Assembly: GCA_020073485.1 (NCBI GenBank)
Contig: JAIQFB010000019.1
Coordinates: 62,001 to 126,000 of the forward strand
Reading direction: 5' to 3'
Length of the DNA: 64,000 nucleotides
Source of the DNA: Terriglobia bacterium
GTDB taxonomy: Bacteria; Acidobacteriota; Terriglobia; Acidiferrales; UBA7541
The notes under the pieces: model-generated
Told to the model about the DNA's origin: nothing
The model's database searches: none
What the model saw: only the letters and a program-made list of their open reading frames with translations
Program-made: the position numbers and the translations under genes
Shown: positions 1 through 64,000 of the stretch, in pieces
Numbering within the stretch: the first letter of the stretch is position 1
Layout of the letters: the number at the start of each line of letters is the position of its first letter

Positions 1-2
1 AA

Positions 3-245
3 AAAATCGCCGCCGAAAAAAATTGCACGGCGGCGCAACTTTCCCTCGCGTGGGTGCTGGCGCAAGGCGATGACATCGTTCCGATTGCCGGCACCAAGCA
101 CCGGAATTACCTCGACGAGAATATCGAAGCCATTTGTATAAAGCTTACACCGCAGGACCTGGCCCTTATCAATCGGGAGCTGCCGCCCGGCATCGCCGCC
201 GGGGACCGCTACCGAACCGCTGCAATGGCGTCCCTGAACAAGTAA
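3..245 (+). CDS. Aldo/keto reductase, C-terminal end (5' truncated by window)
   Basis: The reading frame is already open at the window edge and encodes the last 80 residues of an aldo/keto reductase. These are NADPH-dependent TIM-barrel oxidoreductases. The visible part has the C-terminal cofactor-binding signature of the family: a helix with AQLSLAWVLAQG, then IVPIAGTKHRNYLDENIEA, where the Pro-Ile-x-Gly-Thr-Lys strand and following helix hold the NADP 2'-phosphate. It ends with a short tail after the conserved L(T/S)xxDLALI helix. The catalytic Tyr/Lys/His/Asp residues lie upstream of the window, so substrate class cannot be judged. The gene stops at TAA (243-245). Confidence 0.88.
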   Translation, partial: KIAAEKNCTAAQLSLAWVLAQGDDIVPIAGTKHRNYLDENIEAICIKLTPQDLALINRELPPGIAAGDRYRTAAMASLNK

Positions 246-303
246 TCCAACCGAAGTTTTCTACTATTTTCCCGCGCGCACAGCGGAACTTGGCGGCACT
301 TGT

Positions 304-356
304 GTCCCGCCGGCGATTTTCTGCTGCGACCAAATGCCAAAAACCGCCGGCGGGAC
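304..356. repeat. Intergenic inverted repeat, 12-bp arms
   Basis: Perfect 12-bp arms GTCCCGCCGGCG (304-315) and its reverse complement (345-356) flank a 29-nt loop, between the end of the aldo/keto reductase gene and the converging gene at 512-757. It could act as a terminator for either gene, or be one of the interspersed palindromes scattered through this window. A weaker hairpin (CCCAAA-ATG-TTTGGG) follows near 385. Nothing else is recognisable between 246 and 511. Confidence 0.55.
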
Positions 357-511
357 GCCAGCGCCACCAAGACGCACATTCCCAAAATGTTTGGGCGAGA
401 CTAAAGTTCCACCTGCGTCCCATCTGAAAGACGCAGGAATGCAGGAGGGCGCGAGCGTGCACGCCCCTGCCTTGAGATGAATTTGGACTGGGATGATAGA
501 ACGATTGCGAA

Positions 512-757
512 CTAACTGTTGCTGCCTGCTGCGACGCGAGCGGCGGCCGTGGCGCCTGCCTTCTTGCTGCGGCGGCGGGGTTTCGTGGGTCGTTCGGGAG
601 CTTCGCCGACCAACTCCATGCTCATGAGGCTGGTGACGAACTTCTTCAGGCCAACGCTATCGAAATCGATGGTGGTACGCTCGTTGTCGGATTCCGCCAC
701 GATCCCGAACCCGTACTGCTCATGCTTGATGCACTGTCCTTCGGAGAGAACCTGCAC
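512..757 (-). CDS. Small Tudor-like (PcrA/UvrD C-terminal-like) protein
   Basis: An 81-residue protein. Its first 50 residues have the pattern G-x3-KH-x2-YGFGIV-x12-IDF-x3-G-x-KKF, which resembles the small beta-barrel Tudor/KOW-like domain at the C-terminus of PcrA/UvrD helicases and related RNA polymerase-binding domains. The last 25 residues are a basic, Ala-rich tail (PRRRSKKA), suggesting contact with nucleic acid or the transcription machinery. The start is GTG at 757, preceded by a strong AAGGAGG about 5 nt upstream. It lies 98 nt downstream of the cold-shock gene on the same strand, so the two may be co-transcribed. The function is inferred from this short domain only. Confidence 0.72.
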   Translation of the reverse strand: MQVLSEGQCIKHEQYGFGIVAESDNERTTIDFDSVGLKKFVTSLMSMELVGEAPERPTKPRRRSKKAGATAAARVAAGSNS

Positions 758-855
758 AACTGCCTCCTTGTTTGGTACTGGGAATTACGGAGCGATTCCT
801 GTGAGGAAGCGGGGTTCGTCCCGGCACTGCCGGGACGGACCCACGTTTGTTCAGA

Positions 856-1059
856 CTAGAGGCCGGTAACGTTCTCCGCCTGCAAGCCCTTGGGGCCCTT
901 GCGGACCTCGAATTCAACCGCTTGGCCTTCGTTAAGCGATTTATATCCGTCCATCTGGATCGCCGAAAAATGGACGAAAACGTCTTCGCCGGACTGGCGC
1001 TGGATGAATCCGTAGCCTTTGCTGGCGTTGAACCACTTTACTGTTCCTTGTTCTTTCAC
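856..1059 (-). CDS. Cold-shock domain protein (CspA family)
   Basis: A full-length 67-residue single cold-shock domain. It has both RNA-binding motifs: [15 protein letters not shown] (RNP1, about residues 5-19) and DVFVHFSAI (RNP2, about residues 26-34), followed by the usual [11 protein letters not shown] and PKGLQAENV strands. Such proteins bind single-stranded RNA and DNA and melt mRNA structure. The start is GTG at 1059 with TGAGGT about 6 nt upstream. The long non-coding stretch before it (to about 1330) is compatible with the long structured 5' leader common in csp genes, though I cannot show a fold. Which csp paralogue this is cannot be decided. Confidence 0.95.
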
Positions 1060-1553
1060 TGCAACTACCTCACATTAAGCTATTTGTGCTTCTCGTACTG
1101 ACCGGCGCGCCTCGCAGGGCGGGGTGCGGAGGCCTTGAATGCCTCTAGCCCGCTGAAACAAACGGCTGCAAGATTGGCCCCACAGCCCCGTTAAACGAGT
1201 CAAAAGGAATTACAAGAGCAACAAACGCAAAGCTATTTTATCAAAAAGACATATTCATTGTCCAGATGGTTTGCATTAACGAAGGGACCGCCTTAACCAC
1301 CCTTTAGGGAACAACAACATTCTTTATTTTCAGTGTGTTACAAGAAAATAAGCGCCTATTAATCATCACTTCCCAGTCCAGGGTTTATGGTGCTTGTTGG
1401 CACATTTGCATGATGGAACACGGGGCGGGCTTCCCCTCCTGGCGGCAATGGGCGTACTCTTCTGCGTGTGCGGGTCTTTTCCTGGTCCGCCTGAAATTCA
1501 TGCCAGCCGGAAAGATCGAGGCTCCGCCCATAAGGAGTAGACATACCCCAGCC
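1060..1553. other. Divergent intergenic region upstream of csp and acyl-ligase genes
   Basis: About 490 bases between the csp start (minus) and the ATG preferred for the acyl-ligase fusion (plus). An open frame runs upstream from 1335 (GTG), but its peptide (rich in W, C and S) does not resemble an acyl-ligase N-terminus. I therefore treat 1335-1553 as non-coding. The AT-rich part at 1200-1350 probably holds promoters for both directions. No riboswitch or repeat is recognised. Confidence 0.5.
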
Positions 1554-4148
1554 ATGCCTCGCCCGTCCCTTATCGAGTACATCGGTGAATTTGCGAGGCA
1601 TGGGACTGGCATTGCGTACGCTCACTGGTCGGGGTACCGCACGGTTCGGTGGTCCTTTCGCGATGTGGCAAAGGTAGCGGCGCAATTCGCGCGGGAGCTG
1701 GAAGCGCGCGAAATCGAGCCTGGCGATCGCGTGTTGCTCTGGGGACGAAACTCTCCGGAATGGGTAGCGGCATTATTCGGATGTCTCCTGAGGGGCGCCG
1801 TCGCCGTGCCGATGGATCAGGGCGCGGCCCTTGATTTTGTAGCGCGCGTGGCCGGGCAGGTCGACGCCAAACTCCTGATCGTTTCCCGGGAGAACGAGCA
1901 CGGGGCCAAATTCGGGCCCGCAGTTCTGCTCGATTCCCTCCGGGAAAGTGTCGCTCATCACTCCTCTGAACCTTACGCGTCTCCTCCGCTGGACCGCAAT
2001 TCCATTGCGCAGATTATTTTCACTTCCGGGACCACGCTCGACCCGAAAGGCGTAGTCATCTCCCACGGAAATATCCTGGCCAATTTGGAACCTCTTGAAG
2101 AGGGGATGCAGCCGTATCTGAAATGGGAGCGCTTCGTGCATCCGCTGCGTTTTCTGGCGCTGGTGCCGCTGAGCCACATTTTCGGACAGTTCATGGGCGT
2201 GTGGGTGCCGCCGCTTTTGGGCGCCACTGTTTTTTTTCAAGACACGCTGGTTCCATCTGAAATTATTTCTGCAATCAAGCGCGAACGCATTTCAGTGCTG
2301 GTGAGCGTGCCGCGCGTGCTGGAGTCGCTGCGGAATAAGATCGAGCGCGATCTGGATGCCGGGGAATCACTGGAAACGTTTCGCCGCGATTTTGAGGCCG
2401 CGGCCAATGAAAAATTCCTTCGGCGCATGTGGCGGTTCCGGAAAATCCACCGGCTCTTCGGCTGGAAATTCTGGGCCGTGATTTCCGGTGGCGCGGCGCT
2501 CGATCCAGAAACGGAGCAGTTCTGGGAACGCACCGGGTTTGCCGCCATTCAGGGCTACGGACTCACGGAAACCACTTCGCTCGTGAGCGTGAATCATCCG
2601 TTCCGGATCGGCCGCGGCTCGATCGGAAAAGTGCTGCCGGGACGCGAAGCGAAAGTGGACGAGAACGGCGAGATTCTTGTGCGTGGAGAAAATGTTGCGG
2701 CGGGCTACTGGCAGGGGCGCGAAATTCATCCGATCGCAGGCAAAGGGGATGAGGGGCAGTGGTTCCACACGGGCGATCTTGGCGCTGTAGACGCCGAAGG
2801 GAACCTGTATTTCAAGGGGCGAAAGAAAAACGTCATCGTTACGCCTGCCGGCTTGAACGTGTATCCGGAAGACCTGGAAGCCGGCTTGCGTCGCGAGCCG
2901 GAAATAAAGGACTGCGTCGTGATGGGCCTGGAGCGCGGAGGAAACGCCGAGCCCTGCGCGGTGCTGCTATTGCGCGATGAGCGAAAAGTGAAACAGCCGC
3001 GGCACGCCGCCGGGATCCTCGCGCGCGTAAATGAATCGCTGGCCGAATACCAGCGGATGCGTTCGTGGTTCCTGTGGCCCGAGGCCGATTTTCCGCGAAC
3101 CGCGACGGGGAAACCTAAACTTGCTGAAATCCGCGCCGCCGTCGAGGCGCAATACGGCTCGGGATCCGGCTCCAGCGGCTGGCCCGCGACAAACGGAGGC
3201 ATCGCGGAACTCATAGCACGCCTGCAGGGCGCCGATTCCGGCCGCGACCCCAATGCCAATCTCGATAGCGACTTGCGTCTGAGTTCGCTAGACCGCGTCG
3301 AACTGCTGGGCGCGATCGAGGACCGTTACCAGATCGATCTCAACGAAACACGTTTCACCGCCGCAAGGACGGTCGGCGAATTGGAAAATCTGGTGCGCGC
3401 GGCCTCGCCTGTGCGCACTGAATTCGTGTTTCCGCGTTGGGCGCAGCGCTGGCCAGTGACGTGGATTCGTACCTTCATCTATTACCTGCTGACGTGGCCC
3501 GCGACGCACCTGATGGCCCACCCGCGCGTCCTGGGCCGCGAAAATCTGCGGGGCGTGAAAGGGCCCGTGCTGGTGGTCTGCAATCACGTGATTTATCTGG
3601 ATGTGGGATTCGTTCTGGCGGCGCTGCCGATGCGCTTGCGGCATCGCCTGGCTGTCGCCATGGGCGGCGAACGCCTGGCCGAAATGCGCAGGCCGCCCGC
3701 GGATTGGTCCTTATTTCGGCGCTGGCTCGCGCGCGTGAAATATTTTCTGGTCGTGTCGCTGTTCAACGTGTTTCCGCTGCCGAAGAGCTCCGGCTTCCGC
3801 GAAAGTTTTCGATTTGCCGGCGATCTAGCCGATCGCGGCTGGAGCGTGCTGGTGTTTCCCGAAGGAGACTTGACGCCGGACGGAAAACTGCAGCCTTTCC
3901 GCGCGGGCATCGGCCTGCTCGCGAATAATCTGAATGTTCCGGTCGTGCCTCTGCGCATGGACGGTGGCTACGAAATCCGCGAGGCGGGGAAACTTTTCAA
4001 TCGCCCCGGCCGCATCCGCGTGCACGTCGGCGCGCCGGTGAAGTTTCCGGCAGGCGCGGACCCGCAGGAGATCGCGCAGGAACTGGAACGCCGCGTTGCG
4101 GATTTGGGCGGCGTCGAGGAGAAAAGCAAAGCCGCCGCGGCTGGTTAG
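1554..4148 (+). CDS. Acyl-AMP ligase - acyl carrier - PlsC acyltransferase fusion
   Basis: An 864-residue protein with three domains. The first is an AMP-forming fatty acyl ligase: P-loop-like TSGTTLDPKGVV near residue 154, GYGLTETT near 333, HTGDLG near 404, and the C-terminal GRKKNVIV hinge. A phosphopantetheine carrier-like domain follows, with LSSLDRVELL near 575 (the Ser before Leu would carry the arm). Last is a glycerophospholipid acyltransferase with NHVIYLD near 676 and FPEGD near 768. It probably activates a fatty acid, holds it on the carrier, and transfers it to a lysophospholipid or glycerol phosphate at the membrane. E. coli Aas has the acyltransferase first and the ligase second, so the order here is reversed. 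The ATG at 1554 was chosen because homology begins there; an AGGAG lies 16 nt upstream, a rather long spacing. Confidence 0.88.
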   Translation: MPRPSLIEYIGEFARHGTGIAYAHWSGYRTVRWSFRDVAKVAAQFARELEAREIEPGDRVLLWGRNSPEWVAALFGCLLRGAVAVPMDQGAALDFVARVAGQVDAKLLIVSRENEHGAKFGPAVLLDSLRESVAHHSSEPYASPPLDRNSIAQIIFTSGTTLDPKGVVISHGNILANLEPLEEGMQPYLKWERFVHPLRFLALVPLSHIFGQFMGVWVPPLLGATVFFQDTLVPSEIISAIKRERISVLVSVPRVLESLRNKIERDLDAGESLETFRRDFEAAANEKFLRRMWRFRKIHRLFGWKFWAVISGGAALDPETEQFWERTGFAAIQGYGLTETTSLVSVNHPFRIGRGSIGKVLPGREAKVDENGEILVRGENVAAGYWQGREIHPIAGKGDEGQWFHTGDLGAVDAEGNLYFKGRKKNVIVTPAGLNVYPEDLEAGLRREPEIKDCVVMGLERGGNAEPCAVLLLRDERKVKQPRHAAGILARVNESLAEYQRMRSWFLWPEADFPRTATGKPKLAEIRAAVEAQYGSGSGSSGWPATNGGIAELIARLQGADSGRDPNANLDSDLRLSSLDRVELLGAIEDRYQIDLNETRFTAARTVGELENLVRAASPVRTEFVFPRWAQRWPVTWIRTFIYYLLTWPATHLMAHPRVLGRENLRGVKGPVLVVCNHVIYLDVGFVLAALPMRLRHRLAVAMGGERLAEMRRPPADWSLFRRWLARVKYFLVVSLFNVFPLPKSSGFRESFRFAGDLADRGWSVLVFPEGDLTPDGKLQPFRAGIGLLANNLNVPVVPLRMDGGYEIREAGKLFNRPGRIRVHVGAPVKFPAGADPQEIAQELERRVADLGGVEEKSKAAAAG

Positions 4149-4191
4149 GTCCGCGCAGGCTAAACACGCTGCGACCACAAATGTTTCCCGG

Positions 4192-4235
4192 CATTCCGAG
4201 TCCCGGTTCTTTCCGGGAGTGGGAATGACGATTTT
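4192..4235 (+). terminator. Probable intrinsic terminator of the acyl-ligase gene
   Basis: An inverted repeat begins CATTCC (4192) and ends GGAATG (about 4228), with an inner CCCGG / CCGGG stem and a TTCTT loop, followed by the T-run ATTTTT. It lies 43 nt after the stop codon. The outer arms CATTCC/GGAATG resemble the ends of the interspersed palindrome at 18633-18721, so it may be a diverged copy serving as terminator. Confidence 0.55.
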
Positions 4236-4350
4236 TCAAGGGTTCCGCAACTGGTTCAGCCTGTATGGTTTCAAGCAAAGCGGCCCACCCCCCCACAGGC
4301 TGTGGCCTGCGCCACCAAACCCACGAGCAATCTCCGAGGGTAAGCATTTC

Positions 4351-4572
4351 TCAGCTCACGATTCGCGCTTGCCACCAGCGGTGAATCGCCACGAGGGACC
4401 AGACCGCTTCCACCAACCCAAACGGCCAAGCGCCCTGCAGGAAACCGTAGATGGACCCGAGGACGCACGAACCAGCAAACGCGAGGACAAACCAGCGGCT
4501 GCGGCGTTCGAGCCAGTAGGTCACGAGCATCGCCAGGACGGCGAACAATCCGAAAAGCGTCAGTCGGTCCAT
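4351..4572 (-). CDS. Small conserved membrane protein, function unknown
   Basis: A 73-residue protein with three hydrophobic stretches: about residues 3-21, 27-45 (LAFAGSCVLGSIYGFLQGAWP) and 48-65. It carries the motifs YWLERRS near residue 20 and GAWPFGLVEAVWSLVA near residue 47. I recognise this as a widespread short inner-membrane protein family of unknown role. The gene stands alone, converging on the acyl-ligase gene. No strong Shine-Dalgarno sequence is seen before the ATG at 4572. Confidence 0.72.
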   Translation of the reverse strand: MDRLTLFGLFAVLAMLVTYWLERRSRWFVLAFAGSCVLGSIYGFLQGAWPFGLVEAVWSLVAIHRWWQARIVS

Positions 4573-4723
4573 TTGGCTTGAGTCACCGGTTTCGCGAGTT
4601 AATTTTTTCGCAGTGCAAACGTCTTTCAGTTGCCTTTTGATTGGACATCATTTGCCGTAAAAAACGGCTAAGAGCGGGGTAAGGAATACCTAAACGGCGC
4701 TGCGTGGATCGGAAGGAATATGT

Positions 4724-4777
4724 TGTAGCCGGCCTCTGATCCTTCGGTTTCACTCAGGAGAAGAGAGGCGGGCTACA
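4724..4777. repeat. Imperfect intergenic palindrome (TGTAGCC type)
   Basis: The arms TGTAGCCGGCCTCT (4724-4737) and AGAGGCGGGCTACA (4764-4777) match at 13 of 14 positions around a 26-nt loop, between the small membrane gene and the 3' end of typA. It has the same outer TGTAGC/GCTACA ends as other palindromes in this window (35772, and in the form GTAGCA at 25339 and 37920), suggesting one repeat family. It may also terminate typA transcription. Confidence 0.6.
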
Positions 4778-4804
4778 GCAGACAGGCTGCAACAGGATCG
4801 GAGT

Positions 4805-6637
<1,833 letters not shown>

Positions 6638-7005
6638 TTAATCCTAACTTTCTCTTCGATTGTCGTTTTCGGTGCCCAGGTACAAGTCCGCCGAGGCGGA
6701 CCTGACAGAATACGGGTGCGAGCTTTACTTGAAGCCCGCCGGCACACGGATGCGGGCTCGACTTGCAGCCCGCCGGATGAAGCGGTGGATACAGAAAGGG
6801 CAGCAAGTGCGTACTTGCAGCCCCCACGTTGAATTCCGAGAGGAATTACAAGTGCATCCGAGACGTCAAGAATACCACACCTGGCTCACAGCGTCACCCG
6901 GGAAGGGGCCCAGCGTAGAACTGGACCTGGAGGGCGATTTGCGGTAGCATTAGCATTCCCCAATGTACCGGCTTTGACTTCATACCCGTTGATGCGAGGC
7001 TCGAA
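6638..7005. other. Intergenic region with short direct repeats
   Basis: A 368-base region with no convincing gene. It contains direct repeats of the form ACTTG(A/C)AGCCCGCCGG at 6727-6742 and 6761-6776, with a third partial copy starting at 6813 (ACTTGCAGCCC). There are also short palindromes such as GTCCGCCGAGGCGGAC near 6687. These look like nested remnants of the interspersed intergenic repeats. The typA promoter should lie just above 6640. Confidence 0.5.
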
Positions 7006-7308
7006 ATGACCCTTGATACGGAACGGCAATCCTTCCGAGGCGTAGTCTGTCTGCATTGCAAGGCACCAGTCCCGGTGCCGGCCATCGTTCGAGATTCACA
7101 GCCCGCTCCGTTGCAAGAGGGGAGCGCGTCCAGCGACCGGTCCGCCGTGTTTAACCTGCGGTGCCCCGTGTGCCACAAAGAAAAGCCCTATCGGACCCGT
7201 GAGATCGTCAATTTTGAGGGAACCCCCGGACCCATGGCGCCGTTCGCACCCCCGGCAGCAACGCGATCGTTCCCGCTGGGCGGAATGACAAGGACAGCTA
7301 AGGCGTAG
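7006..7308 (+). CDS. Small protein with two CxxC pairs (zinc-ribbon-like)
   Basis: A 100-residue protein with cysteine pairs C15-x2-C18 (VVCLHCKAPVPVP) and C53-x2-C56 (LRCPVCHKEKPY), a spacing that fits a zinc ribbon. The C-terminal third is Pro/Ala-rich and probably disordered. GAGG lies about 6 nt before the ATG. No function can be assigned. The GC-rich tail with little predicted structure leaves the exact C-terminus as the least certain part. Confidence 0.6.
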   Translation: MTLDTERQSFRGVVCLHCKAPVPVPAIVRDSQPAPLQEGSASSDRSAVFNLRCPVCHKEKPYRTREIVNFEGTPGPMAPFAPPAATRSFPLGGMTRTAKA

Positions 7309-7697
7309 TCTCCCGCGAGATTTTATTTCAAGCAACTCTTTAAGTATGAGTGTGTTACGGATATTTTTATTCGACGTGAAGTCTTCCTTCCAAGGAAAAA
7401 TCACAGCGTCGTCATTCCGAAGCACGCGTTTTGCCGAGCAATCCCTCTTTCTTTTGACTTCAAACCAGGTGGGATTCCTCGGGCCGCAAACCGGCCCTTG
7501 GATTGACGTACGAAGCGGCTTGCTTCGTCTGTGTAGTCTAGTGTAATTGGCGGGAAAACCGCGCAGACTGAAGTCTACGCTACAAAAATCTGTCCCACTC
7601 CGAATTAAGATCGTAGCGATTACCAAATACAATCAAGGTAGTGGCCCTCCTGGCTCAACGCTGTTGTAATATCGCAATTCGCCGGCGGGAGGAACGT
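7309..7697. other. Intergenic region with degenerate palindromic repeat
   Basis: About 390 bases. A stretch from about 7408 reads GTCGTCATTCCGA, then AATCCCTCTTTCTTTT, then GGGATTCCTCGG near 7470. These are the same blocks as the perfect palindrome at 18633-18721 but diverged in the middle. A second palindrome-like piece (AGACTGAAGTCT, then CGCTACA) lies at 7568-7584. No gene is supported. The promoter of the purine operon should lie near 7600-7690. Confidence 0.5.
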
Positions 7698-8789
7698 GTG
7701 GTTGAATTTCTCAAATCCCTGTATCGAGCGCTGGTAATTTTCGGCGTCTGCGCAACCCCTCTGTTTGCTCAGATCCACGTTCCCAATTCTTCTCCCGTTG
7801 CGCCCATCCCTGTCAAAGTCGTTGTACTCGCCATGTTCGAGGCCGGCGAAGACACGGGCGACATTCCGGGGGAATATCAATTGTGGGTGGAGCGCGAGCA
7901 CCTGGACCAGGTCCTTCCCCTGCCTGCGGGCTATCACCACGTGCGCATGAACAAGGATGGAGTGTTGGGGATGCTGACCGGCGTGGCCACGGCCAAGGCG
8001 GCAGCGTCGGTGATGGCGTTGGGTCTGGACCCGCGATTCGATCTGACAAAAGCCTACTGGGTGATCGCCGGGATCGGCGGGGGCGATCCTGCGGACGTGT
8101 CGCTGGGCTCGGCGGTTTGGGCGAGCCACGTGATTGACGGCGATATTGGGTATGAAATCGATACGCGGGAAATTCCCGCGGACTGGCCGACGGGTTTCGT
8201 GCCGCTGCGCAAGTCGAAGCCCTACGAGCAGCCGGTGAAGCCGCAACTCGATGGCGAAATGTACACCCTGAACCCGGACCTGGTCGCTTGGGCATTTCAG
8301 CTCACAAAAAATACCCACCTGGCCGACACGGACGAGATGCGCTCTCACCGCGCGCGGTACACCGGATTTCCTAACGCCGTGAAGCCGCCGTTTGTGACCG
8401 TGGGCGACACCATGTCCAGCGGCACGTTCTGGCACGGCTCAAAAATGGACGAATGGGCCAACGAGTGGACGCGCTATTACACGGGCGGGCAAGGGAATTT
8501 CATGATTGCGGCCATGGAAGATACCGGCACGCTGCAGGCGCTTACCTTCTTAAATCAGGCAGGCCGCGCGGACCTGAACCGCGTGTTGGTGCTGCGCACG
8601 GTGAGCAATTACGATCGCGAAGCTCCGGGGACGACGCCCGCCGAAAGCCTGGAGAGCATGGTGCACGGGAAATTCGCGGCTTATCTGGAGTCGCTCGAGG
8701 CGGCGGAGACGGTGGGTGATAAAGTGGTTCGCGACATCGTGAAGCATTGGGCCGACCGGGAAGATAAAATTCCGCACGCATCTCAATAA
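7698..8789 (+). CDS. Secreted purine nucleoside permease (NUP)-family protein
   Basis: A 363-residue protein beginning with a cleavable signal peptide (hydrophobic core ALVIFGVCATPLFA, cut after AQ). The mature part matches the NUP family (Pfam PF06516), named after a fungal nucleoside permease but with a nucleoside phosphorylase-like fold. It has GVATAKAAASVMALG near residue 98, WVIAGIGGGDP near 120, and TVGDTMSSGTFWHG near 235. Without membrane helices it cannot itself be a channel; binding or cleaving nucleosides outside the cytoplasm is more likely. GTG at 7698 is favoured over 7641 because GGGAGG sits 5 nt upstream and the signal peptide starts there. It is followed 12 nt later by an adenosine deaminase-like gene, which points to extracellular purine salvage. 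Confidence 0.86.
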   Translation: MVEFLKSLYRALVIFGVCATPLFAQIHVPNSSPVAPIPVKVVVLAMFEAGEDTGDIPGEYQLWVEREHLDQVLPLPAGYHHVRMNKDGVLGMLTGVATAKAAASVMALGLDPRFDLTKAYWVIAGIGGGDPADVSLGSAVWASHVIDGDIGYEIDTREIPADWPTGFVPLRKSKPYEQPVKPQLDGEMYTLNPDLVAWAFQLTKNTHLADTDEMRSHRARYTGFPNAVKPPFVTVGDTMSSGTFWHGSKMDEWANEWTRYYTGGQGNFMIAAMEDTGTLQALTFLNQAGRADLNRVLVLRTVSNYDREAPGTTPAESLESMVHGKFAAYLESLEAAETVGDKVVRDIVKHWADREDKIPHASQ

Positions 8790-8801
8790 GGAATGAAATA
8801 T

Positions 8802-10400
8802 ATGCTTAGGATGAAATTTTTTGCGCCGGCACGGCTGCGCTGCGTGGGTGTTTTGCTCGCGCTATTGTGTTCAACCACCGCTTACGCCCAGACCTCACCC
8901 AAGAAGGTCGCCGAAGGGGCCGGCACCGCGGAGCAGCGAACGGTCCGCGCCTATGAATCGGCCCGCGCGAATCCGCTCGACCTGCACGCGTTTCTGGCGC
9001 GCATGCCCAAGGGTGCGGATTTGCATTACCACCTGGGCGGCGGGATTTATGCCGAGACTTTCATTCGCGATGCCGCCGAAGACGGACTGTGCGTGGACCT
9101 GGCCAGCCATTCCCTGGTGAAACCCGCGGGCGCCGTGCAACCCGCTCCCGCCCAGCCCGACTGCGGCATTGGGACCGTGCCTGCTGCAAAAGCGTTCGCG
9201 GATCAGAATCTCTACGACACGCTGATCGATGCGTTTTCCATGCGCAGCTTCGTCTCTTACGCCGGGGTCAGCGGTCACGATCATTTTTTCGACACCTTCG
9301 GCAAATTCGGCAACATCAGCGGAAGGCACGAAGGGGAATGGCTTGATGAAATTGCGGCGCGCGCCGCTTCGCAGAATGAACAATACCTGGAACTGATGCA
9401 GACGCCCGATTTCAGCCACGCCGCGCGCATCGCCAGCGAAATCGGATGGCGTGACGATCTCGGCCAATTCCGCAGCGAGCTTCTGGCGCGCGGATTACGC
9501 GACGATATTGCCGGGGCCAGCGCCGCCAGGGATGCAGCCGAAGCCTCCCGCCGGAAGATCGAGCACTGCGGCGAGCCGCAGGAAGCGCCGGCATGCAAAA
9601 TCACAATCCGGTATCTCTATCAGGTTCTGCGCGGATTTCCCAGGGAAGTGGTTTTCGCGCAAACGCTGCTGGGATTTGAGACCGCCATGGCCGACCCGCG
9701 CTTTGTGGGCATTAACTACGTCATGCCCGAGGATGGCAGGGTTTCGATGGCCGATTACGCGCTGCACATGAAAATCGTGGGCTTTCTGCACAGCTTGTAT
9801 CCCAAAGTGCATATCAGCCTGCACGCGGGCGAACTTGCCGAAGGACTCGTGCCGCCCGAGGGGCTCTGCTGCCACATCCGTCTTGCTCTCGAAGAGGCGC
9901 ACGCGGAACGCATCGGCCACGGCGTGGACGCCATGCAAGAGGATCGCCCCTACGAATTGCTGAAGGAAATGGCCGCGAAGCATGTGATGGTGGAAATCAA
10001 TCTCACCAGTAACGACGTGATTCTGGGCGTTGCGGGCAAGGATCATCCCTTGCCGGATTACCGCAAGTACCGCGTGCCCGTCGCTCTCTCCACCGATGAC
10101 GAAGGCGTCTCGCGCATCGACCTGACGCATGAATATGTGCGCGCCGCCGAAACCTACTCGCTGAGTTACGCCGACTTGAAGCAGATGGTCCGCACTGGCC
10201 TCGAACACAATTTCCTCCCCGGCGCGAGCCTATGGCGCGAGCCGGACGTTTTCTCGCGCCCGGCCGCGGCCTGCGCGAACGACGCGCCTGGCGCGGCAAA
10301 ACCCTCGCCGGGGTGCGTGGCGTTTCTCAAGTCCAGCGAAAAGGCACAGCAACAATGGGAACTCGAACGCCGCTTCCGCGAATTTGAAGCCGGCTTCTAA
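8802..10400 (+). CDS. Secreted adenosine deaminase-family protein
   Basis: About 532 residues, with an N-terminal signal peptide (LRCVGVLLALLCSTTAYAQ). The metal-dependent deaminase barrel follows, with its zinc and catalytic motifs: HYHLGGG (HxH) near residue 75, HAGE near 341, RIGHGVDA near 370 and STDDEGV near 432. The reaction expected is adenosine to inosine plus ammonia. It is longer than cytoplasmic Add (about 330 residues) and resembles secreted ADGF/ADA2-like enzymes, with an insertion of about 90 residues between strands 1 and 2. ATG 8802 has TAAGGA 9 nt upstream; ATG 8793 is too close to it. It is probably co-transcribed with the NUP gene just before it. Confidence 0.9.
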   Translation: MLRMKFFAPARLRCVGVLLALLCSTTAYAQTSPKKVAEGAGTAEQRTVRAYESARANPLDLHAFLARMPKGADLHYHLGGGIYAETFIRDAAEDGLCVDLASHSLVKPAGAVQPAPAQPDCGIGTVPAAKAFADQNLYDTLIDAFSMRSFVSYAGVSGHDHFFDTFGKFGNISGRHEGEWLDEIAARAASQNEQYLELMQTPDFSHAARIASEIGWRDDLGQFRSELLARGLRDDIAGASAARDAAEASRRKIEHCGEPQEAPACKITIRYLYQVLRGFPREVVFAQTLLGFETAMADPRFVGINYVMPEDGRVSMADYALHMKIVGFLHSLYPKVHISLHAGELAEGLVPPEGLCCHIRLALEEAHAERIGHGVDAMQEDRPYELLKEMAAKHVMVEINLTSNDVILGVAGKDHPLPDYRKYRVPVALSTDDEGVSRIDLTHEYVRAAETYSLSYADLKQMVRTGLEHNFLPGASLWREPDVFSRPAAACANDAPGAAKPSPGCVAFLKSSEKAQQQWELERRFREFEAGF

Positions 10401-10493
10401 GGGGGAATTGTTGCCGTCCGCCCATTCACACAAGAGAAATAATTCGATTGCGCCACCCGTGCTACAATCCGCGACTACCTGGAGGTAAGACCC

Positions 10494-10694
10494 ATGCCTG
10501 AACCACTGCCTGAACATCAAAAGACGCAGTTGATCGTGCGTTCTCCCCTTTCCACCGACGGATTCGTCTCGATTTATTTTTCGAGTCCGGACGGAAGGCT
10601 GATGAGCGAAGAGGAGTGGTGGAATCTGCGGCAGCTCATCGAGCTGACCAATCGTGTCTGTGTCAAGCAGCAGGCGCACGCGCAGTCGGCCTAG
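10494..10694 (+). CDS. Small hypothetical protein
   Basis: A 66-residue protein with a good ribosome site (GGAGGT 7 nt before ATG). It contains a strand-like part (LIVRSPLSTDGFVSIYFSSPDG) and a helix with SEEEWWNLRQLIEL. There is no signal peptide, cysteine motif or membrane helix. Its 3' end overlaps the convergent methyltransferase gene by 32 nt. I do not recognise a family; the strong Shine-Dalgarno and balanced composition are the evidence for a real gene. Confidence 0.6.
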   Translation: MPEPLPEHQKTQLIVRSPLSTDGFVSIYFSSPDGRLMSEEEWWNLRQLIELTNRVCVKQQAHAQSA

Positions 10695-11535
10695 GGAAAT
10701 TCCCGCCGGGGCGCTGGGTGCGGAATCGGAAGGCCGCCACGCGGTCGGAAGCGGCGCCGTAGGGATCGGCCTGCTGGTCGGCTTCGTCCATTTGGATTTG
10801 CGCGTTCCACAATAATTCAAAGTTGCCGTTCTTTGTCAGCGTGTCCGCGCAGGCGGGATTGACGTAGAGCAAATCTACCAGTCCGGGGCCGGACGCCGCC
10901 AAGCTGGCAAGTCTAGCCGCCAGTTTCTCCACCAATTCGCATTCAAATGGATTATTGAGATAAACCAGCAGCGGCGCGCGAGGCCAGCGAAAATCCAGGG
11001 CGTCCTGCTCAAGAACGCGAATTTTTCCGCGCGAACGAGTCGTGCGCTTCCAGATGATTATATTCCGCCGCGCGATGCGCGCCAGTTCCTCATTCAACTC
11101 CACGCCGATCACTTTGCGAAAGGGCGACTCGGCCGCCAGAAGCAGGGCGCGGCCCTTGCCGGCTCCCACATCCACGAACGTGTAGGCTTCCAAGCGCGAG
11201 GTAGAGGAAAGAAGAGTCTCGCGCCAGCGGCGGCACGCTACGCGGAACACGGACGGTCCAACGGCGGAATAGCCGTTGTTCATGGCATCGCTCGTCGCGC
11301 CGCCGCGGAGGTCGTCTGGACTAAGGTAGCCTCCCGTGTCGGTCCCGTATTTCCGGTCGAACGGGTGCAGAGCATTCCGGTTGGGCGCGATTTTAGGTGC
11401 TCTGGCCAACGCGTGTGCGTCCTCCCCCTTTGAACTGCATTTTTCAATTATCGCAGATGTGAACGAGAGCTGGCACGCGAGGAACACCGAAAAGCTGTCC
11501 GCCCTAAAAGCGGCCGGTTCACCGTGAGCGTTCAC
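10663..11535 (-). CDS. Class I SAM-dependent methyltransferase
   Basis: Up to 290 residues. The SAM-binding motif I is FVDVGAGKGRALLLAAE near residue 118. Motif II is VIGVELNEELARIARRN, with an acidic motif III-like LEQDALDF and a PLLVYLNNPF strand (motif IV). The pattern resembles small unassigned methyltransferases whose homologues begin near HPFDRKYGTDTGG (about residue 57). The GTG start at 11535 is therefore uncertain and the true start may lie up to 50 codons downstream. The substrate is unknown. It reads away from the RND operon and converges on the small gene at 10494. Confidence 0.8.
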   Translation of the reverse strand: MNAHGEPAAFRADSFSVFLACQLSFTSAIIEKCSSKGEDAHALARAPKIAPNRNALHPFDRKYGTDTGGYLSPDDLRGGATSDAMNNGYSAVGPSVFRVACRRWRETLLSSTSRLEAYTFVDVGAGKGRALLLAAESPFRKVIGVELNEELARIARRNIIIWKRTTRSRGKIRVLEQDALDFRWPRAPLLVYLNNPFECELVEKLAARLASLAASGPGLVDLLYVNPACADTLTKNGNFELLWNAQIQMDEADQQADPYGAASDRVAAFRFRTQRPGGNFPRPTARAPAA

Positions 11536-11590
11536 CGTGAACGGCCTCTACAAAATTAAACCCTCCGGTGCATTGTGATTTCGTAGAGGC

Positions 11591-11621
11591 CTCTCTATCC
11601 CGCGCTCTTTGGGATGGAGAG
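11591..11621. other. Stem-loop in divergent promoter region
   Basis: An 11-bp stem CTCTCTATCCC / GGGATGGAGAG (one T-G wobble) with a 9-nt loop, followed by CGCTTTTCTT. A second pair, GGCCTCTAC near 11550 and GTAGAGGCC near 11583, lies beside it. Both lie between genes that diverge, so a role as a normal terminator is unlikely. They are more like interspersed palindromes. Confidence 0.45.
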
Positions 11622-11736
11622 GGCGCTTTTCTTGTCCTGCGGATTCGTGTTACGCCTATCTCCTTAAAGTTCAGCATATTACGACAAGATTAGAGGGGGC
11701 AAAAAATGTATGACTCCAAATTGGTTTGAAACATCT

Positions 11737-11749
11737 GATACAAGGTATC
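11737..11749. promoter_or_regulatory. Candidate operator upstream of the RND efflux operon
   Basis: The perfect dyad GATAC-AAG-GTATC sits 53 nt before the start of the efflux adaptor gene in an AT-rich stretch. TetR-family repressors often bind similar short dyads in front of RND pump operons. No regulator gene is adjacent, so this is inference from symmetry and position alone. Confidence 0.4.
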
Positions 11750-11801
11750 GTACTATCTAAAAGGGTTGGGAATTAACCTTCCGCGAAACGACAGGTGATT
11801 G

Positions 11802-12929
11802 ATGTTGCGTCTGGAAAAGCTACTCGTTTTGCTATGCGGTTCGGCCTTGCTGCTATCGGGCTGCGCAAAGAAGGATCCACCGGCGCTGGAGCGGCCGCCA
11901 TCGCCGGTGATCGTGACCCCAGCGGTCACGGCCAATGTGCCTGTCTATCTCGACGAAGTGGGGCGCAGTGTCGCTCGGGAAGTGGTGTCGGTGCAGCCGG
12001 AAGTTTCCGGACGAATCACGGAGATACGCTTCACGGACGGCGCGGACCTGAAGAAGGGCGACCCGCTGTTTACGATCGACCCGCGGCCCTTCCAGGCGCA
12101 ACTTGACGCCGCCGAAGCCAACCTGGTGCAGTCCAAGGCGGCGCTGGACTTCGCGAAAATTCAGTTTGCGCGCGTGCAGGACCTAGTGGAATCCAAGGCA
12201 ATCGCCCGCCAGGATTACGATACCCGGAAAAACGCCGTGGACGTGGGCGAGGCGCAGGTCCGGCAAAATGAGGCCGCGGTCGAATCCGCACGCTTGAATC
12301 TGGAGTACACCGCGATCCGCTCGCCCATCGACGGCCGCGCGGGACACAGGCTGGTGGACGTGGGGAACGTGGTCACCGCCAATTCCACGACGCTGCTGAC
12401 CATCGAGCGGCTGGACCCCATCTATGCCGATTTCACCGTGACCGAAAACGATCTCCCTGCCGTGCAGCGCAATGCGCGCGGCGGCGAACTAAAAGTCGAA
12501 GTGCGCATTCCCGATGAGCCGGATAAACCGGTCGTGGGGCGCCTCACTTTCCTCGACAACTCCGTGCAGGCTTCGAGCGGCACGGTCATGCTCCGCGCCA
12601 CGGTCCCGAACGCGGATCACCGCCTGTGGCCCGGACAATTTGTGAACGTGCGTCTGGTGCTGGCGACCTTGCCGAAAGCCGTGCTTGTTCCCGTGACTGC
12701 GACCCAGGATTCGGCCAAGGGCCCGTTCGTCTACGTCGTAAAGCAGGATTCGACCGCCGAATTGCGGATCGTGAAACTCGGGCAGCGGCAAGGCGATCTG
12801 ATCGTGGTGGAACAGGGGATTCAACCCGGCGAGCGTGTGGTCGTCACCGGGCAACTCGGCGTGATGCCCGGCGCGAAGGTCCGCGTGGATGCGGCGCCTG
12901 CGGCGGGGCCGGCGGCGGGACAATCATGA
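11802..12929 (+). CDS. RND efflux periplasmic adaptor lipoprotein (AcrA/MexA type)
   Basis: A 375-residue membrane-fusion protein. The lipobox LLLSGC makes Cys21 the lipidated residue. The biotinyl-lipoyl-like domain (VSVQPEVSGRITEIRFTDGADLKKGDPLFTID) is followed by a helical hairpin (QAQLDAAEANLVQSKAALDF through EAAVESARLNLEYT) and the second lipoyl half (IRSPIDGRAG). Beta-barrel and membrane-proximal domains come last. It links the inner-membrane pump to the outer-membrane channel. ATG 11802 is preferred over the TTG one codon upstream. The last codon overlaps the pump gene by ATGA. Confidence 0.94.
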   Translation: MLRLEKLLVLLCGSALLLSGCAKKDPPALERPPSPVIVTPAVTANVPVYLDEVGRSVAREVVSVQPEVSGRITEIRFTDGADLKKGDPLFTIDPRPFQAQLDAAEANLVQSKAALDFAKIQFARVQDLVESKAIARQDYDTRKNAVDVGEAQVRQNEAAVESARLNLEYTAIRSPIDGRAGHRLVDVGNVVTANSTTLLTIERLDPIYADFTVTENDLPAVQRNARGGELKVEVRIPDEPDKPVVGRLTFLDNSVQASSGTVMLRATVPNADHRLWPGQFVNVRLVLATLPKAVLVPVTATQDSAKGPFVYVVKQDSTAELRIVKLGQRQGDLIVVEQGIQPGERVVVTGQLGVMPGAKVRVDAAPAAGPAAGQS

Positions 12930-15900
12930 ACCTTTCCGAACCATTCATCCGGCGTCCCGTCATGACGGCTGTTCTGACCGTCTCCGCCATCGTTTTCGGC
13001 GTGCTGAGTTACAGGACCCTTCCGGTGAACGACCTGCCCGTCGTGGATTATCCCGTCATCTCGGTGCAGGCAAGTTATCCCGGAGCCAGCCCGGACACGG
13101 TGGCGAACAACATCGCCACGCCGCTCGAACGGCAATTCATGCAGATCAATGGGCTGGAGCTGGTGACTTCGTCCAGCACGCAAGGCCACGTGAATTTCAC
13201 GCTTCAATTTGCATTGGACAAGAGCATTGACGCGGCCGCCACGGACGTGCAGACGGCCATTTCTCAGGCGACCGGCAGCTTGCCCACCGATCTGCCCTCG
13301 CCGCCAACCTACAGCAAGACAAATCCGAACGACCAGCCAATCCTGTACATCGCGCTGACCAGCGATTCGGTCACCATGGGACAGCTTTACGATTATGGCG
13401 CCACGCAGGTCGGGCAGCGCATCAGCATCCTGCCGGGAGTGAGCAGCGTCAACGTGTTCGGCACGAAATCCGCGATCCGCATCAAGGTTGATCCTTCCGC
13501 CATGTGGGCGCGCGGAATTTCCATTGACGACCTGACCGCGGCAGTGAAAAACGGCACCAGCTATACCGGCGCGGGACAATTCGACAGCCCCTCGGGGACC
13601 GCACTGCTTCGCCCCAACGGACAACTCGACACCGCTCAGGACTACGGAAATCTGATCGTCAGCAGCACCAACGGCGCGCCTGTGTATCTGCATGATATCG
13701 CGAAGGTGGAAAACACCGTCCAGGACGAACGGATCAAGATGAAGTTCTGGGTGCGCGGGTATGGGGAGCCCGCGGCCACGGTGGTCGTCGCCGTCAACCG
13801 CCAAGCGGGATCCAACGCCGTCGCGGTGGCCAAGAGCGTCAAAGATCTGTTGCCGATCATCAGCGCGGAACTTCCGGGATCGGTGCGCGTGACGCCGATC
13901 TACGACCGTTCGCAGACCATCGTCAATTCTGTCGCCGACGTGCAGGCGACGCTTCTGATCGCATTCGTGCTGGTCGTCGCCGTCATTTTCATATTCCTCG
14001 GCCGCGCCACCGACACACTGATTCCCGCCGTGGCCCTTCCGCTCTCGCTGCTGCTGACATTTATGGCCATGCGGGCGTTCGGATATAGCCTGGACAATTT
14101 ATCGCTGATGGCGCTGACGCTGGCCATCGGATTTCTGGTGGACGACGCCATCGTGTTCCTGGAAAACACGGTGCGGCTGATGGAACGAGGGCTGGACGCG
14201 CTGCAGGCGACGCTGGAAAGTGCGCGCGAAATCAGTTTCACGATTTTGTCGATGACCGTGTCGCTGGCGGCCGTGTTTTTCCCGCTGGTGTTCATGTCCG
14301 GCTTGGTCGGCAGAATTTTCCGGGAGTTCGCCATCACTATCGTTGTGGCGATCATCGCTTCGGGACTTGTGTCGTTGACGCTGACGCCGCTGATGTGCGC
14401 CCGGCTGCTCAAGCCGCGGGGACATGGCATCAAACAGAATTTTGTGGAGCGGATGACCGGACGCATCGAACAGAGCGTCCTGCGCGTCTATGGCAAATCG
14501 CTCTGGTGGTTCCTGCGGCACCGCTGGATATCGGCGCTGATCTGGGCGGGCTGCATGGCCGGCACAATTTTGCTGTTTGCCGCCGTTCCCAAGGCCTTCC
14601 TGCCTGTGGGCGACAGCAGTTTTGTCTGGGGCGTCATGATCGGCAAGGAAGGTTCCTCGCCGCAGCAAATGCGCGCCCTGCAAGATCAGGCGGCGGTGGC
14701 CATGCGCGACGACCCGGCCGTGGGCGCGACCTTCACACTGACCGGAAACAGCAGTTTCCTGGCATCGAACCAAGGCTTGCTGCTCGCGTTTCTTTATCCT
14801 CCGCAGGTGCGGCCCCCGATTCAGGGCGTGGTCGGAAAAATGATGGGCAGGCTCGGCGCGATTCCCGGCGTTTTTTCATTCCTTCGGCCCATGCCGGTGC
14901 TGAACATCAGTACGGGCGCGACCAACCAGAATCAGGGGCAATACGCCTACTCGCTTTCCGGAGTGAATTCGGATCAGGTGTACGATGTTGCGCAAAAGTT
15001 CGTCGCACGGCTCCGCGAGTACCCCGGATTTGCCACGGTCTCGTCGGACTTTTTTCACAGCACGCCCAACCTGGAGATCAACATCCGCCGCGACCAGGCG
15101 CGCATTTACGGCGTTTCGGAAACCCGGATCCTGAACCTGTTGCGCAACGCCTATTCGCAGAATTATCTCTACCTGATCAAGAAACCCGAGGACCAGTATC
15201 AAGTCATTCTGGAAGTTCAGGATTCCGAACGCGCCAAGCCCGGCGATCTTTCGTTGCTGTACATCCGTTCGGACGACGGGAAAAATCTGGTGCCGCTCAA
15301 TGCGCTGGTCACCTGGAACACTTCGCTGGGCGCGCAGACCGTGAATCACCTGAACCAGTTCACCAGCGTCACGGTGTTCTTCAACCTGAAGCCGGAAGTG
15401 GCTATTGGCGACGCCACCGATTTCATCAACAAGGCGGAGAAAGATATCGTGCCGCCGACGATGCGCGCAAGCTTGCAGGGAGAGGCGCTGACGTTTCGCG
15501 ATACCGTGCGCGACCTGACCATCCTGATGGCGCTCGCCGTGTTCGTCATGTACGTGATCCTGGCGATCTTGTATGAAAGCTACGTACATCCGCTGACCGT
15601 GCTTTCCACGCTGCCCACGGCTCTGGTCGGAGGATTGCTTACCCTATTTATTTTTGGCGAGCAGGCGTCGCTGTACGCGTTCGTCGGTATGTTCATGCTC
15701 ATGGGCATCGTGAAGAAAAACGGCATCATGATCGTCGATTTCGCGCGGCAGCGCGTGGATGCCGGAGAAACGGCCGAGCAGGCCATTCACGACGCGAGCC
15801 TAGACCGCTTCCGCCCGATCCTCATGACCACGCTCGCAGCAGTGATCGGCGCCGTGCCCATCGCTGCCGGCTACGGAGCCGATGGCGCTTCACGCCGCCC

Positions 15901-16093
15901 GCTGGGCATGGTAATTGTCGGCGGGCTGGTGGTCTCCCAATTCATCACGCTGTATGTGACGCCGGTAATTTATTTGTACCTCGAAGAATTCCAAGAGAAG
16001 GTGTTGAACCGGACTTCGTTCTTTCACTCGGGACACTCTCAAATTCCCTCCTCGGGCGGCAGGGTCACGGTCCAGGACGGGGTCGCGGATTAG
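12926..16093 (+). CDS. RND multidrug efflux pump, inner-membrane subunit (AcrB/MexF type)
   Basis: A 1055-residue pump, normal for the family. It begins NLSEPFIRRPVMTAVLTV, the usual first membrane helix. The intramembrane proton-relay residues are in LTLAIGFLVDDAIVFLEN (TM4, near residue 400), and the TM10-12 block ends with GIVKKNGIMIVDFARQR. Two large periplasmic loops carry the porter and docking domains. It probably exports hydrophobic compounds by proton exchange. The KKNGI/VDFA motif and the N-terminus resemble the MdtB/MdtC-like HAE-1 branch more than AcrB proper. Translationally coupled to the adaptor (ATGA) and followed by the channel gene after 6 nt. Confidence 0.95.
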   Translation: MNLSEPFIRRPVMTAVLTVSAIVFGVLSYRTLPVNDLPVVDYPVISVQASYPGASPDTVANNIATPLERQFMQINGLELVTSSSTQGHVNFTLQFALDKSIDAAATDVQTAISQATGSLPTDLPSPPTYSKTNPNDQPILYIALTSDSVTMGQLYDYGATQVGQRISILPGVSSVNVFGTKSAIRIKVDPSAMWARGISIDDLTAAVKNGTSYTGAGQFDSPSGTALLRPNGQLDTAQDYGNLIVSSTNGAPVYLHDIAKVENTVQDERIKMKFWVRGYGEPAATVVVAVNRQAGSNAVAVAKSVKDLLPIISAELPGSVRVTPIYDRSQTIVNSVADVQATLLIAFVLVVAVIFIFLGRATDTLIPAVALPLSLLLTFMAMRAFGYSLDNLSLMALTLAIGFLVDDAIVFLENTVRLMERGLDALQATLESAREISFTILSMTVSLAAVFFPLVFMSGLVGRIFREFAITIVVAIIASGLVSLTLTPLMCARLLKPRGHGIKQNFVERMTGRIEQSVLRVYGKSLWWFLRHRWISALIWAGCMAGTILLFAAVPKAFLPVGDSSFVWGVMIGKEGSSPQQMRALQDQAAVAMRDDPAVGATFTLTGNSSFLASNQGLLLAFLYPPQVRPPIQGVVGKMMGRLGAIPGVFSFLRPMPVLNISTGATNQNQGQYAYSLSGVNSDQVYDVAQKFVARLREYPGFATVSSDFFHSTPNLEINIRRDQARIYGVSETRILNLLRNAYSQNYLYLIKKPEDQYQVILEVQDSERAKPGDLSLLYIRSDDGKNLVPLNALVTWNTSLGAQTVNHLNQFTSVTVFFNLKPEVAIGDATDFINKAEKDIVPPTMRASLQGEALTFRDTVRDLTILMALAVFVMYVILAILYESYVHPLTVLSTLPTALVGGLLTLFIFGEQASLYAFVGMFMLMGIVKKNGIMIVDFARQRVDAGETAEQAIHDASLDRFRPILMTTLAAVIGAVPIAAGYGADGASRRPLGMVIVGGLVVSQFITLYVTPVIYLYLEEFQEKVLNRTSFFHSGHSQIPSSGGRVTVQDGVAD

Positions 16094-16099
16094 CATCCC

Positions 16100-17530
16100 A
16101 TGAAAAAATTATCCGCAATTTTTCGTGTCGCTCGATTTCTCGTCATTCCTTTCTGCGCGGTGTTGCTCTTTCTAAGCGGCTGCGCCGTAGGGCCGAAGTA
16201 CAGTAGGCCGTCCGTTGATGTTCCCGGCACGTATCGCGGAGTTTCGGTAGAGGAAGCGACGAAACCCGCCACTGCGTCGCTTGGCGAGCAGAAATGGGGC
16301 GATGTATTTCAAGATCCGCAACTGCAGGAATTGATCCGGACGGCGCTCAAGCAGAATTATGACGCGCGAATCGCGGCCACTCGAGTTCTGGAAGCGCAGG
16401 CGCAGGTGGGCATCACGCGCGCGGATCAATATCCGACCGTGAACGGCGTGGGCACCGGCACGAATCTGCGCAGCGCTGCGCAAGGCCCCATCCCGACGTT
16501 CGAGTTCACTTTCGGGCGCATCATCGCATCGGCCAACTGGGACCTCGATTTCTGGGGCAAGTACCGCCGCGCGACCGAGGCGGCGCGCGCGGAATTGCTG
16601 GCGACCGACTGGGCTCGCCAGGAAGTGAACGCCACGCTGGTCGCCAGCGTCGCCGCCGCATATTTTCAGCTTCGCGAACAGGATCTGGAACTCGAAATTT
16701 CCAAACGCGCCCTGGCCTCCCGCAAGGAATCGCTGGAGCTGACCAAGACGTTGGAAGAACACGGCATCAGTACAATTCTCGATGTGCGGCAAGCCGAACA
16801 GCTCGTCTACACCGCCGCGGCGGGGATTGCCGACCTGGAGCGCCGCATCGGGCAGCAGGAAGATTTGCTGAGCGTCCTCGTGGGAAATAATCCCGGCCCC
16901 ATCACGCCGCGCGGCAAGGAACTTGTCGATCAGCCGCACGCGCCGACGGTTCCGGCCGGGCTTCCCTCCGCACTTTTGGAACGCCGCCCGGACATTCGCG
17001 AGTCCGAGCAGCTCCTGGTCGCGGCCAACGCCCGCATCGGCGTCGCGCGCGCCGCCTATTTTCCGGACATAAACCTGACGGCAGCGCCCGGCTTCCAGAG
17101 TTCGGCGCTGCAGACCCTGTTCAACGGCTCGTCCGGCCTGTGGACGTTCGCCGGAACCGTCACGCAGCCGATCTTCACCGCCGGAAAACTGCGCTCGAAC
17201 GTGCGTCTGGCAGAGGCGCAGCAGCAGGAAGCCGTCCTGACCTATCAACAAACGATTCAAGGCGCGTTTCGCGATGTTTCCGACTCCCTGATCGCCTACC
17301 AGAAAAACGCGGAATTCCGCGCGCAGCAGGAGTTGCTGGCAAACTCCGCGCAGGACGCCGCGCAGCTTTCCGAACAGCGTTACAAGGCCGGCACCACGAA
17401 TTACCTCGAAGTGCTGACCAGCGAAACGAACTACTTGTCCGCCGACCTCGGCCTCGCCCAAGCCCGCCTCAACGAACTTCTCGCCCTGGTGCAAATCTAC
17501 AAAGCGCTCGGCGGCGGGTGGGAGCAGTAG
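16100..17530 (+). CDS. RND efflux outer-membrane lipoprotein (NodT/OprM family)
   Basis: A 476-residue TolC-fold protein with lipobox FLSGC (Cys28), then the family hallmark AVGPKYSRP. Two OEP repeats follow: the first with WDLDFWGKYRRATEAARAEL near residue 150, the second with PSALLERRPDIRESEQLLVAANARIGVARAAYFPDINLTA near 295-335 (shown in shorter blocks by position). It forms the trimeric exit duct. Third gene of the efflux operon; its stop codon lies inside the palindrome at 17527-17602. Confidence 0.94.
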   Translation: MKKLSAIFRVARFLVIPFCAVLLFLSGCAVGPKYSRPSVDVPGTYRGVSVEEATKPATASLGEQKWGDVFQDPQLQELIRTALKQNYDARIAATRVLEAQAQVGITRADQYPTVNGVGTGTNLRSAAQGPIPTFEFTFGRIIASANWDLDFWGKYRRATEAARAELLATDWARQEVNATLVASVAAAYFQLREQDLELEISKRALASRKESLELTKTLEEHGISTILDVRQAEQLVYTAAAGIADLERRIGQQEDLLSVLVGNNPGPITPRGKELVDQPHAPTVPAGLPSALLERRPDIRESEQLLVAANARIGVARAAYFPDINLTAAPGFQSSALQTLFNGSSGLWTFAGTVTQPIFTAGKLRSNVRLAEAQQQEAVLTYQQTIQGAFRDVSDSLIAYQKNAEFRAQQELLANSAQDAAQLSEQRYKAGTTNYLEVLTSETNYLSADLGLAQARLNELLALVQIYKALGGGWEQ

Positions 17531-17602
17531 GACAGACACTCTTGTCTGTCCCCGCACGACCTTGCCTCAACTGGCAAGGACAGGCAAGAGTGTCTGTCCT
17601 AC
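17527..17602. repeat. Palindrome overlapping the channel gene stop; probable operon terminator
   Basis: The 25-bp arms 17527-17551 and 17578-17602 match at 24 of 25 positions, with a 26-nt loop that contains its own CTTGCC/GGCAAG stem. The arms begin GTAGGACAGACACTC. The left arm includes the TAG stop codon of the efflux channel gene, so the repeat ends exactly at the coding sequence. No U-tract follows. It belongs to the same style of GTAG...CTAC palindrome as those at 25339 and 37920. Confidence 0.7.
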
Positions 17603-17714
17603 CTCCTTGCCTTCCCGCTTCCATTGGCAGTAGCATGGGGCATCGGCCCTCGCCGTGGGCCGCGGGTGAAACGATTGGGACCCGCGGGCCGTCTAGTTAG
17701 GAGCACACTCCTCT

Positions 17715-18545
17715 ATGAGGCTCCTCGCACCGATTTCGGCGCTCTTGCTCCTCGGGGGCTTGAGTACTGGTCTGTTAGCTTTCCAGCGCGGCGGGTATGG
17801 TGAGGATGAGTTCGGCAATGCCCGCGAAGCCCGCACGTATTATTCCGGCGATGAAAACGGGAAAAGCGAATACTCGTGGTCACGTCTGCGCTATACGGCG
17901 GCCGGTGCAGGCGGCGGAGGGTACGGGTATGGCCGCTGGTCGAGTTGGTCGCGCGATTATCCCAAGGCCGACCGTCAATTCCTGATCGCGCTGAAGCGCC
18001 TCACTCGCATCCAGGCGCGGCCTGTCGAGCAGGTCGTGGACCTGGATAGCGACGGGCCCTCGAGCATCGAAAACTTCCCATGGGTGTACGCCGTTCAGGC
18101 GCAAACGTGGACATTCACCGAGCCCGAAGCCAAACGCATGCGCGAATATCTGCTCAAGGGCGGCTTCCTGATGGTCGACGATTTTCACGGCGCGACCGAC
18201 TGGGAACACTTCATGAACGGCATGCTGATGGTTTTCCCTGACCGCCCGGTGGAAGACCTCACCGACAAAGACGAAATTTTTCATGTCCTCTACGATTTGA
18301 CCGAGCGCTTCCAGGTCCCCGGGGAGCAGTACGTCAGCACCGGGCGCACGTACGAAAAAGACGGCTACATCCCGGAATGGCGCGGGATCAAGGACGACCG
18401 GGGCCGCGTGATGGTCGCCATCTGCCACAACATGCACCTGGGGGACGCCTGGGAGTGGGCCGACGATCCCCGCTATCCGGAGAAGTTCGCGTCGCTGGCG
18501 TTTCGGCTGGGCATCAATTACGTGATGTACGGAATGACGCACTGA
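17715..18545 (+). CDS. DUF4159 domain protein, exported
   Basis: 276 residues with an N-terminal signal (LLAPISALLLLGGLSTGLLA). A Tyr/Gly-rich low-complexity stretch follows (about residues 28-75), then the DUF4159 domain. This has an ordered run of conserved blocks (WVYAVQAQTWTFTEPEA, LLKGGFLMVDDFHGATDWEHF, and the end FRLGINYVMYGMTH) and a fold related to the glutamine-amidotransferase-like domains in the next gene. The function is unknown. Such genes regularly accompany MoxR/DUF58/vWA clusters, so a role in the same envelope machine is inferred. It is separated from the next gene by 291 nt with a large palindrome. Confidence 0.85.
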   Translation: MRLLAPISALLLLGGLSTGLLAFQRGGYGEDEFGNAREARTYYSGDENGKSEYSWSRLRYTAAGAGGGGYGYGRWSSWSRDYPKADRQFLIALKRLTRIQARPVEQVVDLDSDGPSSIENFPWVYAVQAQTWTFTEPEAKRMREYLLKGGFLMVDDFHGATDWEHFMNGMLMVFPDRPVEDLTDKDEIFHVLYDLTERFQVPGEQYVSTGRTYEKDGYIPEWRGIKDDRGRVMVAICHNMHLGDAWEWADDPRYPEKFASLAFRLGINYVMYGMTH

Positions 18546-18632
18546 GGGCGAACTTCGGGCCGCGATCCTAGCTCGTTTTTCATTCATGCACGAGTTGAGC
18601 AGTCTGCACCGTCCGCGGAGAGAGCGCTTCAC

Positions 18633-18721
18633 GTCGTCATTCCGAGCGAAGCGAGGAATCCCTCTTGTTGGCCATGTCGCCAAAAGAAAGAGGGATTCCT
18701 CGCTTCGCTCGGAATGACGAC
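18633..18721. repeat. Perfect 34-bp inverted repeat (REP/MITE-like)
   Basis: Arms 18633-18666 and 18688-18721 are exact reverse complements over 34 nt, with a 21-nt loop. The outer end reads GTCGTCATTCCGAGCGAAG. Diverged copies of the same blocks occur at about 7408-7480 and 4192-4228. It splits DUF4159 from the rest of its cluster. It may be a mobile palindromic unit that also forms a strong hairpin in RNA. The remainder of 18546-18836 holds nothing else recognisable apart from the likely promoter of the next gene. Confidence 0.85.
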
Positions 18722-18836
18722 ACATGGTAGTTTTCAGCACTCCGTGAAGCGAGCGGCGCTGGGACCCGCTGCGCTCAGAAAATCCGGAATTGGCGGATTT
18801 CCCTGGTTCGTGTAAATAGCATCACAAGATACGGCT

Positions 18837-21101
18837 ATGTTTGAATTTCTATTCAAATATCCGCGCGCGGTTTTCGCTAAGGGCGACCTGGTGCTGCTGG
18901 GCGGCTGGCCGCGGTGGGTTCTCGTCCTGCTGGTGCTCACGGCGGGCGCGGGCCTGGCTTGGCTGATTCGCTCGAAACTTCCGCAGGCGTCTCCTCACGT
19001 GCGCAACTGGAAAGCGGGAATCATCTGGCTGCTGCAATTCGCGCTGGCGGCGCTGTTGTTGCTGCTGTTGTGGCAGCCCGCCGTGCTGGTGGCCGAACTT
19101 CGGCCGCAACAGAATATTATTGCCGTGGTGGTCGACGATTCGCGCAGCATGGCCATCGCGGACGGCGGCGCGACGCGCGCGCAGCAGGCTGCGAAGGCGC
19201 TCGACGGCGGCGTACTCGACGCGCTGGGAAAGAAATTTCAGGTTCGCCTGTACCGCGCCGACGGGCGCCTCTCCCGTATCGCAAAGCTCGATGATTTGAA
19301 GACGTCGCCGCCTGCTTCGGCCACGCGTATCGGTGATGATTTGAAGGAATTGGCCGGGGAAGCCGCCGACCTGCCGATCGGCGCGGTGGTGCTGCTCAGC
19401 GACGGAGCGGACAATTCCGGCGGTATCGACCTCGACACCATATCCACGTTTCGCAGCCGCAGGATTCCGGTGCACACCGTGGGATTCGGCCTGGAACAAG
19501 TGCCGCACGACGTGGAAATCAATGACGCCGTGGTCGCGCCGCGGGCCCTCGCGGATTCGCGCCTGGCCGCCAAAATCAGTTTCCATCAGCGGGGTTATGC
19601 CGGACAAAAGGCCATGCTGACCGTTCGCGATGGAGGAAAAGTTCTCGCGGGCCGCCAGATCACTCTCGCTGCCGACGGCGAAACGCAGAATGAAACGCTG
19701 CTGTTCAACGCCGGCGCCGCCGGAGCCAGGACGCTGCAGTTTTCCATCGATCCGCTGCCCGGCGAGGAAAACAAGGACAACAATTCCGTCTCGCGACTGG
19801 TGAACGTGGAATCGAGCAAGCGGCGCATTCTATATGTGGAGGGCGAGCCGCGCTGGGAATACAAATTCATCCGCCGCGCGGAAGAGGACGACCGCATCGT
19901 CAGCATCGTCTCGATGCTGCGCACCAGCGAAAACAAAATCTACCGGCAGGGAATCGCCGATCCCAAGGAACTCGCCGACGGATTTCCGTCCAGGGTCGAG
20001 GATCTTTTTCCTTACCAGGCGATTGTCATCGGATCGGTGGAGGTCAGTTACTTCACTCCGGCGCAACGAGAACTGATCCAGCAGTTTGTCGATCGCCGCG
20101 GCGGCGGGCTGCTGTTTCTGGGCGGCCGGGCGTCGCTCGCGGATGGTGGCTGGGGCGCGTCGAATCTGGCCGATCTACTTCCTGTCGTGCTTCCCAATCG
20201 GAAGGGCACGTTTCATCGCGACCCCGCGACGGTTTCGCTCACTCCCGTGGGCGCCGACAACATCATCACGCGGCTGGTCGAGGACCCCGCGGGCAACGTG
20301 GAGCGCTGGAAAAAGCTTCCATACCTGATGGACTATCAGGAAGCGGGCACCCCGAAGCCGGGCGCCGTGGTGCTAGCGGAAATGACCGCGGGGAACAGGA
20401 AGATGCCGCTGCTGGTCACCGAAAATTTCGGCCGGGGACGAACCGCGGTCCTGGCCACGGGCGGCACCTGGCGATGGCAGATGAGCCAGCCGCTCGAAGA
20501 CCAGACGCACGAGCAATTCTGGCAGCAATTGCTGCGCTGGCTGGTGACCGATACGCCGGGGGCGGTGGTGGCCTCCGTGCCCAGCCAGATGCTGTTCGAC
20601 GACGGCCGCGTGCAATTTTCCGCCGACGTGCGCGACAAAAATTATTTGCCCGCCGCCGACGCGCACGTGCAGGCGCACATCCTGGGGCCGGCAGGCACCG
20701 CCGCCGAGATCGATATGACTCCGGACCCGAACTCGCCGGGCACGTTTCACGCGGAATGGACCGCCGGCCAGCCCGGATCGTATCTCACCGAGGTGACGGC
20801 GACTCACGATAAGGACGAGTTGGGCCGCGACGTCCTGAATTTTGCGCGCATGGACGGCGTGGCCGAAAATTTCCACACCGGGCAAAACCGCGAACTTCTC
20901 GAAAAACTTTCCGCCGAAACCGGCGGGCGCTACTGGAAGCCGCAAGATGTTTCCCGGCTGCCGAACGAAATTTCGTATTCCGAAGCGGGCATCACCGTGC
21001 GCGACACCAAGGAACTGTGGAACATGCCCATCATTTTCCTGCTGCTGCTGGCGCTGCCTTCGGCGGAATGGCTCTTGCGGCGGAAGTGGGGCGTGGTATG
21101 A
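18837..21101 (+). CDS. Membrane-anchored vWA / glutamine-amidotransferase-like protein
   Basis: A 754-residue protein. Two N-terminal helices (about residues 25-45 and 60-83) are followed by a von Willebrand A domain starting IIAVVVDDSRSMAIADG near residue 96; DDSRS is a DxSxS-type metal site. An immunoglobulin-like region comes next, then a GATase-1-like domain (VEGEPRWEYKFIRRAEEDDRI near residue 337; FVDRRGGGLLFLGGRASLADGGW near 418). A final membrane helix lies at 735-748. No catalytic Cys is seen in the GATase-like part, so it is structural rather than an amidotransferase. Bat/BatA-like proteins of this design act with MoxR ATPases in the envelope. The stop overlaps the next start (ATGA). 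Confidence 0.87.
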   Translation: MFEFLFKYPRAVFAKGDLVLLGGWPRWVLVLLVLTAGAGLAWLIRSKLPQASPHVRNWKAGIIWLLQFALAALLLLLLWQPAVLVAELRPQQNIIAVVVDDSRSMAIADGGATRAQQAAKALDGGVLDALGKKFQVRLYRADGRLSRIAKLDDLKTSPPASATRIGDDLKELAGEAADLPIGAVVLLSDGADNSGGIDLDTISTFRSRRIPVHTVGFGLEQVPHDVEINDAVVAPRALADSRLAAKISFHQRGYAGQKAMLTVRDGGKVLAGRQITLAADGETQNETLLFNAGAAGARTLQFSIDPLPGEENKDNNSVSRLVNVESSKRRILYVEGEPRWEYKFIRRAEEDDRIVSIVSMLRTSENKIYRQGIADPKELADGFPSRVEDLFPYQAIVIGSVEVSYFTPAQRELIQQFVDRRGGGLLFLGGRASLADGGWGASNLADLLPVVLPNRKGTFHRDPATVSLTPVGADNIITRLVEDPAGNVERWKKLPYLMDYQEAGTPKPGAVVLAEMTAGNRKMPLLVTENFGRGRTAVLATGGTWRWQMSQPLEDQTHEQFWQQLLRWLVTDTPGAVVASVPSQMLFDDGRVQFSADVRDKNYLPAADAHVQAHILGPAGTAAEIDMTPDPNSPGTFHAEWTAGQPGSYLTEVTATHDKDELGRDVLNFARMDGVAENFHTGQNRELLEKLSAETGGRYWKPQDVSRLPNEISYSEAGITVRDTKELWNMPIIFLLLLALPSAEWLLRRKWGVV

Positions 21102-22066
21102 GGGTATGTGACAAAATCACGCGAAGAATAACGATGCTGGCTGCGGTCTTGCTCACCTGCGCCACGTTTAGTGTGCGATCGGCGCAGGCCGCGCCCTACT
21201 ACGTTACCGTCGCCGGACTCGGCGGCGAACCGGACTACGAGCAGCGCTTCACGGCTCTCGCCAACGACCTCGATAAATTATTCAAGGCCGCGGACGCCAA
21301 CGCGCACGTGACCACGTTTACGGGAAGCAATGCCACCAAAGCGCACCTCTCCGACACGCTGTCCCAAATCGCGCGCGACGCCAAGCCCGACGATTCGTTC
21401 ACGCTGATCCTGATCGGCCACGGCTCCTACGACGGCGAGGAATATAAATTTAATTTCCCAGGACCGGATATTTCCGGCGACGAGCTGGCCGTGCTCTGCA
21501 ACCGCATCGCCGCCAAGCGCCAACTGATCGTCAACACCACCAGCGCGAGCGGCGGATCGATCGGCGCGCTGCAAAGGGCCGGGCGGATCGTGATTGCCGC
21601 GACGAAAACCGGCACCGAAAAAAACGCCACGGTTTTCGCCCGTTACTGGGTGGATGCGCTGCGCGACGGCTCGGCGGACGTGGACAAGAATGAAGTCATC
21701 AGCGCGCTCGAAGCGTTTCAATACGCCGACCGCAAGACGGCCGCTTTCTATGAAACGCAAAAGCGCCTGGCCACCGAGCACGCCGTGATCGAGGATACGG
21801 GCAAGAAGGAAGCGGTGCGTGCGACGAACGCGGAAAACGGCGAAGGCTTGCTGGCGGGGAGCTTCGCCCTGCTGCGCATTGGCACCGCGCAGAAAGCCGC
21901 GAACGATCCGGCCAAGCGCGCTCTGTCGGAAAAAAAGGAAGAGCTGGAGCAGAAGATCGACACACTGAAATACCAGAAGGCCGCGATGTCCGCGGAAGAC
22001 TACAAACGGCAGCTTTCCGCCGCGCTGCTGGACCTTGCGAAGGTTCAGGAGGAACTGGACAAGTGA
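21098..22066 (+). CDS. Caspase-fold (C13/C14-like) exported protein, nucleophile Cys replaced
   Basis: 322 residues with a signal peptide (ITMLAAVLLTCATFSVRSAQA). The body resembles the caspase-like fold of C13/C14 peptidases: strand plus His motif LILIGHGSYDG (His108), then LIVNTTSASGG (residues 143-153), where active relatives have a Cys in (D/E)ACxSG. Here Ser149 or Thr148 takes that place, so it is likely inactive as a cysteine peptidase or uses another mechanism. The GRIVIAATKTGTEKNATVFARY block follows, with a coiled C-terminal helix (about 270-320). Overlaps both neighbours (ATGA before, GTGA after), so it is a fixed part of the cluster. Confidence 0.78.
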   Translation: MRVCDKITRRITMLAAVLLTCATFSVRSAQAAPYYVTVAGLGGEPDYEQRFTALANDLDKLFKAADANAHVTTFTGSNATKAHLSDTLSQIARDAKPDDSFTLILIGHGSYDGEEYKFNFPGPDISGDELAVLCNRIAAKRQLIVNTTSASGGSIGALQRAGRIVIAATKTGTEKNATVFARYWVDALRDGSADVDKNEVISALEAFQYADRKTAAFYETQKRLATEHAVIEDTGKKEAVRATNAENGEGLLAGSFALLRIGTAQKAANDPAKRALSEKKEELEQKIDTLKYQKAAMSAEDYKRQLSAALLDLAKVQEELDK

Positions 22067-24309
22067 ATTGGGCGGGCACACCACGCGCAAGGCGAGTTTT
22101 TCTTTGCGGCGCGGTGTGTCTGGCTTGCCTTGCCGGTGCGCGCATCGCTTCGGGCGCAACGCCCGATGATTGCCACGCCTTGCGCAGGCACGGCCATCGC
22201 GCCGAAGCGCAAAAATGCTACGAGTCGCTCACGGCCGCGCGCGATCCGTACCTCCGCGCCGAGGGCTACTGGGGCACGGGCATGTATCAGGAGGCGAACA
22301 ACCAGTTCCGCATCGCGGTGGCCGCTTCTCCGGCGAATGCCATGATCCGCGTGCGCTGGGGCCGCTTGATGCACGAACGTTTCAACAACACCGATGCCGA
22401 CGGCCTCATTAAGGAAGCATTGGAAAAAGATCCGAAAAGCGCGCAGGCCTATTATGGGCTTGCGCTCGTGAGCGCCGATGGATTCGACAACAAGGCCATC
22501 GAATATACAAGTAAGGCGACGGAGCTCGATCCGAAACTGTACGAAGCGCACGAGTTGATGGCCAATCTGATGCTCGAAGACTCGGACCAGGCAAAGGCCT
22601 TTGCCGAAGCCGATGAAGCGTTGAAGATTTCTCCCGAAGCGCTGGACGCCATGGCCATCCACGCGGCCATCGAAGTCCTCAACGACCGCGCGCCCGACAC
22701 GTGGCTTGAAAAAATTCGCCAGGTCAATCCCACCTACGGCGAAGGCTATGCGCTGGTCGCGCATCATCTGGTGTTCAACCGGCGCTACGAAGACGGCATC
22801 GCCTACTACCGCAAAGCGATCGAGCTTGATCCTCAACTCTGGTCCGCGCGCTCGCAACTCGGCATCAACCTGATGCGCCTGGGACAGGAGGACGAGCCGC
22901 GCAAGCAGCTCGAAATGTGCTACAACAACGGCTTTCGCAACGAAGAGACTGTCAACACGCTGCGCCTGCTCGACAGCTACAAGAATTTCGTTACATTCAA
23001 GGAAAACAACACGATTCTAAAGCTGCAGAAAAAGGAATCGGATTTGCTGCGGCCTTATTATGATGCCGAGCTGAAGCGCATCATCGACACCTACAACAAG
23101 AAATACAAGATGACGCTTCCCGGCCCCGTGCAGGTGGAAGTTTATCCGGACCACGAAGACTTCGCCGTGCGCACCATGGGCATGCCGGGCCTGGGCGCGT
23201 TGGGCGTCACCTTCGGCGAGGTCGTGGCCATGGACAGCCCGTCGGGGCGCCCTCCCGGCCAGTTTCTCTGGGCCAGCACGCTCTGGCACGAGATGAGCCA
23301 CGTGTATATCCTTACCGTCACTAACCATCGCGTGCCGCGCTGGTTCACTGAAGGGCTGGCAGTCCACGAAGAAACGGAAGCGTCGCCTGAATGGGGTGAC
23401 CGCATTACGCCGGACGTGGTCATGGCCATCCGCGAAAAAAAATTACTTCCGGTCGCGGACTTGGACCGCGGATTTATTCGCCCCGATTACCCAAATCAGG
23501 TGCTGGTGTCCTACTATCAGGCGGGCCGCATCTGCGACTACATCCAGGAACGCTGGGGCGCGGACAAGCTGCTCGAAATGGTGCACTCGTTCGCCAAACT
23601 GACGGCCACGCCGGACGTGATCCGCCAGGACCTGGGCATGGCTCCGGAAGAATTCGACAAGCAATTTCTGGCCTGGCTGGATAAAGAGGTGGGTCCGACG
23701 GTGGCCAATTTCGACAAGTGGCGCGCGGGCGTGAAGGACCTGGTGGAGCAGGCCAAGAACAAAAATTACGACGCGGTGCTCAAGGAAGGCGAGGACGTCC
23801 GCCGCATGTATCCGGACTACGTCTATCCCGCGAACGCCTACGAGTTCATGGCCCAGGCTAACATCGCCAAGGGAGACAAGCAGGCCGCCGCCACGATCCT
23901 AACGACGTATGAAAAAATCGGCGGTCACAATCCTCCGGCGCTGAAGCAGCTGGCTTCGCTCGAAGAGGAACTCGGCAAGCCGGCCGAGGCTGCCGCCACG
24001 CTTGACCGCCTGAATTATATCTTCCCGGAGGATGAAGAACTCCACCGCCACCTCGGCGATTTGTGGTTTGCGGAGAAAAAATTCACCGGCGCCATCCGCG
24101 AATACGCCGCCGTCGTGGCCCTGCAACCGCTCGACAAGGCTTCCGCGCAATTCAATCTGGCGCGCGCCTATTTCGCCGCGGGCCAGAAGGACCAGGCCGA
24201 GGATCATCTCCTGGCCTCGCTCGAAGCGGCTCCAGACTATCGCCCGGCCCAGAAGTTGCTCTTGCAGATGAAGGATTCCGACGAAGGAAATAAAAACGAG
24301 GGGAAATAA
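22063..24309 (+). CDS. TPR protein with gluzincin-type metallopeptidase motif
   Basis: 748 residues with a signal peptide (VFLCGAVCLACLAGARIASG). TPR repeats lie at both ends: about residues 45-300 and 590-740. Between them is a peptidase-MA-like domain with LWHEMSHVY (His409, Glu410, His413) and TEGLAVHEE (Glu430), giving HExxH plus a downstream Glu as in gluzincins. The zinc ligands are intact, so it may be an active periplasmic peptidase, with TPRs binding partners. It starts at GTG 22063, overlapping the previous stop by GTGA, and is followed 3 nt later by MoxR. Confidence 0.85.
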   Translation: MNWAGTPRARRVFLCGAVCLACLAGARIASGATPDDCHALRRHGHRAEAQKCYESLTAARDPYLRAEGYWGTGMYQEANNQFRIAVAASPANAMIRVRWGRLMHERFNNTDADGLIKEALEKDPKSAQAYYGLALVSADGFDNKAIEYTSKATELDPKLYEAHELMANLMLEDSDQAKAFAEADEALKISPEALDAMAIHAAIEVLNDRAPDTWLEKIRQVNPTYGEGYALVAHHLVFNRRYEDGIAYYRKAIELDPQLWSARSQLGINLMRLGQEDEPRKQLEMCYNNGFRNEETVNTLRLLDSYKNFVTFKENNTILKLQKKESDLLRPYYDAELKRIIDTYNKKYKMTLPGPVQVEVYPDHEDFAVRTMGMPGLGALGVTFGEVVAMDSPSGRPPGQFLWASTLWHEMSHVYILTVTNHRVPRWFTEGLAVHEETEASPEWGDRITPDVVMAIREKKLLPVADLDRGFIRPDYPNQVLVSYYQAGRICDYIQERWGADKLLEMVHSFAKLTATPDVIRQDLGMAPEEFDKQFLAWLDKEVGPTVANFDKWRAGVKDLVEQAKNKNYDAVLKEGEDVRRMYPDYVYPANAYEFMAQANIAKGDKQAAATILTTYEKIGGHNPPALKQLASLEEELGKPAEAAATLDRLNYIFPEDEELHRHLGDLWFAEKKFTGAIREYAAVVALQPLDKASAQFNLARAYFAAGQKDQAEDHLLASLEAAPDYRPAQKLLLQMKDSDEGNKNEGK

Positions 24310-24312
24310 AAA

Positions 24313-25338
<1,026 letters not shown>

Positions 25339-25413
25339 GTAGCACAGCCACTCTTGGCTTTGCGATTTTTATTGAATTCAACAAGAACGCGCAGCCAAGA
25401 GTGGTTGTGCTAC
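25339..25413. repeat. Palindrome between MoxR and DUF58 genes
   Basis: The 21-bp arms 25339-25359 and 25393-25413 match at 20 of 21 positions with an AT-rich 33-nt loop. The left arm starts GTAGCACAGCCACTCTTGGC directly after the moxR stop. The same GTAGCA(C/T)AGCCACTC core recurs at 37920-37947. It probably folds in the transcript and may lower expression of the genes downstream. Confidence 0.78.
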
Positions 25414-25457
25414 TTGAAGTCGCAACGTACGAAATTGAATCTGGAGACAGGTTCTAA

Positions 25458-26348
25458 ATGCTGCAGCGATTCCTGGACCCGTCCGTGCTCGCCGGAATTT
25501 CCGGCCTGGATCTGGTGGCGAAGACCGTCGTCGACGGCTTCGTCGCCGGCCTGCACCGCTCGCCGGATTTCGGTTTCAGTCAGGAGTTCGCCGAATACCG
25601 CGCCTATTCTCCCGGCGACGATCTGCGCCACGTCGATTGGAACGTGTTCGCGCGCACCGAGCGCGCCTACCTGAAGCGGTATCGCGGCGAAACCAACAGC
25701 ATTCTCACCGTGCTGCTCGATGCCAGCAATTCCATGAAGTTCACGTCGCATAGCGTGACCAAAATGGACTACGCCCGCTTCACGGCCGCCTCCTTGTTTT
25801 ATCTCGCGATCCACAACCAGCGCGACGCCGCCGGCCTGATCGTGTTCGATGACGAAATTCGCTCCTACGTCCGTCCGTCGACGCGCCAGGGACAGCTCCA
25901 CCGCCTGCTCGCCGCCCTGGAACAGGCCGAGCCGCGCGCGCGTACGGATTTTGCCAAGCCGCTGGACCACTTTCAGCAGTTCCTGCGCCGCCGCGGTATG
26001 GTCATTTTCATTTCCGATTTTTACGATTCTCCCGAGCACATTGTCCGCACGATCGAGCCGCTGCGCTTCCACGGTAATGAAGTGGTTTTGTTCCACGTTC
26101 TTGATCCGAAGGAAATCCGGCCTGATTTTCGCGAACCCACCACCCTGGTTGACCTTGAAACACAGGACCGTATCGAAATCACTCCGGAATATGTGCGCGA
26201 TGACTACCAGAAGAAATTCGACGCACACGTGGAAGCCTTGCGCGACAAAACACGCGCCGCGGGCATGGATTATCACCTGCTCACCACCGACCGCCCTCTC
26301 GACGACGCCCTCCGCGAATATCTCTCCATCCGCCAGGGGAGGGACTAG
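25458..26348 (+). CDS. DUF58 domain protein (vWA-like)
   Basis: 296 residues with the DUF58 signature near residues 35-75: FGFSQEFAEYRAYSPGDD followed by LRHVDWNVFARTERAYLKRY. A vWA-like domain has LLDASNSMKF (DxSxS-type metal site) near residue 91 and VIFISDFYDS near 180. It is soluble and normally follows moxR, being the probable client or partner of the ATPase. The start is ATG 25458, 119 nt after moxR because of the palindrome in between. The stop is adjacent to the next ATG. Confidence 0.93.
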   Translation: MLQRFLDPSVLAGISGLDLVAKTVVDGFVAGLHRSPDFGFSQEFAEYRAYSPGDDLRHVDWNVFARTERAYLKRYRGETNSILTVLLDASNSMKFTSHSVTKMDYARFTAASLFYLAIHNQRDAAGLIVFDDEIRSYVRPSTRQGQLHRLLAALEQAEPRARTDFAKPLDHFQQFLRRRGMVIFISDFYDSPEHIVRTIEPLRFHGNEVVLFHVLDPKEIRPDFREPTTLVDLETQDRIEITPEYVRDDYQKKFDAHVEALRDKTRAAGMDYHLLTTDRPLDDALREYLSIRQGRD

Positions 26349-28364
26349 ATGGGCCTCTTTGCTCCCTGGTTTCTGGCGGGCCTGGCCGCGCTGGCCGTGC
26401 CGTTTTACGTGCATCTGCTGCGGCGGCATACGACGAACCCGCGCCCGTTCAGCTCGCTGATGTTTTTCGAGCGGCGCACGCAAAGTTCGATCAAGCACCG
26501 CCGCCTGCGCTATTTGCTCCTGCTCTCTCTGCGCACGCTTCTATTTGCGCTGCTGGCGCTGGCCTTCGCTAATCCGTTCATCAACCGCACGGCCGCGAAG
26601 ATGAGCGGCGAAAAATTGCTGCTTCTGGTGATCGACAATTCCTTCAGCATGCGCGCGGGCTCGCGCCTGGCCGACGCGCGGCGCGAAGCCTTCTCCGTGC
26701 TCGACTCGCGGCGGCCCGACAACCGCGCGCAAGTCATGGCGCTGGGCGCGCAGCTTCAGGCGCTCACGCAGCCGTCGCTCGATGCGGGCGCGCTGCGCGC
26801 CGCCATCGATAGTCTGCAGCCCGGAGACTCCCGCGCGAATTACGCGGAACTGGCGCGCGCGGTGCGTTCGCTGGCCGGCGCCGTGCCCACGCCCATCGAA
26901 CTTCACTTTTTCAGCGACATACAGAAATCCGCCATGCCCGCAAGCTTTTCGGAACTCGCCCTGCCCGGAAATGTTTCGCTCGTCCTGCATCCGGTGGCCA
27001 AGGATTCCGTTCCGAATTGGACGGTGGAAAGCGTCAACGCTCCCGGCCAGGTTTGGGACCCGAAAAAAACGCGCGTGCAGGCCGTCGTCGCGGGGTTTGG
27101 CACTCCGGCTGCCACGCGCACTGTTTCGCTGGTCGTGAATGGCAAGACTGCCGCTACCAAGACGGTCGAGGTGCCCGCTGGCGGCCGCGCCACGGTGGAA
27201 TTCCAATCGCTCGATGTGCCCTACGGCTTCACGCGCTGCGAAGTGCGCATTGATTCCGCGGATACGTTTCCCGCCGACGATGTGAGCCAATTTGCCGTCG
27301 AACGCTCCGATCCGCGCCGTGCCTTGTTCGTATCCGATGCGGCGGACTCACGTTCTCCGCTTTATTTCAAATCCGCTCTGGCTTCCGCCGAGCAGGCGGC
27401 TTTCACTCTGGACACGGTAAGCGCCGGGCAGGCCTCCAGCATGCCCCTGTCGAAGTACGCGTTCATCGTTCTCTCCGACCTGATCTCGGTTCCCGCGGCG
27501 CTCGAGAGCGACCTGCTCAAATATGTGCAAGCCGGCGGCAGTGTCTGGATCGCGGAGGGAGCCGCTGCGGCGCACGCCGCGCGCATTCCGGTCTTTGGCG
27601 GCAACGTACTGGATTCCCGCGACTACGCCCGCACCAGCGATCGCTTCCTGAACGTGGGCGAAACCGACCCCTCCTACCCTTCGCTCGAAAATACGGACCG
27701 CTGGTCCGGCGTGAAATTTTATTTTGCCGTGAAAGTGGACCCCGGCGACGCCCGCGTGGTCGCGCGCCTCAGCGATCAGACGCCGCTCCTGATCGAAAAG
27801 AAAATCGGCGAAGGCAGCGTCCTTTTATTCACTTCCGGCCTCGACAACATCACTAACGATTTTCCGCTCCATCCGATTTTCGTGCCGTTCGTGCAGCAGA
27901 CCGCGCTCTACCTCTCGGGGACTCAGCGCCGCAGCGGCTCCCGCACGGTCGATTCGTTCCTTGAATTGCGCAACTCCAAGGAGCAATCGGTGGGCGTCGA
28001 AGTCACCGATCCGGATGGACGCAGGCCGTTGTCTTTGAAAGAGGCCACCACCGCGCAGACGTACCAGCTGACGCGCGCCGGATTCTACGAACTCAAGCTC
28101 GCCAGTGGACGCCAGGACGTAATCGGCGTAAATCCGGACCGCCGCGAATCCAACCTGGAAGTGATTCCGGACGAAACGCTGTCGCTCTGGCGCGGAAATT
28201 CTGGGACAGGAGAGCAGCAGGCCGCCGCCCCCGGTTCGGCTCAGGAACAGACGCGCCCCTACAGTTTATGGTGGTATATTATGCTTCTAGTATTCGCCGC
28301 AGCCATTGCGGAGTCCCTGCTTGCGGATCGATACTTGGTAGCCCCTCAGCAGGAGGACTTATGA
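26349..28364 (+). CDS. BatA-domain / vWA membrane protein
   Basis: 671 residues. The N-terminal BatA region has LFAPWFLAGLAALAVPFYVHLLRR (first helix) and a second helix LLLLSLRTLLFALLALAFA. The vWA domain begins LLLLVIDNSFSMRAG near residue 95. A long beta-rich region and a GATase-like strand set (LLKYVQAGGSVWIAEG near 390) follow, with a C-terminal helix MLLVFAAAIAESLLADRYL. It is anchored at both ends and likely exposes its domains to the periplasm. It abuts the DUF58 stop with no gap and overlaps DUF4175 by ATGA. Confidence 0.9.
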   Translation: MGLFAPWFLAGLAALAVPFYVHLLRRHTTNPRPFSSLMFFERRTQSSIKHRRLRYLLLLSLRTLLFALLALAFANPFINRTAAKMSGEKLLLLVIDNSFSMRAGSRLADARREAFSVLDSRRPDNRAQVMALGAQLQALTQPSLDAGALRAAIDSLQPGDSRANYAELARAVRSLAGAVPTPIELHFFSDIQKSAMPASFSELALPGNVSLVLHPVAKDSVPNWTVESVNAPGQVWDPKKTRVQAVVAGFGTPAATRTVSLVVNGKTAATKTVEVPAGGRATVEFQSLDVPYGFTRCEVRIDSADTFPADDVSQFAVERSDPRRALFVSDAADSRSPLYFKSALASAEQAAFTLDTVSAGQASSMPLSKYAFIVLSDLISVPAALESDLLKYVQAGGSVWIAEGAAAAHAARIPVFGGNVLDSRDYARTSDRFLNVGETDPSYPSLENTDRWSGVKFYFAVKVDPGDARVVARLSDQTPLLIEKKIGEGSVLLFTSGLDNITNDFPLHPIFVPFVQQTALYLSGTQRRSGSRTVDSFLELRNSKEQSVGVEVTDPDGRRPLSLKEATTAQTYQLTRAGFYELKLASGRQDVIGVNPDRRESNLEVIPDETLSLWRGNSGTGEQQAAAPGSAQEQTRPYSLWWYIMLLVFAAAIAESLLADRYLVAPQQEDL

Positions 28365-31300
28365 GCGTTCGGGACCAGCTCAACTCCTATCTTCAGCGGT
28401 TGGAAAAACGCCTGCGCCTGGGCGCCCTGATTCGCGGCGCCGCTGTTCTTACTTCGGTCGCCCTTTTCACCACGGTTGTCCTGGTTCTGATCACCAACGC
28501 GTTCGCCTTTTCCCGGTGGAGCATCACCAGCGCGCGGGTCGCGCTCCTCTTCGCCTTAGTCCTGGCCATCACCTTTGGGATCGCGTTGCCCGTTGCCGCT
28601 CTCAACCGACGCCGCGCGGCTCGCCAAGCCGAAACCGTTTTCCCGGAATTCCAGCAGCGCCTGGTGACGTTTGCCGAACGCGACGCGCAAGCGCGCGAAC
28701 CTTTTCTCGATCTGCTGGCCGCCGACACGCTGGATGTAGCGCGCGGGGCGGAACCCGCGCGCATGGTACCCGACCGCAAGCTGGCCGCATTTCTCGGAGT
28801 CGGCGGGGCTGCGCTCTGCGTTCTTGTCTGGATGATCCTTGCCGGGCCGGGATATTTGGGCCACGGCGCCGCGCTGTTATGGGCCGCTACGCCGCGGGAC
28901 GGCGCCGCTCCGTTTTATGATCTTCAGGTCATTCCGGGCGACATTACCGTCCGCCGCAACTCCGATCAGGTGGTGACCGCGCAACTCATCGGCCTGCAAT
29001 CGAGCGACGTGCGTTTGTACGCGCGCTATCAGAGTGCTTCCAAATGGGACCAGGTGGCCATGCGCCCGCAGGCCGGAGCTTCCGGATACCAATTCATTTT
29101 TGCGGGGCTCCCGGAAAGCGTCGAGTACTATGTGGAGGCCGGCCCTCTGCGCTCGAAGCATTTCAATATTCGCGTGCTTGATTTGCCGGGAGTGAAAAAC
29201 GTTCGCGTCACGTATCACTATCCTTCGTGGACGCACCTGCAGGATGTGGCCGAAGAACGCGGCGGGGATCTCCGCGCGGTCGAGGGCACGGAAGCCAATC
29301 TGGAAATCGAAACCGACAAACCGCTCAGCGATGGCGTCCTGGTCGTGGACACGGGCGCGGACTCGGCGTCGAGCGCAAATTCAGGCGCGGCGGATGATCA
29401 GAAGCAGATTCGCCTTTCGGGCGGCGGGGGGAATGTTTATAAGGGCACGATTCGCATGGAGAAAGACGGCGTGTACCACGTCGCGATTCTCGATCAGGGC
29501 CAGCCCGTGCGCCTCTCGAATGATTTCTTCATCGAGGCGCGCAAGGCTGAGCCGCCCAACGTGATCATCGCGCGCCCTGGCCACGACTACCGCGCGAGCC
29601 CCATCGAAGAGGTCACCGTCGCGGTGAAGGCCGACGATGAATTCGGCCTCTCCGAAATGACGCTGCACTACTCGGTGAACGGCGAGGCCGAGAAGACGAT
29701 CGATCTGCTGAAACAAAAAGGCGTCAAGCAAGCCGACGGCTCCACCACGATTTCCCTGGAAGATTTCAAATTGGTGCCGGGCGACGTGGTGAGCCTCTAC
29801 GCGATTGCCAAAGACGCGCGCGCCGAATCCCGCACCGATATTTCCTTCATTCAGGCCGATCCCTTCGAGCGGGAATTTTCGCAGTCGCAGGCCGGGGGCG
29901 GCGGTGGCGGGGGGGGCGGCGGCCAGCAGGATCAGAACGACATTTCCCAGCGCGAAGAGGAAATCATCGCCGAGACCTGGAAGCATCGCGGCGATAAGAC
30001 CGCGACTGCACAAGCAGCGGCCGAAGCGGCCAAATTCCTTTCCGGCGTGCAGTCCAAGCTGGGCGATCAGGCCAAGTCGCTGGCCGGGCGCATGCAGAGC
30101 CGCGAATTGTCCCAGCAAAATGAGGAATTCGGCAGCTTTGTCAAGAACATGAACGCAGCGGCCGACGCCATGGGTCCGGCCGCTGAAAAATTGCGGCAGC
30201 AGAAATGGCAGGATGCCCTTCCCGACGAACAAAAGGCGCTGCAGCATTTGCTGCGCGCCGAGGCCACGTTCCGCCAGATTCAGGTGGCGTTTGGCAACGG
30301 CGGAGGCGGCGGTGGAGCGGGCGGCGGAGCGGGACGCGATCTCGCCAGCCTGTTTGATTTGGAGCTCGACACCGAAAAAAATCAGTACGAGACCGCGCAG
30401 ACCGCCGGCTCGCAAAGCCAGCAGGAAAAAGATATTGATGAAGCCCTGCAGAAGCTGGATCAACTAGCCCGCCGCCAGGAGGAACTCGCACAGCAGCAGC
30501 ACAATGCGGCGCAAAGCTCCGAACAGCGCTGGCAGCAGGAAATGTTGCGCCGTCAGGCCGAAGAGTTGCAGCGACAGATGGAGCAAATGGCCCGGAACAA
30601 TAGCCAGAGCGGCTCTCAATCCCAGCAGAGCAGCTCCCAGGGAAGTTCTTCCTCGAACTCATCCGGGCAATCCGGTTCGGGGCAATCGGGCGCCGATGGA
30701 AAATCGGGCTCCGGCGATCCGCGCGTGCAGCAATCACTTGATCGTTTGCGCCAGGCGACCGACGATATGCGCCGCGCCACGTCTCCGCAGCAGAGCGAAG
30801 CCGAAGCGCGCCGAGCCGCCGATCGTTTGAAGGAAGCCACCGACCTGCTCGGCGGCATGCGCCAACAACAATCTTCCTCGAAGGTCGATGCACTGTCGCA
30901 GGAAGCCAGCCGCCTCAAGAACGAGGAGAGCAGCCAATCCGACCGCATCCGCCAGATGTTCGCGAATGGCGGGGGATTTCAGACCAATGCGCAGGATCGC
31001 AAGAAACTTGCCGACGATCGTCAGCAGCTGGCCGAGGACATGGGCAAGCTGGAGAAAGGCCTCCAGGACACGGCGCGCGAACTTGCCGGCAACAAGCAGA
31101 CCGCGGCCTCCACGAAATTGCGCGATGCCCTCAGCGACATGCAACAATCCGACCTGCGCGCGCGCATTCAACGCGGATCCGATTGGATGCGCCGCGGCAT
31201 TGATCCCAACGCGAATGGCATGGAGCCTGAAATTCAAGCCGGGATGCAACGCCTGGAAAAGGGCCTGCAGGATGCGCAGCAGGCCATGGGCGCGGCCCCG

Positions 31301-32014
31301 CAGCCGGGGAATGATTCGCAGCAGCAGGGACTGGAAACCGCTTTGAATCGCGTCGAGCGCCTTCGCAATCAGATGGGCGGCTTGTCGCGCGACGGGCAGG
31401 GACGCCAGCAGGGCCAAGGCCAACAAGCGAATGGCCAGGGCGGAGGACAACAAGGCGGCCAACAGGGCGGCCAAGGTGGTCAGCAAGGCGGCCAGCAAAA
31501 TGGCCAGATGGGCGGAGGTCCCGGCGGCGGCCCGGGTGCGAGAATCGGAGGCGGCAACAACTACGGATACGGCTACCGCACGAATCCCGGTGGCGGAGCC
31601 TACGGTGACTTGTACGGCAACTACGACACGGGAAATAACACGCCGCGCGGAGGCGCCCCAGTCCAGCCCGATAATTCTCCCATCCCCACGCAGCGCTCTT
31701 ACGATGACAGCATGCGCGATCTGAATCAGCTTCGCCAGGCCGTGCAGCAGGATCCCGAAATGGAAAAGCAGGTTCAGGAACTGATCCGCGAAATGGAGCG
31801 CCTCGACCCGGCGCGTTTCCCCGGCAATCCCGCGCTGGTCGAGCAGCTGCATTCCCAGGTGCTTGCGGACGTAGATAAGCTGGAGTTGCAATTGCGCCGC
31901 CAGCTCGATGACAAACAGTCCGGCCAGGTGCGCAGCGGCGATACGAAAAACGTGCCTCAGGGTTACGAGGAACCCGTCGCCGAGTATTACCGCAGGTTGA
32001 GCAAGACTAAGTAA
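28361..32014 (+). CDS. DUF4175-family large membrane protein with Gln/Gly-rich tail
   Basis: 1217 residues. Two membrane helices lie at about 25-47 and 58-78, and a third near 145-165. Ig-like periplasmic domains follow, then a poly-Gly/Gln linker (near residue 510), and a long helical, Gln-rich region (about 520-1000) with repeated QQ/EEL coiled-coil character. A low-complexity GQGGGQQGGQQGG block lies at about 1010-1065, with a final helical domain. DUF4175 proteins close many MoxR/BatA clusters; the role is unknown, perhaps an envelope scaffold. ATG 28361 was chosen because AGGAGG lies just before it and it overlaps the previous stop by ATGA. Confidence 0.87.
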   Translation: MSVRDQLNSYLQRLEKRLRLGALIRGAAVLTSVALFTTVVLVLITNAFAFSRWSITSARVALLFALVLAITFGIALPVAALNRRRAARQAETVFPEFQQRLVTFAERDAQAREPFLDLLAADTLDVARGAEPARMVPDRKLAAFLGVGGAALCVLVWMILAGPGYLGHGAALLWAATPRDGAAPFYDLQVIPGDITVRRNSDQVVTAQLIGLQSSDVRLYARYQSASKWDQVAMRPQAGASGYQFIFAGLPESVEYYVEAGPLRSKHFNIRVLDLPGVKNVRVTYHYPSWTHLQDVAEERGGDLRAVEGTEANLEIETDKPLSDGVLVVDTGADSASSANSGAADDQKQIRLSGGGGNVYKGTIRMEKDGVYHVAILDQGQPVRLSNDFFIEARKAEPPNVIIARPGHDYRASPIEEVTVAVKADDEFGLSEMTLHYSVNGEAEKTIDLLKQKGVKQADGSTTISLEDFKLVPGDVVSLYAIAKDARAESRTDISFIQADPFEREFSQSQAGGGGGGGGGGQQDQNDISQREEEIIAETWKHRGDKTATAQAAAEAAKFLSGVQSKLGDQAKSLAGRMQSRELSQQNEEFGSFVKNMNAAADAMGPAAEKLRQQKWQDALPDEQKALQHLLRAEATFRQIQVAFGNGGGGGGAGGGAGRDLASLFDLELDTEKNQYETAQTAGSQSQQEKDIDEALQKLDQLARRQEELAQQQHNAAQSSEQRWQQEMLRRQAEELQRQMEQMARNNSQSGSQSQQSSSQGSSSSNSSGQSGSGQSGADGKSGSGDPRVQQSLDRLRQATDDMRRATSPQQSEAEARRAADRLKEATDLLGGMRQQQSSSKVDALSQEASRLKNEESSQSDRIRQMFANGGGFQTNAQDRKKLADDRQQLAEDMGKLEKGLQDTARELAGNKQTAASTKLRDALSDMQQSDLRARIQRGSDWMRRGIDPNANGMEPEIQAGMQRLEKGLQDAQQAMGAAPQPGNDSQQQGLETALNRVERLRNQMGGLSRDGQGRQQGQGQQANGQGGGQQGGQQGGQGGQQGGQQNGQMGGGPGGGPGARIGGGNNYGYGYRTNPGGGAYGDLYGNYDTGNNTPRGGAPVQPDNSPIPTQRSYDDSMRDLNQLRQAVQQDPEMEKQVQELIREMERLDPARFPGNPALVEQLHSQVLADVDKLELQLRRQLDDKQSGQVRSGDTKNVPQGYEEPVAEYYRRLSKTK

Positions 32015-32180
32015 AAATGAACCGCGATCGCTCTCCGCGAAAACGCCGGCGAGCTAAAGAAGAAAACCGAACCCTTGAACACCGCAAGGGTGCAGCACCC
32101 GAAATTCAAAATCCCTCAAGCACCGGTCCACCTGCCGCGAATCAAATTGAGGAATTGTGCAACCTCAAGGAGCGGAATAT

Positions 32181-32220
32181 TTTTCTCTGCCCCTCTCTGT
32201 GGCCCTCTGTGTTGAAGCCT
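32181..32220. repeat. CACAGAGG-type intergenic sequence
   Basis: The minus strand reads AACACAGAGGGCCACAGAGAGG here: short purine-rich CACAGAG units spaced about 10 nt apart. It lies in the 267-nt gap between the DUF4175 gene and the convergent peptidase gene, where no CDS is supported. Similar CACAGAGG units are known to me as recurrent intergenic sequence in several phyla, but I cannot verify copies here. Confidence 0.35.
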
Positions 32221-32281
32221 TTGACTTTCCGCGGTTCGTGCAGGGAATGCCCGCCGATGGCAGTTGGAGCCGCACGCCGCG

Positions 32282-33838
32282 CTAATTCTTCGGTTGCGTT
32301 TTGCGGGGTAGGAGCTGCTCGGAGTTGGCCGTCATGTACGCGAAGGACGCGACGATTACGGCCATTTGCTTCAAATCCTCCTCCTGCAGCCTTTCGTACA
32401 AATCCATATTCGTATGATGCGTGCGCGTCTCGTACTCGATGGGATCCTGGATGAATTGAAATCCCGGCAGGCCCACTTCGTCGAACGAGACGTGATCGGT
32501 GCCGCCGACCCCGCGAAACGCCAGCGTGGTCATTCCCATGGTTTTGAACGGCTCCATCCACTTCTCGAAGACGGCCCGCGCCGCTTCGTTCTCCTGCATG
32601 TAAATGCCCCGGATTCTTCCCGTGCCGTTATCCACGTTGAAATAGGCGGAAAGCTTGGCGTAATCCGGGTGTAGCTTCATGTCTTTCCGCTCGGCGAAAT
32701 GCGCGCCGACGTAGGCGCGCGAGCCGAGCATGCCTTCTTCCTCGCCCGTCCATAGCGCAAGGCGAACCGTGCGCCGCATTTTCAGCCCCGAGACTTTCAA
32801 CAGGCGCATGGCCTCCATCATCACGGCCGAGCCCGCGCCGTTGTCGGTAGCGCCGTCGCCACTGTCCCAGGAATCGAAGTGCGCGCCCAGCATTACCAGC
32901 TCGTCGGCTTTGTCTGTCCCCGGAATTTCCGCGAGGATGTTGAACGAATCCAGATTGTTGTCATAAAACTTGCTGGCAATATCGATTTGCAGCGTCACTG
33001 GAATATTTTTTTCCAGCGTGCGCAGAATGCGCCCGTACTGCTCGATGGCCACGGCCACGCGCGGCAGCACCATCGGCTGCCCGGGGTCCCGCGAGCCGCC
33101 GGCCATCACCGTGATTGTTCCGTCATCGTGCGGCGAAGGTTCCAGCCACGCTGCCGCCTTTTCGTCCGTCAGGAACTTCACCAGCTTGGCGTTAAATTGC
33201 TGCTGTGCGAGCGCGCGGTCGCGCACGGCCTGGTCCGGGGGGCGCGGGGGACCGGGAGGCTGCGCGAGGTCCGCCAATTCCTGGTCGGTGAGGCGGTGCC
33301 CCGGCGCATCGAAATGCGCTTCGAGCGCGCGTAGCGGCGCGGTCAGCACGAATTTTCCCCTGAGCTTTTCGTGATACGCCTGGAAATCCTCTTCTTTCTC
33401 GATTCTTGCGTAGACCGCTTCGGCCGTGACTGGGCCGTTCGTTCCCGGTGTCCACGCCTTCGGATAGGCAATCAATGGAAAATGCCGCGGCGAAATTTCG
33501 TTGGCTTCCATCAGCTCGTTGGACCACCCGCGCCCAAATGGACCCCACGGCTCTTCGTGCACGTTCGCAAGGCCCCAGGAGCCCAGCGTCTTGATCGCGT
33601 ATTCGCCGGCCTCGCGAATGTTCGGCGAATTGGTTAGCCGCGCTCCATACACGTCGGTCAGATAACTCAGGACGTCCATGACGCGCGAGTGGTGGAAACC
33701 TTCCTCTTCCAATGCGGCGATTGCCGCGGCGTCAGGTGCCGGCCATTCCGTCTGTGCCGCCAGAGTCCAGGCGGCCGCGAACAGCAGCGCCAGCACGCAC
33801 GCGAGTTCCATCGACTTCCGCAACCCTCTTCTCCTCAT
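32282..33838 (-). CDS. Secreted M28 family zinc peptidase
   Basis: 518 residues with a signal peptide (LACVLALLFAAAWTLAAQ). It has the M28 di-zinc site in order: GAHFDSWDSGDGATDNGAG (His near 320, bridging Asp near 332), WTGEEEGMLG (catalytic and ligand Glu near 364), NVDNGTG (Asp near 400) and GGTDHVSFDEVG (His near 449). A PA-domain-like insertion lies between residues 120 and 290. It is close to carboxypeptidase Q/aminopeptidase-type enzymes that release amino acids from peptides outside the cytoplasm. The start may be ATG 33838 or a few codons later, since AGGAG lies just inside the frame. Confidence 0.92.
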   Translation of the reverse strand: MRRRGLRKSMELACVLALLFAAAWTLAAQTEWPAPDAAAIAALEEEGFHHSRVMDVLSYLTDVYGARLTNSPNIREAGEYAIKTLGSWGLANVHEEPWGPFGRGWSNELMEANEISPRHFPLIAYPKAWTPGTNGPVTAEAVYARIEKEEDFQAYHEKLRGKFVLTAPLRALEAHFDAPGHRLTDQELADLAQPPGPPRPPDQAVRDRALAQQQFNAKLVKFLTDEKAAAWLEPSPHDDGTITVMAGGSRDPGQPMVLPRVAVAIEQYGRILRTLEKNIPVTLQIDIASKFYDNNLDSFNILAEIPGTDKADELVMLGAHFDSWDSGDGATDNGAGSAVMMEAMRLLKVSGLKMRRTVRLALWTGEEEGMLGSRAYVGAHFAERKDMKLHPDYAKLSAYFNVDNGTGRIRGIYMQENEAARAVFEKWMEPFKTMGMTTLAFRGVGGTDHVSFDEVGLPGFQFIQDPIEYETRTHHTNMDLYERLQEEDLKQMAVIVASFAYMTANSEQLLPRKTQPKN

Positions 33839-34087
33839 TCCACGAATTATTTTACCTTGAGAATCTCAAAACCTGGCGCGCGGCGGGCCGGCGGGTTTCT
33901 AAGCGAGTGTCACGCGTAACCCGCACCTTTGCGGGTCTTATAAAAATGCAGAAGAGATAGTGAATGCAATTAGCCAACATGTGAGGGTTGTGGCTCAGAT
34001 GAATTAAATAGCATTAGAATAGGGGTCAGGAAACCAGCAATGTCAATGGATAGCACAATGTAGTTCCGGTTATCCGGAGGTGAAATC

Positions 34088-34423
34088 ATGTTTTGTTCCC
34101 ATTGCGGCAGAGAAATCGCCGATTCATCCAGTTATTGTTCATCTTGCGGCGCGCGGCAACAGCAGAGAGGGTCGTACAAGCAGTTAACGCTTTCCGCCAC
34201 GGACTCGAAAATCGCGGGCGTGTGCGGCGGCATCGCCGAATATCTGGACGTTGACCCCACGGTTGTCCGGCTGATCTGGCTGGTACTGTCGATCGTGCCC
34301 GGCGGCATTGTTGGCGGCGTTGTGGCTTATCTGGTTGCGTGGATCATTATTCCGAAGGCCCGCGGTCGCGCGCCCGAGGCAACTGGTGCGGCGCCGGTGC
34401 ATCCTCCCGCAAACGCGGTTTGA
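34088..34423 (+). CDS. PspC-domain protein with N-terminal zinc ribbon
   Basis: A 111-residue protein. The zinc ribbon is C3-x2-C6 and C17-x2-C20 (FCSHCGREI, YCSSCGAR). The PspC domain then has KIAGVCGGIAEYLDVDPTVVRLIW followed by a membrane helix (VLSIVPGGIVGGVVAYLVAWIII) ending in Lys/Arg. PspC proteins sense or respond to membrane stress, and this fused ribbon form is common outside enterobacteria. It has a strong ribosome site (GGAGGTG 7 nt before ATG) and stands alone. Confidence 0.9.
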   Translation: MFCSHCGREIADSSSYCSSCGARQQQRGSYKQLTLSATDSKIAGVCGGIAEYLDVDPTVVRLIWLVLSIVPGGIVGGVVAYLVAWIIIPKARGRAPEATGAAPVHPPANAV

Positions 34424-34623
34424 GAAGTCGCCTCAGCTGGACAGGATTTTTATCCTGAGCCTTGCAAACGGCAGTTTGTCGAATTTCTGCGCGAAAAAAA
34501 GCCGACCCGACAGGCTGAAGCCCGTCCCACTGCGCTTGACATGCCGGAACGCCCGACCTAACTTCATACCCCGAAGAACGCGATCCCTATCGTCCCCAAT
34601 AATCGGATCTGGAGGACTACTCC

Positions 34624-35751
34624 ATGAAGCGGAAATCGGAAGGCGGCAGCCGGCACGGATTGTCGCGCCGCGAAATTCTGCAGGGAAGCCTCGCTGTGGC
34701 AGTCACCGCCGCAGGCGGAATGAAAGAAGCGCTCGCGCAACCCGCTGCGCCGGGCGCCCAGAAGACGGCCGCCACGCGCGCGATCGACATCCACGCCCAT
34801 TATTTTCCGCAAGGCTACTTCGATCTCTTCCGCGCCGAAGGTTACGGCTCGGAGTTCCACATGACCGAGCAGGGTTTTTATTTCAAGACTCCCAATTATG
34901 CGAACGGTCCGCTTCCCGCCAAATTCATCGATCTAACGCAGCGCCTGGCGGACATGGACGCGCAAGGCGTGGCCGTGCACGCGCTCTCGCTCACCGGGCC
35001 CATGACCTACTGGGTGCACGGCCAGCTTGCTCTGCAGCTTGCCAGGACGTGGAACGACGCCGCTGTCGTTGCGCATCAAGCGCATCCCGACAGATTCGTT
35101 GTTCTGGCCACTCTTCCCATGCTCGATCCCGATCTCGCGGTCGACGAACTGAACCGTGTCAGCAAGCTTCCCGGCGTGCGCGGCGTCTATATGGGAACTT
35201 ATATCGACGGCCACGATCTCGACGATCCTCTGTTTGAGCCTATTTATGCGCGCATCGAAGCGCTCGACCTGCCCATTTTCCTGCATCCCGTGGCGCCGAC
35301 CGTCGGCGGCAAGCGCCTGCAGCCGTATTCGTTCACCAATCTCGTCTCCTATCCCATGGACACAACCATCGCCGCGTGCCACCTGATCTTCGGCGGCGTG
35401 CTCGATCGCCATCCAAAGTTGCAGATCACCCTGCCGCACGCCGGAGGATTGCTGCCAAATCTCATCGGGCGTCTCGATCACGGTTGGAAGGTAATCCCGG
35501 CGGCAAAACAATGCGCGCAGACGCCAAGCGCCTACTTGCAGCGCTTCACCTACGATATCATCACGCATTCAAAGCCGTTGCTGAAGTACATCATTTCCCA
35601 GGTGGGAGCCGACCGCATCATGCTGGGCAGCGATTACTGCTATGAAGTGGGCTACAAGCAGCCTGTCGAGGAAGTCGAGCAGCTCAACCTGAATTCCCAG
35701 CAGCGCAATCTGATTTTGGGCGGAACGGCCGCGAAAATTCTTAAGATTTAG
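34624..35751 (+). CDS. Tat-exported amidohydrolase (ACMSD-like decarboxylase family)
   Basis: 375 residues. The twin-arginine signal is SRREILQGS (Arg15-Arg16), so it is probably exported folded. The barrel has DIHAHYFP (HxH), ADMDAQGVAVHALSL, FLHPVAP (His near 222), LPHAGGLLPN (His near 272) and MLGSDYCYEVGY (Asp near 339). These are the metal site and barrel strands of amidohydrolase-2, to which aminocarboxymuconate-semialdehyde decarboxylase belongs. The substrate is not assignable. It is a single gene preceded by GGAGG. Confidence 0.88.
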   Translation: MKRKSEGGSRHGLSRREILQGSLAVAVTAAGGMKEALAQPAAPGAQKTAATRAIDIHAHYFPQGYFDLFRAEGYGSEFHMTEQGFYFKTPNYANGPLPAKFIDLTQRLADMDAQGVAVHALSLTGPMTYWVHGQLALQLARTWNDAAVVAHQAHPDRFVVLATLPMLDPDLAVDELNRVSKLPGVRGVYMGTYIDGHDLDDPLFEPIYARIEALDLPIFLHPVAPTVGGKRLQPYSFTNLVSYPMDTTIAACHLIFGGVLDRHPKLQITLPHAGGLLPNLIGRLDHGWKVIPAAKQCAQTPSAYLQRFTYDIITHSKPLLKYIISQVGADRIMLGSDYCYEVGYKQPVEEVEQLNLNSQQRNLILGGTAAKILKI

Positions 35752-35771
35752 CCGACGACTTCAGCAGGTTT

Positions 35772-35842
35772 TGTAGCGACCGCCATCAGGTGGGCACTCT
35801 CGCATCAAGTGCATGCACGTCCTGCGGTGGGCGGGCGCTACA
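35772..35842. repeat. Imperfect intergenic palindrome (TGTAGCG type)
   Basis: The arms TGTAGCGACCGCCATCAGG (35772-35790) and its imperfect complement ending GCGCTACA (35821-35842) enclose a 30-nt loop between two convergent genes. The ends match the palindrome at 4724-4777. It may terminate transcription from both sides. Confidence 0.55.
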
Positions 35843-35871
35843 TTGGCAAGAGCCATGTTCTCACGCGAATG

Positions 35872-36573
35872 CTAGAGATGCCGAAACTGTTCTTCGGATC
35901 TCTCTTTCCCATGAATCGTTTGATTTTCCAGCGAACGGCTCACCAGGTCTTTCGATCCCAGGCCCACGGCCAGCGCCAAGGCCAGGACGATACCCCCGAA
36001 TAAAATCGCGAACGCCAAATCCACGATTCTTCCGCCTATTCCCAAGTGTTCCAGAGCCATCGCCGACGTCAAGACAATCACCAGCCATTTCACGCCCAGG
36101 CTGAGCAATCGCGCATAAGGAAGATTCATGTTGACCGCGCCGATCAGCACGCCGCGCGCCAGGAATCGGGCAATCACGTTTCCGAAAAAGAGAAGGACGA
36201 CCGCCACCAGGAAGTTGGGGAAATATTCAAACAGCCGGATCACCATCTGCTGCGTCAAGGTCGCATCAAACGCCGCGATCCCGATCAACGCGCCCACCAA
36301 AATGATGCACCAGGAGACGAACCGCACCACCAACAACGTGGGGCTGCCGGTGGGAGAAATTTCCGATAGTCCGGAGAGGCCCCAGCTGGCCAGCTTGGCG
36401 TCGAATTTGATGCCGCGCAAGGAACGCCGAAGCAGAAAGCCGAACACCCTGGCAACCACGACCGAGACCAGTACAGCTACGATGAGCGCCACCAACCCTG
36501 GGACCAATTTGGCGAATCCGGTGATCACCCGCGTTGTCGATTCGTTCAGGGCCTGATGAACTTGGTTCCACAT
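35872..36573 (-). CDS. MscS-like TM-helix membrane protein
   Basis: 233 residues with four or five hydrophobic segments and the TM_helix repeat pattern (VPGLVALIVAVLVSVVVARVFG; FPNFLVAVVLLFFGNVIARFLA; and a last helix LAFAILFGGIVLALALAVGLG with the end motif GLGSKDLVSR). These are the channel-like repeats found alone or before MscS domains. No MscS pore/beta domain is present, so gating by tension is uncertain. ATG 36573 has AGGAG 8 nt upstream. It is 22 nt after the glycosyltransferase gene, so the two are probably co-transcribed, which suits an osmotic-stress role. Confidence 0.82.
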   Translation of the reverse strand: MWNQVHQALNESTTRVITGFAKLVPGLVALIVAVLVSVVVARVFGFLLRRSLRGIKFDAKLASWGLSGLSEISPTGSPTLLVVRFVSWCIILVGALIGIAAFDATLTQQMVIRLFEYFPNFLVAVVLLFFGNVIARFLARGVLIGAVNMNLPYARLLSLGVKWLVIVLTSAMALEHLGIGGRIVDLAFAILFGGIVLALALAVGLGSKDLVSRSLENQTIHGKERSEEQFRHL

Positions 36574-36595
36574 TGTCCGCTCCTTTCCCGGATCG

Positions 36596-37831
36596 CTAAG
36601 GATTAAACCGATCCGGCCATCTCCATCGGGATAATAGATAGGGCTTGAGGTCTTCAAACGCCGCGCACAACGTTTCCAGCCGGTCTTCCACGGCCAGAGG
36701 CGAAAAAGTTTGAACTTCCAGCGCGTACGATGCCACCCAGGCAAGGTAAATGGGGGTCATGGCGCGGAGCAGGTGTTCGCGGCTCATCACGCGTTGGCGA
36801 TGCGCAAGAATGAAGTCGTACAGGACGTGCACCCAGACTCCATCCGCCAAACGGAACTGATCGGCGGGAAGCCGTGCGAGCTTCTTCAGATTCAGCATCG
36901 TGGCCGGGGAAAGCGCCGTGGCCCAAATGTCCAGCAGGTCCTTGCAGCCACGCTGAAATGTTTCGATCATGACGTGCACGTCCGCCGAAGCGTTCTCGGT
37001 TTCCCCGCGAGCTGGCCGTCCAAACGTGCGCAGGGCTTGGGAGCCGCGGACTTTTTGCCAACACCCGGCGTAGCGTTCCGCGTCCAGGAATAGCGCGCTC
37101 AAAACCTGAGCGAGCGAAGCGCTTACGTCCGCCGACTCGGAAACGCTTGGGGCAGGCGCGAAGCCTCGATTGACCTGGCACACCTGCAACCCGGCGCAAA
37201 CCGCTTTCGTAGTGATCCACCCGGAATCGGGCTGCCCGTGCGGCGCCTGCAAATATTTTTCCGCCAGCCGTGGGGAGATCGCAAGATCCGCGGCCATGGA
37301 ATAGTGCAAACGGGCGCCGTATAGCGCCCGCGTGAGTGGATACACGATGCCGCTGTTGATGAGGCTATCGAACTTGTGCCGGGCGTATAGTGGGACACCC
37401 AGATCAAAACCATCATTCAGGACTGGTTCCGCAAGGTTCCGCAAGCTATCCGGCGACGTTTCCGAACCCATCATGACGCAAATTTTGGCGCCCAGCGTCC
37501 GTCCCACCTGCAACAGCGAACGAAGTCCCTGATCGAGCGACTGCTCGTTGTAGCGCTCCACCGGAAGCATCGCGTACGGAAACAGTTGGAGAGACTCGTC
37601 CGCGGCGGGAAGATCACCGTTCCCTCCCGTCGAGGCAACCGCAGTATCGGGATATAGAAATACGGCCTTCCCGTTGGGAAGCAAATCGGGCAGCACCGGG
37701 CGCAAACTGCTTACCACCGAGTCCAGCAGTTCCCGGCTCTGGCAAGACGGCAGCGCGACTACGAGATCCGCTTCACCCACGCGGTCCGCTCGCTCCTTTG
37801 CCTCCGGTGCAATCGTGTCCAATACCGCCAC
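36596..37831 (-). CDS. Glycosyltransferase, GT-A type (glucosylglycerate synthase-like?)
   Basis: A 411-residue cytoplasmic protein. The N-terminal half has the GT-A layout: LVVALPSCQSRELL near residue 24, LGVPLYARHKFDSLINSGI near 148, and YPLTRALYGARLHYSMAADLAIS near 168. These blocks resemble GT2/GT81-like mannosyl- or glucosylglycerate synthases that make the compatible solutes used under osmotic stress. The C-terminal half is helical. No clean DxD is visible, so donor and acceptor are not certain. The neighbours (TreS and an MscS-like protein) support an osmoadaptation role. Confidence 0.62.
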   Translation of the reverse strand: MAVLDTIAPEAKERADRVGEADLVVALPSCQSRELLDSVVSSLRPVLPDLLPNGKAVFLYPDTAVASTGGNGDLPAADESLQLFPYAMLPVERYNEQSLDQGLRSLLQVGRTLGAKICVMMGSETSPDSLRNLAEPVLNDGFDLGVPLYARHKFDSLINSGIVYPLTRALYGARLHYSMAADLAISPRLAEKYLQAPHGQPDSGWITTKAVCAGLQVCQVNRGFAPAPSVSESADVSASLAQVLSALFLDAERYAGCWQKVRGSQALRTFGRPARGETENASADVHVMIETFQRGCKDLLDIWATALSPATMLNLKKLARLPADQFRLADGVWVHVLYDFILAHRQRVMSREHLLRAMTPIYLAWVASYALEVQTFSPLAVEDRLETLCAAFEDLKPYLLSRWRWPDRFNP

Positions 37832-37919
37832 TCTTCATTCTCCGACCGGGACCAATGCGTCGCCCCGCATGAATACTATATTTGCCGCCCACGGAAAAAG
37901 TTTATCCGAGCTGCCTTGG

Positions 37920-37947
37920 GTAGCATAGCCACTCCTGGCTGTGCTAC
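37920..37947. repeat. Short GTAGCA palindrome between glycosyltransferase and treS
   Basis: The arms GTAGCATAGCCA and TGGCTGTGCTAC (11 of 12 pairs) flank a 4-nt CTCC loop, in the gap between the treS stop and the glycosyltransferase start. This compact hairpin shares the core GTAGCAxAGCCACTC with 25339-25359. It could end treS transcription, though without a U-tract on the minus strand. Confidence 0.6.
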
Positions 37948-37970
37948 CAAGACCTGCTCCAAATCCATTT

Positions 37971-39644
37971 TCATTGCGCCTCGATCTGCTCCCGCGCCTT
38001 CTGCAGCTCAAACCAAAAAAAGCCATAGGGGCCCAATGACAAGGAATACGGTTGCGAACCGATGACCGGGAATTCCACGTACCCCAGCATTTCTACTGGC
38101 CGCATTCCCTGGTAGGCCTGTAAATTCAGCTCCACCGGTTGCGCGAATCGCGAGAGGTTAGCCACGCACAAAACCGTTTCGCCCTCCCCGCGCCTCAGAT
38201 AAGCCAGAATCTTGCGATTGCCGGGGTCAAGGAATTCCATCACTCCGCGGCCAAACACGCGAAACAATTTGCGCAACGCGACCATGTTCCGCATCCAGTT
38301 GAGCGGCGACGAAGCTTCGCCATCCTGGGATTCCACATTCACGGCTCCGTAGCCATACACCGGGTCGCTGATGACGGGGCTGTATAGCATTTCCGGCGCG
38401 GCGCGCGAGAAGCCCGCGTTGCGATCCCCGCTCCATTGCATCGGCGTGCGCACGCCGTTGCGGTCGCCCAGGTGAATGTTGTCCCCCATGCCGATTTCGT
38501 CGCCATAATAAATAATCGGCGTGCCGGGAAAGGAGAGCAGCAGGCTGTTCAGCAGTTCGATGCGCCGCGAATTGTTTTCCATGAGAGGCGCAAGACGCCT
38601 CCGGATTCCCACATTGATGCGCATGCGCGGATCGCTGCTGTACGCCAAGTACATGTAATCGCGTTCTTCTTCGTTCACCATTTCCAGCGTCAACTCGTCA
38701 TGATTGCGCAGGAACAATCCCCACTGGCAGTTCTCGGGAATCTCCGGCGTGTGCCTCATGATGTCCACGATTGGCTGGCGGTCCTCCAGCCGCAGCGCCA
38801 TGAACATGCGCGGCATGAGGGGAAAATGAAAAGCCAGATGGCATTCGTCGCCATCGCCAAAATAGGGCCGCACGTCACTGGGCCACTGATTGGCCTCCGC
38901 CAGAATCATCCGGCCCTCGTAGTTCTCATCCATCGCGGCGCGAATGTTTTTCAGAACCACGTGCGTGTCCGGCAAGTTCTCACAATTGGTGCCCTCGCGC
39001 TCCACCAGGTACGGAATGGCATCCAGCCGCAACCCGTCGACTCCCATGTCCAGCCAGTAGCGCATAATCTTGAGCACCTCTTCCAGCACCGCCGGATTGT
39101 CGTAATTTAGGTCCGGCTGGTGCGAGAAGAAGCGGTGCCAGTAGTAGGCCTTGGCGATGGGGTCCCAGGTCCAATTGGATTTTTCGGTGTCGGTAAAAAT
39201 AATCCGCGCGCCCTCGTACTTGCGGTCCGTGTCGCTCCAGACGTAAAAATCGCGCTCCTTCGATCCGGGGGCAGCCGTGCGCGCCGCTTGAAACCACGGA
39301 TGCTGGTCGGACGTGTGATTCACCACCAACTCCACCATCACCTGCATCCCGCGGCCATGCGCGGCGTTGAGAAAGGTTTTGAAATCTTCCATCGTGCCGT
39401 AGCTGGGATGGATGCTCAGATAATCGCTGATGTCATAGCCGTCGTCCCTGAGCGGCGACGGAAAAAATGGAAGCAGCCACAAGCAGGTGACGCCCAGCGC
39501 TTCCAGATAGTCGAGCTTCTGCAACAGTCCCGGAAAGTCGCCGATGCCGTCGTTATTCGCGTCAAAAAACGCTTTGACGTGGATCTCATAGATAACGGCA
39601 TCCTTGTACCAGAGAGGATCGCGCGCGCTGCCGGATTTCTTCAC
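37971..39644 (-). CDS. treS: Trehalose synthase (maltose alpha-D-glucosyltransferase), GH13
   Basis: 557 residues, the length of stand-alone TreS without a fused maltokinase. It opens [26 protein letters not shown]. The (beta/alpha)8 barrel has the GH13 regions: [22 protein letters not shown] (nucleophile Asp near 207), LAEANQWP (acid/base Glu near 248) and [12 protein letters not shown] (Asp near 314). It interconverts maltose and trehalose. The start is GTG 39644, with GGGGGA about 7 nt upstream, and overlaps the stop of the TreY relic (GTGA), a trace of former translational coupling. Confidence 0.94.
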
Positions 39645-39796
39645 CGCGAGTCCCCCGTTTCTTTCCCCAGCTCCGCAATCGGAAGCGCGGCAAAAATGTG
39701 CGCAACCCGCTGCCGCGCGTTTGCGGGCGCAAATCCACCATTCAGCCGCAAGAGATACGTGCTGATTGGAATCCCGCTTGGTGTGTCCCCGGGCAA
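39641..39796 (-). pseudogene. Relic of a malto-oligosyltrehalose synthase (TreY-type) gene
   Basis: A 51-codon frame (TTG start at 39796, TGA at 39641-39643) begins with [14 protein letters not shown] near residue 9. This closely follows the TreY N-terminal block (I-P-x-S-T-Y-R-L-Q-L/F-N-x-G-F-T-F, then DAxxxVPYL). The following residues ([19 protein letters not shown]) have no GH13 catalytic region; the frame ends after LPIAEL, which resembles a TreY C-terminus. It looks as if about 700 codons were deleted internally, leaving both ends joined. Its stop overlaps the treS start, as expected for two genes once in one operon. A short stand-alone gene is the alternative. Confidence 0.5.
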
Positions 39797-40394
39797 CTTT
39801 TCAAGCTACCTTTCTTGTTCCATCCTCCGGCCTGGCAACCGGAACCACTCGGGGCCGGCAAGCTCAATGTCTAAAACGAAACAGCCCGGCGAACGCCTGA
39901 GAAGATCGCAGTGAAGGTAAATTGGCTGGGTGTAAATCAGTTCAGGAACCGCGCCTACTTTGCTGTTCAGCAAACGTTTACCTGTTTTGTCGCGGCGAAG
40001 GATACGAAGGTAATTCCGGACAGGCCGCCAACGGTAGTAATACAATCGCCACCCCGGAATTCCTGCGTCGCTTGCACGCTATTCAATCCTAATTCCACCT
40101 TGCGGTTCTTTCAACACATGATCATGGATGCCGTATCCTTATCGCACCCCCATTCCTCAGAACATCCGGCTCCAGGAAATTTCGCCCCTCTTGCAAATTG
40201 CCTTTGTCGGAGGCGGTTTCAACCGCGGCGCCAATCCGCCGATCGTCGATCTCCCTCACTCGGTCCATCCTTGCGGATTTCGTAGCCCGCGATCGATGCC
40301 GCAAAGAAATTCGCTTCAAGTGGCGATCCTGCTGTTGTAGGATGTCGCCAAATCGGAAATGTCGCTCCCCACACCATCTCAAGGAGGAGTTGCA
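39797..40394. other. Intergenic region, no supported gene
   Basis: About 600 bases between the TreY relic and the methyltransferase gene. Several short open frames exist on both strands (for example minus 39806-40045, in frame with the relic but beyond a TAG). None has a recognisable motif, a good ribosome site or convincing composition. It may be decayed sequence from the lost part of the trehalose locus. Confidence 0.4.
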
Positions 40395-41210
40395 GTGAAC
40401 CCAAACAAGGCATTATGGGAGAAAGGTGACTTTACCGAAATTGCCGCCTTCATGCGCCAATCGGGAGAAGCGGTCGTTCAGTCACTTGGACTTAAGCCGC
40501 CGCTGCGCGTTCTTGATCTCGGTTGTGGAGACGGCACTACGGCGATTCCCCTGGCCCGTTTGGGTGCCGATGTAGTTGGAATTGACATTGCCGCGAATCT
40601 GGTAGCCGCCGGGAATCAGCGAGCCGCGCAGGCAGGCCTAACGCGGCTGAAGTTTCAAGAGGGCGATGCGTGCAACTTACAAGGGGTCCCCGACCACACC
40701 TTCGATCTGACCATCTCCATTTTCGGCGCGATGTTTGCTCCCAAGCCCTTTGACGTAGCCAAGGAAATGGTCCGCGTCACGAAACCGGGCGGGCGCATCG
40801 TGATGGGCAATTGGATCCCCAACGATCCGACTTCCTTCGTGTCGCAACTTTTGAAGATCAGCTCAGCGTATACGCCTCCCCCTCCGGAAGGCTTCATCAG
40901 TCCGATGACCTGGGGCGTGGGCACCCATATCATCGAGCGATTCGGCCAGACTGGAATCCCGAAGGAGAAAGTATCCATGGTCCGGGATACGTTCCTGTTT
41001 GTGTCCCGAGACAAAACCCCGGCGCAGTTCATCGACTCATTTAGGCGATTCTACGGCCCGACCATGAACGCTTTCGACGCGGCTGAGAAGAACGGAAAAG
41101 CAGAGGAGCTCCGCGACCAGCTTGTGGAACTGGCGAATGCGGAAAATAAGAGCACGGACGGCAGCATTTCCATACCCGCGACCTTCCTTCGGGTGACGGT
41201 TGCCCTGTGA
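40395..41210 (+). CDS. Class I SAM-dependent methyltransferase (UbiE-like)
   Basis: 271 residues with motif I VLDLGCGDGTTAIPLARLG near residue 39, motif II VVGIDIAANLV, FQEGDACNL (motif III region), FDLTISIFGAMFAPKP (motif IV) and the post-motif block VTKPGGRIVMGNW. This is the methyltransferase-11/25 pattern used on small molecules such as quinones or lipids. The GTG start at 40395 has a perfect AAGGAGGAG 5 nt upstream, which settles it over the ATG at 40359. The DinB-like gene follows after 113 nt. Confidence 0.87.
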   Translation: MNPNKALWEKGDFTEIAAFMRQSGEAVVQSLGLKPPLRVLDLGCGDGTTAIPLARLGADVVGIDIAANLVAAGNQRAAQAGLTRLKFQEGDACNLQGVPDHTFDLTISIFGAMFAPKPFDVAKEMVRVTKPGGRIVMGNWIPNDPTSFVSQLLKISSAYTPPPPEGFISPMTWGVGTHIIERFGQTGIPKEKVSMVRDTFLFVSRDKTPAQFIDSFRRFYGPTMNAFDAAEKNGKAEELRDQLVELANAENKSTDGSISIPATFLRVTVAL

Positions 41211-41323
41211 GGACGATAGAAACAATTTGCCATCGTTGGAGCTGAGCCTGGATGAGTTCTCGCGGAATTAGCGAAAGCAGCCAACAACCACCGAAGCACA
41301 ATTTCTGACTCTAGGAGAAAAAA

Positions 41324-41806
41324 ATGAGCAACCGATCGGAAGCCCTTGCCGCGCGTCTCGAAGCCGGCGCAAAATCGCTCGCCGCATTTGCGGCCACGCT
41401 TTCCGGAGCGGAGTGGCAAACGCGCGTCCCCCATGACGGACGCAAAATCGGCGTCGTGGTGCATCACGTCGCCAGCGTTTACCCGATCGAGATCCAGCTC
41501 ACGCAGCTGCTGGCTTCCGGACAGCCGGTCGCCGGCGTGACCTGGGACGCCGTCCACACCATGAACCGAGACCACGCAAAAGAAAATGACGGCGTGACCA
41601 AGGAGGCCGCGCTCGCCCTGCTGGCAGCCAACAGCGCTGCTGCCGCTGCTGCCATACGCGCCCTCAGCGACGCGCAGCTGGACAGCGCCGCGCCCGTCTC
41701 CCTCAATTCCGATGCCCCACTCACCTGCCAGTTCCTGCTGGAGGATCATGCGGTGCGCCACAGTTACCACCACCTCGCGAAGATCAAGGCCGCGCTCGGC
41801 CGTTAG
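41324..41806 (+). CDS. DinB-like four-helix protein
   Basis: A 160-residue helical protein. The pattern VVHHVASV near residue 46 and the final DHAVRHSYHHLAKIKAAL (His near 142, 146, 149-150) give the three-His metal site of the DinB/YfiT superfamily. Members include thiol-dependent metal enzymes and proteins induced by stress; the specific role here is unknown. AGGAG lies 8 nt before the ATG. The gene stands alone, converging on dctA after 240 nt of sequence with no recognised feature. Confidence 0.75.
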   Translation: MSNRSEALAARLEAGAKSLAAFAATLSGAEWQTRVPHDGRKIGVVVHHVASVYPIEIQLTQLLASGQPVAGVTWDAVHTMNRDHAKENDGVTKEAALALLAANSAAAAAAIRALSDAQLDSAAPVSLNSDAPLTCQFLLEDHAVRHSYHHLAKIKAALGR

Positions 41807-42046
41807 CAGCGAATAGCTTTGCGCTCAGGCACTCCCTCGCTTTTCCGCGAATCAGGCGCCGCAATCGGGAATATGCAGGGTCAACCCGTCACGATTTCGC
41901 AAGTTGACGTCCCGCCCGGATGCGCCTACTTCCGTCGATCAGGTGGCCTCCTGGCAGGACTCTCCCTCGCACTGTGAGCGATCGCGAACTCGGCTGACTG
42001 TTCGTTCCGTTCCGCGAGGGCAGAGCCTTTCACCACGCCATGAATC

Positions 42047-43390
42047 CTAAAGTGCGGATGCTTGCGCGGTCTCTTCCGGACCGTTTTGCAGCTCTGATTG
42101 CAGGGTCTGCAAATCAACCGCCCGCTCCATGCGGCCAATCACGATGGTCGCGAGCGAGTTGCCCAATACGTTCACCGGCACAAAGGCGGACGACAGCAGG
42201 CTATGAACTCCGAGAATGAGTCCGACACTGGCGACGGGAACCACGCCCGTCGTCGAAAGCGTCGTCGCAAGAATGACGATCGCCGAACCGGCGACGCCGG
42301 CACCGCCTTTTGATGTAAACAACATTGTTGCCAAGAGCGCCAACTGCTGGCCAATCGTTAAATGAATTCCCACGGCCTGGGCGAGAAACACCGAGACCGT
42401 GGCCCAATACAGGCACGTCCCGTCGTGGTTGAAGGAGTACCCGGTCGGCAGCACCAGTGCGACGATGGATTCCTCCACCCCGAGGCGCCGCAGTTTGGCG
42501 AGTACGCTCGGAAACACGGATTCACCGGAACTGGTGCCGACGACGATCATCAGCTCGGCCGCGAAATACCGAATCAATCGCAGGATATTTACGCCCGCGG
42601 CGAAAGCGATCGGGGTCAGTACCAACGCGACAAAAAGCAAGCAGCACACGTAGAATTCCGAGACCAGTTTTCCCAGAGCCAGGAGCGAGGACACACCGAA
42701 TTTGCCGACCGTAAATGCGATAGCCCCGAACGCGCCGATCGGAGCGACGTACATCACAAACCCGATCATCTTGAACAACACCTGCATAATCGAGTGAATT
42801 ATGTCAACGAGAGGCTTGCCTTTCGATCCCAAGGCGAGCAATCCGAAGGCGAACATCAGGGAGAAGAACAGTACCGGAATGACTTCGCCCTCGGAGAAGG
42901 CTCCCACGGCGCTTGCAGGCACCAGGTTGAGCAAAAACTGGCCGAAAGTGACTGCTTTTGCAGGCGCCTTCACGCCGCTTTCGGCGATGGCCTTCAAATC
43001 CACATGCATGCCCGCGCCGGGCGCCCAGAAGTTCACGAGAAGCAAGGCAAGGATGAGAGCGATCGTCGTCACCACTTCAAAGTAAATCAGCGATTTAATC
43101 GCAACACGACCGACCTTCTTCGCTTCGCCAACACTGGCGATGCCGTGGACCACCGTGCAGAAAATGATCGGCGCCACGAGCATTCGCACGAGTTTAATGA
43201 ACAGGTCGCCAAGAGGCTTCCACGCATCGGCGCGTTCGGGCCACATGTGGCCGACAAATACGCCCAGCACCATCGCCACCAAGATCTGTGCGGAGAGATG
43301 TTTGTACCAGGAGCGTGGACGTGGATTCGCGGTGACTTTGCTGACTTCGGTAACCTCCGGTTTTGCGGCTGGCGTTTGCATGGTGGGCAT
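42047..43390 (-). CDS. dctA: C4-dicarboxylate:cation symporter DctA
   Basis: 447 residues. It matches DctA along its length: QILVAMVLGVFVGHMWPE (TM1), PLGDLFIKLVRMLVAPIIFCTVVHGI near residue 60 (split here for length), VNFWAPGAGMHVD, the reentrant loop with GTSSGESVFPSVL, LPTGYSFNHDGTCLY (TM7 ion site) and LTSKGGAGVAGSA (HP2). It imports succinate, fumarate, malate or similar acids with cations. It begins immediately after the stop of the upstream gene (TAG-ATG), so it is the third gene of an operon that could first break a ring compound down and then take up its acids. Confidence 0.93.
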   Translation of the reverse strand: MPTMQTPAAKPEVTEVSKVTANPRPRSWYKHLSAQILVAMVLGVFVGHMWPERADAWKPLGDLFIKLVRMLVAPIIFCTVVHGIASVGEAKKVGRVAIKSLIYFEVVTTIALILALLLVNFWAPGAGMHVDLKAIAESGVKAPAKAVTFGQFLLNLVPASAVGAFSEGEVIPVLFFSLMFAFGLLALGSKGKPLVDIIHSIMQVLFKMIGFVMYVAPIGAFGAIAFTVGKFGVSSLLALGKLVSEFYVCCLLFVALVLTPIAFAAGVNILRLIRYFAAELMIVVGTSSGESVFPSVLAKLRRLGVEESIVALVLPTGYSFNHDGTCLYWATVSVFLAQAVGIHLTIGQQLALLATMLFTSKGGAGVAGSAIVILATTLSTTGVVPVASVGLILGVHSLLSSAFVPVNVLGNSLATIVIGRMERAVDLQTLQSELQNGPEETAQASAL

Positions 43391-44281
43391 CTAGTCGAGC
43401 GAGCGCGTGACGCCGTTAAATAATTCGTCAACCGAGAAGCGGCGCGGGATCAGACCCTGACATTCGGAATATCGAATGATCGTTTCCAGCGACTCGCGCA
43501 CCGCCTCGACGCCGAATCGCAGTGCTCCCATTCCTTTTGAGGGACCGGCGGCCGTGCTTTGCTTCAGCATGCGGTAAACCTCGCGGACAACGTCCGGGCG
43601 GGCCTGCGTGATCGATTCCTTTATCACCATCATATGGTTAATCGGAACGCCACCATGTTTTTCGGCCCAACGCGCCGCAACTTCCGCCGCATCCGGAATC
43701 AGCGGCTTCAGTGGCGTGCCCTCGGGATTTTCGCTTCCGAAAATTGCCGCGTCGATTTCGCCATCGAGCAGCATCTGCAAGAGCTGCTTGCCTTCCGGCG
43801 CGCGCTGCACCCAGGGCGGATCGCTGTACTCGGCAACGTGCGGATCTTCGAAGGTGATCCACTGAATGGACCGGAAGTCGACGCCATAGTCTTCTTGCAG
43901 GAAACCTCGAACCCACGCGCCAGTCGTTTGCGTGTATGCCCGGACACCTACTCTGCGGCCGTTCAGGTCCCCGGGATCCAGATGACCGCGTTCCGGGTTG
44001 AAAAAGATCGTGTGATGCTGGCCGCGCGCGACGGCGACAGCAGGCATCAGAATATACGGCTTGCCGTACGCCTTCGCTTGCAAGAATGTGACGATGGCAA
44101 GCTCGCCCAGATCGAACTTCTGCTCCCGCACCAGAGCTTTGAACGCCTTGTTCGCGGTCTTCACGTCAGCAAAAACAAAATTTACAAGCGGCGATTGCAG
44201 CTCCCCGCTTCTCAAGGCCCTGGTGTGCGGGTTCAACGCCAGCAGAGTCTGCAGAGTCACCGGGAGCCGTGTTTCAGGCAT
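43391..44281 (-). CDS. 4,5-dihydroxyphthalate decarboxylase-like protein (PBP2 fold)
   Basis: 296 residues of the family related to phthalate-pathway 4,5-dihydroxyphthalate decarboxylase, which has the fold of periplasmic-binding protein type 2. Recognised parts are ELAIVTFLQAKAYGKPYILMPA near residue 57, LNGRRVGVRAYTQTTGAWVRG near 105 and LLDGEIDAAIFGS near 167. No signal peptide is visible, in keeping with an enzyme rather than a transporter subunit. The annotation by homology is loose: relatives act on varied aromatic acids. It lies in one operon between the amidohydrolase and dctA. Confidence 0.78.
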   Translation of the reverse strand: MPETRLPVTLQTLLALNPHTRALRSGELQSPLVNFVFADVKTANKAFKALVREQKFDLGELAIVTFLQAKAYGKPYILMPAVAVARGQHHTIFFNPERGHLDPGDLNGRRVGVRAYTQTTGAWVRGFLQEDYGVDFRSIQWITFEDPHVAEYSDPPWVQRAPEGKQLLQMLLDGEIDAAIFGSENPEGTPLKPLIPDAAEVAARWAEKHGGVPINHMMVIKESITQARPDVVREVYRMLKQSTAAGPSKGMGALRFGVEAVRESLETIIRYSECQGLIPRRFSVDELFNGVTRSLD

Positions 44282-44291
44282 CGATTTCCTT

Positions 44292-45140
44292 CTACTTTCC
44301 GGCCAGCACGGGATAAAGAGTCAGCGCCGTTCTGGCGAAGATCCAATAGCGATCTTCCGCCGATAGTACCGACAATGCCGCTTGGGAAACCTTCAGCAAT
44401 TCCGGGAGCGTTCCTTCCGATGCCGGATAGTTCGATCCCCAGGCGATCCGCGAAGCGCCGAATTTCGATACGAGGAACGGAAAGAAGGTCGCGTGAGTGG
44501 CCTTCCCCTTTTGCGCTTCCGCTACGGTGCGCGGGGTCAGTTTCAAGTACAGATTCCTGTAATCCGCCAGTCTAAAGACATCGCTCGCGCCGGCATAAGG
44601 AGGTCCGTCCGACAAGGTCGGCTTTGCCAAATGATCCAAAATGACGCGGACATTCTGAAAGCGCTCCAGCATGTGGGTGAGCTGCGGAAGCGCCTTCACC
44701 GTCATTTGCATGCACACGGGGATTCCGAGTTCGCTCGCGCACTCCCAGGCCGGGAACGATCGCGGGTCGTCAACCCAGTCCGCCTGATTTGGCATTGTGC
44801 TGCCTGCCGTGAACAAACGCATTCCGGTCAGGTTGCGGCCTACCCAATATCGGATCTTGTCCGGAGCGTCAGGTGCGAGAACATCCACGGAAAAAACGCC
44901 CGTGAAACGGTTTGGGTGGGCGGCCACAGCATCGGCAATATACGAATTATCGTGACCGTAACAAGTGGAAGCCTGTACCAAAGCCGACTTCGCAATGCCC
45001 GCCTGGTCCATGGCGGCAATCATTTGCTCCATGCTTACGGGTCTTTCGCGCGACCAGTCGGATTTGTGGCCGCCGACCGGAGCGTTCGGATAGCGCCCCG
45101 TATCGGTGCTGATCACATGAGGATGGATGTCGATCGTCAT
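44292..45140 (-). CDS. Amidohydrolase-2 family lactonase/decarboxylase-like enzyme
   Basis: A 282-residue TIM-barrel hydrolase. It has TIDIHPHVIS (HxH), LVQASTCYGHDNSYI, GMRLFTAG, CMQMTVKALPQL, RVILDHLAKPTLSDGP (His near 165) and RIAWGSNYPASEG (barrel strand 8, with Asn in place of the usual Asp near 240). This is closest to PDC-lactone hydrolase (LigI)-like members that open or decarboxylate aromatic breakdown products. First gene of the set with the decarboxylase-like gene and dctA. Confidence 0.82.
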   Translation of the reverse strand: MTIDIHPHVISTDTGRYPNAPVGGHKSDWSRERPVSMEQMIAAMDQAGIAKSALVQASTCYGHDNSYIADAVAAHPNRFTGVFSVDVLAPDAPDKIRYWVGRNLTGMRLFTAGSTMPNQADWVDDPRSFPAWECASELGIPVCMQMTVKALPQLTHMLERFQNVRVILDHLAKPTLSDGPPYAGASDVFRLADYRNLYLKLTPRTVAEAQKGKATHATFFPFLVSKFGASRIAWGSNYPASEGTLPELLKVSQAALSVLSAEDRYWIFARTALTLYPVLAGK

Positions 45141-46080
45141 GGCCAGATTAGGCTGTCATTTCCTCCAAACCTCAGGCGGCACACCCTTCTCTCGCGACGC
45201 GGGCCGAAAGACATTGTAGCTGGTGTAGTCTTCTTTGCGTTGTCCGTGCTACCAATTGCCAGCGGCTTGACTAGCGGATTTCCGGAATGCCGAAAACGGC
45301 GGACGGGAAATCGAACCTACCCGCCCCATCGGTTCGCGCACGCCCGGCGGGCTAGGATAAGCGGAGACAACGCCGCCCGTCAATCCGGCATTGGGTTTCT
45401 GACGAATCAAACCTCGATAAGGTGCATGCCCTTTGAGCATGGCTCCGTGTGCGGTGCCGGAACGGCGGATGTCCACCTGTTCGCGACGTCACAATTTCCC
45501 GAACGGATCGAGAACGAGACTGCGAAGACGGCGGTAACTCTCACTGCGCGTCCGCAGTTCGCCAGGCTATGGTTGCATCGCCTGCCCCTAACAAGAGCAT
45601 GCTTCGGGGTTGGGAACCGTTGCGTGGGGTGGTATGCTCACCTTCGCGATTCTAATTCTCCTCGATGCAAGGTACGTCTTGCCTGGAGTATTCCGCAAGA
45701 TGATCCCAGTAGATAGCGCGAGATTCTTCCCCCCACGGCTGACGAGCCCATTACTTGCATTGGCGATGCGCTGCACTCCGGATTTCTATTTGAAAAGCGT
45801 CGGGGACAGCCTAAGTGCTTGGAAGCGTGACTAAAACATATTCCCTACAGGTGAGAAATATTCGCGCGATTGCCCAGTAGGGTCCGTTAATACGCGGAAG
45901 CCTGCTTGGCTAGGTTGACTTCATGCCGCCGCGTTCCTGTTCGCCAGGGTATCGGAAGGAAGCTGCAGGTAGTTTCCGCCCGCTTTCGGCCCGGATTTCC
46001 ACTTGCTTATCGTATTCAATTAGGTAAACGCGCACAGAAATTCTACTCGGGTGCATAAGCGATCCAGCATACTGACGCTG
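45141..46080. other. Large intergenic stretch, no supported gene
   Basis: About 940 bases. Short frames exist (plus 45610-45834; minus 45249-45476), but none has family motifs. At 45300-45325 the minus strand reads GGGTAGGTTCGATTTCCC, which resembles a tRNA T-arm; the stem does not pair in tRNA register and no other arms are present. The region should hold the promoter of the amidohydrolase operon near 45150-45250. Confidence 0.45.
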
Positions 46081-46929
46081 ATGATCACGACCCGTTCAAG
46101 CGTGAAGCGTTGGAGCACTGCCATTCTGTTCGCTGGCATAGTTCTCCTGGGTGGCTGCACGCGCATGTATCGCATGTATCAAAGCTGGTATGTGAGCCGC
46201 TACGACGGTGAAATTCGCCGCGCCGGGCAAGCTATCGCAGCCTCCAGGAACACTACACAACGCTCCGCAGCGTACGCCGACCGGGCTGACGCCTATGCCG
46301 AAAAGGCTCGGTACTCGCGACTCATGAAGCTCATCGCAGGCGAGGAATACAACAAACTCTTCGATTTGGCCGTTCAGGATTACAACCAGGCGATCGCGTT
46401 GGACCCGGACAACGCGGAGATGTATTACCGCCGGGGCAATGCTTACTATTCTCGTGCCGGCCTGGACATGATTTACGAGCCCCACACGTCTGTTTTTCTC
46501 GCTCCGGCCAAAGCTGATTTTTCCCGAGTAGTAGAAAAGAATCCCAAAGATATCATGGCCCTCGACATGCTTGGCTTGACCGATGGTTCGAGGGGAGATT
46601 GGACGCAAGCCATTGCTGATTTCGAACAGGAAGCCGCACTGAAGCCGAGGATGCGCTTCCGTGTTTCCGACGCCTACTGCAATCGCGGCTCCAGTTACCC
46701 CGGAGAGAAGTACGATCTGGCCATTTCGGATTTGAACCAGGCGATCCAAATTCGCGGCACGTCTGATCCTTGTGAGTGTGAGCCTTACAATCCGTTGCTG
46801 GCGATCTATGTCAAACAGACACGAGAATACGACAAGGCGCGAGAGGTGGTCGCGCTTGCGCAGCGTTCGGGAAAGTGGATTGCCCCCGAATATCTCGAGC
46901 AACTAAAAGCGTCGAACGCTAACCGATGA
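46081..46929 (+). CDS. TPR lipoprotein
   Basis: 282 residues from ATG 46081 (or 292 from GTG 46051). The lipobox IVLLGGC makes Cys26 the lipidated residue. Four or five TPR-like helix pairs follow: YNQAIALDPDNAEMYYRRGNAYY near 102-125, DFSRVVEKNPKDIMALDMLGLTD near 145, and LAISDLNQAIQIRGT near 220 (given in parts). Such envelope lipoproteins hold multiprotein complexes together. There is no strong ribosome site for either start; the later one gives the shorter, more typical signal. It is the last chromosomal-looking gene before the tRNA fragment. Confidence 0.8.
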   Translation: MITTRSSVKRWSTAILFAGIVLLGGCTRMYRMYQSWYVSRYDGEIRRAGQAIAASRNTTQRSAAYADRADAYAEKARYSRLMKLIAGEEYNKLFDLAVQDYNQAIALDPDNAEMYYRRGNAYYSRAGLDMIYEPHTSVFLAPAKADFSRVVEKNPKDIMALDMLGLTDGSRGDWTQAIADFEQEAALKPRMRFRVSDAYCNRGSSYPGEKYDLAISDLNQAIQIRGTSDPCECEPYNPLLAIYVKQTREYDKAREVVALAQRSGKWIAPEYLEQLKASNANR

Positions 46930-47186
46930 CTCTTGATGTGCATCTCTTAATCTTCCTTCCGGTCACAAGATCCGCGCCAGGACAAGTCAACTCCCGAAAA
47001 CGGCGTTGTGGGAAGCAAAGGAAGAGGTTCTGGGCGTATCGTCGGCAAATCGGAAGTAACTGGACGGACGAACGCACGGAGCGCTGCACGTCACTAAGGG
47101 ACACCTGCGCATGAGCGTGATTCGACAGACGCGCAGAGGAAGATCACTTTGCGAAGCGCACCTTGCCGCAGCGGATTATCCTATTA

Positions 47187-47413
47187 ACAGGTGAAGAATT
47201 ACAGGTGAAGTTTCTCTGCGATTCCGAAGAAAACTCTCTAAAGTATTGAAAAGAATGGTAGGCCCGTGGAGACTCGAACTCCAGACCTCTACCGTGTCAA
47301 AGGGGCGTGAATATGAACTTCCAATAACTTAGAAGGTGTGGTGGACCGCCTAAGTACGTGTAAGTACGGCCAAGCCGAACTTCTTACAGGTGAAATTACA
47401 GGTGAAGAAGTTC
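47187..47413. repeat. Paired ACAGGTGAAG repeats flanking the tRNA fragment
   Basis: ACAGGTGAAG occurs at 47187-47196 and 47201-47210, and again (first copy ACAGGTGAAA) at 47386-47395 and 47398-47407, giving one pair on each side of the tRNA fragment. The right-hand pair sits inside a perfect 9-bp inverted repeat, GAACTTCTT (47377-47385) and AAGAAGTTC (47405-47413). A further direct repeat, TAAGTACG, occurs at 47351 and 47361. Paired short repeats flanking a core resemble integrase arm-type sites, but no integrase is in the window. Confidence 0.6.
47256..47301 (-). pseudogene. 3' fragment of tRNA-Val(GAC); probable island attachment site
   Basis: Read on the minus strand from 47301 to 47256, the sequence is the 3' 46 nt of a tRNA. 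It comprises an anticodon loop TTGACAC (anticodon GAC, Val), the 3' anticodon strand GGTAG, a variable loop, a perfect T-arm TGGAG-TTCGAGT-CTCCA, and the acceptor 3' strand CGGGCCT followed by A-CCA. Upstream of the loop the sequence no longer pairs (CCCCT instead of CTACC), and no D-arm or 5' acceptor strand exists, so the gene is not functional. The break at the anticodon loop is the classic crossover place for tyrosine integrases. By orientation, the chromosome is to the left and the inserted element to the right. Confidence 0.75.
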
Positions 47414-47516
47414 TTGGATAAGCCCAGCAAGGTCCGTGCGAAGGGTAGAGCCTGCAAGATGTCGCAGTGGACTGAGGACACCTATCCGGTTACGCTTTGA
47501 AAGTTTCTAACGAGAA

Positions 47517-48707
47517 CTACTCGACCTTTACCGTAGGGGGCATTCCCTTCAACCAAACAACCTTGGCACCCGCTTGTGCAAACTGATCGTAATTCGTAGC
47601 GCGCGTCGGAATTATTGCGATGGTCTGAAAGTTCACATCCCGCGCGGCGGCGCGCTCAATAACACCGCGCAATCCGGAGTTGTCTAAGTGAGTCGCCATT
47701 TCGTCTAAGATCAAGACCGTCGGCATGTACTTTGCGGAGAATTGTGCAAGTGTCACAGCGATCTCGATAAGAGCGTGAGTAAGTTCGCCGGATGATACCT
47801 GTCCTAGCGATAAGTCAAAATCGTTTCCCCTCAGTCTGAGCATCACCTGAAGCTTTTTCTTTTCGCGTTGAAGGGTAAGCCTCTGAATAAGCTCGTTTTG
47901 GGGTTCGGTCGCTTCTACTAGCTCTGCCATTATTGCGGGAGGGAGCCCAAATACCGCTGAGAGTCGCCCAAGGTCGTTCATGCGCCCCCAATTCCGAATC
48001 TGGCGAAAATCCTTGGGCACTATGAATCGAATACTGAAGGGTTGAAATGGAACTGGTCTGTCATCAATCATATAGTGAATAAATCGATCTTCTTCGATAC
48101 GAAATCCGACAGTCCGTTCTACTGGATCAAAGTACGTAATCTGAACTCTAAGCGGGTTATTAGTGTCAACGGGACTGAGCCAACGTTGAAGCTGTCTCTC
48201 GTCGCCGATTCCCGCAGCCCACTGCCAAAGCGCAGTTTTCCCGGTTTCGTTGTTTCCGGTGATGAGCGTAACTTTGCCAAACTCAAGAGCCGCAGGCGTT
48301 GAGAATAGAGGGCCGCCTTTGATGATCATGCGGTGGAACCAACCTAAGGGTGCGACAACACCGCGCTGTTCTCTCGCAATCCTGGATTCGTGCAGCCTCT
48401 TGTATTCGAATAGGAGCGGAGCAGGAAACTGCTCACCTCGATTGTTATCTATGAGCTTCGCATGTTCGCTACAAAGCCAGATTGCATTTTCGGGACCCGA
48501 TAGATCGTATGGAGTCAGATCTCCCCATCCTCTAGGGCCACCTTTTGAGGCGCTGTAAATATGAGCGGCAACTCCAGTCCGGGAGACTTCCCTTAGTGCA
48601 GGGCCTGGCCCCAGGGTGACCCGTTCGCATCCTGGATAGCTGCACTTGTACGCGCTGCGTGAAGCAACCAACTCTTTAACAGACTCTGTGAATTCTATTC
48701 GTGCCAT
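47517..48707 (-). CDS. HNH nuclease - ABC-type ATPase single-chain protein (defence candidate)
   Basis: 396 residues. The N-terminal HNH-type domain has Cys22/Cys27 (YKCSYPGC), AAHIYSASKGGPRG (His49) and ENAIWLCSEHAKLID (Asn74, Cys79, His82), giving the H-N-H set plus zinc cysteines. The SMC/RecF-like ATPase has Walker A GNNETGKT (151-158), signature SSGE (305-308) and Walker B VLILDE (331-336) followed by ATHLD (D-loop). Septu defence systems use a separate ATPase (PtuA) and HNH nuclease (PtuB); here both activities are in one short chain, nuclease first. Third gene of a three-gene operon, 72 nt after the membrane gene. The DNA is visibly more AT-rich than the chromosome to the left. Confidence 0.82.
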   Translation of the reverse strand: MARIEFTESVKELVASRSAYKCSYPGCERVTLGPGPALREVSRTGVAAHIYSASKGGPRGWGDLTPYDLSGPENAIWLCSEHAKLIDNNRGEQFPAPLLFEYKRLHESRIAREQRGVVAPLGWFHRMIIKGGPLFSTPAALEFGKVTLITGNNETGKTALWQWAAGIGDERQLQRWLSPVDTNNPLRVQITYFDPVERTVGFRIEEDRFIHYMIDDRPVPFQPFSIRFIVPKDFRQIRNWGRMNDLGRLSAVFGLPPAIMAELVEATEPQNELIQRLTLQREKKKLQVMLRLRGNDFDLSLGQVSSGELTHALIEIAVTLAQFSAKYMPTVLILDEMATHLDNSGLRGVIERAAARDVNFQTIAIIPTRATNYDQFAQAGAKVVWLKGMPPTVKVE

Positions 48708-48779
48708 GGTGTCGGATGAGCGATATCTAGGTGTGGCAAGTCACAGTTACTGCCTCTGTTCCTTTAAGATTTGGGCCGC

Positions 48780-49406
48780 CTACTCGGGCGGGTCCGTCGG
48801 ATGCCCAACACCGTAGGTAATGCCTGTTGTGTTAACTGTAGCGCCGGGTGAGTTGTCCAGGAACTCTTTATAGCTTTTGATGCGGTTGCTTCTTAGCCAC
48901 CACAACAAAACGAACGACAGAAGGATAAAAAGGTAGGGCAGACTCCGGGGAAATTCAAAGTTCCCGACTGGTTCATGAATACCCGGCAACACCCGAGCAA
49001 CGAAGTGATAGAAAGTAAAGAGCAGTGCGATTCCTATGCCCAAAGCGTACTGTATCTTAAGATGTGTCAACATCGCGGTTTTAGCGCGATGCTTTCCAAA
49101 ATAATAGTGGATATCCTTCAGGTCGGTACCGCTCAGGAATTGGCGTTCGATGTTCGCGATAATGACCAAGTTCCGGTTATACCAATACGATGCATCGTAC
49201 AGGTGCGCGATCAGCCAAGCGGAAAGCATTATCATCAGCGAACATGCGTAGTCTATCGGGATTATATTTTTTTCCACCAGCGCAAAGACCGCAAAGGCAC
49301 CGACGACGACACCAACCGACTGCCAAACGACGAGAATATGCGTGTCGATGTCGTTGAACATCTGGTCGTACATCCTTAGCAAAAATTCTTTTCTATAGTC
49401 TTCCAT
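48780..49406 (-). CDS. Four-helix membrane protein of unknown function
   Basis: 208 residues with membrane helices at about 24-44, 50-70, 117-137 and 156-172. The 45-residue cytoplasmic loop between helices 2 and 3 is rich in charged and aromatic residues (SYWYNRNL, IERQFLSG, IHYYFGKHR). A short helix (YDQMFNDIDTHI) precedes the first span. I recall similar unnamed proteins, but know no function. The layout of two hairpins with a soluble loop suits an effector or sensor in a defence operon. It overlaps the end of the upstream gene by 14 nt. Confidence 0.8.
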   Translation of the reverse strand: MEDYRKEFLLRMYDQMFNDIDTHILVVWQSVGVVVGAFAVFALVEKNIIPIDYACSLMIMLSAWLIAHLYDASYWYNRNLVIIANIERQFLSGTDLKDIHYYFGKHRAKTAMLTHLKIQYALGIGIALLFTFYHFVARVLPGIHEPVGNFEFPRSLPYLFILLSFVLLWWLRSNRIKSYKEFLDNSPGATVNTTGITYGVGHPTDPPE

Positions 49407-50034
49407 GACTTTCGTAACTGCTCCAAAGCCTGTTGATATTCCTTATCGATTCGCGAATGCACCGTTCGTAACCGCCTGCCGGATGTGGTCTGAACGTCTC
49501 CCCATCGAAGTAATCCCCAAATGCAGCATCAAGAGTGAACCGATTGCAGTCCATGCTCACCACGGGCATGATTTCAGCCAGCCTCCTTTGGATATCAGGA
49601 CGCCCTCCGAGCAGATGGACAGAACGTTTGAAGAATCTAGGGGATATCACAGTGCCACCATAACGCGTTGGAACGCTGTACCCAAGAATAAATTTCTTCG
49701 GAATGTGGCTATCGAGCTTATTCTTCAAGCTAGGATGTTTGGGCACAATGATGACTCGGTCGCAATAGAGACTCAGTTCCCAAGCCTGATCCAGAGTCTT
49801 GGTTAGTTTTCGGGGGTCATCAATATCGAGTGCCACAGTAATTACTGGTCTTGTTGCCTTTGCAGCTTTCAGGTGCCGTTCGAACGAATAGTTCTTCCAT
49901 TCAATGTCTAGAAATCCAACTCTGTCACATCTCCGAACGTCGCGCAGATTCGTATAGCGTGCGCCGGGAAGCCATCCGTACCTTCGCGCTATCCTCAAAA
50001 CGCGATAGCTGTGCGCTACGAATTTGAGGACCAT
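49393..50034 (-). CDS. TIM-barrel-like protein (DUF6610-type; weak TGT/DpdA resemblance)
   Basis: 213 residues, first gene of the island operon. Repeating strand-helix units end in polar loops: GFLDIEWKNY (40-49), PVITVALDI (63-71), RVIIVPKH (93-100), FILGYSVPTRYGG (115-127), HLLGGRPDIQRRL (140-152) and VVSMDCNRFTLDAAFGDYFDG (158-178). The order of a VPTR-like turn, HLLGG and an acidic S-x-D strand recalls tRNA-guanine transglycosylases and the DNA-modifying DpdA, but the zinc site of TGT is not seen. I believe it belongs with DUF6610-type proteins. If related to DpdA it might act on nucleobases; this is inference. Confidence 0.7.
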   Translation of the reverse strand: MVLKFVAHSYRVLRIARRYGWLPGARYTNLRDVRRCDRVGFLDIEWKNYSFERHLKAAKATRPVITVALDIDDPRKLTKTLDQAWELSLYCDRVIIVPKHPSLKNKLDSHIPKKFILGYSVPTRYGGTVISPRFFKRSVHLLGGRPDIQRRLAEIMPVVSMDCNRFTLDAAFGDYFDGETFRPHPAGGYERCIRESIRNINRLWSSYESHGRL

Positions 50035-50181
50035 TCCCTACGCACCCTCATAAATTCTGAAACGTGCACATCTTCATCAAGCCTTGAACTGAAGTGCCCC
50101 AATAATAGCAACCTCAGGGTGGTTTACTTCTTGGAGACTACTACGTATGGTTACGCCAACCCTTAAAGGAGGGACGTGATC

Positions 50182-50457
50182 ATGAAGAAAACCACGAGGA
50201 AAGTGACGAAGGCAAAGGCTGCGGTCAAGGGGCCGAAAAACACAGCCAAAGCCCCGAAGGGAATCCGCGCAAAGGCAAGCCGCCGCACTGCGGAAGGCAA
50301 GTTCACCAAGATCATCTTCAACCAAGTTGGCGGAAAGGAATGCCACCGCTTCGCAGCGATGACATGGAAGGAGCGCGATGGCTTCATGGCGAAGCCCGAG
50401 AACGCCGTTGTCAGGGAACGTTACGAAAAGCACATGGCCTCGGTCGGGGTCAAGTGA
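50182..50457 (+). CDS. Small basic protein, function unknown
   Basis: 91 residues. The first 40 are Lys/Ala-rich (histone-tail-like); the rest is a compact domain containing IFNQVGGKECHRFAAMTWKE and ending in a helix (VVRERYEKHMASVG). ATG 50182 is chosen over GTG 50176 because AGGAGG (50167-50172) is then 9 nt away. It is divergent from the island operon (147-nt shared control region) and overlaps the next start by 4 nt (GTGA), so the two small genes are coupled. Similar pairs occur on plasmids and islands; no function is known to me. Confidence 0.68.
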   Translation: MKKTTRKVTKAKAAVKGPKNTAKAPKGIRAKASRRTAEGKFTKIIFNQVGGKECHRFAAMTWKERDGFMAKPENAVVRERYEKHMASVGVK

Positions 50458-50702
50458 ACAGGTTCAATCCTGGTCAGGTGGTGGCGACGCCCGGTGCCCT
50501 CGCAGCTTTGGAGGTATCGGGCGAATCGCTCTTTGATTACCTCACGCGGCACCTGTCGGGCGACTGGGGAGACGTAAACGCCGAGGACACTCAAGAAAAC
50601 GAACTCAGCCTCAAGCATAGTTGGCGGCTCTTGTCGGCGTACACGCTGAAGAGTGGGACCACGATTTGGGTGATTACGGAGGCTGACCGTTCGTCTACCT
50701 GA
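50454..50702 (+). CDS. Plasmid-related small protein, C-terminus cut by in-frame TGA
   Basis: 82 residues from GTG 50454: FNPGQVVATPGALAALE, FDYLTRHLSGDWGDV, ENELSLKHSWRLLSAYTLK, WVITEADRSST. This is a widespread short protein on plasmids and mobile islands, usually annotated as plasmid-related. Homologues as I remember them continue directly with a block like (C/T)xLLPEEY. Here the codon after RSST is TGA (50700-50702), and the next in-frame codons are ILLPEEYW, then open to TAG at 50862-50864. So a nonsense change (for example TGC to TGA) has removed a conserved end, unless TGA is read through. Confidence 0.75.
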   Translation: MNRFNPGQVVATPGALAALEVSGESLFDYLTRHLSGDWGDVNAEDTQENELSLKHSWRLLSAYTLKSGTTIWVITEADRSST

Positions 50703-51067
50703 ATTTTGTTGCCAGAAGAATATTGGCGTGGGTTCAATGAGCCAAAGCGGGCATTGACGCCAAACATTTCCAAGAGGCGCTCAAGGCAAAGTCCTAATGA
50801 GAGCGAGACTGATCAGGCCCTTGGTCGCAAGATGGCTGAGGGCCTGTTTTATTTTCACATCTAGTAGTAGCGCGTTATGCATCGGAGTTGTTCAGAGTCC
50901 GCCACGACGGTCAGTTTCTGAACTATGCAACGGACAGATTGCTTCCAATTCTCGATCGGCCCATCGCTGTAGGTAGCTCGGTTTCGTCAGGCGATTTCTT
51001 CGAAGGTAAGCGGTGTTTCCGGCAGCGCCGATTTGAGCTCCTGCAAAACATCCGTGCTTCTTCCGCA

Positions 51068-52747
51068 TCAAACCGTTCCCACAAGATGACGTTTCGAGAC
51101 TTCCGGGTAGACCGCGCTTGCACGGTTCAACCCATCAGCGATGCTATTGCACATATTGTCGAGTCCGATGTGCTGCTCAAACTCAGCCTGATGCATGAGT
51201 CTCGTAGGTTGTTCCTTGGCCCCGCAAAGAATGAGTTCTCGTCCCGATTCGTGCACCTTGTCCGCTAAGTTCTCTAATGCCTGGAGACCGGTGGAATCGA
51301 TCGCGGTCATATTTCGCAATCTCAGAATCAGGATCGGGGGCAGGCTGGACAACCGCGATGTGATCTCCTCGATCTTGTCGGTTGCTCCGAACAGGAAAGG
51401 CCCATGAATTCTAAAGATGGCGACGTATGAAGGGATTACCTTGTGCTGTAGGATGTGAACATGTCCTTCACGAACATATTCTTCAGATACTTCCGAGACC
51501 GTGGTGGTTTGCGTGACTTTCCTAATGAAAACCAGCACCGCGAGAATCATACCTGCTTCCACGGCTATTGTCAGATCCGCAAATACCGTCAATAGAAAAG
51601 TGACGAGCCATGTCGCAATCTCCATTCGGGAGAGTTTCAAGAGCTCAGGGATTTCCCCCCACTCACCCATGTTGTAAGAGACAACGAGAAGAATTGCTGC
51701 CAGGACAGACAACGGGATGAATCTTGCCAGGGGAGCGGCGAAGACCACGATGACCAAGAGAGTTAGGGCATGAATCATTCCAGATACCGGAGTTTTTGCC
51801 CCGGAACGGATGTTGGTGGCCGTTCTCGCGATTGCCCCTGTCGCTGGAAGCCCTCCAAACAGCGGAGAAAGAATGTTCGCGACGCCTTGTCCCATAAGTT
51901 CCACGTTTGGATTGTGCTTGTCGCCGCTCATGCGATCGGAGACCACCGCGGACATCAACGATTCGATTGCGCCTAGCATGGCGACTGTGATTGCCGGCGA
52001 AATCAAAGGCCGGAGTAAGTCCACGCGAAAGTGCGGCACCTTAAGCGTTGGTAGCCCTGCGGGAATACCTCCAAAACGCGTGCCAATCGTTTCAACCGGT
52101 AGTTTCAACAGCATGACCGCCGCCGTGCCAACAAAGAGGGCGACGATGTAACCCGGAACTCGTTTTACGTAACGCATGGAAACAATAATCACGGCAAGGG
52201 CTATAATCGCCAGGCCTGTCTCCAATGGCGAGAACGAAGAGAAATTGTGAGCAACCGTCTGCATGCGATCCAGAAATTCACCGGGAACCTTCTCGATTTT
52301 TAGCCCAAAGAAATCCTTGATTTGAGTGCTGGCGATAAGAACCGCGATACCGTTCGTAAAACCGACGACAACCGGGCGCGGCATGAATTTGACGGCCGTG
52401 CCCAAACCCGTTGCGCCCAAAATCAACAGGAGGACACCGGCCATCAGGGTGCACATGAACAGTCCGTCCATGCCATACTTCGCGACGATGCCGAAGACGA
52501 CAACAACGAACGCTCCGGTTGGACCACCAATCTGCGTGGAAGATCCTCCCAAAGCGGAGATCGCAAAGCCCGCGACGATGGCGCAGTACAGGCCTGCTTG
52601 CGGGGGCACGCCCGAAGCAATGGCGAAGGCCATCGCGAGCGGCAGTGCGACGAAACCAACGGTTATGCCTGATAGAAGGTCCGCCACGAACAGGCGCTTC
52701 GAGTAGGACTTCAGGCATAGCACGGATTTGGGCAGCCAGTTATTCAT
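51068..52747 (-). CDS. SulP family anion transporter with STAS domain
   Basis: 559 residues. The UraA-type 7+7 helix fold begins FVADLLSGITVGFVALPLAMAFAIASGV (SulP signature). TM3 has the GGPTGAFVVVV motif, and the second repeat has GLPATGAIARTATNI. The C-terminal STAS domain (about 430-545) has LILRLRNMTAIDSTGLQALE, including the Asp-Ser-Thr-Gly core. SulP proteins carry sulfate, bicarbonate, nitrate or similar ions, often with sodium or protons. It lies behind an ArsR-type regulator on the same strand, with an operator-like dyad in between, and back-to-back with the Ehr-like complex. Bicarbonate or sulfate are both possible. Confidence 0.93.
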   Translation of the reverse strand: MNNWLPKSVLCLKSYSKRLFVADLLSGITVGFVALPLAMAFAIASGVPPQAGLYCAIVAGFAISALGGSSTQIGGPTGAFVVVVFGIVAKYGMDGLFMCTLMAGVLLLILGATGLGTAVKFMPRPVVVGFTNGIAVLIASTQIKDFFGLKIEKVPGEFLDRMQTVAHNFSSFSPLETGLAIIALAVIIVSMRYVKRVPGYIVALFVGTAAVMLLKLPVETIGTRFGGIPAGLPTLKVPHFRVDLLRPLISPAITVAMLGAIESLMSAVVSDRMSGDKHNPNVELMGQGVANILSPLFGGLPATGAIARTATNIRSGAKTPVSGMIHALTLLVIVVFAAPLARFIPLSVLAAILLVVSYNMGEWGEIPELLKLSRMEIATWLVTFLLTVFADLTIAVEAGMILAVLVFIRKVTQTTTVSEVSEEYVREGHVHILQHKVIPSYVAIFRIHGPFLFGATDKIEEITSRLSSLPPILILRLRNMTAIDSTGLQALENLADKVHESGRELILCGAKEQPTRLMHQAEFEQHIGLDNMCNSIADGLNRASAVYPEVSKRHLVGTV

Positions 52748-52832
52748 TGTGTTTTTTCAACATTTATTCCTCTCAGGCCTCCTCCCGTGGAGTCTCGAAC
52801 AGCTTTTCGATTAAAGCTACTGCGTCATCGGC

Positions 52833-52852
52833 ATATGCGAATATCTGCATAT
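52833..52852. promoter_or_regulatory. ArsR-type operator upstream of the SulP gene
   Basis: ATATGCGAATATCTGCATAT is a dyad with perfect 6-bp ends and central ATAT (16 of 20 positions symmetric). It lies between the regulator stop and the SulP start, 86 nt before the latter. It shares the core TGCGAATAT with the palindrome in front of the regulator gene, so the regulator probably controls both promoters. Confidence 0.68.
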
Positions 52853-52875
52853 CTTTGACAAAAAAATAACAATCT

Positions 52876-53205
52876 CTACGACGCTGCCTCCATTTGCTGC
52901 AGCATGTCCCTTACACCGACCAAATGATTGTTGAAAATGTTCTTCGCTACATCGAGAAGCTTGAAAATGGTCCGGTCGGAGACGGAGTAATACACGTTGC
53001 TGCCGGATTTCCGGCCGACCACAATATTGCGCGCTCGCAGAATTGCAAGCTGCTGTGAGACGTTCGCAGGTTCAATTTTCAGAGTTGCGCTGAGCTCATT
53101 CACGCCTTTTTCGCCATCGCGAAGGCAATCGAGGATGCCAATTCGGATCGGATGTGCGAGGGCCTTGAAAAACTCGGCTTTGAAGTTGGCGATCTGCTGT
53201 GGCAT
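52876..53205 (-). CDS. ArsR/SmtB-family transcriptional regulator
   Basis: A 109-residue winged-helix protein. The helices read FFKALAHPIRIGILDCLRDGEKGVNELSATL, then the recognition helix ANVSQQLAILRARNIV and the wing VVGRKSGSNVYYSVSD (given in parts). The metal-binding ELCVCDL box of classic ArsR/SmtB is replaced by GVNELSATL and only one Cys remains (LDCLRDG), so classic metal or two-Cys redox sensing is unlikely. ATG 53205 has AGAGGA about 5 nt upstream and fits the family N-terminus better than ATG 53226. It likely represses itself, the SulP gene and perhaps the divergent complex through the two matching dyads. Confidence 0.9.
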   Translation of the reverse strand: MPQQIANFKAEFFKALAHPIRIGILDCLRDGEKGVNELSATLKIEPANVSQQLAILRARNIVVGRKSGSNVYYSVSDRTIFKLLDVAKNIFNNHLVGVRDMLQQMEAAS

Positions 53206-53237
53206 CTGATTCCTCTGTACATACATACTCTAATCTG

Positions 53238-53251
53238 CGAATATTCGCATG
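53238..53251. promoter_or_regulatory. ArsR-type operator in the regulator/Ehr divergent promoter
   Basis: TGCGAATATTCGCA is a perfect 14-bp palindrome, 32 nt upstream of the regulator start and 120 nt upstream of the first gene of the divergent complex. Nine consecutive bases (TGCGAATAT) recur at 52836-52844 in the dyad before SulP. This is typical of autoregulation by an ArsR-type repressor. Confidence 0.72.
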
Positions 53252-53370
53252 TCAAGCAGGGTTATGGTTTGGCGCGCAGGGATGTTGCCATCGTAACGGA
53301 CGATCCCACGGAAAATTGTGAGACGAAGTTATCCGAAAGTTCTATCATCAGGTCGTCCTGAGCACGACAC

Positions 53371-55416
53371 ATGAACACGTTTCCGGTTGGCACTCTCTTC
53401 GCGCTTAGCCTTACGGCCTACTTGGGCGGCGCGTTTGCTTGTCTCGCGAGTTGGCAAAAGCCGACGCTCTGCCGCTACATCTGTTGCGGCAGCGCTTTGG
53501 CAGGCGCCGTCTTCGGCGGCCTTGCCGCAGTACTCGGCATTCTGCAAGGAACGCCGCTCCTCTGGTCGTTCTCATCGGGAATTCCACTCTTCACGTACAG
53601 CTTTGAGTACGATGCTCTCGCTGGTTTCTTCAACTTGACCTTGGCGATTCTGGCAGGCGCGGTTTCCCTTTACTCCTTCAGCTACCTAAGAGAATTCGAA
53701 GGTAAGAGGAACATCGGTTTCTTCGGCTTCTTATTCCTTCTCTTGCTTCTCAGCTTGATTGTCGTTTTTACCGCTGCCAATGCCTTCCTGTTCTTGATGG
53801 GGTGGGAAGTGATGGCACTGGTTGCCTACGGGCTGGTCACGTTTTACCACGAAGATCGGGAGACCAGGCGAGCCGGCTTGCTCTACATCGTCATGGCTCA
53901 CATCGATGCCGGGTGCTTGCTCCTCGGTTTCGCTCTATTGATGCAGGTCAGCGGCAGCGCGGACTTCGCGAGCTTTCGCACTGCCGCAGCGCAATTGTCC
54001 AGTGGCCAGCAAGCCACCGCATTTGTTTTTTTCTTCCTCGGCTTTGGCATCAAGGCGGGCATCATTCCGTTCCACATCTGGCTCCCCGCTGCGCACCCGG
54101 TCGCGCCCAGCAATATCTCGGCGCTGCTTTCCGGAATCGTGCTCAAGGCAGGCATCTATGGCATGGCGCGCATTTTTCTGGGTGGCCTGGGAGTGCTGCC
54201 ATCGTGGGCCGGTTTGCTGGTGCTCATCGTAGGTGTGGCCTCTGCTGTTCTCGGTGTCTTATATGCCTTGATGGAGCATGACATCAAACGATTACTGGCC
54301 TACCACAGTATTGAGAATATCGGGATCATTCTCATCGGCCTTGGCGCTACATTAGTTTTCCGCGCTGCTGGACATCCGCAGCTCGCGGCAGTAGCTCTGA
54401 TCGCCGCGATATTTCACACTCTGAATCACGCGATCTTCAAGTGTCTTTTGTTCCTGGGAGCCGGGTCGGTGCTCCACTCGACGGGGACGCGAAACATGGA
54501 GGAAATGGGCGGGCTGATTCGTCCGATGCCAGTGACAGCTTTCTGTTTTCTCATCGGGGCGGTCGCCATCTCCGGGCTTCCCCCGCTGAACGGATTTGTT
54601 AGCGAGTGGCTGACCTACCAGAGTCTCTTGGCCGGTTATGGTGCGACCGGAGGGTTGACGAGAATCCTATTTCCGCTCGCGGGATCCATGCTCGCATTGA
54701 CGGGAGCCTTAGCCGCCGCTTGTTTTGTAAAGGCCTTCGCGATTACGTTCCTTGCGCTGCCGCGCGGCGCCGAGTCCCGCCAAGTGCATGAGGCACCTCG
54801 GTCCATGCTGGTGGGCATGGGCTGGCTGACAGTGGCCTGTCTGGCCCTCGGCCTAGGAGCTACCTGGTTCCTCCCGGTCTTCGACACGCTGACTGAGCAA
54901 CTTCTCGGACAACGAGTTGGCACAAATCTGATTAGCGGGCATGGATTGGTGCTCTCTGCGGGAATGCCCCATGGGGGTACGGTATCCACGGCGGTCATTG
55001 GATTTGGGCTCGTGATTTTGCTGATTCCTTCTGTTCTCCTGGTATCGAACGGGGCGAGACGGTTTGCGTGGAAGCGGGGACCAACATGGGACTGCGGCTT
55101 GCCTGGCCTCTCGGAAGAGAATGAATATACGGCTACGGCATTTTCAAAACCATTGCGGATGATATTCTCCGCGCTGTATCAACCGCGCCGTGAGATTCAA
55201 GCCGTTTTCGATGTGTCCCCCTATTTTCCGAAGGAGATCCGTTTCGAGAGTGAGATCGAACCGACATTCGAGAAGCGGCTGTATATTCCGCTAAGAGATC
55301 TCCTGCTGCGGTTCGCTATCAGGATGCGACCCATTCAGGCCGGGAGCATTCATGCCTATTTGGCATACATTTTTGTAACCCTCATCTTGCTATTGCTGTT
55401 TGGAGTTCGCCCGTGA
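53371..55416 (+). CDS. Ehr-like complex, HyfB-type (Mrp/NuoL-like) membrane subunit
   Basis: 681 residues with 14 to 16 membrane helices. It has the proton-pump family blocks: FLFLMGWEVMALVAYGLVTF (key Glu in TM5), GIKAGIIPFHIWLPAAHPVAPSNISALLSG near residue 227 (Lys in TM7 and the conserved HxWLPxAHP), LLAYHSIENIGIILIGLG, and LNHAIFKCLLFLGAGSV (Lys in TM12, split). The C-terminal 120 residues extend like HyfB/HycC. First gene of a six-gene operon; the stop overlaps the next start by GTGA. No strong ribosome site is seen before ATG 53371. Confidence 0.9.
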   Translation: MNTFPVGTLFALSLTAYLGGAFACLASWQKPTLCRYICCGSALAGAVFGGLAAVLGILQGTPLLWSFSSGIPLFTYSFEYDALAGFFNLTLAILAGAVSLYSFSYLREFEGKRNIGFFGFLFLLLLLSLIVVFTAANAFLFLMGWEVMALVAYGLVTFYHEDRETRRAGLLYIVMAHIDAGCLLLGFALLMQVSGSADFASFRTAAAQLSSGQQATAFVFFFLGFGIKAGIIPFHIWLPAAHPVAPSNISALLSGIVLKAGIYGMARIFLGGLGVLPSWAGLLVLIVGVASAVLGVLYALMEHDIKRLLAYHSIENIGIILIGLGATLVFRAAGHPQLAAVALIAAIFHTLNHAIFKCLLFLGAGSVLHSTGTRNMEEMGGLIRPMPVTAFCFLIGAVAISGLPPLNGFVSEWLTYQSLLAGYGATGGLTRILFPLAGSMLALTGALAAACFVKAFAITFLALPRGAESRQVHEAPRSMLVGMGWLTVACLALGLGATWFLPVFDTLTEQLLGQRVGTNLISGHGLVLSAGMPHGGTVSTAVIGFGLVILLIPSVLLVSNGARRFAWKRGPTWDCGLPGLSEENEYTATAFSKPLRMIFSALYQPRREIQAVFDVSPYFPKEIRFESEIEPTFEKRLYIPLRDLLLRFAIRMRPIQAGSIHAYLAYIFVTLILLLLFGVRP

Positions 55417-56354
55417 CCGGCCTGTTAGCCAAAGCAGGTCTGCAGTTGGTTTTGTTATTACTCGTAGCTCCGCTCTTCAGCGGCATCATTAAGACTCTGA
55501 AGGCCAGACTGCAGACACGCCGCGGGCCGGGCGTCCTTCAATCCTACCGCGACATCTTCAAGCTGCTTCACAAAGGGATGGTCATTCCGGAGACCGCGTC
55601 GTGGATTTTCTCGGCGACTCCCTACATCGTCTTTGTGACGGCCGCCCTTGTAGGGCTCATGATTCCCATGACCACGACAGACGCCCCGCTCAGCCTGTTC
55701 GGTGGTGTACTCGCGGTCGTATATCTGTTGGCGCTCGGGCGTTTCTTCCTTGCCCTTGGAGGGCTTGATGCAGGCAGCTCGTTCGGCGGCCTGGGTAGCA
55801 GCCGGGAAATGACGATTTCGGCGATTGCCGAACCTGCGATGATGCTCGCGATTTTCACGGTGGCATTGGCGGCAAGCTCCACAAACCTGAGTGAAATGGC
55901 CAAAGTCGCCGTGAGCCAAAGCTGGAAGTTTCTGGCCCCCTCGCAGATGTTGGCATTCGCGGCGCTGTTTATCGTGCTGATTGCGGAAACGGGCCGCATT
56001 CCCGTTGACAACCCGGCGACACATCTCGAATTGACCATGATTCATGAAGCCATGATCCTTGAGTATTCCGGACCATACCTCGCGCTGCTGGAATGGGGCG
56101 CATCGATCAAACAACTTGTCCTTATGACGCTGGTGGTCAACACGTTCTTTCCGTTCGGTTTGAGTTCCGACTGGACGGCCCGAGGACTTGGTCTGGGCTT
56201 GATCTTTTACCTTACCAAGATGCTTCTGCTGTTATGCCTGATCGTTTTGGTGGAAACCACAAACGCGAAATTGCGGCTCTTTCGAGTGCCGGAACTGCTC
56301 ATGATTTCTTTTATCTTTGGAGCGCTCGCGCTCATTTCCACATTCCTATTCTGA
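55413..56354 (+). CDS. Ehr-like complex, HyfC-type (NuoH-like) membrane subunit
   Basis: 313 residues, eight helices. It has the quinone/hydrogenase-anchor pattern of NuoH: ARLQTRRGPGVLQSYRDIFKLLHKG near residue 30 (conserved RxGP and the loop facing the NuoB/NuoD-like subunits), SSREMTISAIAEPAMML near 130 (key Glu residues), and ETGRIPVDNPATHLELTMIHEAM near 190. HyfC/HycD of formate hydrogenlyase share these. Starts at GTG 55413 inside the previous stop. Confidence 0.9.
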   Translation: MTGLLAKAGLQLVLLLLVAPLFSGIIKTLKARLQTRRGPGVLQSYRDIFKLLHKGMVIPETASWIFSATPYIVFVTAALVGLMIPMTTTDAPLSLFGGVLAVVYLLALGRFFLALGGLDAGSSFGGLGSSREMTISAIAEPAMMLAIFTVALAASSTNLSEMAKVAVSQSWKFLAPSQMLAFAALFIVLIAETGRIPVDNPATHLELTMIHEAMILEYSGPYLALLEWGASIKQLVLMTLVVNTFFPFGLSSDWTARGLGLGLIFYLTKMLLLLCLIVLVETTNAKLRLFRVPELLMISFIFGALALISTFLF

Positions 56355-56362
56355 GGCTTTAC

Positions 56363-57049
56363 ATGACCTTTTTCCAGAATCCGGAGTTCGGCGATAGAAT
56401 CATCACGCTCATGGCGGCGCTGGTCCTCGTGCTGCAGATCGCCGCGGTCGGGCAGCGCTGGCTCGTTTCGAGCATCCGCATTTTCGCGGTGCAGTCGTTC
56501 CTTTTGGCCACAATCGCCGGCGTCATCGCGTACTTCAACCACGCCAGCCATATTTATGTCGTTGCCTTCCTCACGCTCTTCTTGAAGGCGGTGCTGCTTC
56601 CTTGGCTGCTGGAGGGTCTTGTGGAAAGAATCGGAATCCGGCGGGAGATTGAGCCGCTGATCAACGCCCCTTTGTCGATTCTCATTGCAGGCTGCCTGAC
56701 CCTGGTGGGGTATGTAGTCGCCGAATCCTTCTACCATCCTGAAGAAACTTCGGTCCGGGCGGCCCTGGGGCATAACACTCTTGGCGTGGCCATTGCGCTG
56801 TTCCTGATCGGTTTCTTCACCATGCTGAATCGTCGTAAAGCTTTGTCGCAGGTCATGGGGTTGCTTTCCCTGGAGAATGGCCTCTTCCTAGCTGCGATCT
56901 CGTTGACGTATGGAATGCCGTTGATCGTTGAGCTCGGTATCTTTTTTGACGTCCTCGTCGCCGTAATGGTTCTCGGGATTCTCGCCTTCCGAATCCGCGA
57001 GGCGTTCGATTCGATGGACGTCAGCAAGCTTCGGAAGCTGCGAGAATAG
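56363..57049 (+). CDS. Ehr-like complex, HyfE-type membrane subunit
   Basis: 228 residues and about seven helices. The first half is typical of HyfE, and the second half resembles NuoK (LGHNTLGVAIALFLIGFFTMLNRRKALSQVMGLLSLENGLFLAA near 133-177, quoted by position, with Glu in SLENG conserved). It ends with a basic tail (DVSKLRKLRE). ATG 56363 lies 8 nt after the previous stop and fits the family N-terminus better than an upstream in-frame start. Confidence 0.88.
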   Translation: MTFFQNPEFGDRIITLMAALVLVLQIAAVGQRWLVSSIRIFAVQSFLLATIAGVIAYFNHASHIYVVAFLTLFLKAVLLPWLLEGLVERIGIRREIEPLINAPLSILIAGCLTLVGYVVAESFYHPEETSVRAALGHNTLGVAIALFLIGFFTMLNRRKALSQVMGLLSLENGLFLAAISLTYGMPLIVELGIFFDVLVAVMVLGILAFRIREAFDSMDVSKLRKLRE

Positions 57050-57057
57050 GCCGACGT

Positions 57058-58560
57058 ATGATTTTGCTCTGGCTCCTTATCGTTCCTCTTACCGCCAGTC
57101 CTCTGGCCTTCTTTCTCCGAAGACGGTCCGTCATGGAGGTGGTGAATCTCGCTGCCTTCACCATTCTGCTGTGCCTGGCCGCGGCACTGGGGTTTCAGGT
57201 ACTTCGGAGTGGCCCCGTTTCGCTTTGGGATGGATTCTTTTACGCGGACGATCTCAGCGCGTTGGTTGTTCTCTTGACGAGTTTCGTAGCACTCGTATGT
57301 TCCATCTATGCCGTCGGCTATTTGCGTCAGGATGAGAGAAACGGGATTTTCCGGGAGAAGCAGGAATTGCCCTCCACGCTTGTCATTCCCAAGTTGCGAG
57401 AGTACTACTCCCTTACGCCCCTGTTTGTTTTCTCCATGGTTCTGGTGGCTCTCGCCAACAACCTCGGAATACTTTGGGTGGCAATCGAGGGAACCACATT
57501 GGCCTCGGTGTTCCTGGTCATATTTTACGGGCGCGAAACATCTCTTGAAGCTGCGTGGAAGTACGCCATCATCGGGGGCGTTGGCCTCTCCATGGCCCTG
57601 TTCGGCACGATTCTGACCTACTATTCCGCTCATCAGGCCCTCGGAACGGAAACGCTAGCGGGTCTGAACTGGTCTGTGCTCGTCGAAAACGCCGCCCATC
57701 TGGACAAGCCGACCATGCGGCTGGCCTTCATTCTGATTTTACTAGGGTACGGAACGAAGGCTGGCATCGCTCCCATGCATACCTGGAAGCCAGATGCTTA
57801 CAGTGAAGCGCCGATCCCGGCGGCGGCGATGCTCGCCGCAGGCGTCCTCAACTGCGCTCTCTACGGTCTCGTGCGATTCTACATTCTGACCTCCAAATGC
57901 CTGGGCCCGCAGTTTGCCTCTCATCTCTTGATCCTCTTCGGACTGCTTTCGATGGGAGTCGCCGTTCCTTTCATCCTCGTCCAGAAGAACTTCCGGCGTC
58001 TGCTAGCCTATTCCAGCATTGACCATGCTGGAATCATGGTCCTTGCTCTCGGCTTTGGAGGGCCGTTGGGCGTCCTAGGCATGTTTCTTCACATGACATT
58101 TCATTCGATTACTAAGCCCCTGCTTTTCTTTTGCGCCGGGAATGTTCAGCAACACCTGAAGACGGATCTATTCCGCGAGGCGAAAGGGGGACTGATCCAT
58201 TCGATGCCTTTGAGCGGAGTGGCTTTTCTCATGGTGACTCTTGCGGTGACGGGTGCGCCTCCCTTCAGTTTATTCCTGAGCGAGTTCACCATTCTCCGGG
58301 CAGGATTCAGCGGAGGCTATCTTTTTCTACCGATTCTCTTCATCACTTTTCTCGTGGCGATCTTCTCCGGGTTCCTTATCCACATCGCCAGACTTGTGCT
58401 TGGTCCTGATCCGGATCTTCCTCCGGCCGAGACCTGCCGCTGGAAGAAGTCCTCTGTCGTGGGCTTGGCTGTGGTGATTATTGTCATGGGCTTCTGGATA
58501 CCTGCTCCGTTGTTCCGGCTCATTCAGGGCGCAGCGGACATCGTGGTGAACCGACGATGA
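57058..58560 (+). CDS. Ehr-like complex, HyfF-type (NuoN/NuoM-like) membrane subunit
   Basis: 500 residues, about 14 helices, second antiporter-like subunit of the complex. It has NLGILWVAIEGTTLASVFLV (TM5 Glu), LLGYGTKAGIAPMHTWKPDAYSEAP near 222 (TM7 Lys plus MHTWKPDAY), LLAYSSIDHAGIMVLALGFG and the TM12 region HMTFHSITKPLLFFCAGN (Lys). It ends with one extra helix. The stop overlaps the next start by ATGA. Confidence 0.9.
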   Translation: MILLWLLIVPLTASPLAFFLRRRSVMEVVNLAAFTILLCLAAALGFQVLRSGPVSLWDGFFYADDLSALVVLLTSFVALVCSIYAVGYLRQDERNGIFREKQELPSTLVIPKLREYYSLTPLFVFSMVLVALANNLGILWVAIEGTTLASVFLVIFYGRETSLEAAWKYAIIGGVGLSMALFGTILTYYSAHQALGTETLAGLNWSVLVENAAHLDKPTMRLAFILILLGYGTKAGIAPMHTWKPDAYSEAPIPAAAMLAAGVLNCALYGLVRFYILTSKCLGPQFASHLLILFGLLSMGVAVPFILVQKNFRRLLAYSSIDHAGIMVLALGFGGPLGVLGMFLHMTFHSITKPLLFFCAGNVQQHLKTDLFREAKGGLIHSMPLSGVAFLMVTLAVTGAPPFSLFLSEFTILRAGFSGGYLFLPILFITFLVAIFSGFLIHIARLVLGPDPDLPPAETCRWKKSSVVGLAVVIIVMGFWIPAPLFRLIQGAADIVVNRR

Positions 58561-60146
58561 CACAAGCGATGTCTGCATTCTTTGAAGCTCTTCGACAAAA
58601 ATTTGGCGCGCAGATTCAATCGATATCCACGGACCGCGAAGATGAAGTTTATCTTCTTGTCGGGGATTCGGACATTCGAGCTCTTGCCGAATACCTGCGA
58701 AGTGAGTTCGATGCCAGACTGGTTACAGTGTTCGCCGAGGACCGGCGTTCCGCGGAGAGTGTCTTCTTCAACTACTACGTATTTGAACGGAAGGGCGACA
58801 CTCGGTATCTGATTGTGCGGGCCCCGGTACATGCCGACCATCCCGAGTTTCCATCGCTCTCAGCGGGGCTGCCCGCTGTGAACTGGCAAGAGCGCGAAAT
58901 CCAGGATTGGTTCGGTTTGAAGGCCGTCGGACACCCCAATCCTCGCAGGGTCGCCATGCATGACAACTGGCCTGATGTTCATCCCTTGCGCAAAGACTTC
59001 CCGCTAGGGACAGTCCTGCCGCCTTTCGAGGGAGAACGCCACATTTACCGGCCCGCTTTGGGTGAGGGCGTCTTTCAAGTGCCAGTCGGGCCGGTTCATG
59101 CCGGAACCATCGAGCCCGGCCATTTCAATTTCGCGGTGGCTGGTGAGCCGATCCTCTATTTGCAGCTTCGCATGTTCTATACCCATAAGGGCACGGAAAA
59201 GCTCTTTGAGAAATTGCCCATACAGAAAGCCGTGTTTCTCGCGGAGAGCATCTCAGGGGATTCGAGTTTTTCACATGGCACAGCTTTCTGTCAGGCCATC
59301 GAACGCGCGGCTCAGATGGAAGTTCCGTTGCGGGCCCTGATCATGCGAACGATCCTTCTGGAGCTCGAGCGAATCTGCAATCATGTCGCCGACATCGGGG
59401 CGATTGCGAACGACGTTGGCTTCGTCGTTGCCAATGCGCACGCCAGCCGCTTGAAGGAGATGCTGGTCAGCCTAAACGAACAGTTGACGGGTAATCGTCT
59501 CTTACGGGGCATGGTCTGCGTCGGCGGCGTGCGAAGGGGCTGGGATGCCGTGCAACTGGTCGCCCTCCGTGCCGCAATCGAGGTTTTCGCAAGTGAATTT
59601 CAGGATTTAGTCGCGCTGATTGACTCCTCTGAATCCACTCGCGACCGTTTGGAACAGACCGGGGTCCTTCGCCCTGAAAAGGCAAAGGATTTGGGAATCG
59701 TAGGTGTGGTCGGACGCGCCTCAGGCGTGGATTTGGACGTTCGGCGCGATCACCCGTATGCGGCCTATGGCAGATACTCCTTCCGCGTGCCGGTCTATCA
59801 GGTTGGCGATGTGACCCACCGGATGCAGGTCCGCGGCGACGAGGTGCGCGAATCCCTGGGCATCATCCGCGGCGCCGCCGATGAGAGTCTGCACGGAGAT
59901 TTCCGCGCTCAAGTCCCGCCCATTCCCGCGGACCGCTGCGCGCTCAGCGCCGTCGAGGGATGGCGTGGCGAAATCATTCATTGGATTCGTACCGGCCCCG
60001 ACAATCACCTCGAACGTTGCAAGATCAAGGACCCCTCGCTCAACAACTGGCCGGCGCTAGTCGAGGCCGTCCAAGGAAATATCATTGCGGACTTTCCGGT
60101 AATCAATAAGAGTTTCAATCTTTCCTACTCGGGAACGGATCGCTAG
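58557..60146 (+). CDS. Ehr-like complex, HyfG/HycE-type fused NuoC-NuoD subunit without NiFe ligands
   Basis: 529 residues. The N-terminal NuoC-like domain (1-160) has NWQEREIQDWFGLKAVGHP. The NuoD/hydrogenase large-subunit domain follows. Where HycE-type hydrogenases have the first CxxC motif, this protein has SISGDSSFSHG (about residues 230-240); where they end with the second Cys pair, it has DPSLNNW near 495. All four NiFe-binding cysteines are therefore missing and the protein cannot hold the NiFe centre. Conserved structural blocks remain (LRALIMRTILLELERICNH, ANDVGFVVANAHASRL). This is the mark of energy-converting-hydrogenase-related (Ehr) complexes; the redox partner is unknown. Confidence 0.9.
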   Translation: MTQAMSAFFEALRQKFGAQIQSISTDREDEVYLLVGDSDIRALAEYLRSEFDARLVTVFAEDRRSAESVFFNYYVFERKGDTRYLIVRAPVHADHPEFPSLSAGLPAVNWQEREIQDWFGLKAVGHPNPRRVAMHDNWPDVHPLRKDFPLGTVLPPFEGERHIYRPALGEGVFQVPVGPVHAGTIEPGHFNFAVAGEPILYLQLRMFYTHKGTEKLFEKLPIQKAVFLAESISGDSSFSHGTAFCQAIERAAQMEVPLRALIMRTILLELERICNHVADIGAIANDVGFVVANAHASRLKEMLVSLNEQLTGNRLLRGMVCVGGVRRGWDAVQLVALRAAIEVFASEFQDLVALIDSSESTRDRLEQTGVLRPEKAKDLGIVGVVGRASGVDLDVRRDHPYAAYGRYSFRVPVYQVGDVTHRMQVRGDEVRESLGIIRGAADESLHGDFRAQVPPIPADRCALSAVEGWRGEIIHWIRTGPDNHLERCKIKDPSLNNWPALVEAVQGNIIADFPVINKSFNLSYSGTDR

Positions 60147-60149
60147 CCC

Positions 60150-61019
60150 ATGTTCAAGATCATCCAGAAAACGATCGCGACCGGCATTGTAACGACGAAG
60201 TATCCCGGCGAGCCCGCTCAAATCTCCGAGCAATTTCGCGGGCGGCCGAGCTTCGACTTCGAAAAATGGAAGGATGCGCGTCCCGCTACAGAAGTCTGCC
60301 CAACCGGAGCGATTTCCGTGTGTGATGAGGGTGGATCGCGGCGGGTCACAGTCGACTACGGTCTGTGCGTTTTCTGCGGCTTGTGTGCGGAAGCGTCAGC
60401 CGATCAGGCTGTGCGAATCACCCAGGAATTTGAGCTGGCAAGTGCGGACCGCCGTAACCTCGTCTTAACCGCGGAATACTCGTTGAACACCGACCGGACC
60501 CATCGGGAGTTGCGCGCCGTGCATCAGCGCCTCGGCGATCTCGAAGAAGACGTCGAGAGTGTTGGACAGAAAGCGCGCAAGAATATTCAAAAACTCCTGA
60601 AGCGCTCCCTTGCCATTCGACAAGTGGACGCAGGTTCATGCAATGGATGCGAACTCGAAATCGTTGCCCTGAACAATCCTGTCTATGACCTGGAACGCTT
60701 CGGCATTCAATTTGTTGCATCTCCGCGTCACGCCGATATGCTCCTGGTCACCGGGCCTGTCACACGAAATATGGAGCTGGCCCTGTTGAAAACCTACCAA
60801 GCTATGCCAGAACCGAAAGTTGTAGTCGCGGTTGGTGCCTGCGGCATCAGTGGCGGCATCTTTGGCAAGAACTACGCCTCTCTTGGAGGCGTCGACAACG
60901 TCGTGCCCGTCGACGTTTACATTCCTGGATGTCCACCCCGACCGCAAGCTCTCCTCCACGGAATCCTGCTCGCTGTCGGACGACTTGGCGAAAGACTGTA
61001 CGATGACCGCCGCGGTTAA
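60150..61019 (+). CDS. Ehr-like complex, ferredoxin-NuoB fusion (HyfH/HyfI-like)
   Basis: 289 residues. The ferredoxin-like N-terminus keeps Cys50 (VCPTGAI) and Cys73, Cys76, Cys79 (GLCVFCGLC). In the 2[4Fe-4S] fold these four are exactly the ligands of one cluster; the ligands of the other are all lost (the residues before CPTGAI, and the Cys after Cys79 is replaced in CAEASAD). A NuoB-like domain follows a helical linker (about 115-150), with CNGC (162-165), GACG near 229 and PGCPPRP near 260, the N2-type cluster. Two genes (HyfH and HyfI) are thus fused. It lies 3 nt after the HyfG-like gene and is the last of the operon. Confidence 0.88.
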   Translation: MFKIIQKTIATGIVTTKYPGEPAQISEQFRGRPSFDFEKWKDARPATEVCPTGAISVCDEGGSRRVTVDYGLCVFCGLCAEASADQAVRITQEFELASADRRNLVLTAEYSLNTDRTHRELRAVHQRLGDLEEDVESVGQKARKNIQKLLKRSLAIRQVDAGSCNGCELEIVALNNPVYDLERFGIQFVASPRHADMLLVTGPVTRNMELALLKTYQAMPEPKVVVAVGACGISGGIFGKNYASLGGVDNVVPVDVYIPGCPPRPQALLHGILLAVGRLGERLYDDRRG

Positions 61020-61681
61020 AACTCCCTTGCACGGGTACACCCCCGGGCTTGAAGCGTAAATGCAAGCCACCCAACTGGGAACAAACTACCGAAGAACACC
61101 AAGGAAATAAGCAGAACAACACTTACGCAAATCATTGAGAGGTAAAGATCGGCCTGTTCAAAGTTGGGCTCATAAACCGGGGAATGAAAAATGTCTAAGA
61201 GATCAAAGAAAATCGTTTGTAAGGTATCCTGACGCGTTTCAATTTTACAGGAATTCCGAGAAGTGAGTTTTTCAACAACCACTATCCTTCCCACTAGTGA
61301 TCAGGGGAAGCGTCACGTTCTAAGATGGTGGGAATCCCTGTCATGGATCCAGACGGCCCTTCAGGGCGCTGGTTGCTCGCCTTCTTGTCTCGGCCTTTGG
61401 ATTGAATTGTGCCCGGCGAACGTGAGCGCCAAACTCATATTTCCCGCCCGCAAGAACACTGGTTGCTAAGTGTCCTTTTCTAGGCGTTTTCGCGGGTGCT
61501 TTTCGCCAAGGTTTTTAGCTCACCCAATCAGGAGCCGGACGCGGACCGGGGTGGAGGGAAGGGCCTAATACGACAAGGCTCGGGGTTTCCGAATGCGCCG
61601 CAATCCGGGCTGAAACTGGAAGTAGAAGCGACATCGGTGATACCTCCCAAGTCTAGACTTCTGGCTCGTGTGTCGTAGGAA
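61020..61681. other. Intergenic region, no supported gene
   Basis: 662 bases between the convergent Ehr-like operon and the STAND gene. A minus frame at 61016-61294 encodes a peptide with one hydrophobic stretch (MICVSVVLLISLVFFG), but no ribosome site or family is recognised. An A-rich stretch near 61180-61215 follows the operon. No clear terminator hairpin or repeat is seen. Confidence 0.4.
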
Positions 61682-64000
61682 TCAAGAAGTGATACGTAAG
61701 TCATGAGCCGATCCGCGAATTTTGCGAATGGCCGCTATGGAATCCGCACCCAATCGCGGATCGTCTGAAACCTCGCTCAGGAGAGGAATTGTGCCGTCGT
61801 CGCCAATGCGGCCGAGCGCATCGATAATAAACTTAATCAGTGCTTCATCTCTGTTGCCGCCCCAGCGGAATATTGATGTGAGAGAGGTTCGGTTCTTCAA
61901 ACATCGCTCTAGCAATGGCTTTGCTGCGGAGGGACATTGCGCAACCAGATCGAAATCCCGCCTTTGTTCGGATTCCATAAGGAAAACACCGTTATATATC
62001 CGATACAATGGGTCCGCCGCTGCCAGCGGCACGTCACTTATTAGCCGAATCCAGAGCCTTTCAATACGATTGGTATCGGATAGATGGTGTTTTTTGTTGC
62101 GAAGCAGCCAAAACAGGATCTCGCCCACAATATGCCATGCCCTGTGCTCCGCCGTGTCCGGTCCAGTGTATTGTGGCGCTTCGTCCATAAACTGGGCGCA
62201 GCCAGCCACGCCGAGAGCGTAAGCTGCTGCGCTCTCTTGGGGCGACGTTGAGTCGGCCTCCATGGATGAAGCGTACTTCCGAAAAACTGGCAAAGCGGCT
62301 TCTTTCCCAAAGTTAAGCAACACGGTCAAAATCCAGCTAGTAGTGAAACCGCGTTCCGCTTGACCTGCAAGGCACAGCAAAGCAACTTTTTCATCGGACC
62401 CCAACGACTCGTAAGCCTCGTTGTAAGCACCCTGGTAAATGTCCTCGAAAATGTTACTCAGAAGGCTGTATGCACGACGGCAGGGCTCTAGCGCAGTGCC
62501 CGGTTCAAGTCGCTCTGACGATTCCGCGATCACCGTGTTCATTTCTTTAGTTATTTCCTCAACTGACACAGCGGGCTCCAGCACCCCGTAAGCAACCTGC
62601 ACCTCCACCAAGGAAGAACTCAGAAACAGGTTCCCCGTTTTCAACTGCGCAAGAAACTTCCTGATGTCTTCGACTCTGTCTTGGTGGTCTCTGCAAAGGT
62701 AATGTCTTTTCGTCTCAAGTAAATGGAGCGCGTTGAGACGCAGGTGGTAGACCCTCGATTCCCAAGCCAAACGGCTCACGCTGATATACAGGTCCGGATC
62801 CGAAGCGTGCGGCTGGCAGTAGGTCAGGCCATCTAAGAAAATGGCGAGAGAAAAATGGTCCGTGTGGTCGCGGTTGATCCTTGCCAAGAGTTTGTCCCGA
62901 AGGGCAAACGTCCCTTTTCGGTGCGCACGCATTAGTCCTTGTCGAAGACTTGCAGTAATCCGTAGGAAAAGGAGTTGGTCGCTCGTAAACATCCCTAGCT
63001 GTCCCACGACGAGTGCCCAAATATTATTGAGGGGAACGCCGGATCGATGTGCGATCTCTTCCGCTTTCTTACGCAATGTCCATTGGGTCAGGTCGAGAAG
63101 CTCGATAAACCCATTTTGAAGTTCCTGATCATCCAGGCTTATCGCAATCGCATCACAGACCAACATCTCATAAGGCGTCCACTGCCGAGGACCGCGAAGC
63201 CTGAGCGAAAAAAGTGAGAGCATGGCCCCTTCTGGCTTTTCGTCGTTGAAATTCAGGGTTAGCGCAGTTACGTCGCTTGCAGCAGCGCTAAACAACTCCT
63301 TGCAGTCTCCAATGAAGGTCCGTCGCGCAGCCTCGCCGCATCGCCCGAGCAACACCTCGCGAAGTGCTTCGGGCTGCAAAACTGCCCGGAGCAGGACACG
63401 CAGAGAGCCGACTTCTTTGTATCGGGGCAAAAGAAACGGGACCAGCGATTGGTTCTTGGGTTTTGTCAACTCCAGGGCGAGCTGGTCCGGTGATACGAAG
63501 TTCCGCCGGACTTGTTCAGCCCGAAAATAGTCTAGGAGTAGCTCGTGTTCGAATGAAAAGCTGTCCTCTGTCAGGCTAATCAAGCGAGACGATTTCAACT
63601 GGTCCAAATGTCCTAATCCGGCTCGCTGCGCTGATAGGAACTCTTCGGCGCAGCGTTCAAAGTCGTCACGGGACCAAAAAATTGCTAATTCCTGACCCAT
63701 CCGGTCGGAAATAGTTCGTAGAAGAGCCAATAGTACACTCGCACCTTCAGGGAGAGAGTCGCGAGTGTAACGGTCATACAGCTCGACGCGTGTAAACAAT
63801 GGATTGCTGCTGTCGTGGCACCTCCCAGCAATTGCTAGGTCATACCCGTTCGAAAAACCTTGGCATAGATGATCAACTTCGATGGTCGGCGCGATGTTCG
63901 CATGGTAGCAGTAGATGAAGCGTTTCTGAGTTGCAGTCAGCGGCGCGATGAAAATGCGTTCGCAATCAAGTCCTAACGCGCCTAGAAGATCTGTTTGGGA
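61682..64000 (-). CDS. STAND (NACHT-like) NTPase, C-terminal part (5' end outside window)
   Basis: The frame is open through the window end, giving 772 codons of the C-terminal part. The start of the visible part (IFIAPLTATQKRFIYCYHA, NPLFTRVELYDRYTRDSLP) has the pattern between the ATPase core and the winged-helix region of STAND proteins. It is followed by LKSSRLISLTEDSFSFEHELLLDYFRAEQVRR, as in NACHT proteins. The remaining 600 residues are helical repeats with HEAT-like end units (ALGRIGDDGTIPLLSEVSDDPR), a likely sensor. The P-loop and any effector domain lie upstream of the window. Large STAND genes of this design on islands are typical anti-phage sensors (Avs-like), so a defence role is inferred. 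Confidence 0.68.
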   Translation of the reverse strand, partial: SQTDLLGALGLDCERIFIAPLTATQKRFIYCYHANIAPTIEVDHLCQGFSNGYDLAIAGRCHDSSNPLFTRVELYDRYTRDSLPEGASVLLALLRTISDRMGQELAIFWSRDDFERCAEEFLSAQRAGLGHLDQLKSSRLISLTEDSFSFEHELLLDYFRAEQVRRNFVSPDQLALELTKPKNQSLVPFLLPRYKEVGSLRVLLRAVLQPEALREVLLGRCGEAARRTFIGDCKELFSAAASDVTALTLNFNDEKPEGAMLSLFSLRLRGPRQWTPYEMLVCDAIAISLDDQELQNGFIELLDLTQWTLRKKAEEIAHRSGVPLNNIWALVVGQLGMFTSDQLLFLRITASLRQGLMRAHRKGTFALRDKLLARINRDHTDHFSLAIFLDGLTYCQPHASDPDLYISVSRLAWESRVYHLRLNALHLLETKRHYLCRDHQDRVEDIRKFLAQLKTGNLFLSSSLVEVQVAYGVLEPAVSVEEITKEMNTVIAESSERLEPGTALEPCRRAYSLLSNIFEDIYQGAYNEAYESLGSDEKVALLCLAGQAERGFTTSWILTVLLNFGKEAALPVFRKYASSMEADSTSPQESAAAYALGVAGCAQFMDEAPQYTGPDTAEHRAWHIVGEILFWLLRNKKHHLSDTNRIERLWIRLISDVPLAAADPLYRIYNGVFLMESEQRRDFDLVAQCPSAAKPLLERCLKNRTSLTSIFRWGGNRDEALIKFIIDALGRIGDDGTIPLLSEVSDDPRLGADSIAAIRKIRGSAHDLRITS

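Follow-up and report, generated by a model that had tools for sequence, protein, structure and literature searches.

A tRNA-Val(GAC) half gene in a Terriglobia bacterium as the probable attachment core of a tandem island array

The marine tycheposons are elements that combine a tyrosine recombinase with a tRNA arrangement. In Dehalococcoides, tandem islands lie downstream of the single ssrA RNA gene, and a short direct repeat of its 3' end delimits each of them; 15 of the 31 islands have no integration module and are suggested to be cis-mobilizable, and the cargo is metabolic, according to the available part of the source (PMC3146451). CIMEs keep attL and attR without integration or transfer genes and adjoin elements that have different integrases and the same target; the accessible text also describes internal att sites that are chimeric, formed between elements whose integrases differ greatly (PMC5704250). 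Islander assigns 2083 of its 3919 islands to the anticodon-centred attachment class and, in the part of the article at hand, lists only four tandems of three or more from 2168 genomes (PMC4383910). For acidobacteria, our literature search found no report of tandem tRNA-Val island arrays; candidate islands with tRNA genes are described for Solibacter, and in the accessible portion of that article these arrays are not among them (PMC3174227).

Here we describe a half tRNA gene within a 64,000-nucleotide stretch of DNA (the window), which corresponds to positions 62001-126000 of contig C19 in the genome of a Terriglobia bacterium (G000; 5.05 Mb in 46 contigs).

The half tRNA gene and its flanking repeats

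The first-pass annotation had claimed a 46-nt 3' fragment of tRNA-Val(GAC) at 47256-47301 that breaks off at the anticodon loop. Alignment with the intact tRNA-Val(GAC) of the genome, which ARAGORN placed at C45:90684-90760 in the same orientation, confirmed the fragment, although its tRNA part ends at 47300 and not at 47301, and also the break, as the match stops at the border between the loop and the 5' strand of the stem. The fragment and its surroundings consist of the following features.

47256..47300, minus strand: tRNA-Val(GAC) 3' half, anticodon loop to CCA, att core; T-stem allele TGGAG/CTCCA
47187..47209, plus strand: left twin repeat ACAGGTGAA-5nt-ACAGGTGAA, putative integrase arms, right end of the left-lying element
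47386..47406, plus strand: right twin repeat ACAGGTGAA-3nt-ACAGGTGAA, putative arms, left end of the right-lying element
47180..47415, plus strand: complete att-type module, 92% identical over 104 nt to C45:21931-22034; parts common to the relatives G001-G004

The fragment retains the encoded CCA, the acceptor 3' strand, the T-arm and the anticodon loop, and 41 of its 45 nt are identical to the intact 3' half (91%). All four mismatches lie in the T-stem, where TGGAG/CTCCA replaces TGCGG/CCGCA with five pairs intact. Because all of them keep pairing, the fragment derives from a different, pairing-competent tRNA-Val allele. Of the 52 distinct fragment sites among the loci compared, 43 keep all five T-stem pairs, a count obtained with a search pattern that fixed part of the stem beforehand; such pairing is expected of fragments that were each, at one time, part of a functional tRNA as its 3' half.

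In well matched fragments of this genome and of others, the break falls at the edge of the 7-nt anticodon loop, and the displaced tRNA-Val 5' halves of G001, G011, and G032 begin in the same 7-nt loop in which the 3' fragments end. Taken together, the 3' fragments and displaced 5' halves show the anticodon-loop crossover that characterizes Islander-type tRNA-gene islands. The half tRNA gene is a true scar left by DNA insertion. Lone tRNA-Val 5' halves that end at the anticodon loop, without a 3' half, lie at L087:4912-4950, L090:3218-3256 and L078:10626-10664 (G011, G032, and G001, respectively); some elements seem to displace this other half of the same tRNA-Val. In G001 (120 contigs, 89% complete), only 3' and 5' halves and no intact tRNA-Val(GAC) are among the matches listed, which may reflect assembly incompleteness.

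A genome-wide search gave five ACAGGTGAA twin pairs, none further than 100 nt from a tRNA-Val fragment: two pairs flank the window site, two flank a fragment at C45:21986, and one lies to the right of another fragment at C45:33345. The reversed-pattern control gave 0 matches genome-wide, and no such twins occurred in 100 shuffles of the window. The distances to the core are the same at the window site and at C45:21986, namely 68 and 54 nt for the starts of the left arms and 86 and 98 nt for those of the right arms; at C45:33345, the right arms again lie 86 and 98 nt after the core. Twin repeats at a fixed distance around a core have the look of tyrosine integrase arm sites. The window core, with arm-type repeats at fixed spacing on both sides, is thus laid out like the attP of a tyrosine integrase, and the repeats probably bind an integrase. 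Since arms lie on both sides of the core, an element would end on the left, too.

A second arm family consists of GGTACGG twins. These are found on the left side of three sites (C45:33345, C36:250927 and the intact tRNA), and two more copies, at C45:29349 and C45:88315, have no fragment next to them. A third family, ACGTCACAA, is present on C36 and in relatives. Overall, a twin repeat score of at least 9 was reached on at least one side of 27 of the 52 distinct fragment sites (12 left, 21 right, 6 both), compared with 37 of 1040 single stretches in the control, while a strong twin repeat is missing at 25 sites.

Among five same-genus genomes, the att module is matched beyond the tRNA core in G001-G004, and in G005 the match is limited to the core of its intact tRNA-Val, which has a degenerate GGTACGG-type flank. 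The fragment pattern was found in 49 stretches of named genome records labelled Acidobacteria, Acidobacteriaceae, Acidobacteriota, Terriglobia or Candidatus Acidiferrales/Acidiferrum, all of them metagenome-assembled genomes. Neither the fragment pattern nor the right arm pair matched the viral contigs searched, nor did the att module match the plasmid records searched.

Further fragments, boundaries and content of the segments

Six tRNA-Val 3' fragments were found in the genome, one in the window, two on C45 and three on C36, together with a single intact tRNA-Val(GAC) copy at C45:90684.

C45:21986 and C45:33345, orientation as the window fragment: tRNA-Val 3' fragments (pattern/alignment search)
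C36:241505, 250927 and 262690: tRNA-Val 3' fragments, of which the outer two share only about 33 nt

On C45, the two fragments precede the intact tRNA and are oriented, as it is, like the window fragment, and the positions 21986, 33345, and 90684 show the Islander-type arrangement of an intact tRNA gene with same-orientation 3' fragments on its 3' side. The window fragment agrees with this arrangement in its orientation, but its contig differs from that of the intact tRNA (C19 versus C45). To the right of the intact gene, C45:91457-119937 begins with a class II ribonucleotide reductase gene and is collinear with G005:C140 (70-97% at the amino acid level); tRNA-Val therefore sits at the chromosomal backbone. 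The 8.2 kb to the left of the G005 tRNA-Val have no counterpart in those stretches of G000 that were read. The tRNA-Val neighbourhood varies across the family, with a right flank common only to G000 and G005. On C36, the three fragments (C36:241505-262735) bound two recombinase-free segments of 9.4 and 11.7 kb and have in common a third right-hand module type (TTCC.GAGCGATTTGGGAAC-like).

The DNA to the left of the window fragment falls into two parts.

27300..41806, no strand: chromosomal backbone, largely collinear with G005:C166:35395-22542 (81-88% nt), gap at about 39646-41313
41807..47254, no strand: variable segment left of the scar with a dicarboxylate symporter, an NMT1-like protein, an unknown gene and a TPR gene; left arms at its right end

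This side had been taken for ordinary chromosomal genes, which is true of 27300-41806 but not of the 5.4 kb that follow. We regard 41807-47254 as variable because collinearity stops at about 41,806 and because G003 and G005 diverge from G000, and from each other, after the same gene (window 41324-41806). Positions 42047-45716 have relatives on another G005 contig, C33, and the rest of the segment is matched in the five same-genus genomes only by the att flank (from 47163) and one 36-nt stretch. No left att was found for the segment, which is probably a decayed element that has lost its left end. The expected AT-richness of the right side was borne out, as the GC content is 0.600 in 1-41806, 0.569 in 41807-47254 and 0.538 in 47301-64000; within the array it ranges from 0.538 to 0.586, compared with 0.600 and 0.605 in the two backbones.

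To the right of the scar, the window contains the following.

47301..64000, no strand: island DNA, continues to C19:131777
47517..48707, minus strand: defence-like protein, N-terminal similarity to endonuclease-effector, SAVED_HNH and SduA (DUF4263) models, weak SMC_N near the C-terminus
49393..50034, minus strand: DUF6610 protein
51068..52747, minus strand: SulP-family permease with STAS domain
53371..61019, plus strand: complex I / hydrogenase-4-like gene run (Proton_antipo_M, NADHdh, Oxidored_q2, Complex1_49kDa, Oxidored_q6)
61682..64000, minus strand: SLFN_AlbA_2 protein, 1152 aa, weak nSTAND similarity, extends past the window

The 22.5 kb right of the scar thus hold a defence-like nuclease/ATPase, the DUF6610 protein, the SulP permease, the run at 53371-61019, which we infer to be complex I/hydrogenase-4-like as a whole, a Schlafen-type protein, a small resolvase and a porin. 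Of the defence-type and plasmid-type genes announced for this side, the former are present, but the latter were not found in the window part of the island, where cargo for transport and energy metabolism prevails.

Elsewhere, the cargo of the fragment-to-fragment segments consists of metabolic, regulatory, surface or defence genes. Two kdp sets with regulators lie in C45:1-21985; at C45:4742-19047 (L009), inside the presumed island, kdpA/kdpB/kdpC is present as two sets in close vicinity to a pair of KdpD sensor genes. A cluster at C45:75691-83444 (L012/L013) encodes a primase (Prim-Pol and D5_N), an amino acid:DNA transferase (ADDT) with AAA_18, a Tet/JBP-type oxygenase and a tyrosine integrase, which suggests a module of phage or satellite origin with genes for DNA hypermodification. 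A tRNA-Cys(GCA) gene (C45:59316-59390; L011:19316-19390) adjoins an integrase gene inside the array. We rejected it as a sign of backbone, as any match to it was found in only 7 of 31 genomes (own included) and none in G005; because G005 and most relatives have no close match, it is probably carried by an element. We also rejected a three-gene run at a similar position in elements of G003 and G001 as a recombination module and assign it to the cargo, because Pfam gave TPR, HEAT, and glycosyltransferase for the G003 set. Relaxase and T4SS families were absent among the ORFs given to Pfam, which comprised the larger ORFs and not all of them.

Genome-wide, we obtained 16 Phage_integrase matches, 15 of them over the cut-off, with two on C45 (60510 and 82776) and none on C19 or C36. 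The two integrase genes of C45 are these.

C45:59955-61118: integrase gene
C45:82224-83444: integrase gene

Twelve complete segments lie between two tRNA-Val sites (four in this genome, two each in G001, G033, and G008, one each in G003 and the named record L185) and have both attL and attR, as CIMEs do; only one end of the window's own right-hand element is on the contig. In 10 of the 12, we detected no tyrosine or serine recombinase, which agrees with CIMEs in the lack of integration genes; segment C of this genome and one segment of G033 do bear recombinases. Since the tyrosine search used an HMM built from 15 integrases of this genome and the serine search two protein queries, very divergent recombinases could be missed. 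The same search found no recombinase in C45:1-21985 and in the left segment (41807-47254). The integrase by which Islander-type islands are recognized is present in segment C and was not found in 47301-C19:131777, in C45:1-21985 or in segments B, D, and E. The open segment right of the window scar has a small serine resolvase, and related small resolvase-family serine recombinases were seen in or near arrays at L008:7271-7897, C45:56289-56870, C45:64952-65491 and G001:C56:975-1517. At 11 of 78 tRNA-Val sites, the adjoining 1.5 kb on one side or on both showed similarity to integrases (E<0.01). Two of the 11 sites share one hit, some hits are only remnants of 22-59 residues, and none of the sites is from this genome, which fits decay.

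Segments B and C on C45 have unlike ends, with ACAGGTGAA on the left and GGTACGG on the right. The orphan GGTACGG twins inside them (29349 in B, 88315 in C) align, without a core, with the right half-site of G001:C58:825, at scores of 32.5 and 37.5 versus shuffle maxima of 19.5 and 22.5; with the repeats removed, the alignments are within the shuffle maxima (10.5 versus 18.5 and 19.5 versus 21.0). We infer that B and C may each consist of two elements fused through loss of the junction core.

A tandem array and competing explanations

Our results indicate that the window fragment is very probably an attachment-junction core in a tandem (accretion) array, in which the tRNA-Val(GAC) 3' half serves as attB. 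This interpretation is based on the single orientation, the fixed arm geometry, the exclusive pairing of ACAGGTGAA twins with fragments, the foreign-looking cargo and the recombinase-free segments, although the unlike ends of B and C are not expected from one integrase. In such an array, a tyrosine integrase would cross over inside the 7-nt anticodon loop, and the incoming element would bring its own 45-nt tRNA 3' half with an arm pair (twin direct repeats) on either side. On integration, the new half would complete the tRNA and the older half would be displaced outward, and repeated rounds would yield a chain of fragment, cargo, fragment, cargo, and intact tRNA. Integrase loss would leave CIME-like units. 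The work may have been done by the integrases C45:59955-61118 or C45:82224-83444, or by others now lost, and the recombinase-free segments would be decayed CIME-like elements.

It is possible, though we consider it doubtful, that C19 received a piece of a former array (the fragment, its arms, and some cargo) through a rearrangement or when scattered att modules recombined with each other, whereby the link to tRNA-Val was lost. C36 likewise bears fragments and has no intact tRNA-Val in the 59.8 kb read, the right-hand neighbours of tRNA-Val differ between genera and even within the genus, and no overlap was found between the contig ends of C19 and C45. However, an ortholog of window 37971-39644 lies on the tRNA-Val contig of G007; it has the same orientation, and the 48 kb that separate it from tRNA-Val include other C19 genes. 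The orientation of all C19 and C45 fragments is also consistent. The G007 arrangement makes a link between C19 and C45 plausible but rearranged, and from the sequence data C19 may adjoin C45. Nevertheless, one simple array cannot be assumed, because the two contigs do not overlap and C36 has a second set of fragments. An intact tRNA-Val(GAC) with an integrase had been predicted to the right of the window: the gene is there in the same orientation, with two integrase genes within about 30 kb on the same contig, but this contig is C45, whose ends show no overlap with those of C19. It starts with a 28-nt palindrome (C45:1-28; TCCACTTGGGGCAATTGCCCCAAGTGGA), which is perhaps the end of a mobile element that broke the assembly.

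Rather unlikely is an explanation in which the recombinase-free segments are not decayed but regularly moved in trans by integrases encoded elsewhere in the genome, like integrase-less integron cassettes. Many of the segments without a detected recombinase do keep well conserved att modules, and these modules are common within the genus while the cargo differs. Yet the integrase remnants at several relatives' sites point to decay and the orphan half-sites inside two segments to decay and fusion, and neither a circle nor an empty site was seen.

We regard as improbable a single element that has its left (distal) end at 47256 and spans the contig gap to C45, with ordinary chromosome on the left. 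The first-pass annotation had proposed such a left end, with the inserted DNA right of 47302. Several observations would agree with it: the T-stem allele of the window recurs in a distal fragment of G003 (98% identity to the window over 55 nt), as expected of an ancestral 3' half displaced outward, GC drops most right of 47256, and no further fragment occurs in C19:2001-131777, so that the island DNA right of the scar reaches the contig end (window position 69777) without a second one. The right side indeed looks foreign, but foreign or variable DNA is present on the left from about 41,806 as well. Element-type arms lie 68 and 54 nt left of the core, from 47187 on, in a flank that is 92% identical to that of C45:21986, the collinearity with G005 ends 5.4 kb further left, and C45 contains more of the six fragments. 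As the left flank carries an element end and the backbone ends at about 41,806, position 47256 is not a simple left end; judged by its sequence, the window fragment is an internal att junction between two elements.

Finally, a chance match, or a tRNA-Val pseudogene that was complete before its 5' half was lost, can practically be dismissed even though the fragment is incomplete and ARAGORN called no tRNA in the window, given that the best window match has 4 mismatches in 45 nt while the best of 50 mononucleotide shuffles has 16, that ACAGGTGAA pairs occur only beside fragments (control 0), and that the anticodon-loop break recurs in well matched fragments of several genomes with arms at fixed distances.

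Relation to described systems and meaning of the array

The tandem array proposed here resembles the Dehalococcoides ssrA islands in that tandem islands lie at one RNA gene with repeats of its 3' end, units without an integration module and metabolic cargo. According to the text available, it differs in that the ssrA system involves tmRNA, a crossover in the T-loop, a 20 bp repeat and a large serine recombinase, whereas the present array involves tRNA-Val with its anticodon loop as the crossover region, a repeat of 45 nt, arms made of twin repeats, and integrases of the tyrosine type nearby (PMC3146451). With CIMEs, the segments have in common that attL and attR are kept, that no integration genes were detected in most of them, that the target is shared and that internal att sites are chimeric; the accessible part of the source reports excision or cis-mobilisation for some CIMEs, whereas the present segments are known from sequence alone (PMC5704250). 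The intact tDNA with a displaced same-orientation fragment of the anticodon-centred class corresponds to Islander tDNA islands; since Islander, in the portion at hand, demands an integrase per island, most segments described here would be rejected (PMC4383910). CALINs, which are arrays of integron cassettes lacking an integrase, likewise consist of cargo between recurring recombination sites and have no recombinase of their own nearby, but their sites are attC, as far as the available text describes them, whereas here tRNA halves with integrase-type arms bound complete units of 4-12 kb, and one of 57 kb (PMC11389934). Overall, the array illustrates well a type of genomic hotspot that is already known, and not a new mechanism; what is new is the host and the well resolved att anatomy.

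A broader and rather speculative idea, which we hold to be improbable, is that the tRNA-Val(GAC) of Candidatus Acidiferrales-type acidobacteria might be a cassette port, at which many recombinase-free units of 2-12 kb, each with a tRNA half and arms of at least three families (ACAGGTGAA, GGTACGGA, ACGTCACAA), would enter, fuse and be rearranged through the action in trans of several integrases that are unrelated but all cut the same anticodon loop. If this were true, one tRNA gene would be a shared docking site for otherwise non-mobile genes.

As a tandem array, the locus would represent a recurrent entry point for foreign genes in uncultivated soil acidobacteria. The signature of a tRNA-Val half with twin repeats finds islands that integrase-based finders would reject, and with these arrays one can ask if islands that lack a recombinase are dead remnants or instead are mobilized in trans.

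Follow-up and report, generated by a model that had tools for sequence, protein, structure and literature searches.

The stretch of DNA analysed here (the window, 64,000 nucleotides) carries a gene for a 396-residue protein in which an HNH nuclease module of the Cap5 class, the class of CBASS effectors, is joined in a single chain to a small ABC ATPase head of the SMC/Rad50/RecF kind. We interpret this protein, with a probability of about 0.6, as a stand-alone nuclease acting against phages or other invaders, in which the SAVED sensor of Cap5 has been replaced by the ABC head and the activity is gated by a nucleotide. The earlier note on this DNA had the limits of the gene (47517-48707) exactly right and the strand is minus; the motifs it named (H49, N74, H82, C22, C27, C79, residues 151-158 and 305-308, and Walker B) lie at the residues it gave, and its description of a compact HNH and ABC protein in one chain stands as well, since both folds are predicted and the profile matches are far from chance (Table 1). 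The frame is uninterrupted over its 396 codons, the plus strand at the same positions is rich in stops, and 24 other full-length members of the family align with the protein end to end.

Table 1. Positions in the window of the HNH-ABC gene, the features of its product and the two genes upstream
Feature	Positions	Strand	Residues	Basis or remark
HNH-ABC fusion gene	47517..48707	minus		396 aa; ATG at 48707, TAG ending at 47517
Cap5-type HNH (beta-beta-alpha metal) nuclease module	48363..48707	minus	1-115	profiles, predicted fold
Cys22, zinc ligand 1	48642..48644	minus	22	invariant in 85 relatives
Cys27, zinc ligand 2	48627..48629	minus	27	invariant in 85 relatives
His49, general base, equivalent to PsCap5 His56	48561..48563	minus	49	invariant in 85 relatives; aligned with solved Cap5
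Arg59	48531..48533	minus	59	invariant in 85 relatives and in five aligned Cap5-like solved sequences
Asn74, N of HNH	48486..48488	minus	74	invariant in 85 relatives
Cys79, zinc ligand 3	48471..48473	minus	79	invariant in 85 relatives
His82, zinc ligand 4, non-catalytic	48462..48464	minus	82	His/Cys exchange in 85 relatives; register of PMC3765158
Ala83, position of the third HNH residue	48459..48461	minus	83	A/G/S in 83/85 relatives
Asp87, possible metal ligand	48447..48449	minus	87	invariant in 85 relatives
SMC/Rad50/RecF-like ABC head without coiled coil	47520..48347	minus	121-396	predicted fold
Walker A, GNNETGKT	48234..48257	minus	151-158	Lys kept in 24/25 members
ABC signature, SSGE	47784..47795	minus	305-308	signature Ser kept in 16/25 members
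Walker B, with Asp335-Glu336	47700..47717	minus	331-336	Glu kept in 6/25 members
Strand after Walker B, QTIAIIPTR	47601..47627	minus	361-369	Gln present in all 25 members; no H-loop His
Membrane protein gene	48780-49406	minus		208 aa, several hydrophobic stretches; upstream of HNH-ABC
DUF6610 gene	49393-50034	minus		upstream of HNH-ABC; E 3.4e-54

By profile, by the sequences of solved structures and by fold, the nuclease half belongs to the Cap5 class; the PtuB type found in Septu ranks far lower in fold. Two PADLOC models match it, that of CBASS endonuclease effectors (E 4.6e-20) and that of SAVED-HNH proteins (E 1.4e-19), both over residues 3-112 only, and Pfam has nothing above cut-off for residues 1-115. 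Its top solved relatives with known function are Cap5 chains, and its single-sequence matches to SAVED-domain chains range from E 4e-7 to 2e-6. When the domain is predicted alone (85 sequences, pLDDT 94.5) it forms strands 41-49 and 75-79 followed by helix 80-89, i.e., the N-terminal beta-beta-alpha metal fold on which the earlier note had made its reading depend. The top solved fold is that of Pseudomonas syringae Cap5 (8fmf, Z 15.0, 3.0 A, 114 residues), and Asticcacaulis Cap5 (7rwk) gives Z 13.1; McrA-type enzymes stand below Cap5, at Z 6-8 (6ghc, Z 7.9), and PtuB chains at 4.2-4.4 (retron-Eco7 PtuB, 4.4), so that the HNH half lends no support to the Septu frame in which the protein had been placed.

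The module shares with Cap5 its N-terminal position, the zinc site, the base histidine and the GPR...N...C..[HC]...D layout, and entry 9nlg carries a mutation of His56, the PsCap5 residue with which His49 aligns. Positions that never change in the 85 relatives are F6, C22, C27, G45, H49, I50, R59, N74, C79 and D87. Position 82 is His in 42, Cys in 42 and Asp in one, an interchange that fits a zinc ligand and so makes His82 the fourth one; and since the third HNH residue immediately follows the fourth zinc ligand in characterised enzymes such as Gmet_0936 and Hpy99I (PMC3765158), the third position here is Ala83. Most Cap5 proteins have His there, whereas this protein has Ala; of the five aligned Cap5-like solved sequences four have His, and 8ysq, a SAVED-HNH protein, has Gly. 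The active site would therefore consist of H49 and N74, with the invariant R59 and D87 nearby in sequence, and D87 may supply the absent metal ligand. The claim that all catalytic residues are in place was hence too generous: His82 binds zinc, the third HNH position is Ala83, and in the other half the H-loop His is missing. To judge from these residues, the lack of the third HNH residue leaves nuclease activity likely but short of certain.

The second half has the features of the ABC superfamily of the SMC/RecF type (head fold, Walker A, signature and Walker B) and is predicted at a pLDDT mostly of 85-94. It matches SMC, Rad50 and RecF heads at fold Z 16-18.5 over about 260 residues, SMC being the best (18.5), and is small because the coiled coil is absent. 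Sequence profiles on this half are all weak (SMC_N at 1e-4, AriA, mad3, GajA and PtuA). The profile of the half itself, run against solved structures, finds retron Ec83 PtuA best (7.8e-8) and SMC at 2e-7; the PtuA profile touches residues 145-161 only (E 0.004-0.01), and PtuA is no nearer to this head than are those of SMC, Rad50 or AriA. The whole chain, predicted as one chain, gives a pTM of 0.69, which leaves the mutual placement of the two halves uncertain.

The full-length set comprises 25 members, the window copy included, from Acidobacteriota, Verrucomicrobiota, Binatota, Myxococcota, Actinomycetota, Bacillota and Pseudomonadota (seven phyla), and from viral-collection contigs. On genome contigs a single-protein query gave no match, and members were reached with an alignment query. 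The fusion is rare: of 396 genomes drawn from the whole breadth of the phylum, 2 have a full-length member and 25 have the HNH module. Mean pairwise identity over the 25 members is 47% in the HNH half and 22% in the ABC half. H49, R59, N74, D87, C22, C27 and C79 are conserved in all of them, as are Gly156 and Gln361, and the Walker B Asp is kept in 19. The Walker B Glu and the signature Ser do not characterise the family, being kept in 6 and 16 of the 25 respectively, and the window copy is the sole member with both; even there the hydrolysis set is incomplete, Glu336 being present and the H-loop His not. The Streptomyces members have no signature motif, and a classical ATP sandwich dimer may therefore not form in them. 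Taken by its motifs, the family appears to retain nucleotide binding and to have mostly lost hydrolysis.

Three possibilities had been offered for such a compact protein: an ancestor, a minimal form or a different system. The last is the best of them. The HNH-domain tree is poorly resolved, with the ABC-bearing rows in three clusters that need 4 changes and a single origin not rejected (p-AU 0.24), and therefore supports neither the word ancestor nor any number of fusions, one or several. The ABC motifs have the look of erosion, not of a primitive state, and nothing seems to mark the protein as an ancestor. A fused or ancestral Septu was also considered, but finds no support in the nuclease half, which matches Cap5 at Z 15.0 and PtuB at Z 4.4; a Cap5-type nuclease with an SMC/Rad50/RecF-like head is therefore better described as a sensor-swapped relative of Cap5.

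Known systems resemble this protein in parts. Where it has the ABC head, Cap5 has a C-terminal SAVED domain, and CBASS has a CD-NTase, whereas the genes upstream of this one encode the membrane protein and DUF6610, and none is common to the relatives. Septu and retron I-A PtuAB likewise pair an ABC ATPase with an HNH nuclease, but Septu does so with two genes (ptuA and ptuB), and here there is one chain, with no further gene for an ATPase or HNH protein next to it. The PtuB HNH is a distant fold match, of the same superfamily and by rank of another class. Septu proteins were said to be separate and longer; they are separate, and PtuA is longer (chains of 465-550 aa), but PtuB is not (about 210-224 aa). 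Septu, moreover, needs its Walker A and B residues (PMC13096335), whereas most of the relatives have lost the Walker B Glu. ABC-3C/Lamassu systems with an HNH effector use the same HNH module together with an SMC-like ATPase; HNH-bearing Lamassu has been reported (PMC10586767), and in an annotated ABC-three-component locus of Rhodococcus fascians (L015) the module is the effector, in trans with the ABC ATPase (26% identity over 226 aa, E 2e-18). Those systems, however, divide the work among three genes, one of them for a middle component and one for a larger ATPase, and neither the SMC-like ATPase nor the middle component is adjacent in the window or common to the relatives. The pairs of HNH and OLD-type ABC ATPase genes beside BREX (PMC12839542) show the same nuclease-ATPase pairing, but are described as separate neighbouring genes. 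Finally, OLD, GajA and AriA are defence proteins with ABC heads like this one (weak profile matches to AriA, mad3 and GajA), but they have a Toprim partner where this protein has HNH, and no profile covers its ABC half well.

No model in Pfam, NCBIfam, PHROGs or PADLOC spans the full length of the protein, and no solved structure aligns with both halves. What is already known, then, are separate-gene pairs of HNH and OLD-type ABC proteins, Septu and HNH-bearing Lamassu, and the one-chain combination of a Cap5-type HNH with ABC is in no model or solved structure. The papers covered, which do not include the main survey of conflict-system ABC ATPases (Krishnan et al. 2020), do not describe the fusion, and an earlier mention is possible.

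No neighbour gene is common to the 24 loci of the relatives, except between close relatives, and the gene therefore probably acts alone. Genes of Gabija, Lamassu or PDC-S06 adjoin four independent loci. The candidate defence ATPase PDC-S06 stands beside three members (L021, L022 and L072; E 1e-302, 3.5e-290): in two Opitutae it is directly upstream or one gene off, and in Pseudomonas oryzihabitans it is nearby; in Nitrincola (L033) GajA (E 4e-117) and a helicase are immediately upstream; and in Rhizobium hidalgonense (L017) LmuB is nearby (E 2.5e-264). Given the usual density of defence genes, well under one such coincidence would be expected in 24 loci; the association concerns a hand-picked set of neighbours with no matched control. 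Three members (L014, L019 and L021) have integrases in their vicinity, six are on viral-collection contigs (L094-L099), and some are in prophages. Taken together, the roughly two dozen relatives, several of which adjoin established defence genes or sit in prophages, point to an as yet uncharacterised anti-phage nuclease encoded by a single gene. On the Rhizobium hidalgonense megaplasmid a solo HNH gene (L017:3751-4608), the HNH-ABC gene (L017:4989-6251) and LmuB (L017:7435-10491) lie within 7 kb.

How such a nuclease might work can be modelled on Cap5, a homodimer linked by its HNH domains. Cap5 stays inactive as long as no cyclic dinucleotide is bound to its SAVED domains; binding makes it reorganise or assemble into tetramers, and DNA is then degraded (PMC8568899, PMC12804361). 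With an ABC head where Cap5 has SAVED, the logic may well be the same, the switch being the way in which the ABC domains pack head to head. The protein would form a homodimer via its HNH domains; nucleotide binding at the heads, together with release or displacement of the nucleotide by an infection signal, would change the packing of the two heads, which would in turn switch the HNH pair from its inactive arrangement to the active one. The active pair would then degrade DNA, by which the infected cell would be stopped or the invader destroyed. That the Walker B Glu is eroded while the Walker A Lys is kept suggests that bound nucleotide matters more than turnover, so that ATP may serve mainly as a bound switch ligand and most members may need no fast hydrolysis. 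A bolder version, which we hold only tentatively, sees the hydrolysis-poor (pseudo-)ABC head purely as a switch that works by binding nucleotide and controls a Cap5-class HNH domain, making this a widespread one-gene immune nuclease. It would belong to a set of sensor-swapped effectors that carry one and the same HNH module in front of different sensor domains (SAVED, ABC, NACHT-like and others). The protein would then be among the smallest HNH and ABC immune proteins, and an ABC switch could be studied apart from hydrolysis.

In fold the ABC half comes nearest to heads that bind DNA (SMC, Rad50 and RecF), and the HNH half also matches, weakly, HNH domains of McrA-type restriction enzymes (6ghc). 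The head could accordingly be a DNA clamp that senses ends, junctions or invader DNA and delivers the HNH to it, in a restriction-like manner and not as a suicide effector; this seems rather unlikely to us, as the half has no coiled coil, hook or DNA-binding insertion, and loss of hydrolysis motifs would be unusual for a cycling clamp. Still less probable is a Septu-like mode, where ATP occupancy would keep the nuclease off, a fall in ATP or (d)NTP during infection would free it, and the target might be tRNA instead of DNA. It would suit the shared pair of activities, the presence of PtuA chains among the relatives of the ABC half, and a hydrolysis-poor head, which fits an occupancy sensor; ATP, as Li et al. 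in 2024 reportedly found, inhibits PtuAB. Defence by Septu depends on its Walker and HNH residues, and depletion of tRNA-Tyr is on record for one Septu and for one retron PtuAB (PMC13096335, PMC11555353). The nuclease half, however, is far nearer to Cap5 than to PtuB (Z 15.0 vs 4.2-4.4), and Cap5-class HNH domains degrade DNA (PMC8568899, PMC12804361).

The alanine at position 83 in place of His, together with the low GC of the island described below, could also be read as signs of a housekeeping nuclease of a mobile element, or of a decayed copy with a dead nuclease. We consider this improbable: the frame is open and intact, seven active-site and zinc residues are invariant across seven phyla, A, G or S at position 83 is clade-wide and the SAVED-HNH structure 8ysq likewise has Gly, and the neighbours of the relatives are defence genes. 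If the preferred reading, a nucleotide-gated Cap5-class defence nuclease, is correct, a compact single-gene family present in seven phyla would be added to the known set of defences, one shared nuclease module would form a bridge between the effectors of CBASS and the immune systems built on ABC ATPases (Septu, OLD and Lamassu), and the family, in which some natural members keep the catalytic Glu and others lack it, would make the role of ATP in immune ABC ATPases, as switch or motor, directly testable.

The host of the window gene is a 5.0-Mb draft genome, and its closest HNH-ABC relatives are from Acidobacteriota. The gene and the two upstream of it, all on the same strand, form an accessory island. 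The GC content of the block is 0.48-0.51, below that of its flanks (0.54-0.58); that of the HNH-ABC gene itself is 0.51, with a GC3 of 0.51 as against 0.62-0.71 in the flanking genes. Among 150 related genomes there is a single full-length relative of HNH-ABC, diverged (39% identity) and set among other neighbour genes, and no relative of DUF6610 or of the membrane protein in any; close relatives of the flanking TPR gene are absent from the genus. The membrane protein has no database match, Pfam included, and its gene overlaps that of DUF6610 by 14 nt. An operon of the three genes as a functional unit was considered and rejected: neither neighbour occurs at the 24 relatives or in the 150 genomes, and both are therefore treated as cargo of the same island. 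By eye, DUF6610 resembles the tRNA-guanine-transglycosylase/DpdA-type fold; its relatives occur on plasmids of haloarchaea, in one case close to a DUF6884 gene. Farther along the window lies a SulP-type transporter gene (51068-52747), a second copy of which, 79% identical, adjoins a hydrogenase-4/complex I-like cluster on another contig of the same genome (C45).

The HNH module is also found in other proteins. It occurs in ORF2 of the lysogenic-conversion region of phage P2-EC46 (L153:488-1594; Z region, a cargo spot), and it heads proteins of about 1460 residues that, by eye, resemble NACHT-HEAT immune receptors (L039, L044, L048, L059, L104 and L106). Rhizobium phage RHph_N28_2 (57% coverage) was rejected as a member of the HNH-ABC family, its partner domain being by eye GHKL-like and not ABC; this HNH and GHKL-ATPase-like fusion gene (L151:4001-5065, antisense) adjoins a terminase gene. 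One chain of more than 2100 aa (L063:3518-9820) carries the module together with a nucleoside phosphorylase-like C-terminal part, and is possibly an NLR-like receptor. In eight further proteins, about 365-387 aa long and mostly on viral contigs, the C-terminal part is by eye similar to phage baseplate gp25/IraD (L061, L100, L102, L107, L108, L120, L122 and L130).
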